Shown in pieces: positions 1 through 39,779 of a stretch of 39,779 nucleotides of DNA. The notes under the pieces were generated by a model that saw only the letters and a list, made by a program, of their open reading frames with translations, was not told the origin of the DNA and did not search any database. Position 1 is the first letter of the stretch. Each line of letters begins with the position of its first letter. Both the position numbers and the translations under genes were made by a program. Source of the stretch: Streptomyces murinus (GTDB lineage Bacteria; Actinomycetota; Actinomycetes; Streptomycetales; Streptomycetaceae); assembly GCF_002154555.1 (NCBI RefSeq), contig NZ_MUNF01000087.1, forward strand, positions 1-39,779, written 5' to 3'.

Positions 1-720
1 GGCGCCGCGCACCGTGATCAGGTCGGCGGCGCCCGGAAGCTCGCCGCCTGCCAGGTCTGTCTGTACGCGGGCAGCCTCGTCCCCCGCAAACTGCTGGCCG
101 AATGCCCGCCGGACGCCCGCCTGGTGGACACCGCCCAGCTCGACCTGGACGAGATCACCGCCGAGCTGCTCCGCGCCCACGAGGAGGGGCACGACGTGGC
201 GCGGCTCCATTCCGGCGATCCCTCCGTGTTCAGCGCGGTCGCCGAACAGATGCGGCGACTGGACGCGGCCGGGGTCCCCTATGAGGTCGTCCCCGGTGTC
301 CCCGCCTTCGCAGCGGCGGCCGCCTCCCTCAAGCGCGAACTGACCGTGCCCACCGTCGGCCAGACCGTCATCCTCACCCGGGTCGCCAACCGCGCCACCG
401 CCATGCCGGAAGGCGAGGACCTGGCGACGCTCGGCCGCAGCGGTGCGCTGATCGTGCTGCACCTGGCCGCCAAGTACATCGACCGTGTGGTGGCGGAACT
501 CCTCCCGCACTACGGCGCCGACTGTCCCGCCGCGGTCGTGGCCTACGCCTCCCGCCCGGATGAGCTGATCATCAGGGGCGCCTTGGACGAGATCGCCCAG
601 AAGGTGAAGGAGGCGGACGTCCTGCGCACCGCGGTGATCATGGTGGGGCGGACGCTGGGAGCGGAGCAGTTCCGCGACAGTCATCTGTACTCGCCCGAAC
701 GCGAGCGGCATCTGTGCTGA
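1..720 (+). CDS. cobM: Precorrin-4 C11-methyltransferase, 5' end missing
   Basis: SAM-dependent methylation of precorrin-4 at C11 in the corrin ring pathway, in the cytoplasm. The frame is open from base 1 and ends at TGA 718-720. From base 34 on the protein reads as CobM: the ACQVCLYAGSLVP stretch, the LVDTAQLDLDEI stretch, the LHSGDPSVF loop of the tetrapyrrole methylase fold, VPYEVVPGVPAF and the ALIVLHLAAKY segment. The N-terminal start and the first ~15-20 residues lie outside the window. Bases 1-33 read GAAHRDQVGGA in this frame, but their reverse complement reads GAADLITVRGA, which is exactly what the family has here. The first 33 bases are therefore inverted relative to a working gene. 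Function from base 34 onwards is secure; whether the real gene is intact cannot be told from this window. Confidence 0.93.
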   Translation, partial: GAAHRDQVGGARKLAACQVCLYAGSLVPRKLLAECPPDARLVDTAQLDLDEITAELLRAHEEGHDVARLHSGDPSVFSAVAEQMRRLDAAGVPYEVVPGVPAFAAAAASLKRELTVPTVGQTVILTRVANRATAMPEGEDLATLGRSGALIVLHLAAKYIDRVVAELLPHYGADCPAAVVAYASRPDELIIRGALDEIAQKVKEADVLRTAVIMVGRTLGAEQFRDSHLYSPERERHLC

Positions 721-737
721 ACAGAGCCGCGGGAGCC

Positions 738-882
738 GTTTGTTAGGCTCCCCCTGCCTCCCGTGGGGGAAGTCCGGTGGAAGTCCGGCGCTGACCCGCA
801 ACGGTGTGCACGACGACCGGTCCGACGGTCGTCGTGCGAGCCCGATCGCCTGCGGGGGCGGATCGACCCGTTGACTGCTCGC
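738..882 (+). promoter_or_regulatory. Cobalamin riboswitch ahead of the importer operon
   Basis: The conserved core is at about 765-804 (GGGGGAAGTCCGGTGGAAG, then TCCGGCGCTGACCCGCAAC). A long paired arm ACGACGACCG/CGGTCGTCGT follows at about 809-836, then a B12-box-like GAGCCCGATCGCCTGC at 838-853. This is the standard order for the AdoCbl riboswitch class. GC-rich complementary segments at about 904-930 (CCGGGC with GCCCGG) could form the expression-platform hairpin. It sits between cobM and the permease gene and should turn the importer down when B12 is plentiful. The edges are approximate. Confidence 0.88.
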
Positions 883-979
883 CGTGGACTGCGAGAAGGG
901 GGCCGGGCCGCCTGATCGGCCGCCCGGACCGCTCCTGCCCGACGTCCAGCAGGCGGCCCGTGTGAAGGACGTCTCTCCC

Positions 980-2035
980 GTGCGCCGAAGTACGGCCCCC
1001 AGCCGCATACCCGTGCTGCCGCTCAGCCTGGCCCTGGCGCTGCTGCTCCTGCTGTCCCTGGTGAGCGGGGTCGGACTCGGGGCCGCCGGTGTCGGCCGGG
1101 CCGAGGTGCTGCGCTTCCTGTGGGCCGGACTCACCGGCGGCACCGTGCCCGCGCGTGACGAGGCCGCCTACACCATCGTCTGGGAGATCCGGCTGCCGCG
1201 GGTGCTGCTCGGCGCCGTGGTCGGAGCCGGGCTCGCGGCCGTCGGAGTGGCCGTGCAGGCGATGGTCCGCAACGCGCTGGCCGACCCCTTCGTGCTCGGC
1301 ATCTCCTCCGGCGCGGCGGTGGGTGCCAACGCCGTGATCCTCCTCGGAGCGTTCGCCGGGCTCGGGGTGTGGGCGCTGTCCGCTTCGGCGTTCGCCTCGG
1401 CACTCGCCGCCATGGCGCTGGTGTACGCCGTGGCCCGTTCACCGCGGGGCCTGACGCCGCTGCGCCTGATCCTCACCGGCACGGCGCTGGCGTACGGATT
1501 CGAGGCCGTCACCACGGTCATGGTGTTCGGCGCGGCCCGGGGCGAGGCGGCCCGATCGGCGATGATGTGGCTGCTGGGGAGCCTGGGCGGCGCCACCTGG
1601 GCCCAACTGCCGCTCGCCGCGGTGACCGTCGCGGCGGGATGGGCCTGGCTGCGGTGGCGGGCCGAGCCGCTCAACGCGCTCGCCATGGGGGACGAGACCG
1701 CGGCCGCGCTCGGCGTCGGACCGGCTCGGCTGCGCCGGGAGCTGTTCCTCGTCACCGCGGCCGTGACCGGGACGGTGGTGGCGGTCAGCGGAGCCATCGG
1801 GTTCGTTGGGCTGATGGTGCCGCACGTCGTACGGATGCTGGTCGGCGCCGACCACCGCCGGGTACTGGCGGTCGCCCCGCTCGCGGGCGCCGTGCTGCTG
1901 GTATGGGCGGACCTGCTGTCCCGATGGCTGTTCGCTCCCGCCGAGCTGCCGGTCGGGGTGATCACCGCGATGGTCGGTGTGCCCGCGTTCCTGCTGCTGA
2001 TGCGACGGCCGGGCTATGCGTTCGGAGGCCGTTGA
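980..2035 (+). CDS. FecCD/BtuC-type ABC transporter permease (cobalamin or corrinoid uptake)
   Basis: Membrane subunit of an importer for cobalamin or related corrinoids, with the usual ~350 residues of the BtuC/FecCD family. The first hydrophobic helix is LPLSLALALLLLLSLVSGVG. Family landmarks follow: RLPRVLLGAVVGAGLAAVGVAVQAMVRN-type text, then NPLADP-like NALADPFVLGISSGAAVGAN, the coupling-helix region LRLILTGTALAY, and IGFVGLMVPHVVRMLVGADHR near the C-terminus. GTG 980 follows AAGGA by 11 nt and gives normal family length. GTG 962 is a possible alternative; the longer frame from 884 overlaps riboswitch expression-platform sequence and is less likely. The ATPase gene starts 2 nt after its stop. 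The upstream cobalamin riboswitch supports a corrinoid substrate over a siderophore, but that is inference. Confidence 0.88.
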   Translation: MRRSTAPSRIPVLPLSLALALLLLLSLVSGVGLGAAGVGRAEVLRFLWAGLTGGTVPARDEAAYTIVWEIRLPRVLLGAVVGAGLAAVGVAVQAMVRNALADPFVLGISSGAAVGANAVILLGAFAGLGVWALSASAFASALAAMALVYAVARSPRGLTPLRLILTGTALAYGFEAVTTVMVFGAARGEAARSAMMWLLGSLGGATWAQLPLAAVTVAAGWAWLRWRAEPLNALAMGDETAAALGVGPARLRRELFLVTAAVTGTVVAVSGAIGFVGLMVPHVVRMLVGADHRRVLAVAPLAGAVLLVWADLLSRWLFAPAELPVGVITAMVGVPAFLLLMRRPGYAFGGR

Positions 2036-2037
2036 GC

Positions 2038-2805
2038 ATGCGACTCGACATCGATGACGTGACGATCGAGGCGGCCGGGGTCCGTCTGGTCGAGCACATC
2101 GCCCTCACCGCGGACAGCGGGGCGTTCGTCGGACTCGTCGGCCCGAACGGCAGCGGCAAGTCGACCTTGATGCGCTCCCTGTACCGGGCACTTCGGCCGG
2201 CCGGGGGAGCGGTACGGCTGGACGGGGACGACCTGCACGCCATGGACGGCCGGGCCGCCGCCCGGGCGCTGGCCGCACTGCCACAGGAGTCCTCCGCCGA
2301 CTTCGACTTCACCGTCGCCGAGGTCGTCGCCATGGGCCGGCTGCCGCACCAGGGCCGCACGGCCGCCTCGGACCGGGAGATCTGCGCCCGGGCGATGGAG
2401 CGCACCGGCGTCGCCCACCTCGCCGACCGCGGACTCCTCAGCCTGTCCGGCGGCGAGAAGCAGCGGGTCCTCATCGCCCGGGCCCTGGCTCAGCAACCGA
2501 GGATTCTGGTCCTCGACGAACCCACCAACCACCTCGACATCGCCCACCAGTTGGACATCCTGTCCCTGGTCCGAGCCAGCGGCCTGACCGTGCTGGCCGC
2601 CCTCCACGACCTCAACCTGGCGGCGGCCCACTGCGATGTCCTCTACGTCCTCGACGGCGGCCGGATCGTTGCCTGCGGACCACCCCGTGACGTCCTCGAA
2701 CCCCCGCTGCTGGCCAAGGTGTTCGGCGTCCGGGCCCACGCCGTCCGGCACCCCGAGACGGATGCCGTGCAACTCCTGTTCGACCTGCTCCCGCCCACCA
2801 TCTGA
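2038..2805 (+). CDS. ABC transporter ATPase (corrinoid/iron-chelate class)
   Basis: ATP-hydrolysing subunit that powers the permease encoded just upstream. Of 255 residues. Walker A GPNGSGKST is at residues 35-43, Q-loop LPQESS near 81-86, ABC signature LSGGE at 136-140, Walker B ILVLDE at 156-161 followed by the D-loop NHLD, and the switch histidine H190 in ALHDLN. All catalytic elements are present. GGAGG at 2024-2028 lies 9 nt before ATG 2038. The gene is 2 nt from the permease stop and 9 nt from the lipoprotein gene, so the three form one riboswitch-controlled operon. Sequence style fits the FepC/BtuD/HmuV group; the substrate is inferred from the riboswitch. Confidence 0.92.
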   Translation: MRLDIDDVTIEAAGVRLVEHIALTADSGAFVGLVGPNGSGKSTLMRSLYRALRPAGGAVRLDGDDLHAMDGRAAARALAALPQESSADFDFTVAEVVAMGRLPHQGRTAASDREICARAMERTGVAHLADRGLLSLSGGEKQRVLIARALAQQPRILVLDEPTNHLDIAHQLDILSLVRASGLTVLAALHDLNLAAAHCDVLYVLDGGRIVACGPPRDVLEPPLLAKVFGVRAHAVRHPETDAVQLLFDLLPPTI

Positions 2806-2814
2806 AGGACGACC

Positions 2815-3819
2815 ATGCGCAAGCAGCTTCTCGCCACCGCCCTCTGTCTCGCCGCGACCGCCACGGGATGCGGCGCGACGGTGGAACGGGCCCAGGACGC
2901 AAAGCCCTCGTCCTCGGTCACCCTCACCAACTGCGGTCGCCAGGTGACCTACGACAAGGTTCCCGAGAGGGTCGTCACCAACGACGTCGGCATCACGGAG
3001 CTGATGTTCGCCCTGGGCCTGGAGGACCGCATGGCCGGCTTCGCCATGCCCGACGACAAGGGCGACCTGCGCGATGTGCCCTGGAAGGACGGCTACGACA
3101 AGGTCAAGTGGCTGTCCAAGGACCAGCTCACCAAGGAGAACGTACTCGACGCCCGCGCCGACCTCGTCTTCGCCGGCTGGAACTACGGCTTCCGGGAGGA
3201 CGGCGGCTTCACCCCCGACGGCCTGAAGAAGCTGGGCATTGCCTCGTACATCCTCACCGAGTCCTGCCACAACGGCCGGGGGAAGTCCGCCCGGGGCATC
3301 ATGCCGCCTCTGGACGCCCTGTACGCCGACCTCACCAACCTCGGCAGGCTCTTCGGTGTCCACAAGCGTGCGGCCGCGCTGATCGCCGGTTTCAAGAAGC
3401 AGATCGCGGACGTGCGGGCCAAGGCGCCCCAGGGCTCCGGCCGTCCCTCGGTCTTCCTCTACGACAGCGGTCAGGACACGCCCTTCACCGCCGGCCGCTA
3501 CGCTGCCCCGGAGCAGATCATCACCGAGGCCGGCGGCGTCAACGTCATGCACGACCTGGCGGACTCCTGGACCACGGTCGGCTGGGAGAGCGTCGTACAG
3601 CGCAACCCGGACGTCATCGTCGTCTGCGACTACGGCGACGTCAGTGCCGAGCAGAAGAAGAAGTTCCTGCTGTCCTACCCCCCGCTGCGGAATGTCGCCG
3701 CCGTCGCACACCGGCGGATCATCTCCCTGGACTACGCCGACCTGGTGGAAAGCCCCCGTAACCCGTCGGCGATCGCACGGCTCGGCGCCTATCTGCGGAC
3801 CGTGCCGGCCGGCCGGTGA
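2815..3819 (+). CDS. Substrate-binding lipoprotein of the corrinoid importer
   Basis: Captures the corrinoid on the outside of the membrane and delivers it to the permease. Of 334 residues. The signal peptide MRKQLLATALCLAATATGC has a lipobox ending at Cys19. The mature part is a periplasmic-binding-protein-like II/BtuF-FepB type domain: VPERVVTNDVGITELMFALGL, then the ADLVFAGWNYGF stretch, ITEAGGVNVMHDL and the NPDVIVVCDYGD region. AAGGA lies 8 nt ahead of ATG 2815. It completes a permease-ATPase-binding protein order. It is convergent with cbiD with only 9 nt between stop codons and no visible terminator, so transcripts from the two strands probably overlap. BtuF-like by context; siderophore binding cannot be ruled out from sequence alone. 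Confidence 0.88.
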   Translation: MRKQLLATALCLAATATGCGATVERAQDAKPSSSVTLTNCGRQVTYDKVPERVVTNDVGITELMFALGLEDRMAGFAMPDDKGDLRDVPWKDGYDKVKWLSKDQLTKENVLDARADLVFAGWNYGFREDGGFTPDGLKKLGIASYILTESCHNGRGKSARGIMPPLDALYADLTNLGRLFGVHKRAAALIAGFKKQIADVRAKAPQGSGRPSVFLYDSGQDTPFTAGRYAAPEQIITEAGGVNVMHDLADSWTTVGWESVVQRNPDVIVVCDYGDVSAEQKKKFLLSYPPLRNVAAVAHRRIISLDYADLVESPRNPSAIARLGAYLRTVPAGR

Positions 3820-3828
3820 CGCGGCGGC

Positions 3829-5004
3829 TCAGCGGACCGTACTGCGCCCTACTACGGTGCCGGCCCGGTCGATGCAGATGACGTCCACGGCGACCGGCGC
3901 CCCGCGCAGCACGGCCAGGGCCTCGTCCCGGGCGAACCGCGCCACCAGGTCGCCGAGCGGCACTCCGGCCGCCTGGCACAGTTGCAGTGCGGCGAGACCG
4001 GTGTTGGCGGCAGCCACCCGGGCAGTGAGTGACTCGTCCGCGCCGCCGCCGCGGGCCAGTTCGGCCAGGAAACCCTTGTCGACCTGGGAGCGGCCGGAGT
4101 GCAGGTCCAGATGGCCCGCCGCGAGCTTGGAGAGCTTGGCGAAGCCGCCGCAGACCGTGAGGCGGTCCACCGGGTGCCGACGGATGTACTTCAGTACGGC
4201 GCCCGCGAAGTCGCCCATGTCGAGCAGCGCGTCCTCGGGCAGGCCGTACTCGGCGACGACCGTCTTCTCGGACGTCGACCCGGTGCAGCCGGCGACATGG
4301 GTCCGCCCGGCCGCGCGGGCCACGTCCACGCCCCGCCGGATGGAGTCGATCCAGGCCGAGCAGGAGTACGGCACGACGATGCCCGTGGTGCCGAGGATGG
4401 ACAGGCCGCCCAGGATGCCGAGCCGGGGGTTCCAGGTGGAGCGGGCGATCTCCTCGCCGTGGTCGACGGAGACGGTGATCTCCACGTCGCCGCCGCCTCC
4501 GTGCCGGGCCGCGACCTCGGCGACGTGTTCGCTCATCAGCCGCCGGGGGACAGGATTGACGGCCGCCTCACCGACGGGCAGCGGAAGACCCGGCCGGGTG
4601 ACGGTGCCCACGCCGGGGCCCGCCTTGAAGACGACGCCGCTGCCCGCGGGCAGCCGCCGTACCGTGGCCCGGATCAGTGCGCCGTGCGTGACGTCGGGGT
4701 CGTCGCCCGCGTCCTTCACGATCCCCGCCATGGCGGAGCCGGAGGCCAGTTCCTCGGTGGCCAGCGCGAACGAAGGAGTCTGCCCCTTGGGCAGCGTGAT
4801 CGTCACCGGGTCGGGAAACTCACCGGTCAGCAGGGCGGTGTACGCCGCCGTCGTGGCCGCCGTCGCACAGGCCCCCGTGGTCCAGCCGTGGCGCAGCCCC
4901 GTGTGCTCCAGCTGGGCGCGGCGACCGCCCTTCACCTCACCCGTCACCCGGGACCCGCCCGTACCGCTCGCCTTCCCCACGCCCCTGCCCTCACTGCTCC
5001 CCAT
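3829..5004 (-). CDS. cbiD: Cobalt-precorrin-5B (C1)-methyltransferase CbiD
   Basis: Methylates C1 of the corrin ring, the step linked to loss of the C20 unit, in the cytoplasm. The hallmark N-terminal GWTTGACATAATTAAY is present, followed by VVFKAGPGVGTVTRPGLPL, the AAVNPVPRRLM segment, LGILGGLSILGTTGIV, and the C-terminal HSGRSQVDKGFLAELA. About 390 residues from ATG 5004. That ATG has no clear ribosome binding site; GTG 4947, just ahead of GGRRAQLEHTGLR, is an equally good start. CbiD is the enzyme of the anaerobic (early cobalt) route, yet the neighbours CobG and CobN are aerobic-route enzymes. It therefore probably stands in for CobF here (inference). The gene is divergent from cobK with almost no intergenic DNA. 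Confidence 0.93.
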   Translation of the reverse strand: MGSSEGRGVGKASGTGGSRVTGEVKGGRRAQLEHTGLRHGWTTGACATAATTAAYTALLTGEFPDPVTITLPKGQTPSFALATEELASGSAMAGIVKDAGDDPDVTHGALIRATVRRLPAGSGVVFKAGPGVGTVTRPGLPLPVGEAAVNPVPRRLMSEHVAEVAARHGGGGDVEITVSVDHGEEIARSTWNPRLGILGGLSILGTTGIVVPYSCSAWIDSIRRGVDVARAAGRTHVAGCTGSTSEKTVVAEYGLPEDALLDMGDFAGAVLKYIRRHPVDRLTVCGGFAKLSKLAAGHLDLHSGRSQVDKGFLAELARGGGADESLTARVAAANTGLAALQLCQAAGVPLGDLVARFARDEALAVLRGAPVAVDVICIDRAGTVVGRSTVR

Positions 5005-5023
5005 GAACGGAAACCACACTCTC

Positions 5024-5788
5024 ATGCACGTACTGATCCTCGGCGGCACCACGGAGGCCCGCCGCCTCGCCGAACTTCTCCATGGCACCCCCGGCCTGAG
5101 ACCGACCAGCTCCCTCGCCGGCCGCGTCGCCAGCCCCCGGCTGCCTCCCGGCCAGACCCGCGTCGGCGGCTTCGGCGGGGCGGAAGGACTGGCGGCGTGG
5201 CTGCGGGAGCACGGCGTCGACGCGGTCGTCGACGCCACCCATCCCTTCGCGGGGACGATCAGCTTCAACGCGGCACGGGCCGCTGCCGCCGCCCATGTTC
5301 CCCTGCTCGCGCTGCGCCGGCCCGGCTGGGTCCCCGTCGAGGGCGACCGGTGGCACGAGGTGGGCTCGCTGGAGGAAGCCGCCCGGGCGCTGCCCGCGCT
5401 CGGCCGGCGCGTCTTCCTGACCACCGGCCGTATGGGCCTGGCGGTCTTCGCGGGCTCGAACGACCTGTGGTTCCTCGTACGGTCCGTCGACGCACCCGAG
5501 CCACCGCATCCGGCCCGCATGGAAGTACTGCTCGACCGCGGCCCCTTCACCCTCGACCATGAGCGCGAACTGCTGCGCCGCCACCGTATCGACGTCGTCG
5601 TCACCAAGGACAGCGGCGGGGCGGCCACCGCGCCGAAACTGACCGCGGCCCGGGAGGAGGGGCTTCCCGTCGTCGTGGTCCGCAGACCACCGGTCCCCGC
5701 GGGGGTGCCCGTGGTGCCGGATCCCGAGAAAGCGGCCCAGTGGGTTCGCGGGCGCCTTCACCAGGGAGCTTTTCCGGTCATTGACTGA
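5024..5788 (+). CDS. cobK: Precorrin-6A reductase CobK/CbiJ
   Basis: NADPH-dependent reduction of precorrin-6A (or its cobalt form) to the dihydro product. Of 254 residues. It opens with the nucleotide-binding MHVLILGGTTEARRLAELL, then VDAVVDATHPFAGTISFNA, the VFLTTGRMGLAVF stretch, the VVTKDSGGAAT motif and the KLTAAREEGLPVVVVRRP C-terminal block, all characteristic of CobK. ATG 5024 begins at the conserved fold. ATG 5003 is in frame 7 codons earlier and overlaps the possible cbiD ATG on the other strand. Neither start has a good ribosome binding site. It reads away from cbiD and toward the NiCoT gene, 109 nt downstream. Confidence 0.93.
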   Translation: MHVLILGGTTEARRLAELLHGTPGLRPTSSLAGRVASPRLPPGQTRVGGFGGAEGLAAWLREHGVDAVVDATHPFAGTISFNAARAAAAAHVPLLALRRPGWVPVEGDRWHEVGSLEEAARALPALGRRVFLTTGRMGLAVFAGSNDLWFLVRSVDAPEPPHPARMEVLLDRGPFTLDHERELLRRHRIDVVVTKDSGGAATAPKLTAAREEGLPVVVVRRPPVPAGVPVVPDPEKAAQWVRGRLHQGAFPVID

Positions 5789-5801
5789 AACCTGATGCGG
5801 G

Positions 5802-5870
5802 CTTTGCTGCAGCCGTCTTGTAGCTGCAACCCATGCGCAGAAACCTGGTAGACGCGGCTGAAAACAGCCG
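5802..5870 (+). promoter_or_regulatory. Structured leader of the nickel/cobalt permease gene
   Basis: The 109-nt gap before the permease holds two palindromic signals. An interrupted inverted repeat TGCAGC (5808-5813) / GCTGCA (5823-5828) with a 9-nt spacer resembles an operator. A small hairpin CGGCTG-AAAA-CAGCCG lies at 5855-5870. I see no B12 box, so this is not a recognisable cobalamin riboswitch. A metal-sensing repressor or small RNA element is possible but unproven. Confidence 0.4.
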
Positions 5871-5897
5871 ATCGCCGAGAAGTAAGGGTCACGCCCC

Positions 5898-7067
5898 ATG
5901 ACCACCGCTCCTGATTCCGCCTCCGCACGGCCGACCGCTCCGGCCGTCGGCCGCGGCATCTCGTGGCACCGCATCCGCACCTCGATGACCCGCAAGGAAT
6001 GGGCCGGCGCCGGCGGCATGGCCGCCTTCATCCTGGCCCTGCACATCATCGGCTGGTTCACGCTGGTCGCGATCGTCGCTCCCCAGCACTACAGCCTCGG
6101 CACCAAGACCTTCGGCATAGGCATCGGAGTCACCGCGTACACCCTCGGCATGCGTCACGCCTTCGACGCCGACCACATCGCCGCCATCGACAACACCACC
6201 CGCAAACTGATGAACGAAGGCCGGCGCCCGCTGTCGGTCGGTTTCTGGTTCTCCCTCGGCCACTCCACCATCGTCTTCGCCCTCGCCTTCCTGCTCTCCC
6301 TGGGCGTGAAGGCGCTGGCCGGCCCCGTCGAGAACGACGACTCGTCCCTGCACAACGTCACCGGCTGGATCGGCACCACCGTCTCCGGGACCTTCCTCTA
6401 CGTCATCGCGATCATCAATCTGCTGATCATGGTGGGCATCTGGAAGGTCTTCCGGCAGATGCGCACCGGCCACTTCGACGAGGCCGCCCTGGAGGAGCAG
6501 CTCAACAACCGCGGCTTCATGAACCGCCTGCTGGGCCGCCTGATGAAGTCGATCACCAAGCCCTGGCAGATGTACCCGCTGGGTGTCCTGTTCGGGCTCG
6601 GCTTCGACACCGCGACCGAGATCGCCCTGCTGGTCCTCGCCGGCTCCGGCGCCGCCTCCGGACTGCCCTGGTACGCGATCCTCACCCTGCCGGTGCTGTT
6701 CGCGGCCGGGATGTCGCTGCTGGACACCATCGACGGCTCGTTCATGAACTTCGCCTACGGCTGGGCGTTCTCCAAGCCGGTCCGCAAGGTCTACTACAAC
6801 CTCACCATCACCGGCCTGTCCGTCGCCGTGGCGCTCATCATCGGCACCGTCGAACTCCTCGGCCTGGTCGCCGAGAAGGCGGACCTGCACGGCGCGTTCT
6901 GGGACTGGGTCTCCGGCCTCGACCTCAACATCATCGGCTACGTCATCGTCGGCCTGTTCTTCGCCACCTGGGCCGTCGCCCTGCTGGTGTGGAAGTTCGG
7001 CCGCATCGAGGAGAAGTGGACGGCGGGTCTGGCCCGCCCGGCCACGGCCGCGGAACACGGCGAGTAG
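5898..7067 (+). CDS. NiCoT-family nickel/cobalt permease
   Basis: Single-component high-affinity uptake of Co2+ and/or Ni2+ across the cytoplasmic membrane. Here it probably supplies cobalt for the corrin ring. Of 389 residues. The NiCoT signature RHAFDADHIAAIDNTTRK is at residues 86-103, with the metal-binding HX4DH pattern; a second signature LGFDTATEIALL comes mid-protein, and LDTIDGSFMNFAYGWAF later. About eight hydrophobic helices are visible, with a charged central loop (around HFDEAALEEQLNNRGFMNRLLGRL in sense). ATG 5898 is preceded by AAGTAAGGG at a workable distance. It is convergent with cobIJ and a strong hairpin separates them. Cobalt versus nickel preference cannot be read from sequence; the cobalamin neighbours favour cobalt. 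Confidence 0.94.
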   Translation: MTTAPDSASARPTAPAVGRGISWHRIRTSMTRKEWAGAGGMAAFILALHIIGWFTLVAIVAPQHYSLGTKTFGIGIGVTAYTLGMRHAFDADHIAAIDNTTRKLMNEGRRPLSVGFWFSLGHSTIVFALAFLLSLGVKALAGPVENDDSSLHNVTGWIGTTVSGTFLYVIAIINLLIMVGIWKVFRQMRTGHFDEAALEEQLNNRGFMNRLLGRLMKSITKPWQMYPLGVLFGLGFDTATEIALLVLAGSGAASGLPWYAILTLPVLFAAGMSLLDTIDGSFMNFAYGWAFSKPVRKVYYNLTITGLSVAVALIIGTVELLGLVAEKADLHGAFWDWVSGLDLNIIGYVIVGLFFATWAVALLVWKFGRIEEKWTAGLARPATAAEHGE

Positions 7068-7075
7068 CACAGGAG

Positions 7076-7104
7076 GCGGTGCCGCGGGCAGCCCGTGGCA
7101 CCGC
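7076..7104. terminator. Bidirectional hairpin between the NiCoT gene and cobIJ
   Basis: GCGGTGCCGCGGG pairs with CCCGTGGCACCGC around a very short loop, with one mismatch-type position. It lies within the 43-nt gap between the two convergent stop codons, where it can end transcripts from both sides. No U-tract follows, as is common in high-GC actinomycetes. Confidence 0.75.
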
Positions 7105-7110
7105 TCATCC

Positions 7111-8598
7111 TCAGACCTCCGGATACCGGCGCGGTGTCCAGACGATCTCCTCGCCCGCACCCCGCCGTACCACCTGTGTCTGCGAGGAGCCGACCAGCAG
7201 GATCGTGCGCATGTCGACCTCGGCGGGGTCCAACTCGTCCAGCCGTACGATCCGCACCCGCTCTCCGGGGCCGCCCACGTCCCGGGCGACCACCACCGGC
7301 GTAGCCGGTGCCCGGTGCTCCAGCAGCAGTTCGCGCGCCTTGCCCACCTGCCAGGTCCGGCTGCGCGAGCCGGGGTTGTACAGGGCCAGCACCAGGTCCG
7401 CCGAGGCCGCCGCCCGCAACCGCTCCGCGATGACCTCCCACGGCTTGAGCCGGTCGGAGAGGGAGACGGCCGCGTAGTCGTGGCCGAGGGGAGCCCCGGC
7501 CCGCGCCGCGGCGGCGTTCGCGGCGGTCACGCCGGGCAGCACACGCACCGGCACGTCCTTGTACGCGTCCTGCGAGGCCACCTCCAGAACGGCCGTGGCC
7601 ATCGCGAAGACGCCCGGGTCGCCGCCCGAGACCACGGCCACCCGGCGTCCCCGCTGCGCCAGTTGCAGGGCGAACTCGGCGCGCTCGGCCTCGACCCGGT
7701 TGTCCGAGCCGTGCCGGATCTGGCCCGGCCGCCGGGGGACCCGGTCGAGGTAGGTGGTGTAGCCGACCAGATCGTCGGCGGCGGCCAGCGCGCCCCGCGT
7801 CTCGGGCGTCAGCCACAGCGGACCGGCGGGACCCGTTCCGACCACGACCACCTCGCCGTACTCCCGCACGGGCCGTTCGGCGTCCACCTGACTCGGCAGC
7901 ACGGCCACCGAGAAGTACGGCACCGACTCGGCTTCCACATCGGCCAGTTCGGCGACGCGCTCCCCGCTCATGGTGGCCCGCTCCACGTACCGGGCCTCAC
8001 CCAGCCGCCCCGAACCCTCCAGCGCGCGCCGGACCTTGGGGAAGCTGCGCCCGAGCTTCATCACCACCGCCACGTCCGTGGCGGCCAGCCGGGCGGTCAG
8101 CTCCTCCTCCGGCAGGGTGCCCGGCAGGATCGTCAGCACCTCCTCACCCTCGGCGAGCGGTGCGCCCAGACGGGCCGCGGCGGCCGACACGGAGGTGACC
8201 CCGGGGACGACCTCGGTGTCGTAGCGGTCGGCGAGCCGCTTGTGCATGTGCATGTACGAGCCGTAGAAGAGCGGATCCCCCTCGGCGAGCACGGCCACCG
8301 TACGGCCGGCGTCGAGATGGGCCGCCAGCAGGGCGGCCGCCTCGGTGTAGAACTCCTCCATCGCGCCCTTGTAGCCGCCCGGGTGGTCGGTGGTCTCCGT
8401 CGTGACCGGGTAGACCAGCGGCTCCTCGATGTGGTCGGCGCGGATGTGCTTCGCCGCGATCGAGCGCGCGATGGACCGGCCGTGCCGGGCGCTGTGGTAC
8501 GCGAGCACATCGGCCTCGGCGATCACCTCGACGGCCCGTACGGTCATCAGGGAAGGATCACCGGGGCCGAGGCCGACCCCGTACAGCTTGCCGCTCAC
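7111..8598 (-). CDS. cobIJ: Fused precorrin-2 C20- / precorrin-3B C17-methyltransferase
   Basis: A 495-residue fusion of two tetrapyrrole methylases. Residues ~1-240 are Cob[20 protein letters not shown], the [20 protein letters not shown] loop, then [21 protein letters not shown]. Residues ~245-495 are Cob[59 protein letters not shown], then [18 protein letters not shown]. Each half keeps its SAM-binding GxGPG and GDP loops. Such CobIJ fusions are well known in actinomycetes. Start GTG 8598 overlaps the cobH stop by 4 nt (GTGA), so translation is coupled. It is the last gene of the cobG-cobH-cobIJ operon and ends at a hairpin shared with the NiCoT gene. Confidence 0.96.
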
Positions 8599-9266
8599 TC
8601 TTCCTCACTCGCGATCGCGTTGAGCGCGGCGGCGGCGATGGCACTGCCACCGCGGCGGCCGCGCACCACCAGGTGCTCAAGGCCGGAAGGATGCGCGGCC
8701 AGGGCATCCTTGGACTCGGCCGCGCCGACGAAACCGACCGGAACGCCGATGACGGCGGCGGGCCGCGGACCGCCCTCCTCGATCATCTCCAGGAGGCGGA
8801 AGAGCGCGGTGGGAGCGTTGCCGACGGCGACGACCGCACCCTCCAGCCGGTCACGCCACAGCTCCAGCGCGGCGGCGCTGCGCGTGGTGCCCATCGTGGC
8901 GGCCAGTTCCGGGACGGCCGGGTCGGACAACGTGCAGAGCACGTCGTTGGCGGCAGGCAGCCGCTTACGGGTCACACCGCTGGCCACCATCTGCACGTCG
9001 CAGAAGATCGGCGCGCCGGCCCGCAGTGCCTCGCGGGCCCGGGCGACCACGGCGGGTGTGTGTGCCAGGTCCTTGACGAGGTCGACCATCCCGCAGGCGT
9101 GGATCATGCGCACCGCGACCTGGCTGACGTCGGCGGGCAGAGCGGTGAGGTCCGCTTCGGCGCGGATGGTGGCGAAGGACTGGCGGTAGATCGCCGCCCC
9201 GTCCTTCTCGTAGACGTGGGTGGTCACGGTGTTCTTCTCACTGCTCTCGGTCGTCTTGCGGATCAT
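8595..9266 (-). CDS. cobH: Precorrin-8X methylmutase
   Basis: Moves the C11 methyl to C12 of precorrin-8X to give hydrogenobyrinate. Of 223 residues. The sequence has the CobH/CbiC pattern: [31 protein letters not shown] with the catalytic histidine in the MIHACGM motif, [34 protein letters not shown], and [21 protein letters not shown] 9266 overlaps the cobG stop codon (ATGA), and its own stop overlaps the cobIJ GTG. This makes a tightly coupled three-gene operon. Confidence 0.96.
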
Positions 9267-10546
9267 GAGGTGATCGCCGCCAGGGCGGCGCCCATCCGGG
9301 CAGGGCCTGCTGCGGACGCGGTGCGCGTACTGCCGTCCGTCGTGGTCGCCGACAGGCGGTACCCGCCGTCCGGAATCGCGAGCACATCGACATGGGCACC
9401 ACGAGGATGCCCACAGCGCCGTTCGCAACCGGACCAGTACAGGGGGAGGGCGGAGCGGCCCGTCGCCTCCAACGCCCGCGCCGCGTCCGCCCGTACGTCG
9501 CCGTGTGCCTTGGCGCATCCGGGGCGGCCGACGCAGGCGCCCACGCGGAGCCAGGACGACGCGGGGTCGGTGACCAGCCCGGCGTCACGGAGACGTCCGA
9601 GCGACTCGACGCCCCGCGCGGCGATGGCGCCCGCGATGGGGACGACCACGCCACGCCAGGGGGTCAGCCGCAGCTCGGTGTCCGCGGCAACCGCCAACGC
9701 CTCCCACTGGAGGGCCGAGAGCCGTCCCAGGGGAACGTGTACGGACAGGGCTCCGCCCACGGCTCCCGGGGGCGGTCCGTCGGCCGAACCGACCGGCTCG
9801 GGACGGTCGTTCTGCTCGATACCCTCGGTCGTCAGCCGGTCACGGACCAGGCGGTCCAACTCGCCTTCCCGCAAGGGAAGGTCGGACACCCTCCAGGTGC
9901 GTGCCGCGTGCGACCGCGCGGCCTCCAGGAAGGTCTCGGCGGCCATCAGCGCCGCGCGTGGTGCGTCGGCGGCAGCCACCCGCACCGACCCGGGGGTGAG
10001 CCACGCTCCGCCGTCCTCGGTCGCGCGCACCAAGACGTCCGCGCCGAGGCCGGCCACATCACCGCGCCCGTCGTCCAGGGCGAACAGGAACCGGCCCGAC
10101 AGACCCCTGGCGGCATCGCTCGCGCACAACGCGGCGTCCAGGGCCGTCAGCCAGGGGCGTACGTCTCGTGAGCCCCCACCGTCGAGGCCGGACAGGGGAG
10201 AGGCGACGATGTTGCGCACCCGCTCGTGCTCGCGCGAGGGCAGCAGGCCGACCGCGTCCAACGCCTCCGCCAACTCCCCGCCGCACCCGGCCGCCAAACC
10301 ACGCAACTGCACATTGCCACGCGATGTCAGATGCAGGTCGCCGTCGCCCAGCCGCCGGGCGGCATGGCCGAGCGCCTCCGCCTGCCCGGTGGTCAGGATT
10401 CCGCCGGGAAGCCGGATACGGGCAAGGGCGCCATCGTCCGCCGTGTGCAGACGCAGCGCTCCGGGGCAGACATCGCCGCGGCCCCGCGCGGCCGGTGCGA
10501 CCTGGGGCGATGGGGGAAGGGCTGCCGTTGGCATGGCGGTGAGCAT
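9263..10546 (-). CDS. cobG: Precorrin-3B synthase (CobG, sirohaem/4Fe-4S reductase-like)
   Basis: Oxygen-dependent hydroxylation and lactone formation on precorrin-3A, the diagnostic step of the aerobic pathway. It belongs to the nitrite/sulfite reductase ferredoxin-like family. [25 protein letters not shown] and [14 protein letters not shown] form the first half-domain. The 4Fe-4S cysteines are in GACVGRPGC (C-x5-C) and SGCERRC (C-x3-C) near the C-terminus. About 427 residues from ATG 10546. In-frame ATGs at 10558, 10534 and 10606 are alternatives and none has a strong ribosome binding site. It is the first gene of the minus-strand operon and is divergent from cobN; the ~65 nt before the cobN riboswitch must hold both promoters. 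Confidence 0.93.
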
Positions 10547-10611
10547 ACCTACGATCATCAGCAATGTATGCCCCGCGTTGGTCCGACGACCCTTACTATG
10601 CTGCACAGTGG

Positions 10612-10732
10612 ATCACCTGATCCACGAACCGCCACCACGGCGACACGAGAGGAAGCCGGTGCGAATCCGGCGCGGTCCCGCCACTGTGAATTCGGCCCCG
10701 CCAGGCCGGATGAGCCAGGAACTCCCTTCCCT
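10612..10732 (+). promoter_or_regulatory. Cobalamin riboswitch ahead of cobN
   Basis: A textbook core lies at about 10649-10689: GAGGAAGCCGGTGCGAATCC, then GGCGCGGTCCCGCCACTGTG. The B12 box GATGAGCCAGGAACTC is at 10709-10724. The core is closer to consensus than the riboswitch at 738-882. About 80 nt separate the B12 box from the cobN start, enough for a ribosome-site-sequestering hairpin. It should repress cobN when adenosylcobalamin is abundant. Confidence 0.95.
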
Positions 10733-10810
10733 CGCCTTCGGCTTGCGCCGGGGGAGAGACCCATTCCCACACCGCCCGGGGCGCGGACCCCGAGGAAGGC
10801 CAGACGACGT

Positions 10811-14440
<3,630 letters not shown>

Positions 14441-14464
14441 CGCGTCCGCCGAGGTTGTGTGCGG

Positions 14465-14485
14465 GGTGCCGGCTCGGCCGGCACC
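14465..14485. terminator. Hairpin between cobN and the Fur remnant
   Basis: A perfect 9-bp stem GGTGCCGGC / GCCGGCACC with a 3-nt loop TCG lies in the 48-nt gap between two convergent stop codons. It probably ends transcription from both directions. No U-tract is present. Confidence 0.75.
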
Positions 14486-14488
14486 TGA

Positions 14489-14872
14489 CTACGGGCTGCA
14501 CCGGACACATCGGCCGTAGAGCAGCAGTGAGCCCCCTGTGCCGGCGCGCAGTCCTGTCAGACGAGTGATCCGTTCCACGGCCTCCCCCATGTCGGCGATC
14601 GCCAGATCCTGCACGTGACCGCACTCCTCGCACACGGCGTGGTGGTGCGGTTCGGAACTGACGCCATGGCGTTTGGGACCGGGACCGTGCACGGCGTGCG
14701 CCAGACCCACGTCCGTGAAGGTCTCCAGAGTGCGGTAGACGGTCGCCTGATCGAACGACAGACCCCGTTCCTGAAGCGCGGCGCAGACTTCGGCGGAGGA
14801 GTAATGCTGCCCGGACGTGGCCAGCAGCCTCAGGGTACACAGCCTGCTGGCCGTAGCCGAGGCGCGGGACAA
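14489..14872 (-). pseudogene. Fur-family metalloregulator lacking its native start
   Basis: DNA-binding metal sensor family (Fur/Zur/Nur). The winged-helix part is present ([19 protein letters not shown], then DQATVYRTLETFTDVGLAH, which carries the recognition helix). So is the metal domain: HHHAVCEECGHVQD with a C-x2-C structural zinc site, and C-terminal LLYGRCVRC with the second C-x2-C. About 124 recognisable residues. Reading upstream, the frame runs at once into antisense superoxide dismutase sequence; homology stops around 14856. No ATG or GTG with a ribosome binding site exists at the right place; TTG 14872 is the nearest start candidate. Only about the first ten codons and the promoter seem lost, so a functional protein from a chance start is possible. 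Subgroup and metal cannot be assigned. Confidence 0.75.
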
Positions 14873-15206
14873 GGAGACGTGGGGGTCGATCAACGGCCTG
14901 GAGAAGAACCTGGCCTTCCACCTCTCCGGGCACATCCTGCACAGCATCTACTGGCAGAACATGACCGGTCCGAAGGACGGCGGCGGCGAGCCCCTCGCCC
15001 AGGACGGCGTCGGTGACCTGGCCGACGCGATCACCGACTCCTTCGGCTCCTTCGCCGGCTTCAAGGCCCAGGCCTTCTACCTCCAGTACAAGAACCAGAA
15101 GGTCGACTTCATCGACGCCATGTGGGCCGTCGTCAACCGGCAGGACGTGGCCAAGCGCTATGCCGCCGCCAAGGAGCGCGGCGACAGCCTGCTGCTCAAC
15201 CCGTGA
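14853..15206 (+). pseudogene. Iron superoxide dismutase remnant (sodF-like), doubly deleted
   Basis: Remnant of an Fe/Mn-family superoxide dismutase. From about 14856 the text is typical actinomycete Sod[21 protein letters not shown], then [18 protein letters not shown] with one metal-ligand His region, and [19 protein letters not shown]. At 15071/15072 the sequence jumps from FKAQ straight to [13 protein letters not shown]. The family has ~50 residues between these, including the DAWEH motif that gives two metal ligands. The first ~60 residues, with the first ligand His, are also absent. The usual VVNWQD is VVNRQD here. With at most one of four metal ligands left it cannot be an active dismutase. 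The frame stays open to TGA 15204-15206. It runs head-to-head into the Fur remnant at the same junction. Confidence 0.88.
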
Positions 15207-15273
15207 CGTCCTGGTCACGCAGATGTCCTGCTCGTGATCGTCTTCTCAACCTTTCACCGGGCAGGCGCACAAC

Positions 15274-15312
15274 GAAGGGCCCCCGCGAGCGCACCGCTCG
15301 TGGGGGCCCTTC
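15274..15312 (+). terminator. Strong hairpin after the superoxide dismutase remnant
   Basis: A 17-bp stem (GAAGGGCCCCCGCGAGC at 15274-15290 with its near-perfect complement at 15296-15312) has a 5-nt loop and one G:T-type position. It starts 67 nt after the remnant's stop and was probably the terminator of the original sodF gene. It insulates the methyltransferase gene that follows. Confidence 0.85.
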
Positions 15313-15423
15313 CGTGCGGCGGCCGTGGCAGGTGAGGGCCACGCGATACCGATGAGGGACCCTGTTTTGCCGGACCGGCAAGAGAAGTGGTGTGACCGCG
15401 ACGTGGTGGGCGACCGTGGGCCC

Positions 15424-16104
15424 GTGACCAACGACATCGCAGCAGGCTCGCCCACGTCCGACACTCCCTCGCCCATCGGCGCATACATCGGAGACCCCGC
15501 GCTGCGGGCGGAGTGGGACCGGCGGTACGCCGACCGGACACAACTGTGGAGCGGCCGGCCCAACGGCGCGCTCGTGGCCGAGGCCACCGGACTCACCCCG
15601 GGGCGGGTGCTCGACGTCGGCTGCGGCGAGGGCGCCGACGCCGTCTGGCTCGCGCGCGCCGGCTGGGACGTGACCGCGCTGGAGGTCTCCGGCGTGGCGC
15701 TGGCACGAGCGGCCGGGCACGCACACGACGCCGGACTCACCGTCCACTGGGTCCATGCCGCACTCACCGAGGCCGCACTCCCGCCGGCCTCCTTCGACCT
15801 GGTCTCCGCGCAGTACCCGGCCCTGCTGCGCACCCCCGACGCCGCGGCCGAGCGGGCGCTGCTCGCGGCCGTCGCGCCCGGCGGTGTGCTGCTGTTCGTG
15901 CACCACGCGGGGGTGGACGCCAAGCAGGCGCAGGAGAACGGCTTCGACCCGGCCGACTACGTCTGGCCCTCGACGGTCGCCGAACTGCTCGACGGCGACT
16001 GGGAGGTGGAGGTGGACGAGCAGCGCCCCCGCGTGGCACCCGACGGCGGCGCCGGCGCCCACCACGCCGACGACCTGGTGCTGCGCGTGCGACGACTGCG
16101 CTGA
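15424..16104 (+). CDS. Class I SAM-dependent methyltransferase, substrate unknown
   Basis: Small cytoplasmic methyltransferase of the UbiE/TehB-like Rossmann type. SAM motif I is VLDVGCGEG at residues 62-70, followed by the acidic end of strand 2 in VTALEVSGVALARAAGHA, and motif II-like FDLVSAQYPALL. EWDRRYADRTQLWSGRPNGAL before motif I is typical of a family often annotated as tellurite-resistance/thiol methyltransferase-like. GTG 15424 gives 226 residues; ATG 15352 and GTG 15325 are in-frame alternatives, and none has a convincing ribosome binding site. It stands alone after a terminator. The cognate substrate cannot be inferred; the earlier TehB-like resemblance is weak evidence only. Confidence 0.8.
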   Translation: MTNDIAAGSPTSDTPSPIGAYIGDPALRAEWDRRYADRTQLWSGRPNGALVAEATGLTPGRVLDVGCGEGADAVWLARAGWDVTALEVSGVALARAAGHAHDAGLTVHWVHAALTEAALPPASFDLVSAQYPALLRTPDAAAERALLAAVAPGGVLLFVHHAGVDAKQAQENGFDPADYVWPSTVAELLDGDWEVEVDEQRPRVAPDGGAGAHHADDLVLRVRRLR

Positions 16105-16196
16105 AGCAGTACGCCCCTGGCGACGACTCTCCGGACGGGTGAGTTACGCCTCCTGGCGGCGGCCTCCCGGACGGGTGAGCGTCCGGCGGGGCCGAG

Positions 16197-16251
16197 CCCT
16201 GACTCGGAGACCCTGACTCGGACCCCTGACGCGGAGTCCCTGATTCAGAGT
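16197..16251 (+). repeat. Four imperfect 13-14 bp tandem repeats
   Basis: Units CCCTGACTCGGAGA, CCCTGACTCGGAC, CCCTGACGCGGAGT and CCCTGATTCAGAGT lie head to tail. The last unit overlaps the end of the TetR gene. A second short repeat, CTCCGGACGGGTGAG-like, occurs at about 16129 and 16165. This looks like replication-slippage expansion; no function is evident. Confidence 0.8.
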
Positions 16252-16850
16252 CCCGCCTCGCCGGTGGAGTCGCCGGAGGGGCGGGCGACGGCCCAGGCCG
16301 CTTCGATCATCCGGAAGATCTCGTCCAGCGCGGTGTCCGGGTCGGACGCCGCACGGGCCAGCGCGTAGGCGTCGATCACGAACCTCGCCATCGCCCGGTC
16401 CGCCGTCGTGCCCCGTGAGAGGCCGGGATCGGCTCCGATGGCCGCCGCCAGCGACTCCGCGTGCCGCAGCCGCATCGACTCCTCGTACTCCCGCAGGGCG
16501 GGAGACCCGTCGATCATGCGAAAGATCGGGGCGGCGCCGTCCGCCGTGCAATGCCGGACCATCGACCGGACCTCACGGCGCAGCGCGGGGACGAGCGGCT
16601 CGCCCGGCGCCCGGTCGGTGACCGCGCCGGTGAGGCGCTGCTCGAAGTCGTCGTCCCGCTCGAACACCAGGGCCTCTTTCGAGGCGAAGTGGGAGAAGAG
16701 CGTGGTGACGGCCACATCGGCCTCAGCGGCCACATCACGGATCCCCACCGCCTCGTACCCCCGCTCAAGGAAGAGCCGGAGAGCGGTGTCGGCGATCTTC
16801 TGGCGAGTCGCGGCCTTCTTGCGTTCACGGCGTCCGAGCGGCACGGTCAT
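16245..16850 (-). CDS. TetR-family transcriptional repressor
   Basis: DNA-binding repressor of 201 residues. The N-terminal helix-turn-helix runs from about residue 9 to 55: RKKAATRQKIADTALRLFLE, then GIRDVAAEADVAVTTLFSHF, then ASKEALVFE. The ligand domain (residues ~70-195) resembles the MftR/AcrR-like C-terminal group with its REYEESMRLRHAESLA helix. It is divergent from the oxidoreductase at 16921, with 70 nt between. A 15-bp palindrome in that gap is the likely operator for both genes. The ligand is unknown and may be an electrophile or quinone handled by the oxidoreductase (inference). The C-terminus ends inside a tandem repeat array. Confidence 0.92.
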   Translation of the reverse strand: MTVPLGRRERKKAATRQKIADTALRLFLERGYEAVGIRDVAAEADVAVTTLFSHFASKEALVFERDDDFEQRLTGAVTDRAPGEPLVPALRREVRSMVRHCTADGAAPIFRMIDGSPALREYEESMRLRHAESLAAAIGADPGLSRGTTADRAMARFVIDAYALARAASDPDTALDEIFRMIEAAWAVARPSGDSTGEAGL

Positions 16851-16891
16851 GCCGTGACACTATCAGATACGAATCCAAACCAGCTCCAAAA

Positions 16892-16906
16892 CACTAACCG
16901 TTAGTG
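16892..16906. promoter_or_regulatory. Probable TetR operator
   Basis: A perfect 7-bp inverted repeat CACTAAC-C-GTTAGTG lies 15 bp before the oxidoreductase ATG and about 40 bp before the repressor start. Its form (ACTAAC/GTTAGT) is the common TetR-family operator style. Binding here would block the start region of the oxidoreductase promoter, which shows no Shine-Dalgarno sequence and may be leaderless. Confidence 0.8.
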
Positions 16907-16920
16907 CTACGGTTCGCCGT

Positions 16921-17814
16921 ATGAAGAAAGTGAGCTTCGCCGAGTTCGGCGGTCCGGACGTCCTGCGCCTCACGGACGCCGAGGAGCCCCACGCGGGCCC
17001 CGGCCGGATACGCATCGCCGTACGGGCGGCGGGTGTGAACCCCGTCGACTGGAGGATCCGTGAGGGTCAGAAACTGGGGGCCCACCCCACCGAGTTGCCC
17101 TCCGGGGTCGGGCTGGACGCCGCCGGGGTGGTGGACGAGGTGGGCGAGGGCGTCGAAGGAGTCGAGATCGGTGACCATGTGTTCGGCGAAGGCTCCAGTA
17201 CCTACGCCGAGTTCGCCGTGCTGTCGGCCTGGGCCCGGATGCCCGAGGGCCTGACGTTCGAGGAGGCGGCCGGCTATCCCTCCGTGGTGGAGACCGCGCT
17301 GCGCATCGTGCGCGAGGTCGGTGTACAGCCCGGGCAGACGCTGCTGGTCAGCGGTGCGTCCGGGGGAGTCGGCTCGGCGGTGCTGCAGATCGCCCGCGAC
17401 CGCGGCATCAGGGTGATCGGCACCGCCGGGGCCGCGAACCAGGACTATCTGCGCGGCCTGGGCGCCCGCGCCACGACGTACGGCGAGGGCTGGGTCGAGC
17501 GGGTACGACGGCTCGGCCCCGTCGACGCGGCCCTCGATCTGGCCGGCTCGGGTGTGCTCCGCGAGCTCGTCGAACTGGTCGGCGACCCGAGGAAGGTCGT
17601 CTCCATCGCCGATCTCGGCGCGCCGGAGTTCGGCGTCCGGTTCTCCGGCGTGGCCGGGAGCGTACCGGACGCGCTCGCCGCGGCCGCCGACCTCATCTCG
17701 CGGGGGAGGCTCCACATCCCGGTCGAGAAGGCGTACCCGCTCGCCGAGGCCGCCGCGGCACACATCGACAGCCGGGCGGGCCACACGCGTGGACGCCGGG
17801 TCATAGTCGTCTGA
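16921..17814 (+). CDS. NADPH-dependent quinone-oxidoreductase-like MDR enzyme
   Basis: Zinc-free medium-chain reductase/dehydrogenase of 297 residues that would reduce quinones or enones using NADPH. The N-terminal GroES-like part contains IRIAVRAAGVNPVDWRIREG and a GLDAAGVVDEVGEGV stretch. The nucleotide-binding motif SGASGGVGSAVLQIA is at residues 144-158. No structural or catalytic zinc cysteines are present. The C-terminal AAAAHIDSRAGHTRGRRVIVV is typical of the QOR-like subgroup. ATG 16921 has no Shine-Dalgarno sequence. The divergent TetR gene and the operator between them suggest induction by a small electrophile. The natural substrate is unknown. Confidence 0.9.
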   Translation: MKKVSFAEFGGPDVLRLTDAEEPHAGPGRIRIAVRAAGVNPVDWRIREGQKLGAHPTELPSGVGLDAAGVVDEVGEGVEGVEIGDHVFGEGSSTYAEFAVLSAWARMPEGLTFEEAAGYPSVVETALRIVREVGVQPGQTLLVSGASGGVGSAVLQIARDRGIRVIGTAGAANQDYLRGLGARATTYGEGWVERVRRLGPVDAALDLAGSGVLRELVELVGDPRKVVSIADLGAPEFGVRFSGVAGSVPDALAAAADLISRGRLHIPVEKAYPLAEAAAAHIDSRAGHTRGRRVIVV

Positions 17815-17883
17815 GAACCGGCCGGGTGAGCGGCGCCCGAGCCTGCGGTCATGGGACCGGCCCGACGGTATCCGTACCGGACG

Positions 17884-18915
17884 CTACGCCCGCCGGACCA
17901 CGGGCACGGAGTCGCAGCCGCGGAGCCGGGCGTCCCGGCGGGCCCGGCCCGGGGACGCTCCGGCGCCCACCACCCGGCCGTCGGCGACGGCCAGCCACTC
18001 GCCCTGGGCAGGCTCCGTCGCACCGGACGGCCGGAGCGCACCGAGGATCGCGGGGTCGGGCTCCGCGCACGACGCGGGCGGTGTAGGCCGGGGCCGGCCC
18101 GCCCGCCATTCGGCGGTGGTGCGCTCGCCGCCCCGGACCCGCCGCCACACCAGGTGCTGCACCACGATCAGCGGTCCCAGCGCCGCCAGGAGCGGGAAGG
18201 CGTCGGTCAGCACCCCCCGCGCGAACAGCACGCTGACCACGCCGGACACCGCGAGTCCGACCGCGGCCGCGAGGATTCCGGCGGCCCGTCCGAACGCCTT
18301 GACCGCCGTCAGCGGGAAGAGCACCAGAAGCAGCAGGTCACCCAGGCCCAGCGCCACCGGCGGCTCCCCGCGCGTCACCGCGAGCAGCGGCGCGAACGGC
18401 AGTCCCATGACCTGCGCCGCGAACCGGTCCATGACCGAGGTGAGCCCGGTGGCCACCAGGTCGTAGCAGGCGAGCGCGCCCGCGAACCACGCCGCCTGCG
18501 CGGACCGCATCCCGCTCTGCGCCCACATGGTGGCGACCCCCGCCACCGCCACGACGAGCAGTACGTCGGTGAGCACCATCACGGCGAGCGGACGGCCGAG
18601 CAGGGCCAGGACGCCGTTGGCGGCGACCGCGGCCACCGCGATCAGCCAGGCCCGCCCGGCGCCGGTCAGCGGAGCGAGGGTGAACTGCAACGCCGTACAG
18701 AGCACCAGGCCGAAGACGGTCGCCACCGCGGCGCGCGGCAGGAACAGATAGAGCAGCGGAGCCGCCGCCACCACGAGGCACATCACGGCGATGTCGGGCA
18801 GCTCGTACCGGCCCACCGGGGGCCGGGGCATCCGCACCCGGTGGAAGTAGGCGGCGCTCGCCACCATGGCCACCAGGACACAGCAGTTGAGGCCGACCAG
18901 GGCGGGGGTGCTCAT
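17884..18915 (-). CDS. Nine-TM GxGD intramembrane aspartyl protease candidate (presenilin/SPP-like)
   Basis: Integral membrane protein of 343 residues. Nine hydrophobic segments are visible at about 4-23, 40-60, 61-82, 88-107, 109-131, 139-161, 186-204, 209-231 and 238-258. TM6 carries YD (Tyr151-Asp152) and TM7 carries GLGD (190-193). TM9 carries FPLL (240-243) at the place of the PAL motif. That is the layout of presenilin and signal peptide peptidase (MEROPS A22). The two aspartates are 41 residues apart, compared with about 46 in human signal peptide peptidase as I recall. The text after YD (GLTSVM, then MGLPFAPLL) also resembles the SPP block. The C-terminal tail (~303-343, GEWLAVADGRVVGAGASP) looks like the small DUF5678 module. 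ATG 18915 overlaps the upstream stop by 4 nt. Activity is inferred; PLL for PAL is a deviation. Confidence 0.72.
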   Translation of the reverse strand: MSTPALVGLNCCVLVAMVASAAYFHRVRMPRPPVGRYELPDIAVMCLVVAAAPLLYLFLPRAAVATVFGLVLCTALQFTLAPLTGAGRAWLIAVAAVAANGVLALLGRPLAVMVLTDVLLVVAVAGVATMWAQSGMRSAQAAWFAGALACYDLVATGLTSVMDRFAAQVMGLPFAPLLAVTRGEPPVALGLGDLLLLVLFPLTAVKAFGRAAGILAAAVGLAVSGVVSVLFARGVLTDAFPLLAALGPLIVVQHLVWRRVRGGERTTAEWRAGRPRPTPPASCAEPDPAILGALRPSGATEPAQGEWLAVADGRVVGAGASPGRARRDARLRGCDSVPVVRRA

Positions 18916-20378
18916 GCCGGGCTCCCGAGCGTCGCGGCGGCCTGGCGGACCGACTCGAAGGTGTGCTCGCGCAGATCGGCGCGGACCGGGCCGGTGGCCG
19001 GCATTCCGGCCGGGTCGTCATGGAGCACGATGCCGCCCAGCGCGAGGCCCGCCGCGGTGGCCCGGTCCTCCAGCCGCCCGAGCAGACCGGCACCGGTCCG
19101 GCGGCGGGTGAGGACGTGGAGCAGCGGCCCCCCGGACCCCTCCGCCAGGGCGTAGCGGGCGGGCAGCGGGATGTCGGGCTCCGCCTCCAGCAGTTCCAGC
19201 AGCGACCGGGTGGTCACCGCCCGGCTGGACGGTCCCGACCAGCGGCCGAGAATGAGCGAGGTCGCCGGCATATGGGCCAGTTCGCACTCCGGCGCGGTCT
19301 CGGGCCGCCGGACCAGGTCGCCGGTGTCGTAGCGCAGCAGCAGGGTGCAGTCCCGGTACGGGACGTACGGCGTCTGGACGATGACACCCACCCCGCCCGG
19401 CGGTGTCGGCTCCCAGGTCTGCGGGTCGAGCACCTCCAAGTGCCCGAACTCGGTGGTGTGATGCAGATGGCCCGCGCCGCAGACGGTACCGCCGGACGGC
19501 ACCGTCTCCGTCATCATGTACGAGCTGGTGATCCGGGCGCCGAAGGCCGCCTCCGCCCGCTTGCGCAGCGGTTCGGAGAGCACTTCGCCGCCGACGCCGA
19601 CCGACTCCAGGCCGAAGTCGGACGCCTGCCAGTCGTGCCGCTCCGCCTCCTCGACCAGGGCGGCCAGATAGGACGCCGCGACCGTGAGATGGGTGATCTG
19701 CGGGGCCTTGCCGCGCAGCCCGAGCGGAGCCGCGAGCCGGTCGAGCGTCACCGCCGGCTCCACGGTGCCGATCGGCACGAACGCCGCGCCGATCCGGGTG
19801 ACCGACTCCTCCACGTTGAGCAGCGGCAGCGTCGCTCGGGAGCAGCCCGCGTAGGCCATGCTGTGCCGGGGCCTCAGCCCCAGGCCGAGCACGGCGGACA
19901 CGGTGCTCATCGCGACCATGATCTCCACCTCGGCCCGCGAGAACCAGACGCTGGTCGGGGTCCCGCTGGTCCCCGTGGTGAGCGCCATCAGCGAGGGGAC
20001 CGACGCGGCGGAGACGAACGCGGCGGGCAGCCCGCGCAGGGCGGACTTGGGTGTGACCGGTACCTGTTCCCAGGTCTCCGGGGTGAGCGTGTCCGGGTCG
20101 AGGGACAGATCCTCGAAGGCCCGGCGGTAGTAGGGGGTGTGCCGGACGGCGGCGCGGGCGGTGGCCCGCAGACTGCGTGCGGTGACGGTGCGGCGTACGT
20201 CGGGATCGACGGCCCCGGACTGCCCGGGCAGCAGGACCGAGTCCTCTCCCGGCTCGCCGAACTCCGCCAGGGTCTCGATGAGATCGCGGGCGATCCGTTC
20301 GAGGTCCCCCGGACGGATCCGCCGGTTGCGCAGGATCGCCGTGCTGTAACGCAGCTGTCTGAAAGCCGTGCCGAACAA
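18912..20378 (-). CDS. PaaK / coenzyme F390 synthetase-like adenylate-forming enzyme
   Basis: Of 488 residues, ANL-superfamily relative of phenylacetate-CoA ligase and F390 synthetase, expected to activate a carboxylate as acyl-AMP. RAAVRHTPYYRRAFE at ~75-89 is typical of the PaaK group. The phosphate-binding loop is TTGTSGTPT at 134-142. GVGGEVLSEPLRKRAEAAFG lies at 261-280 with the TE pair in YMMTE at 287-291. RYDTGDLVR at 349-357 holds the ribose-binding Asp, and LGRWSG at 377-382 stands at the hinge. The usual GR..D hinge reads GRWSG, so the thioester half-reaction may be altered. The start is TTG 20378, 5 nt after AGGAGG. It lies 59 nt after the 22-residue peptide gene and overlaps the membrane protease gene by 4 nt, so all three form one operon. 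The substrate is unknown. Confidence 0.85.
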   Translation of the reverse strand: MFGTAFRQLRYSTAILRNRRIRPGDLERIARDLIETLAEFGEPGEDSVLLPGQSGAVDPDVRRTVTARSLRATARAAVRHTPYYRRAFEDLSLDPDTLTPETWEQVPVTPKSALRGLPAAFVSAASVPSLMALTTGTSGTPTSVWFSRAEVEIMVAMSTVSAVLGLGLRPRHSMAYAGCSRATLPLLNVEESVTRIGAAFVPIGTVEPAVTLDRLAAPLGLRGKAPQITHLTVAASYLAALVEEAERHDWQASDFGLESVGVGGEVLSEPLRKRAEAAFGARITSSYMMTETVPSGGTVCGAGHLHHTTEFGHLEVLDPQTWEPTPPGGVGVIVQTPYVPYRDCTLLLRYDTGDLVRRPETAPECELAHMPATSLILGRWSGPSSRAVTTRSLLELLEAEPDIPLPARYALAEGSGGPLLHVLTRRRTGAGLLGRLEDRATAAGLALGGIVLHDDPAGMPATGPVRADLREHTFESVRQAAATLGSPA

Positions 20379-20437
20379 GTACGCCTCCTGGTTCCTGGAC
20401 TGGGAATCCGACTCCCGGTCCAGGCCGGGACCGTTCG

Positions 20438-20506
20438 TCAGGCCATGCTGGCGAACATCGCCGCGGTGAGCGTGCTGAAGGCGTACTTGATGTAGTGCTT
20501 GACCAT
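20438..20506 (-). CDS. 22-residue membrane-like peptide, first gene of the protease/adenylase operon
   Basis: Encodes MVKHYIKYAFSTLTAAMFAS followed by MA and TGA. GGGAG lies 7 nt before ATG 20506, and AAAGGGAG is one of the best ribosome binding sites in the window, which argues for real translation. Residues 1-7 are basic (K3, H4, K7) and residues 8-22 are hydrophobic or small, so it could span or insert in the membrane as a single helix. There is no cysteine, so lanthionine-type chemistry is excluded. It is too short to be a signal peptide for anything: the frame stops 59 nt before the adenylate-forming gene. Likely roles (inference): substrate of the downstream intramembrane protease, a peptide signal, or a scaffold modified by the adenylating enzyme. 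A pure leader peptide for attenuation is the main alternative. Confidence 0.68.
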   Translation of the reverse strand: MVKHYIKYAFSTLTAAMFASMA

Positions 20507-20680
20507 GATGGATCTCCCTTTTTCAGGCCGCTGAGAGGGCGGCTGGGCTCCGCTGGTGCACTCCCGGCTAGAGCAGCCGTTCGATGAACAAGAGGCTAGA
20601 TCAAGGGAGTTGGTGGCTCAATGGAAACGCTGAACCTGAACCACGGCGTCCGCATGCGCCCCGCCGGAATCGAACACGGG

Positions 20681-20859
20681 CTAGGGCTTGTCTGACAATT
20701 CCCGTCGTCGCCCGGAGGGCGGCCGCGCGGCGTCAGGTGCGTGCTCTCGGGGTGCCGGGCGTAGGCCCTCGTACTGGACGTACTTGGGTCTGCGCCCGGT
20801 GCCGCGAGAGTGCGTGCATGGCGTCGCGCGGCAGACGGGAATTGTCAGACAGGCCCTAG
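20681..20859. mobile_element. 179-bp MITE-like palindromic-ended element
   Basis: The 26-bp ends (20681-20706 and 20834-20859) are inverted repeats with one mismatch; each starts with CTAGGGC and contains TGTCTGACAATTCCCGTC. CTAG at both outer edges may be a 4-bp target duplication, as used by some IS5-type elements. The interior has further GC-rich complementary pieces and no coding capacity. I recognise this end sequence as a common dispersed repeat in Streptomyces genomes. Its right-hand CTAG provides the TAG stop codon of the small membrane protein gene at 20856. Confidence 0.85.
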
Positions 20860-21137
20860 TCCGCCCCGCTCGTCTCCCCGGCGGCCCCGGACCGGGCGCG
20901 CCGGCGATTCAGCAGGCCGCCTCCCACGATGACCAGTCCGATGGCGACGACCCTGGCGGCCCCGTAGTAGCCGGTCGCCGGCTCCTCCGGGGTGCCGGGC
21001 AGCCGGAGGGAGACCCATAGCGCCGCGAGACCGCCGAGGACGATCAGCGCGACGGCCCCCCACACCCCGAGGTCCGCCCACCACGGCACCGGACCGTGCC
21101 CCTGGTCGTCGCTCCGCTCAACACCTTTGTCTGGCAC
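20856..21137 (-). CDS. Small two-TM membrane protein, unknown function
   Basis: Protein of 93 residues with two hydrophobic helices: about 25-47 (WGAVALIVLGGLAALWVSL) and about 58-78 (YYGAARVVAIGLVIVGGGLL), joined by a short loop PGTPEEPATG. A polar N-terminus and an RRRARSGAAGETSGAD tail follow the positive-inside rule. GTG 21137 has GGAG 7 nt upstream. It follows the GH38 gene by 64 nt on the same strand and could be the last gene of the glycan operon, or separate. Its TAG stop lies in the terminal CTAG of the MITE, so insertion may have trimmed or altered the original C-terminus. I recognise no family. Confidence 0.72.
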   Translation of the reverse strand: MPDKGVERSDDQGHGPVPWWADLGVWGAVALIVLGGLAALWVSLRLPGTPEEPATGYYGAARVVAIGLVIVGGGLLNRRRARSGAAGETSGAD

Positions 21138-21201
21138 GGTGATTCTCCGGTTCGCGGCTGGTGAAGGTCGCTCAGGAAGACGAGGATCCGGTCCGGGTGG
21201 T

Positions 21202-24200
21202 TCACCTGGACCGGCGCCGCAGCCGCAACGTCATCAGCTCGAACGGCCGCAGACGCACCGCGATCCGGTCGCCGTCCCGCCGCGGTGCCGCCGCCTCGGG
21301 CAGGGGCCGCTCCAGCAGGTCGGTCACCGTGACCCCGGCGACCTCGAACCCGGCGGTCAGCGTGGCCCGGGCCCGGCCGCCGTGGGCCTCGTGGAAGCGC
21401 ACCACCACATCGCCGCTGCCGTCGTCGGCCAGCTTCACCGCCGTCACGACCACCGCGTCCTCGTCCACCGACACCAGCGGCGCGACCTCCCCGGCGCCGG
21501 TCACCACCCGCTCGGGCACATTGATCCGCCAGCCCTCACGCACCGCGTCGGCGATGTCCGCGCCCGGCACCAGCGCGTGCCGGAAGCGGTGCAGCCCCTG
21601 GTCCGTCTCCGGGTCGGGGAAGCGCGGGGCGCGCAGCAGCGACACCCGGACCGTCGTGGTGGTGCCCCGGTCGCCGTCGCCCCGGACTGCCCGGGTCACA
21701 TCATGGCCGTACGTCGAGTCGGTGACGACCGCCACGCCCCAGCCCGGCTCCTCCAGATGGACGAAGCGGTGGTTGCACGCCTCGAACCGGGCCGCCTCCC
21801 ATGAGGTGTTGGTGTGGGTGGGCCGGTGGAAGTGCCCGAACTGGGTCTCGGACGCGTACCGTTCGGCGTGCACGTCCAGCGGGAAGGCGAGCTTGAGGAA
21901 CTTCTCCGTCTCGTGCCAGTCCACCTCGGTGTCCAGCACCAGCCGCCGCTCACCCGCCGCCAGCGACACCACCTGGGTGACCCGGGAGGAGCCGAAGGAA
22001 CGGACGATCCGCACCGACGCGCCGTCCTCGCCGGGCGCGACCGACTCGGCGTCGGTGAGGTCGGTGACGGTGTTGCGGTAGAACTCGTCCACGTCCCAGG
22101 CATCCCACATGTTCGGGAAATCCGGGTGCAGTTGGAGGAGGTTCGCGGCCCGGCCGGGCGCGACCGTCTCCCGGTCGCCCTCGATGTCGTACGCCGAGAC
22201 GACCAGACCGCGGCCGTCGATCTCGATGCGCAGCAGACCGTTGTCCAGGACGTGCCCGCCGCCCTCGCGGGACGCCAGGCGGGTACGGCCTTCGGTGGTG
22301 GGGGTGGCGGCGGCGCCGGCCGGTACGCCCGCGCGGGCGTGCGGGGCCGAGTTGAAGACCAGCGGCGTGCCGCCCTCGCCCGCCAGCGCGCGCTGGGCGG
22401 TCTCGATGATCCCGTTCAGTTCCCGGGCGATGCGCCGGTAGGTCGCCCGTGCCTCGCGGTGCACCCAGGCGATGGACGAACCCGGCAGGATGTCGTGGAA
22501 CTGGTGGAGCAGCACCGTCTTCCAGATCCGGTCCAACTCCTCGTACGGGTAGGGGAGTCCGGTCCGTACGGCCGCTGTCGCCGCCCACAACTCGGCCTCG
22601 CGCAACAGGTGTTCGCTGCGCCGGTTGCCCCGCTTGGTCCCGGCCTGGCTGGTGAGGGTGGCGCGGTGCAGCTCCAGGTACAGCTCGCCGACCCACACGG
22701 GCGGCTCGGGGTACTCGGCCTCCGCCTTGTCGAAGAAGGCCCGCGGGGTCTCCCACACCACCCGCGCCGAGCCCTCCAGATCACGCAGCCGGGCGGCCTT
22801 GGCGACCATCTCGCGGGTGGTGCCGCCGCCCCCGTCGCCCCAGCCGGTGGGGGCGAGCGAGTGACGGGCGACGCCCTTGTCCTTGAAGTTGCGGGCGGCG
22901 TGCGCGATCTCGCTGCCCTTCATCGAGCAGTTGTAGGTGTCGACGGGCGGGAAGTGCGTGAAGATACGCGTTCCGTCGATGCCCTCCCACTGGAAGGTGT
23001 GGTGCGGGAACGTGTTCGTCTGCGACCAGGAGATCTTCTGCGTCAGCAGCCGGGTGGCGCCCGCCGCCCTGATGATCTGCGGCAGTCCGGCGGCGAAGCC
23101 GAAGGTGTCGGGCAGCCAGGCCTCGTCGTTCTCGATGCCGAACTCGTCCAGGAAGAACCGCTTGCCGTGCACGAACTGCCGGGCCATCGCCTCCGAGCCG
23201 GGCATGTTGGTGTCCGACTCCACCCACATGCCACCGGCCGGCACGAACCGCCCGTCCGCCACCGCCTTCTTCACCCGCGCCCACACCTCGGGCCGGTGCT
23301 CCTTGACCCAGGCCCACTGCTGCGCCTGGGACATGGCGAACACGAAGTCAGGTTCGTCCTCCAGCAGGGCGGTCATGTTGGACGTGGTCCGGGCCACCTT
23401 GCGCACGGTCTCGCGCAGCGGCCACAGCCAGGCGGAGTCGATGTGCGCGTGCCCGACGGCGCTGATCCGGTGCGCGGAGGGCACGGCGGGCGCGGACAGG
23501 ACACCGGCGAGCTGTTCACGGGCGCGGGTCGCCGTGCCGTTCACGTCCTGGAGGTCGACGGCGTCGAGCGCCCGGTCCACGGCGCGCAGGATCTCGTAGC
23601 GGCGCGGGGAGTCCACCGGCAGCTCGGCCATCAGCTCGCCGAGCACCTCCAGATCGATCACCAGCTGCCACACGGTCTCGTCGAAGACCGCGAGATCCAT
23701 CCGGGCCAGGGTGTACTGCGGCGCGCTGCCCGCGGTCTCCTTGTCACCCAACCGCGTGGGCAGGAAGGGGTGGTAGTCGAGGATGACGGGGTTGGAGGCG
23801 GCCTCGATGTGCAGCCGAACCTCCTCGCCGCCCGCGACGGGCGCGCCGACGCGCACCCACTGGTTGCGCGGGTTGAGGCCCTTCACCGGGCTGCCGTCGG
23901 GGCGGTAGACCAGGCCCTCGCACTGGAAGCCGGGCATGTTCTCGTCGAAGCCGAGGTCCAGGAGCGCCTCCACGGTCCGCCCGGCCCACTCCTCGGGCAC
24001 GGTGCCGGTCACCCGGAACCAGCTGGTGCCCCACGGAGCACCCCACCGGGCGCCCACCCGGACCGGCTCCGGCTCGGCGGCCAGCCCCTCGGCGACCGGC
24101 ACGGGCTCGCCGGGCGCGTGCCACACCGCGACATCGAGGGGGACGGACTCGGGGTACACGGCGGGGCGGACGCGCTCGTCGAGGACGCGCTTGAGCCGGG

Positions 24201-24228
24201 CTTCGACCAGACTGCGGTCGTCATGCAT
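21202..24228 (-). CDS. GH38 alpha-mannosidase, cytosolic
   Basis: Of 1008 residues. Removes alpha-linked mannose by the retaining GH38 mechanism. The N-terminal ~250 residues are the family's accessory beta region. The catalytic domain starts at AVGHAHIDSAWLWPLRETVR, with zinc ligands His262 and Asp264. The nucleophile is Asp374 in WLPDTFGFAAGLPQI. The AGGMWVESDTNMPGSEAMAR stretch and the C-terminal beta domains (ending LRPFELMTLRLRRRS) are as in the Man2C1/cytosolic bacterial subgroup. No signal peptide, so it acts inside the cell. GGAG lies 8 nt before ATG 24228. It follows the GH85 gene by 59 nt. In this operon it would trim high-mannose arms from imported N-glycan fragments (inference from neighbours). 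Confidence 0.93.
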   Translation of the reverse strand: MHDDRSLVEARLKRVLDERVRPAVYPESVPLDVAVWHAPGEPVPVAEGLAAEPEPVRVGARWGAPWGTSWFRVTGTVPEEWAGRTVEALLDLGFDENMPGFQCEGLVYRPDGSPVKGLNPRNQWVRVGAPVAGGEEVRLHIEAASNPVILDYHPFLPTRLGDKETAGSAPQYTLARMDLAVFDETVWQLVIDLEVLGELMAELPVDSPRRYEILRAVDRALDAVDLQDVNGTATRAREQLAGVLSAPAVPSAHRISAVGHAHIDSAWLWPLRETVRKVARTTSNMTALLEDEPDFVFAMSQAQQWAWVKEHRPEVWARVKKAVADGRFVPAGGMWVESDTNMPGSEAMARQFVHGKRFFLDEFGIENDEAWLPDTFGFAAGLPQIIRAAGATRLLTQKISWSQTNTFPHHTFQWEGIDGTRIFTHFPPVDTYNCSMKGSEIAHAARNFKDKGVARHSLAPTGWGDGGGGTTREMVAKAARLRDLEGSARVVWETPRAFFDKAEAEYPEPPVWVGELYLELHRATLTSQAGTKRGNRRSEHLLREAELWAATAAVRTGLPYPYEELDRIWKTVLLHQFHDILPGSSIAWVHREARATYRRIARELNGIIETAQRALAGEGGTPLVFNSAPHARAGVPAGAAATPTTEGRTRLASREGGGHVLDNGLLRIEIDGRGLVVSAYDIEGDRETVAPGRAANLLQLHPDFPNMWDAWDVDEFYRNTVTDLTDAESVAPGEDGASVRIVRSFGSSRVTQVVSLAAGERRLVLDTEVDWHETEKFLKLAFPLDVHAERYASETQFGHFHRPTHTNTSWEAARFEACNHRFVHLEEPGWGVAVVTDSTYGHDVTRAVRGDGDRGTTTTVRVSLLRAPRFPDPETDQGLHRFRHALVPGADIADAVREGWRINVPERVVTGAGEVAPLVSVDEDAVVVTAVKLADDGSGDVVVRFHEAHGGRARATLTAGFEVAGVTVTDLLERPLPEAAAPRRDGDRIAVRLRPFELMTLRLRRRSR

Positions 24229-24287
24229 ACGGGATGCTCCGTAGGTCGTGGGTCAGGTCGTAGGTCAGCTAATGGACCGGCGGTCGG

Positions 24288-26306
24288 TCACCTGGGGTGG
24301 GTGACGGCCGAGGGCGCGGACGAGGTGTACAGCTCTCCTACCGCCCGGACCTCGATCCGTACGGCGGGCTCGCCCGGCGCCGGTGTCTGGCCGCCGGTGA
24401 AGTACGCCCGCTGGCCGGTACCGCCCAGGAAGCCGCGGGTGCCGTCGGGCAGCACACGGTGCAGGGTGTAGTGGCGTACCGTGCCGGGCGCCGGATGCTC
24501 CCAGGCGAGGCGCAGATCGCCGCCGGACGCGGCGGTGACCCGCAGGCCGGAGGGGGCGGCCGGGGTGTCGATGCCGTCGTGGACGCAGAGGCCGCCGAGC
24601 CGCCAGCCCACCGGGCCGCCGCCGGTGGCGGTGAGCCGGACGCCGAGGGCGTGCACGGTCCCGTACAGGCCGGAGAGACGTACGACCGAGGTGCGCCAGC
24701 CGTCGCCCGACCCGGCCGGCACGGGCAGATAGGTGTACGGCGGCGCGCCCCCGGCCGCATCCGGCTCGGCGGTCGCCACGGCCAGCTCGACACGGACCGC
24801 CCCGGTGTCCGTGCGATGGGTCAGCTCGACGACCGTGTCGGGGCTGATCGGCAGCCGGGTCGCGTACAGGTCCAGTTCGGCGGGACGGTCGAGCGCGCCG
24901 GTCACCAGGACGCTGCTGCCGCCGCGCCAGGCGTCCGCGAAGTCGAAGGCGACGGAGGGCCGTTGGCCGTGGGAGCGCACCACCCAGCGCCGGGAGGGCA
25001 GCCGGTCCTGGAGCCCGAGGTGGTTCCAGGGGCGCTCGGAGACGGCCTGGCCGTCCTCGTACCAGCGCAGTCCGTGGCCGGTGTTGAAGACGGTCGCGAA
25101 CGGCAGCGCGGCGACGGTCGACCGGTCGGCGACGGAGAGGGCCGGGGCCCGCCAGCTGTCGGCGGTGTCGGGACGGGACGGATCGAGGGAACGGCCGGTC
25201 CAGAACCGGTCGTCGGCGGCGTGGAAGTCCTCCGGGGTGTGGTCGGCGGGCAGGTGGCCGCGGGTCCACTCGGGCCGGTACAGGCCGAGGGAGGCGATGT
25301 GCGCGCGGTCGGTGGGCACGATCGCGTCCCAGTCCACCGAGGTGTTCCAGCCGCCCGACTCCACATCGACTCCGGCCCACAACGCGTAGCGGTCGCGCCC
25401 CAGTTGTACGGCCTTCTGTCCGGAGGCGGCGAGCGAGGAGGCGCTCCAGCGGAAGTCGACGAACATGTCGTCGGCGGCCTGGAAGAAGGCCTGGTTCTGT
25501 CCGTTCAGCGCGCCCTGCCAGCTGACCGAGCCGTTCACGGTCATCGCGTCGTACCAGGTGATCCGCTGTCCCGCGGCCGTGGCGAGCCGCTTCAGCTCCT
25601 TGACGAAGCCGAGCATGTCGGCGCCGAGGGCGCTGTTGCCGCCGCCCGTCTCGGCGTTGACGAACCAGCCGTCGAAGCCGTGGGCCGCTGCGACCGCCAC
25701 GAGCTGGGCGGCGAGCGGGTAATGACCGGAGGCGTCCTTCCGTACCAGGTCGCGGGTCCACTGGAGCTGTCCGCCGTAGGCGGCGGGCGGCAGGAAGACA
25801 TTGCCGAGGACGGGCACGCCGTGCCGGTGGGCGGCGTCCGCCACGGGGGCGTTCGGGGCGAGGATCAGGCCCTCACCGGAGGACCCGCCCCAGAACACCA
25901 GCTCGTCGATGTACGCCCAGTGGGTGAGGGCGTAGTAGTCGGCGGTGGTCGAGCCCTGGGACGGGTTGGACGAGGTGGGCCCGAACGAGACCAGGGACTG
26001 GACGCGGGCCTGTCCGGCGCGGGCGGTGGTGTTCACCGGGGTCGGGGTGAAGCGGGGCGCGAGCGGGACGGAGGCGGCGTTGAAGGGGAGATCGGCGTCG
26101 GTGGCGGCACGCCAGCTCTTCAGACTGCGCCAGGTGATGCCGGGCCCTGGGCTGCCGGAGGGCAGGGAGTCCGGGTACCAGTAGGAGGCGTACGGCTGGA
26201 GCGCGGCCGTCGCCTTCGGGGCGGCCTGGGCGGTACCGGTGGGCAGCGCGTGCAGGAACGCGGCGGCGGCGCCGGCGAGCAGGACGGTGCGTCTGGTGGG
26301 GTTCAC
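24288..26306 (-). CDS. GH85 endo-beta-N-acetylglucosaminidase, Tat-exported
   Basis: Of 672 residues. Cuts between the two GlcNAc residues of the N-glycan core by substrate-assisted catalysis. The N-terminus MNPTRRTVLLAGAAAAFLHA with cleavage near AQA is a twin-arginine signal, so the enzyme is secreted. The GH85 domain contains YIDELVFWGGSSGEGLILAP, GVPVLGNVFLPPAAYGG, and the catalytic pair Asn217/Glu219 in FDGWFVNAET. WYDAMTVNGSVSWQGALN follows. C-terminal beta-sandwich regions (from ~390) include a fibronectin-like PSGLRVTAASGGDLRLAWEH module and end at LYTSSAPSAVTHPR. GTG 26306 overlaps the GH5 stop by 4 nt (GTGA). It is the only exported hydrolase of the locus, so it probably does the first, extracellular cut. 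Confidence 0.94.
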   Translation of the reverse strand: MNPTRRTVLLAGAAAAFLHALPTGTAQAAPKATAALQPYASYWYPDSLPSGSPGPGITWRSLKSWRAATDADLPFNAASVPLAPRFTPTPVNTTARAGQARVQSLVSFGPTSSNPSQGSTTADYYALTHWAYIDELVFWGGSSGEGLILAPNAPVADAAHRHGVPVLGNVFLPPAAYGGQLQWTRDLVRKDASGHYPLAAQLVAVAAAHGFDGWFVNAETGGGNSALGADMLGFVKELKRLATAAGQRITWYDAMTVNGSVSWQGALNGQNQAFFQAADDMFVDFRWSASSLAASGQKAVQLGRDRYALWAGVDVESGGWNTSVDWDAIVPTDRAHIASLGLYRPEWTRGHLPADHTPEDFHAADDRFWTGRSLDPSRPDTADSWRAPALSVADRSTVAALPFATVFNTGHGLRWYEDGQAVSERPWNHLGLQDRLPSRRWVVRSHGQRPSVAFDFADAWRGGSSVLVTGALDRPAELDLYATRLPISPDTVVELTHRTDTGAVRVELAVATAEPDAAGGAPPYTYLPVPAGSGDGWRTSVVRLSGLYGTVHALGVRLTATGGGPVGWRLGGLCVHDGIDTPAAPSGLRVTAASGGDLRLAWEHPAPGTVRHYTLHRVLPDGTRGFLGGTGQRAYFTGGQTPAPGEPAVRIEVRAVGELYTSSAPSAVTHPR

Positions 26307-27559
26307 GAGCGGGTGCCTCCTCGGGGGGTGCGGAGTACCTGGTCGGGTGTGACGACTTCGGTGAGGGCGCGGGCGGCCAGATGGTCCTGGTCGGCCGCCC
26401 GGGTGTCGAGGACGGTGGTGGGGCGGGCGCCGTCGGCGGTCAGCCGGAAGAACGCCTCGAAGACATCGCCGCCGGGGGCGCAGCGGGAGCGGGTGGCCGG
26501 GTCGGCGGGCACGGTGAGGGCGGTGGTGCGCGGAGCGGGTGCGTAGCTGTGTTCGCGGGCCGCGCGGGACAGCGCGCGGGCGAGGTCCTTGGGGCGGCGG
26601 TCGTTGGTCAACAGGCCGAGGCTGTACTCGAGTTCGGGGAAGTCGGCGAGGTCGCGGGAGACGTCGTGGGAGCACCACCAGGTGATGCCCCACAGATCGG
26701 GGCAGTCCAGCGCGCTGGCGACGGTGGCCTCGGTGAAGGCGGCGGCGTGCTCGGCGGGGACGAGGGGGGCCGGGGCGCCGACCTCCTGGAGCCAGACGGG
26801 CCGGTGCGGTTCCTCGGCCCAGGCCTTGCTCAGCTCGATCAGATACGCGGCGTGGTGCTCGGCGGCCACGGAGGTACGGCCGTACCGCTGGGCGGTCCCG
26901 TTGAAGACCCAGGAGTGGACGGCGGTGAGGGCGCCGCGCCGGGCCGCCTGGGCCGGGGTGAAGGGCATGTCGTCCTGGTACCAGGTGGCGTCGTACTCGG
27001 CGTGCAGATGCAGCTTCCCGGGTGCGCCCTTCTCGCAGGCCGCGAGCATGCGTTCGAGCCAGGCGTCGATCTGGTCGGCGGTGGCCCGGTCGGGGTCGGG
27101 GTGGGGGCCGGCGGAGAACTGGTTGACCTCGTTGCCGAGGGTCATGCCGAGGAAGTTCGGCCGGTCGGCGAGCGCGGCGGCGAGGGTGCGCAGATAGGCG
27201 GCCTGGCCGTCCAGCACCTCGGGGTCGGTGAAGAGGTTGCGGCGGTGCCAGGTGCGGGTCCACGCGGGCAGGAAGTCGAAGCTGGACAGGTGTCCTTGCA
27301 GGCCGTCCACATTGACGTCGAGCCCGCGTTCGGCGGCGGCGTCGACCAGTCGCACCAGATCCTCGACGGCGCGCGGGCGGATCAGCGCGCGGTCGGGCTG
27401 GAAGTACGGCCACAGCGGGAAGACCCGGATGTGGTCGAGGCCGAGCGCGGCGACGGAGTCCAGATCGGCGCGTACGGCGTCGAGGTCGAAGTCGAGCCAG
27501 TGGTGGAACCACCCTTGGCTCGGGGTGTAGTTGACGCCGAAGCGCACGGCAGCAGGCAT
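26303..27559 (-). CDS. GH5-type beta-mannosidase candidate (N-glycan core)
   Basis: Of 418 residues, TIM-barrel glycosidase of clan A. It starts RFGVNYTPSQGWFHHWLDFD; the acid/base is Glu144 in LGNEVNQF and the nucleophile candidate is Glu259 in VWLQEVGAP. ITWWCSHDVSRDL provides the barrel-end tryptophans. The opening and the NE/QE motifs resemble the GH5_18 group that, in bifidobacteria, splits Man-beta-1,4-GlcNAc left after N-glycan trimming (from memory of that literature). No signal peptide, so cytosolic. It is coupled to the GH85 gene by a 4-nt overlap. With GH85 and GH38 alongside, the core beta-mannoside is the most likely substrate; a general beta-mannanase or other GH5 activity is the alternative. 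Confidence 0.82.
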   Translation of the reverse strand: MPAAVRFGVNYTPSQGWFHHWLDFDLDAVRADLDSVAALGLDHIRVFPLWPYFQPDRALIRPRAVEDLVRLVDAAAERGLDVNVDGLQGHLSSFDFLPAWTRTWHRRNLFTDPEVLDGQAAYLRTLAAALADRPNFLGMTLGNEVNQFSAGPHPDPDRATADQIDAWLERMLAACEKGAPGKLHLHAEYDATWYQDDMPFTPAQAARRGALTAVHSWVFNGTAQRYGRTSVAAEHHAAYLIELSKAWAEEPHRPVWLQEVGAPAPLVPAEHAAAFTEATVASALDCPDLWGITWWCSHDVSRDLADFPELEYSLGLLTNDRRPKDLARALSRAAREHSYAPAPRTTALTVPADPATRSRCAPGGDVFEAFFRLTADGARPTTVLDTRAADQDHLAARALTEVVTPDQVLRTPRGGTRS

Positions 27560-27601
27560 ACGGGGGTCCTTGCGGAAGTGGGGTCGGAAGGGGGCCCGGG
27601 A

Positions 27602-28506
<905 letters not shown>

Positions 28507-28510
<4 letters not shown>

Positions 28511-29451
28511 GCGTCCTCCCTCCGGTCGGCGCGCAGGACGAGCAGCATCAGGACGACGGTGACGGCGAAGACGACCAGGGAGATCGCGGAGGCGTAACCC
28601 ACCCGGCCGGTCAGCCCGGTGCCGGTGCGCTGGACGAGCATCACCAGGGTGGTGTCCTCGCCCGCCGGACCGCCGCTCGGCGAGGCCAGCAGATACACCT
28701 CGGAGAACACCTTGAAGGCGGAGACCGAGGAGAGCGCGGCGACCAGGACCATGGTGGAGCGGATGGCCGGCACGGTCACGGTGAAGAAGCGGCGGACCGG
28801 GCCCGCGCCGTCCACGGCGGCGGCCTCGTGCAGCTCGCGCGGCACATTGGCGAGCGCGGCCAGATAGATGATCATGTAGTAGCCGAGGCCCTTCCAGACC
28901 GTGACGGCCATCGCGCTGAGCAGGAGCAGCCACTGGTCGCTGAGGAAGCCGACCTTGCCCACCCCGATCGTCTCCAGGAGCGAGTTCACCAGTCCGCGCT
29001 CGTCCAGCAGCCACACCCAGATCAGGCCCACCACCACGATCGAGGCGACGACCGGGGTGTAGAAGGCGGACCGGAAGAAGGTGATGCCGGGGATGTTCTT
29101 CTGCACCAGCAGGGCGAGCAGCAGCGGCAGCAGCACCAGCGCCGGGACGACGCCGACGACGTACAACGCGCTGTTGCGCAGGCCGATCCAGAACATGTCG
29201 TCGTGCAGCAGCTCGCGGAAGTTGGCGAGGCCGACGAACTGCCCCGGGATCAGGGTGCGGCGGTCGGTGAAGGCGTTGAACACCGTGGAGACGAACGGAT
29301 AGAGGATGAACACGCCGGTGATCAGCAGCCCCGGGGCGGCGAACAGCCAGGGACTGGTGGACAGTTGGCGCCGTATCCGGATCGCCGGGCGCCGCTCGGG
29401 GCGCCGCGCCGGACGCGACGGGCGCGTCCGGGAGACGGTCGAGGTGGCCAT
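28507..29451 (-). CDS. Sugar ABC transporter permease, MalF-like
   Basis: Of 314 residues. It starts with a basic tail (ATSTVSRTRPSRPARRPERR), then TM1 PWLFAAPGLLITGVFILYPF. The coupling motif is ELHEAAAVDGAGPVRRFFTVTVP, and GLGYYMIIYLAALANVPREL precedes it. Six helices as in MalF/CUT1 permeases. ATG 29451 is 6 nt after the stop of the binding-protein gene and its own stop overlaps the next permease gene. With its partner it forms the heterodimeric channel of the importer. The permease order MalF then MalG after the binding lipoprotein is standard for the family. Confidence 0.93.
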
Positions 29452-29457
29452 GGTGCG

Positions 29458-30747
29458 CTATCCCTGCTGCTTCAGAAGCCGGTCACACGCCGTGACAGCG
29501 TTGTCAAGCGCCGCCTTGGGGCTCTGCTTGCCCTGGAGTGCCTTGCCGACCTCGTTGCGCAGCGCGGTCTTCATCTGGTCGCTGAACAGCACGGGCGTGT
29601 AATTGACCGCGTTCTTCAGCGACTTGGCGGCGGCGATGCGCACCCGGGTCTCGTCGGTGCCGTCCTCCTTGGTGAAGTACGGGTCGTCCAGGGAGCCGGC
29701 GGTGGACGGGAAGATGGCGACCTTCTTGGCGAAGGACATCTGATGCTCGGCGTCGGTCACGTAGTGGGCGAAGGCGACGGCCGCGGGCGTGTGCTTCGTC
29801 CGGGAGTTCACCATCACGCCCATCACATACATGTTGACGTGGCCGGTGTTGGTGATCTGGTCGGTGATGCCGATGTTCTTGTACAGGCTCGGCGCCTGCT
29901 TCTTGAAGTTGTCCAGGTCCAGCGCGCTGCCGGGGTTCATGGCGACGGCCTGCGTCAGGAACTCCTTCCCGGCCGACTCCGGCGTCGCGTTCAGCGCCTG
30001 CGCGTCCAGACCCTTGGCGTCGTACAACTCCTTGTACTTGGTGAGGAGTTCGACACCCTTGGCGTCATTGAAGGTGAAGCCGGTGCCGTCCTTGTCCATC
30101 AGGGAGGCGCCGTAGCGGCCGAAGTCCTCGATGGTGGGGATGTTGGCGAGGGTGGCCACCTTGCCGCCCGACGTCCGCGCCATCCGCACCGCGTCGGTGA
30201 AGAGCTGGTCGTACGTCTTCGGCGGCTGCTCCGGGTCCAGTCCGGCCTTCTTGAACAGGGCCTTGTTGTAGAACATCGGGCCGGTGTTCAGATACCAGGG
30301 GAAGGCGTACGTGCCGCTCATGCCGGGAACCTGGTGGCTGGCCCAGGCACCGGGCAGGTACTCGCCCTTGTACTTCCCGGCGGCCTTGTCGAGATCCATG
30401 GCCAGGCCCGCCTTGGCGAGCGGTGCGACCAGATCGGGGGAGACGTTGACGACGTCGGGCAGGGTGCCGCCGGCCGCGTCCGCGCTGATCTTGTCGGCAT
30501 AGCCCTCCGCGGGCTGGTCGACCCACTTGACGTGGGTGCCCGGGTACTTCTTCTCGAAGTCGCCGATCAGACCGTCGAAGTAGTCCTTGAAGTTGGCGCG
30601 CAGGTTCCAGGTCTGGAAGGTGATGTCGCCCTCGACCTTGCCGGAGGCGTCCGTCGAGCCGCCGCCACCACCGCCGGAGCCGCAGGCGCTCAGCGGCAGG
30701 ACGAGGGCGGTGACGGCGGCGGCGAGTGCTCTGCGGGATATGGGCAC
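29458..30747 (-). CDS. Sugar-binding lipoprotein (family 1 extracellular solute-binding protein)
   Basis: Of 429 residues. Captures oligosaccharides outside the membrane for the two permeases downstream. The signal is MPISRRALAAAVTALVLPLS with lipobox LSAC, lipidated at Cys22, followed by a glycine-rich linker. The mature domain is MalE-type: DITFQTWNLRANFKDYFDGL, the VKWVDQPAEGYADKIS stretch, GTLPDVVNVSPDLVAPLAKAG, the AFPWYLNTGPMFYNKALFKK hinge, and the C-terminal DNAVTACDRLLKQQG. GTG 30747 fits the signal peptide start, with GGGAG 10 nt upstream; an ATG at 30822 would add an N-terminal extension that ruins the signal. It is the first gene of the operon, divergent from lacI-type regulator at 30966 and presumably repressed through the operators at 30901-30938. 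Confidence 0.93.
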   Translation of the reverse strand: MPISRRALAAAVTALVLPLSACGSGGGGGGSTDASGKVEGDITFQTWNLRANFKDYFDGLIGDFEKKYPGTHVKWVDQPAEGYADKISADAAGGTLPDVVNVSPDLVAPLAKAGLAMDLDKAAGKYKGEYLPGAWASHQVPGMSGTYAFPWYLNTGPMFYNKALFKKAGLDPEQPPKTYDQLFTDAVRMARTSGGKVATLANIPTIEDFGRYGASLMDKDGTGFTFNDAKGVELLTKYKELYDAKGLDAQALNATPESAGKEFLTQAVAMNPGSALDLDNFKKQAPSLYKNIGITDQITNTGHVNMYVMGVMVNSRTKHTPAAVAFAHYVTDAEHQMSFAKKVAIFPSTAGSLDDPYFTKEDGTDETRVRIAAAKSLKNAVNYTPVLFSDQMKTALRNEVGKALQGKQSPKAALDNAVTACDRLLKQQG

Positions 30748-30900
30748 GGTGACACTGCTCCCTTGCGGCGTCTGCGGCTGGTTTCGGAAAGGACCATGCA
30801 CGCCGTCTTCGGGGAAAGTCAATGGATTTGGAGTCGCTAAAGTCGAGAACGGGACATTAGTACAGGTCAGAGCGGTGCCAAGCGGGACTTGTCAGCCGTA

Positions 30901-30914
30901 CTAAAGCGCTTTAG
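30901..30914. promoter_or_regulatory. LacI-type operator 1
   Basis: Perfect 14-bp palindrome CTAAAGCGCTTTAG with the central CG step usual for LacI/PurR/CcpA-type operators. It lies 153 bp before the binding-protein GTG and 51 bp before the regulator ATG, within the divergent promoter region. Confidence 0.85.
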
Positions 30915-30924
30915 GCTGCTGCCA

Positions 30925-30938
30925 CTCAAGCGCTTTAG
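30925..30938. promoter_or_regulatory. LacI-type operator 2
   Basis: CTCAAGCGCTTTAG, identical to operator 1 except one base, starts 24 bp after it and ends 27 bp before the regulator ATG. The spacing is about two DNA turns plus, suggesting two regulator dimers on neighbouring sites, and probable autoregulation. Confidence 0.75.
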
Positions 30939-30965
30939 CGATCACTGCCGAGAAAAGAGGCGAAC

Positions 30966-32012
30966 ATGCCGGCCAAGCGGTCCCCGGCGCGCCGGCCGAC
31001 GATGAAGGACATCGCGCGCCGCGCCGGTGTCTCGGAGAGCGCCGTCTCCTTCGCCCTCAACGGCAGGCCCGGCGTCTCCGAGGTCACCCGCGAGCGGGTG
31101 CGCCGGGTCGCCGAGCAACTGGGCTGGCGGCCCAGTACGGCGGCCCGCGCACTGTCGGGCGAGGGCGCGGCCACGGTCGGCCTGGTGCTGGCCCGGCCCG
31201 CGGACACCCTCGGCGTCGACTCCTTCTTCCTCCAACTCGTCTCCGGCATCCAGGAAGTGCTGGCGGAACGTCACCTGGGCTTGCTGTTCCAGGTGGTGGA
31301 GGACGTGCCGGACGAGTGCGCGGTCTACCGCAGATGGTGGGCCGAGCACCGGGTGGACGGCGTCCTGGTGGTGGACCCGCGCACCGACGACCCGCGCCCG
31401 GACCTGCTCGACGAACTCGGCCTGCCCGCCGTGGTGATCGGCGGGGCGCCGGACGAGCGGCACTCCGGGCTGTCCACGGTGTGGGCCGACGACGCGGGCG
31501 CCATGGCATCGGTGGTGGACGGTCTGTACGCCCTCGGCCACCGGCGGATCGTGCACATCGCCGGGCTGTCCGGCCTCGCCCACACCGAGCGGCGGATCCG
31601 GACCCTGCGGGCCGAGGCCGGGCGGCGCGGGCTGACCGGAGTGGAGTCGATCACCACCGACTACTCGGACGCGGAGGGTGCCGCCGTCACCCGCCGCGTC
31701 CTGGACTCGGCCGCTCCGCCGACCGCCCTGATCTACGACAATGACGTCATGGCCCTCGCGGGCGTCGCCACCGCCACCGAACTCGGCTTCTCCGTACCGG
31801 CAGATGTGTCGGTGGTGGCCTGGGAGGACTCGGCCCTGTGCCGCATGGTCAGGCCATGGCTGTCGGCCCTGTCCCGGGACACCATGGAGTTCGGCCGCAC
31901 CGCGGCCCGCGAACTGACCGCACTGCTCGACGGCGGCCCGGCCAGGACGGTCAGGGTGCCGGTACCCCGGCTGATCGAACGGGAGAGCACGGGGGCGGCA
32001 CGCGGGGCGTGA
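30966..32012 (+). CDS. LacI-family repressor of the N-glycan operon
   Basis: Of 348 residues. The N-terminal helix-turn-helix is at residues ~12-33: TMKDIARRAGVSESAVSFAL. The hinge helix is STAARALSG near 57-65. The sugar-binding domain has the two lobes VGLVLARPADTLGVDSFFLQ and GLPAVVIGGAPDE, and ends with VSVVAWEDSALCRMVRP. AGAGG lies 6-7 nt before ATG 30966. It is divergent from the six-gene transport and glycosidase operon, and two palindromes lie in the shared 218-bp gap. It should hold the operon off until a glycan-derived sugar binds (inference; the sugar could be a Man/GlcNAc disaccharide). Confidence 0.93.
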   Translation: MPAKRSPARRPTMKDIARRAGVSESAVSFALNGRPGVSEVTRERVRRVAEQLGWRPSTAARALSGEGAATVGLVLARPADTLGVDSFFLQLVSGIQEVLAERHLGLLFQVVEDVPDECAVYRRWWAEHRVDGVLVVDPRTDDPRPDLLDELGLPAVVIGGAPDERHSGLSTVWADDAGAMASVVDGLYALGHRRIVHIAGLSGLAHTERRIRTLRAEAGRRGLTGVESITTDYSDAEGAAVTRRVLDSAAPPTALIYDNDVMALAGVATATELGFSVPADVSVVAWEDSALCRMVRPWLSALSRDTMEFGRTAARELTALLDGGPARTVRVPVPRLIERESTGAARGA

Positions 32013-32224
32013 CTCCTTCGGGGCCGGGGGGTCTTGCCACTGGAGATCTGATGTTCCGTCATCTGCCTTCCGTGTCAGCCTCGTTGGGTGGCACGTCGAC
32101 GCTTGTCGCGCTCCTGTACCTCGCTTGACCTGGGAGAACTGGGCAAACGGGTCATATCGGGGAATCTCTGGCATGTGCGCGGGTAGCGGGAGGTGAAAGC
32201 CACTCCAGTTGGGAGGCGCATCGC

Positions 32225-32721
32225 ATGACACCGACTCGGGATGTCGTCGAGATGATCCTCGAGGATCACCGGACGATGGAAGACCTGCTCCGCCTCATGC
32301 GCAGCACGGAGGCCGATCGCCAGACCGCACTCCATGACTTCGCGCACCTGATGATGCCCACGGCGAGGCCGAGCGGGCCTCGGTGCACCCCGTCCTCGTG
32401 TCCTTCGAGGACGCGGACACCGTCGAGCACATCGAGAACGCACACCTGGAAACCGTCAAGGTCCTCTACGCACTGCTGCGGGTGCGGAAGACCGGCTCGG
32501 CCGAATGGGACTGGCGGCTCCAGCAGTTGGCCTCCGCCATGGCCCGCCACACCGACGAGGAGGAGCGCACGCTGGTCAACAAGGTGCGGGAGAGCCTCAG
32601 TCGGCGCTGCCGGGAGGAACTCGGCGCCGGTTACGCCCGGACGAAAGCCGACCTGCTGACGGCGCGCTGCGGCAGCGTCGCCCATGTGCACCGCATGGTG
32701 CGGACCGCCGTCCCCGTGTGA
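32225..32721 (+). pseudogene. Hemerythrin-domain protein, frameshifted
   Basis: Carries a four-helix hemerythrin-like fold that binds a di-iron centre or oxygen. The first frame runs from ATG 32225 (VVEMILEDHRTMEDLLRLMR, then ALHDFAHLMM). It then fails, and the remainder is read in another frame (HGEAERASVHPVLVSFEDAD, then IENAHLETVKVLYALLRVRK, HTDEEERTLVNKVRESL, up to TGA 32719-32721). A single base is missing near 32351-32358: adding one G to read ATGATGGCCCAC restores a continuous protein of ~165 residues. The protein matches its intact paralogue at 34821-35312 (same EDHRxMEDL, HTDEEERT, CGSVxHVxR stretches). GGGAGG lies upstream of ATG 32225. Real mutation and sequencing error cannot be separated here. 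Confidence 0.85.
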
Positions 32722-32794
32722 CGCCGATGCGCCCCGCCCGACCGGCAGGACGCCCCGGACCGCCGCGGGGGAGGGACCTACGAAAGGAGCCGCC

Positions 32795-33187
32795 ATGGAA
32801 TGGAGCCTGGACACCTTCATCACCCAGGTCACCGAACGCGCACGCTACGACAGACCGCAGCAGGGAGCCAGAGCTGTACGGAACGTGCTGGAGGTCCTCG
32901 GCGCCCATCTGGTGGGCGACGACCGCACGGACCTGGCCGCCCTGCTCCCCGAAGGCTGCGGACCCCTGCTGACCGCGGCCGAGCCGGCCGGCGAACCGCT
33001 GTCACCGGCGTCGTTCGTCCGGGCCGTCGCCGACCACGGCAACGAGGACGTGGCCGAGGCCCGGCGCGAGATCGACGCCGTACTGCCCACCCTCGCCGAC
33101 GCCGCGGACCACGCACTGCTGCGCCGGCTGCTCACCCAGCTGCCCCCGGGGCACGCCGGCCTGTTCGGTTGCACGGACCCCGGCTGA
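32795..33187 (+). CDS. DUF2267 protein
   Basis: Of 130 residues. Small, soluble, all-helical family found in actinomycete and proteobacterial stress gene groups. The N-terminus MEWSLDTFITQVTERARYDR, RAVRNVLEVLGAHLVGDDRTDLAALLP, and DAADHALLRRLLTQLPPGHAGLF are the typical DUF2267 layout. AAAGGAG lies 5 nt before ATG 32795, one of the best sites in the region. Its biochemical role is unknown. The gene is 73 nt downstream of the frameshifted hemerythrin on the same strand, and a strong hairpin follows it. The hemerythrin/DUF2267 neighbourhood suggests a redox or osmotic stress link, but that is inference. Confidence 0.88.
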   Translation: MEWSLDTFITQVTERARYDRPQQGARAVRNVLEVLGAHLVGDDRTDLAALLPEGCGPLLTAAEPAGEPLSPASFVRAVADHGNEDVAEARREIDAVLPTLADAADHALLRRLLTQLPPGHAGLFGCTDPG

Positions 33188-33240
33188 CCGATTGGGCGGG
33201 TGGGGAGGTGCCTGGGCGTCGTAGGCATGCTGATGGTCGC

Positions 33241-33276
33241 GAAAGAGGCGGCCCCCCACGGGGAGCCGCCTCTTTC
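33241..33276. terminator. Bidirectional hairpin between DUF2267 and GlsB-like genes
   Basis: Stem GAAAGAGGCGGC (33241-33252) pairs with GCCGCCTCTTTC (33265-33276) around a loop that can itself pair further (CCCC/GGGG). The A/T-rich ends give short U-tracts on both strands. It lies between convergent genes. Confidence 0.88.
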
Positions 33277-33305
33277 GTACGACGTCAGCTTCGTACGACG
33301 TCAGC
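33275..33305 (+). repeat. Tandem duplication of a 15-16 bp unit
   Basis: TCGTACGACGTCAGC occurs at 33275-33289 and again at 33291-33305, one base apart. The second copy contains the stop codon of the GlsB-like gene. The first unit lies at the base of the terminator hairpin. Likely a replication-slippage duplication. Confidence 0.85.
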
Positions 33306-33564
33306 GCGAGCGCCCTGTCACCGCCCGGTAGAGCAGCAGCACGATCACGGACCCCACGATCGCGGCGATCCAGGTGGAGAGGCTGAAGAAGCCGTTGATC
33401 GAGTGGACGCCGAAGATCACCTTGCCCAGCCAGCCGCCCAGCAGCCCGCCCACGATGCCGATCAGCATGGTCACCAGGCAGCCGCCCGGGTCCTTGCCGG
33501 GGGTCAGTGCCTTCGCGATGGCGCCCGCGATGAGGCCGATCAGGATCCAGGCGATGATGCCCAC
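33301..33564 (-). CDS. GlsB/YeaQ/YmgE-family small membrane protein
   Basis: Of 87 residues, three hydrophobic helices: IIAWILIGLIAGAIAKALT at 3-21, LVTMLIGIVGGLLGGWLGK at 30-48, and STWIAAIVGSVIVLLLYRA at 63-81. The KALTPGKDPGGC linker after TM1 and GGLLGGWLG are signature features of the family, often called transglycosylase-associated or general-stress membrane protein. GTG 33564 has AAGGA 8 nt upstream. It is divergent from the YihY gene with ~215 bp between them, and convergent with DUF2267. Function in actinomycetes is poorly known; association with the envelope stress response is by family only. Confidence 0.92.
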   Translation of the reverse strand: MGIIAWILIGLIAGAIAKALTPGKDPGGCLVTMLIGIVGGLLGGWLGKVIFGVHSINGFFSLSTWIAAIVGSVIVLLLYRAVTGRSR

Positions 33565-33619
33565 GAGGATGTTCCTTCCGTTCCACTGCGCGCCCCCTGA
33601 GCGGGGCTCTCACATGCTT

Positions 33620-33650
33620 CCGCATATCCCGCTTCCGGCGGCATATGCGG
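33620..33650. promoter_or_regulatory. Inverted repeat in the divergent GlsB/YihY promoter region
   Basis: CCGCATAT at 33620-33627 is repeated inverted as ATATGCGG at 33643-33650 with a 15-bp spacer. It lies 56-86 bp ahead of the GlsB-like GTG. It is a candidate regulator site or an upstream hairpin; no known family consensus is recognised. Confidence 0.4.
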
Positions 33651-33781
33651 GACCAAAGGTCCCCACTTCCTCCCAGGCCCATGACGAAAGAGGGAGACGG
33701 AGCCGCCGCAGACCCGTTTCGGGGCCGGACGGAGGGAGACTCCTGACACTGAGGTGGTTCCCATGCAGCCGCTGTCAGGCC

Positions 33782-34795
33782 ATGACATTCCTTGAGCGCG
33801 TCGACGGCTTCCAACGACGCCACCACTGGGTGGGTCTGCCGCTCGCCGTCGTCTACAAGTTCTACGACGACCAGGCCGTGTACCTCGCGGCCCTGCTCGC
33901 CTACTACGGCTTCCTCTCGCTCTTCCCGCTGCTCCTGATCCTCGTCGCCGTCCTCAGCACCTTCCTCAGCGGCGATCCGGCTGTACAACAACGTGTCATG
34001 GACTCGGCACTGAGCCAGTTCCCCGTGATCGGCGACCAGCTCGGGCACAACATCCACTCCTTCCACGGCAGCGGCATCGCCCTCGCCGCGGGCATCGTGG
34101 CCAGCATCTACGGCTCGCTCGGTGTCGCCCAGGCCGCGCAGTACGCCCTCAACAAGATCTGGGCCGTTCCCCGGCACGCCCGTCCGGATCCGCTCCGCTC
34201 ACGGCTGAAGGGGCTGGTGTTCCTGCTGCTCCTCGCGGTCGGACTGTGCGCGGCCACCCTGCTGTCGGTGGCGGCCTCGCAGATCCAGCTGTTCGGCGTG
34301 CGGCTGAGGGGCGGAAGCTGGATCGCCGCGAGCGCGGGATCCGTGTGCCTGAACACCCTGCTGCTGCTTCTGAGCTACCGGCTGCTGACACAGCGCACAC
34401 TGCCCCTGCGCCGACTCGCCGGAGTGGCGCTGGGCGGCGCCCTCGCATGGCAGGCGCTCCAGTGGGTGGGTTCCTACTACGTCAGCCATGTGCTGCGCGG
34501 GGCCACCGCCACCTACGGCATGTTCGGCATCGTCCTGGGCCTGCTCGCCTGGCTCTACGTCGGGGCCCTGATCTTCATCGCGGCGGCCGAGGCCGGTGCC
34601 GTACGGGTGATGCGCCTGTGGCCCCGCAGCCTGCTGACGCCGTTCACGGACCGGGTGCGGCTGAGCGCGGCGGACCGCCGCGCCTACCGCTCGTACGCCG
34701 CCACCGAGGCGTTCAAGGGGTTCCAGAAGGTCAGCGTGCGTTTCGAGCGGCCCCCCGAGCCCCGGCACGAGGAACCACCGGACGGCACGCCCTGA
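33782..34795 (+). CDS. YihY/virulence-factor BrkB-family membrane protein
   Basis: Of 337 residues with six or so hydrophobic helices. The N-terminal VYKFYDDQAVYLAALLAYYG leads into TM1 FLSLFPLLLILVAVLSTFL. VASIYGSLGVAQAAQYALNK, then VCLNTLLLLLSYRLLTQRTL, ALAWQALQWVGSYYVSHVLR, and GMFGIVLGLLAWLYVGALIF follow the YihY/RBN family pattern (old name ribonuclease BN, which is not a correct activity for this family). The C-terminal ~60 residues are polar and cytoplasmic. ATG 33782 has only a weak CAGG ahead of it. It is convergent with the hemerythrin gene, with 25 nt between stops. Exact role is unknown. Confidence 0.88.
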   Translation: MTFLERVDGFQRRHHWVGLPLAVVYKFYDDQAVYLAALLAYYGFLSLFPLLLILVAVLSTFLSGDPAVQQRVMDSALSQFPVIGDQLGHNIHSFHGSGIALAAGIVASIYGSLGVAQAAQYALNKIWAVPRHARPDPLRSRLKGLVFLLLLAVGLCAATLLSVAASQIQLFGVRLRGGSWIAASAGSVCLNTLLLLLSYRLLTQRTLPLRRLAGVALGGALAWQALQWVGSYYVSHVLRGATATYGMFGIVLGLLAWLYVGALIFIAAAEAGAVRVMRLWPRSLLTPFTDRVRLSAADRRAYRSYAATEAFKGFQKVSVRFERPPEPRHEEPPDGTP

Positions 34796-34820
34796 GGAAC
34801 CGGAACGGTACGACCTGCGG

Positions 34821-35312
34821 TCAGGCGTGGACGACGCGGCGCACGTGGTCGACCGAGCCGCAGCCGTCCTTCAGCTGGCGCCCGCGCTCTTCCCGGAACG
34901 CCGCTCCCAGCTCCTCGCGCCGCTGCATCGCCACGTTCTCGCGCGCGCCGTTGAGGATGGTGCGCTCCTCCTCGTCGGTGTGGTGGTTGACGGCCTCGAC
35001 CAGCGCCTCCAGCTTGGCGTCCCACTCCTCGGAGCCGACCTCCGCCACCTGAAGGAGGTCCAGCAGAGCCCGGTTGCCCTCGTCGTGCTCGTGCTCGCCG
35101 TGCTCCACCTCTTCGTCGTCGATGCGCTTGTACCGCTTCAGCGCGGGATAGACCTCGGCCTCCTCGGCCTGCGCGTGGGCGATCAGCAGAGCCGCGAACT
35201 CCCGGAGCGCGGCCGCCCGGTCGGCCTCGACGCTGCGCATCAGATGGAACAGATCCTCCATGCGCCGGTGGTCCTGGAGGATGAGCTCGACGACGTCCTG
35301 GGTCTCGGCCAT
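34821..35312 (-). CDS. Hemerythrin-domain protein
   Basis: Of 163 residues. Four-helix hemerythrin-like fold expected to bind a di-iron centre. Ligand-type residues are visible at H in LQDHRRMEDLFHLMR (residues ~12-26), H and E in LIAHAQAEEAEVYPALK (~43-59), H in EVEHGEHEHDEGNRALL, and HHTDEEERTILN near 113-124. The C-terminus DGCGSVDHVRRVVHA is shared with the frameshifted paralogue at 32225-32721. ATG 35312 is preceded by AGGAAAG at ~11-13 nt. A GGGTAG on the coding strand (35356-35361) could be a SigB-type -10 element. The intact copy probably still serves the role the frameshifted copy lost; oxygen or NO sensing is by family only. Confidence 0.92.
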   Translation of the reverse strand: MAETQDVVELILQDHRRMEDLFHLMRSVEADRAAALREFAALLIAHAQAEEAEVYPALKRYKRIDDEEVEHGEHEHDEGNRALLDLLQVAEVGSEEWDAKLEALVEAVNHHTDEEERTILNGARENVAMQRREELGAAFREERGRQLKDGCGSVDHVRRVVHA

Positions 35313-35424
35313 GACAGTGGCACCACTTTCCTGCGAACGAGTGGGAGCCCCTCGCCTACCCCCGCCGACCGCGTTGATGACTCACCTGGGGCAGGAGAGT
35401 GACCCGGGCCGGGCCGTGCACGGC

Positions 35425-36603
35425 TTACGGTCGGCGGATCGTCCCCTGCGCCGAGATACGGGCGGCCTGCGCGCCGAAGTCGTCCTCCGACACGCCGGAG
35501 ACGAGGTCGATCGCCTCGCCGCCCGGCTCCGGTGTGCCGGGCGGCACGATCCGGGTCGGGCGCAGGTTCCCGGACACGTAGGTGCCGTCGGCGCGGAGGG
35601 CGACCTGGAGCACACCGCTGGTCGAGAGGGTGCCGCCGAGGCCGAGGACCTTGTAGCCGGTGAAGTTGCCCAGGCTGTAGGCGATCAGCCGTCCCTTGTA
35701 GAACTCCATGCCCCGCATCACATGCGGGCCGCTGCCCACCACGAGGTCGGCCCCGGCGTCGATCACGGCATGGCTGAACCGGTAGCTGTCGCCCCGGTCC
35801 TCGCCGAGGAAGTACTCGGTACCGGGTTCCACGTGGGTGCGGTCCGAGCCCTCCGCGCCGGCGTGCATCGTGACGATCACGACATCCGCCATCTTCGCGG
35901 CGCGAGCGGTGAGCCGTTGCGCGGCGGGGATGTCCGTCAGGTCGTTCGCCCCTCGGTCGGGGGCGAACCCGATCAGCGCCACCCGGATGCCGTGCACCCG
36001 CTGGAGGGTGATCTGGCCGAGCCGCCCGGTGTAGCGCACGTTCGCGGAAAGCAGCGCGTCGAACGTCTCGCGCCGCCCCTGTGCGCCGAAGTCGTCGATG
36101 TGGTTGTTGGCCGTGTTCATGACCGTGAATCCGGCCTGCTTGAGCCAGTGGGCGTAGGACGGCGGGGCGTGGAAAGCGAAGCAGTTCGAGCCCTCGATGT
36201 ACGCGCACTTGCTGGAGCCGCCGGTGGCGAGCGTGCCCTCCAGGTTCCCGAGCACCACATCCCCGGTGAGCAGGTCGTCGACCGGGTCGAAGAACGACGC
36301 ACCGTCGTCCGGCGGCAGGCTGTCCGGCAGCGTGCCCATGACGACGTCCCCCACGGCGGCGATCCGCACGTTGCCCTGGGGGAGCGGTGCCGCCGGCGCA
36401 CCGGACGCCGTGGACCCGGCCCTCGGCACGGAGGTCCGGGCAGCACCGGGGGAGCCCGAATTCCCGGACCCGCCACCATGGAACGCACACCCCGCGACGA
36501 CCACCACACCGGCCCCGAGCGCGCAGATCGCGAGCAGACGGCGCCGTACCGACCCGCGCCGCGAACGCCGCTGCTGGGGGCACTGCCCACCGGACGTGAT
36601 CAC
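35425..36603 (-). CDS. CapA-family lipoprotein (metallophosphatase fold)
   Basis: Of 392 residues. Poly-gamma-glutamate synthesis protein CapA-like enzyme anchored outside the membrane. The N-terminus is basic, then LLAICALGAGVVVVAGC gives a lipobox with Cys39. The metallophosphatase-like domain has GDVVMG (~85-90), NLEGTLA, the NTANNHIDDFGAQG metal-ligand stretch, the VIVTMHAGAE motif, GSGPHVMRG, and YSLGNFTGY, the order of CapA/PgsA. Most streptomycetes lack capsule genes beside such proteins, and none is seen here, so the true substrate is unknown. GTG 36603 lacks a ribosome binding site; an in-frame start closer to the signal is possible. It lies 112 nt downstream of the hemerythrin start on the same strand. 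Confidence 0.9.
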   Translation of the reverse strand: MITSGGQCPQQRRSRRGSVRRRLLAICALGAGVVVVAGCAFHGGGSGNSGSPGAARTSVPRAGSTASGAPAAPLPQGNVRIAAVGDVVMGTLPDSLPPDDGASFFDPVDDLLTGDVVLGNLEGTLATGGSSKCAYIEGSNCFAFHAPPSYAHWLKQAGFTVMNTANNHIDDFGAQGRRETFDALLSANVRYTGRLGQITLQRVHGIRVALIGFAPDRGANDLTDIPAAQRLTARAAKMADVVIVTMHAGAEGSDRTHVEPGTEYFLGEDRGDSYRFSHAVIDAGADLVVGSGPHVMRGMEFYKGRLIAYSLGNFTGYKVLGLGGTLSTSGVLQVALRADGTYVSGNLRPTRIVPPGTPEPGGEAIDLVSGVSEDDFGAQAARISAQGTIRRP

Positions 36604-36770
36604 CGGATCATGCTACGAAGCGGACATTCGCCCTTCACGGAGGGGCACCGGCGTGTTCCGCACCATTCCCGTCCCCGCCCGTAAGTCACCGTGGTCGGCC
36701 GGTGTCCCCACCACCTGCGGTCGGCTCCCCGGCCAGAGGCCGAACCCAGGCCGGATCCGGCGAAGCACTG

Positions 36771-39700
36771 TCAGCCGGCGAGCAGCGCCTCCACCGTCGA
36801 GCCCGGATCCCACTCGGGGTCGAGGCCGGTCAGCCGCGCGGCGACCCGGTGCCAGGCCGCCGGATCCGTACCGAGTCCGCAGCGCACGAGGTCCGCGAGG
36901 ACGGTACGGGCCTCGGCGGCATCCGGCGGTGCGTCCGTGCGCCGCGCGGCGCTGCCCAGGTAGGCGAGCAGCAGCGCGGCCGGTGCCGCGAGGCGCACCA
37001 GGTCCGCGGCGTCGAGGAGGCCCGCCGTGAGCAGCCCGTCCAACTGGGTGGACGGCGCGCAGTGAAAATGGCCGCCCAGACCGTACCGGGCCCGCTCCCG
37101 GGTGAGCCGCGCGCCGCCGCGCAGGCCGTCGGGGCCCGGCTCGGGCAGCAACGCCGCATACCGCAGCCGTACCTCCTCAGGGACGCCGTCCAGCCGGACG
37201 ATGTCCTGCCAGTACGGGAGCGGTTCCTGGGCGTGGGCGGCTTCGAGCGCGGCCCAGTCCACGGGCTCGCCCGGCGGCAGGGAGGCCAGGAGGTCACGTG
37301 CGCGCGGGGCGCTCCGGGCACGCCGCAGCTTCCGGACGAGCTTGTCCGGCGCGACCTCGCGGTCGAGCCGGGCACGGATCACACCGGCGGGGTCGGCGCA
37401 CGCCAGGGCCTTCACACAGACGGTGGCGGCGGAGGGCCCCAGCGCGCTCCGCCCCACGAGCCGCGCCAGCCGGCCAGCACCGCCGTACTCGAACACGCGC
37501 AGACAGCCCAGCAGTTGATGCCCGAGCCCGAGCCGCGGCCCCTCTCTTTCCAGCAGTTCCTCCACGAGGTCGAGCTCGGCGGAACACAGCCACATCGAGC
37601 CGCCGGCCGGCCAGGCGGCGCCCCCGGCACGCCAGTCGGCCAGCACCCGGGCGCCGAGGGACGGCCGCCCGGCGCCGGGCCGCGACCGGGCCACGATCCG
37701 GTGGACGGCGGGCCGGGGGATCCAATGCCGCAACAGCACGAGGTCGACCTCGGGATCATCGAGGTCCACCAGGCGCTCTACCCCGCCGCTCCGCTCCATC
37801 CAGCGGGACTGGGCGGCGAGGACACGCAGCGCCTCCCGGTCGCGGCCCGCGAGCAGCCGGTCGAGGGCGACGCGCGGCGTACGGTCGTAGCGCAGCAGGT
37901 ACGCGGCGAGCAGCCAGGGCCCGTCGGGTCCGAGCCGGGGCAGGACGGCGTCGACCACCTCCGCGTCGGCGAGGCAGAGCAGGGTGCCCTCCGGCCAGGC
38001 CCACAGATGGTCACCGTGCTCCAACAGCCCGATCGCCTCGTCGGGGGTGCCCGGCCTGGTGCTGCCGCCGATGGACGTCCCCGCGCTCACCGCGGGGACG
38101 GCTGCGGACCGTGCGCGCTCCACCAACTCGGCCCAGGTCAGCCCCTCCGAGGCGGCTTCGGACGCCGTCACGGTCGCGGCCAGGCGGAGCCAGGCGTCGG
38201 GGTCGGTGCCGAGTTCGGCGCGCAGCCGGCGGGCGAGCGCGCCCCGCCATGCCTCGGCGAACGCGAGTCGCCGCCAGTCGTAGGGCAGCAGGAGCAGGCG
38301 GTGTGCGGGCAGCAGGGTGAGCAGTTCCTCGGCGGGCAACACGCCCTGCGCATAGGCGCGTTCGGTGTGCTGTGCGCCGGACCCGTACGTCTCGGGGAGT
38401 TGCGCACGCACCTGTGCGAGGCTGGGCGCCAGGCTGTTTTCGGGCACGGGGATGCCATGGAGAGCGCAGGCGGCGGCGAACCAGCGGGGGACGGCGAGGC
38501 CGGGCGCGGTCGCGGGCTCGTACTCGGTGAGCGCGCGCAGCACCTCGGGATCCCTCGGCCGAGGCGCGTCGTTCGGGGCGAGGGAGTACAGCAGGTCGAG
38601 CGCGGCCAGCGCGTGCACACGGTCGATCCGGCGGAGGGCTCTTCGGGAAGCGGGTGCCGGGGCGGGTGTCACGGGCTCGGCGGCCGGCGGTTCGGGCGCG
38701 GCGGCGGCCCCAGCCGTGGCTCTGCCTGCCTCGGCTATCAACTCCGCGATCGTGCCCCCGTGTTGGGGCAGCAGGACGTCGAACGCCGCCCAGGCCGCCC
38801 CTCGTTCGCCCAGATGCGTATCCGCCGACGCGCGCAGTTCGGCGACCGCCGCCGTGCTCAGCAGATCCCGTTCGGCGAGGCGAGCGAGCGCCGCCAGGGC
38901 ATGGGCGGCGGGACGCGCGGTCCCGATCAGCTCGACCGGGTCGAGGAGCCCCGCCGCCACCATGCCCTCCGCCCAGACGGCCGCGCCCTCGTCCAGTTCC
39001 TCCTGCGCGAGCCGCAGTGCGGGCGGGGTGGTGTTCCCGGCACGACGGCCCCCGGTCGGCCACGGCTCATTGAGGACGCTCAGCCGGAACGCCCGGCGCT
39101 GCGTGTCGCTCGCCGCCTCGTGACGGGCCAACTCCTCGCAGGCCTTGGGCATGAACGGGGTCACGGCATGGGCCGCGGCGAGGGCGTCGAGATCATGGAC
39201 GTACGGTTCGGACAGGAGATGGCGCAGAGTGCTGGTACCCCGCGTGGTGGCGAGCAGCGCGGGCAGCCGGGCGGGGTCCTCGTACGGCTCGCCCTGCGCG
39301 CGCAGTCGCCGTAGCCCGTCGTCCGGGGCGGCCAGGGCTGCGACGACCGCATCCACCACGGCCCGGCTGAGCCAGGGAGTCGCGGCCGGATCGTCGAGCA
39401 CGGCCCGCACGGCACCCGGCCCGGACCGCTCCCAGACCCTCAACAGAGCGTATTGCTGTGCGACTTGGCGCACTTCACACCTCAACGCCGGTACCACGAG
39501 CCTCGGGTCGCCCGAGCCGAGCAGTGGGGCGAGCCAGGTGCGCGGAACCTGGTCGTGCGGCACCGTCAGCTCGGCGCGCAACGCCTCGTCCAGGGGCACG
39601 GTGTCGAGCCGCCGCACGATCGTGCGGCGCAGGGACTGGGTGGTGCGCGGGTTGCGATAGACGGCCGCGACGACGTGGCCGTCATCGATCGCCGCCAGTC

Positions 39701-39779
39701 GGGCCAAGGCCCGAGTGTCCAGCCGGGGATGACGGGCCAAGGCCGCCCGGGTACGGGAGTCACCGTGGCCGACGACGGC
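36771..39779 (-). CDS. Large repeat-like cytoplasmic protein, start beyond the right edge
   Basis: At least 1002 residues; the frame stays open to the last base and the text before TTG 39740 (VVGHGDSRTRAA) still fits the protein, so the gene is 5'-partial. The sequence is leucine/alanine/arginine rich and helical, with HEAT/variant-leucine-rich-like phrasing such as ARHPRLDTRALARLA, VVAAVYRNPRTTQSLRRTIV and LARLVGRSALGPSAATVCVK. No transmembrane segment, signal or catalytic motif is seen. A proline/alanine-rich linker at about 345-370 (EPPAAEPVTPAPAPAS) separates two halves. A streptomycete protein family of unknown function seems likely; I do not recognise a named domain. No neighbour is close enough on the same strand to suggest a role. 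Confidence 0.78.
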   Translation of the reverse strand, partial: AVVGHGDSRTRAALARHPRLDTRALARLAAIDDGHVVAAVYRNPRTTQSLRRTIVRRLDTVPLDEALRAELTVPHDQVPRTWLAPLLGSGDPRLVVPALRCEVRQVAQQYALLRVWERSGPGAVRAVLDDPAATPWLSRAVVDAVVAALAAPDDGLRRLRAQGEPYEDPARLPALLATTRGTSTLRHLLSEPYVHDLDALAAAHAVTPFMPKACEELARHEAASDTQRRAFRLSVLNEPWPTGGRRAGNTTPPALRLAQEELDEGAAVWAEGMVAAGLLDPVELIGTARPAAHALAALARLAERDLLSTAAVAELRASADTHLGERGAAWAAFDVLLPQHGGTIAELIAEAGRATAGAAAAPEPPAAEPVTPAPAPASRRALRRIDRVHALAALDLLYSLAPNDAPRPRDPEVLRALTEYEPATAPGLAVPRWFAAACALHGIPVPENSLAPSLAQVRAQLPETYGSGAQHTERAYAQGVLPAEELLTLLPAHRLLLLPYDWRRLAFAEAWRGALARRLRAELGTDPDAWLRLAATVTASEAASEGLTWAELVERARSAAVPAVSAGTSIGGSTRPGTPDEAIGLLEHGDHLWAWPEGTLLCLADAEVVDAVLPRLGPDGPWLLAAYLLRYDRTPRVALDRLLAGRDREALRVLAAQSRWMERSGGVERLVDLDDPEVDLVLLRHWIPRPAVHRIVARSRPGAGRPSLGARVLADWRAGGAAWPAGGSMWLCSAELDLVEELLEREGPRLGLGHQLLGCLRVFEYGGAGRLARLVGRSALGPSAATVCVKALACADPAGVIRARLDREVAPDKLVRKLRRARSAPRARDLLASLPPGEPVDWAALEAAHAQEPLPYWQDIVRLDGVPEEVRLRYAALLPEPGPDGLRGGARLTRERARYGLGGHFHCAPSTQLDGLLTAGLLDAADLVRLAAPAALLLAYLGSAARRTDAPPDAAEARTVLADLVRCGLGTDPAAWHRVAARLTGLDPEWDPGSTVEALLAG

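Follow-up and report, generated by a model that had tools for sequence, protein, structure and literature searches.

A locus in Streptomyces murinus joining a tiny peptide, an enzyme and a membrane protein

Three adjacent minus-strand genes in the window analysed here (39,779 nt of Streptomyces murinus, contig NZ_MUNF01000087.1 of assembly GCF_002154555.1) raise the question of whether a 22-residue peptide, a PaaK-like enzyme and a membrane protein with presenilin-like motifs act together, and if so what they would make. The first-pass annotation had described three such open reading frames, the last two overlapping by 4 nt; all three were found where it had placed them, and the overlap of the enzyme and membrane-protein genes is visible as ATGA. 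The features, in order of transcription, are as follows.

20507..20630, minus strand: upstream region or 5' leader with TTGA...TCTA...GTTCATCGAAC...AAGGGAG, conserved in the type-A alignment
20438..20506, minus strand: gene for the 22-residue type A peptide MVKHYIKYAFSTLTAAMFASMA, ATG start with AAGGGAG upstream; basic N-terminus, final 15 residues hydrophobic, likely a precursor or substrate
20379..20437, minus strand: spacer between the peptide and enzyme genes, containing the stem-loop CCTGGACCGGGA...TCCCAGTCCAGG
18912..20378, minus strand: gene for a 488-residue PaaK-like enzyme of the ANL superfamily, TTG start with AGGAGG upstream
17884..18915, minus strand: gene for a 343-residue membrane protein, presenilin/SPP-like, with probably nine TM segments
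18460..18465, minus strand: codons of Y151 and D152, the first putative catalytic aspartate, invariant in 26/26 members
18337..18348, minus strand: codons of G190-L-G-D193, the second putative catalytic aspartate, with G, G and D invariant in 26/26
18193..18195, minus strand: codon of P241, the TM9 proline, invariant in 26/26

Conservation and distribution of the three-gene unit

The trio occurs in the same gene order in all 26 intact loci, 25 of them in Streptomyces and one in Embleya, the genus of part of the genomes being inferred from named records. Linkage beyond this strain, on which the first-pass annotation had made its reading depend, thus holds. The set comprises 22 of the 23 genomes found with the enzyme as query (S. 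murinus included) together with the loci L027, L032, L033 and L078, and leaves out three decayed copies found besides. When the membrane protein was used as query, 13 of the 199 genomes searched within the genus, S. murinus included, had it, and the PaaK-like gene adjoins it in 12 of these, the exception (locus L021 of genome G019) carrying a membrane-protein remnant only. With the enzyme as query, a threshold of E 1e-30 and four candidates scored per genome, at least 23 of 392 genomes had a match, a group that overlaps the 13 genomes above, and the membrane protein lies downstream of the enzyme in all 23, with one locus (L057, genome G557) decayed.

Wider sampling comprised a phylum draw of 296 genomes, in which the enzyme query matched its own genome only, and a class-wide profile search of 296 genomes, which besides the locus itself gave two short C-terminal matches. 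Intact cassette enzymes match that of S. murinus at 1e-69 or better, whereas the best non-self matches to a type-B enzyme in a class draw of 384 genomes were at 6e-27 or worse, in the range of ordinary PaaK relatives. Streptomyces griseofuscus DSM 40191, probably a close relative of the S. murinus strain, carries the cassette (L027) with a membrane protein 96% identical. According to the PLSDB plasmid listing, the cassette is also found on plasmid unnamed2 of Streptomyces sp. NBC_01324, on plasmid unnamed1 of NBC_01435 and on a record of Embleya sp. NBC_00896 listed as a plasmid, while Nonomuraea gerenzanensis has what appears to be a decayed copy, on a record of 11.85 Mb that is probably a chromosome despite its plasmid listing. 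For NZ_CP108387.1, the gene table in PLSDB, which is incomplete, gives the enzyme and a 'hypothetical protein' only and misses the peptide, so that such a cassette is easily overlooked.

We compared the neighbourhoods of 17 loci, namely the S. murinus locus, L027, 12 stretches from the genus, L032, L033 and L034. The only gene families common to at least three of them were that of the enzyme, seen in 16 loci, and that of the membrane protein, seen in 9, counts that are low because of a crude gene caller; by tblastn, the membrane protein is present in all 12 genus stretches and in L027. No transporter, regulator or immunity family accompanies the cassette across the 17 neighbourhoods. Given this lack of other shared neighbours and a correlation of 0.97 between enzyme and membrane-protein distances (r, 13 loci), the cassette seems to be transferred and to diverge as one unit.

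Several other origins or roles were considered and set aside. The enzyme had no match in 50,697 phage records and the membrane protein none in viral contigs, which argues against a phage origin, and PADLOC matched neither protein to a known defence protein. Ordinary phenylacetate catabolism is unlikely, since the neighbourhoods share no further families and the enzyme lacks the A10 lysine described below.

A micropeptide under purifying selection

A peptide ORF lies just 5' of the enzyme gene in 26/26 intact loci, and its products, of 22-29 residues, form three types that track enzyme groups: type A (12 loci, MVKHYxKYAxSTLxAxMFxxM[AV]), type B (7 loci, MSAIKxxAKQFKYVxGAMTxVFFxxCSxS) and type C (7 loci, MSAIVSTLKHTKYxMGSxAxVLFxxCxS). 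The three types can be aligned without gaps, with a K-Y pair and a phenylalanine ten residues past the tyrosine invariant, and within each type residues are conserved over the full length. Purifying selection acts on the peptide (pN/pS of 0.31 for type A, 0.21 for type B and 0.16 for type C), and its presence in every intact locus, in three types, with these ratios places the ORF far above chance expectation, which bears out the 22-residue gene called from the S. murinus sequence. A short conserved precursor gene under amino-acid selection, next to putative maturation genes, is the arrangement of a RiPP-like operon, and it was found in 26/26 loci.

Peptide and enzyme also coincide when the search is blind to the enzyme. 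A degenerate DNA pattern drawn from the known type-A peptides, and covering this type only, matched 9 of 384 genomes, once in each, and these are exactly the nine with a type-A enzyme; the other 375 held no solitary type-A peptide by this pattern, and a reversed control pattern matched 0 of 384. Motif scans of the three decayed loci returned no peptide, the stretch scanned at L057 being short. We also considered a lipoprotein signal peptide and rejected it, as on our reading the residues preceding the cysteine near the end of types B and C misfit a lipobox, and type A has no cysteine.

Between the peptide stop and the enzyme start, a strong stem-loop is part of the minimum-energy fold (computed over the first 90 nt or less after the peptide stop) in 25 of the 26 loci; the exception, L055, has an imperfect inverted repeat there that the fold does not use. 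The spacer fold reached z < -2 in 24/26 loci (all except L054 and L055) with a mean z of -3.3, the 26 folds belonging to three groups and thus not being independent, and the S. murinus spacer taken alone gave -2.5. Stem sequences vary between peptide types and the position is kept. This stem-loop is likely a partial terminator or stabiliser that would favour the peptide over the enzyme, or else an attenuator. Further upstream, the 7 type-A loci aligned, out of 12, share a conserved stretch of about 110 nt 5' of the peptide. A known RNA element was discounted, Rfam having no match across 17600-21300 at the gathering threshold.

A membrane protein with presenilin-like motifs

The first-pass annotation had described a nine-TM protein with YD in TM6 and GLGD in TM7, had given YD, GxGD and PAL in nine TM helices as the mark of presenilin/SPP (A22) proteases, and had named homologues lacking D152 or D193 as the result that would count against it. 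The 26 members are 26-96% identical to the S. murinus protein, type A being separated from types B and C by 26-33% identity, and YD, GxGD (x being L in 12 members and M in 14) and the TM9 proline are kept in all of them, both aspartates included. Invariant residues include D41, Y151, D152, G190, G192, D193, K206, P241, G247, P248, E264 and R265, in an alignment whose row for L033 ends 20 residues before the end of its ORF. The two aspartates are 41-42 residues apart, and the distance from D193 to P241 is 48 residues (12 members) or 54 (14 members). The PAL motif is missing: P241 is followed by LL in S. murinus, and across the 26 members the next position is A in 14, L in 11 and V in 1, then Q in 14, L in 11 and M in 1. 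Type A proteins alone have a DUF5678-like C-terminal tail.

Nine helices are present in an AlphaFold model of low confidence (pLDDT 46.9, three input sequences), and nine hydropathy segments, placed inside the model helices and hence not independent of the model, put YD in the sixth and GxGD in the seventh. Assuming nine helices, lysines and arginines number 14.6 on the predicted inner side vs 2.5 outside, with the same direction in 26/26 members, and positive charges put loops 1, 3, 5 and 7 and the C-terminus inside in 26/26. The predicted topology, given nine helices, is thus N-out/C-in, as in SPP. One review describes SPP and presenilin topologies as reversed, which may explain why they cleave substrates of opposite orientation (PMC7768045). 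Because its N-terminus is basic, the peptide should sit N-in, which would match the SPP-type orientation.

In a profile search of 177,635 PDB sequences, the top match was a presenilin-1 fragment (2kr6) with GLGD aligned on GLGD, at a non-significant E of 0.032 with 13 sequences in the profile and 0.037 with 26. Full presenilin-1 chains were at E 0.31 with the 13-sequence profile and were not among the matches listed with 26, and a profile of types B and C only had no match in the PDB. In the 13-sequence alignment to presenilin, YD on YD scored -2.5 bits and P241 lined up with the second PALP proline, which leaves it not clearly the proline of PAL. By hhalign, the presenilin-1 fragment was matched with a probability of 19% (P 0.0012), vs P 0.62 for the reversed fragment. 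A22 Pfam models were not among the matches listed for the 26 members, Pfam gave nothing above cut-off for the S. murinus protein, and a search for the SPP Pfam family in 21 genomes returned 0. Foldseek on the pLDDT 46.9 model gave 0 matches that reached E 0.001; 4hyg, an archaeal homologue of presenilin, ranked 29th at E 4.7, which we do not count as evidence. Given the non-significant PDB match, the missing PAL and the lack of an A22 Pfam match, we describe the protein as presenilin-like in motif and layout without counting it among the A22 members; the presenilin resemblance seen at first pass is weak. A type IV prepilin peptidase (A24) was rejected as well, hhalign with the A24 protein of the same genome giving P 0.69 and no A24 model appearing among the listed Pfam matches.

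A PaaK-like enzyme without the A10 lysine

The best PDB matches of the enzyme are PaaK-type ligases, its NCBIfam matches are mainly PaaK-type and far below their cut-offs, and Pfam reports AMP-binding only (31.4 bits vs a cut-off of 29.9). An AlphaFold model from three sequences reached a pLDDT of 39.3. The ATP/AMP-binding motifs TTGT, MTE and RYxTxD are invariant in 13/13 cassette enzymes, whereas the usual catalytic lysine at the C-terminal A10 site is found in none of the 13, vs 13/13 ordinary PaaK relatives aligned with them, these having been picked from 20 loci listed by the class draw with the type-B enzyme. A paper on the PaaK-family enzyme NatL2 reports that it forms an ester via an adenylate, and names the C-terminal lysine as a feature of these enzymes (Lys422 in PaaK, Lys418 in NatL2; PMC7204872). 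The first-pass idea of an adenylase that activates a carboxylate is weakened by the missing lysine, on account of which acyl-adenylate formation by the cassette enzyme is not secure, although its ATP motifs are intact. An invariant arginine near the lost site, R466, could stand in for it. Outside the PaaK match, about 60 residues extend the N-terminus; they are partly conserved and might bind the peptide or the membrane.

Proposed function and alternative readings

We propose that the locus is a minimal and probably mobile cassette that would make and mature a ribosomal micropeptide of a pheromone- or RiPP-like kind, a reading to which we give a probability of about 50%. The first gene would yield the peptide of 22-29 residues, in excess over the enzyme owing to the stem-loop behind it. 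The peptide would then enter the membrane N-in/C-out in the manner of an orphan signal peptide, with its basic N-terminus and some 15 hydrophobic residues, and the GxGD membrane protein, in its predicted SPP topology, may cleave it within the membrane to release a short peptide. The PaaK-like enzyme would modify or activate this peptide or attach a small acid to it, and the product could be a signal or a small bioactive peptide. A more specific version is put forward tentatively, as somewhat doubtful: the cassette may be a ribosomal peptide system of a new class, in which a bacterial presenilin/SPP-type protease of a non-Pfam family would cut an orphan-signal-peptide-like precursor, and a lysine-less PaaK-like enzyme would activate or cap the new C-terminus to give a short hydrophobic signal. 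That C-terminus would perhaps be at the invariant phenylalanine, which would suit a phenylacetate-type pocket. Both readings lose some confidence, and a non-protease role of the membrane protein gains some, because the YD alignment lies below any threshold and P241 falls on the second PALP proline, not the first.

Cleavage would be absent altogether if the membrane protein were a transporter, receptor or scaffold that uses YD and GxGD otherwise, leaving the PaaK-like enzyme to act alone, with the peptide or a small acid as its substrate. The marginal presenilin similarity, the missing PAL and the low confidence of the model (pLDDT 46.9) would all fit such a protein, but both aspartates, the GxGD glycines and the TM9 proline are invariant in 26/26 members although type A is 26-33% identical to types B/C, and presenilin-1 tops the whole PDB search; on balance we regard this as unlikely. 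The peptide itself might instead be no product, its translation or a ribosome arrest serving, with the stem-loop, to control the downstream genes. We keep such a regulatory leader in view because the stem-loop anatomy also suits an attenuator: a small ORF and a stem-loop lie immediately 5' of the enzyme gene (25/26 folds), the upstream region is conserved in the 7 aligned type-A loci, and arrest peptides may be hydrophobic. Set against it are the conservation of peptide residues along the full length within types, and of K, Y and F between types that have unrelated spacers, together with a peptide ORF in which no run of a single regulatory codon is seen and the negative Rfam result, so that we hold it to be quite improbable.

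Least probable, in our view a long shot, is a small membrane toxin neutralised by the other two genes in a toxin-antitoxin or competition module. Its tiny, hydrophobic and cationic peptide, patchy distribution with plasmid records, and decayed copies would be in keeping with this, but PADLOC matched neither of the two proteins and we know of no precedent for toxin modules with such enzymes. A ribosomal micropeptide matured by its two partners continues to be our preferred reading.

Comparison with known systems

The first-pass annotation knew of no described pathway with this trio, and our open-access literature search, with most subscription journals and preprints outside its range, likewise found no paper on it; a term search in the main text of the paper on decRiPPter was negative (PMC7794033). 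The cassette is real, conserved and undescribed in the open-access literature searched.

Compared with PaaK-family ligases, such as phenylacetate-CoA ligase and the ester-forming NatL2 type, the cassette enzyme shares the ANL core with TTGT(S/T)G, MTE and RYxTxD, but differs in its N-terminal extension of about 60 residues, an altered hinge and the loss of the A10 lysine (13/13). The likeness of the membrane protein to presenilin, SPP and archaeal PSH (A22) consists of membrane segments that carry YD and then GxGD, a predicted count of nine TM segments, the TM9 proline and the SPP-type predicted topology; unlike them, it lacks PAL and a Pfam A22 match, reaches only E 0.03, and occurs in Streptomycetaceae in fixed partnership with a single tiny peptide gene.

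GxGD intramembrane proteases have been studied chiefly via human presenilin, SPP and one archaeal homologue. For the Haloferax GxGD enzyme, one paper lists the function as unknown (PMC9263693). The cassette offers a candidate bacterial GxGD relative genetically tied to one candidate substrate of 22-29 residues; if this is true, an enzyme and its natural substrate would be available as a pair in a tractable host, and the peptide signals and peptide natural products of Streptomyces would gain an undescribed enzyme set.

In AgrD/AgrB and in the enterococcal lipoprotein signal peptides processed by Eep, a tiny membrane-active precursor is likewise paired with a membrane protease, of the cysteine or metallo type. 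The cassette resembles these pheromone systems in its tiny membrane-active precursor and its putative membrane protease. It differs from them in having no conserved two-component or other regulator family alongside in the 17 neighbourhoods, in its aspartyl GxGD-type candidate in place of a cysteine or metallo protease, and in the additional PaaK-like enzyme.

An apparently decayed relative and the surroundings of the cassette

Outside Streptomycetaceae, the cassette of peptide, PaaK-like enzyme and membrane protein has an apparently decayed copy, where the enzyme was found as its C-terminal half alone and the membrane-protein reading frame is interrupted ahead of the region of GxGD, the putative second catalytic motif. 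This apparent decay may instead be a sequencing error.

Nonomuraea gerenzanensis locus L034, 11381-12970: apparent cassette remnant
Window 20687-20852: MITE-like element, ~166 bp long, whose ends are inverted repeats
Window 14805-15206, plus strand: iron superoxide dismutase-like ORF, with likeness to parts of the protein
Window 14489-14947, minus strand: Fur-family-like ORF, adjoining the preceding one
Window 17887-18003: small domain at the C-terminus of the membrane protein (its residues 305-343), with weak DUF5678 likeness

Flanked by the conserved leader region of the peptide ORF and by ORF 20856-21137, the MITE-like element is absent from the corresponding place in the Streptomyces griseofuscus locus (L027). 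Its 19-base end, CTGTCTGACAATTCCCGTC, occurs 48 times in its own genome, mostly as inverted pairs with a single spacing.

Window regions 21202-32012 and 124-14440 probably hold a glycan-degradation locus (presumably hydrolase-like ORFs, among them alpha-mannosidase-like ones, along with sugar transport and a LacI-like regulator) and what we take to be cobalamin/cobalt genes, all named by reading the ORFs. The superoxide dismutase-like and Fur-like ORFs carry putative names; the former apparently lacks its start and one internal stretch. Within the 17 kb of L027, the string YLQYKNQ did not turn up.

C-terminal domain of the membrane protein

Residues 305-343 form the best part of the low-confidence structure model (mean pLDDT 70-80). 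This domain is limited to type-A membrane proteins, the group that includes the window cassette, and matches DUF5678 weakly (E 0.24).
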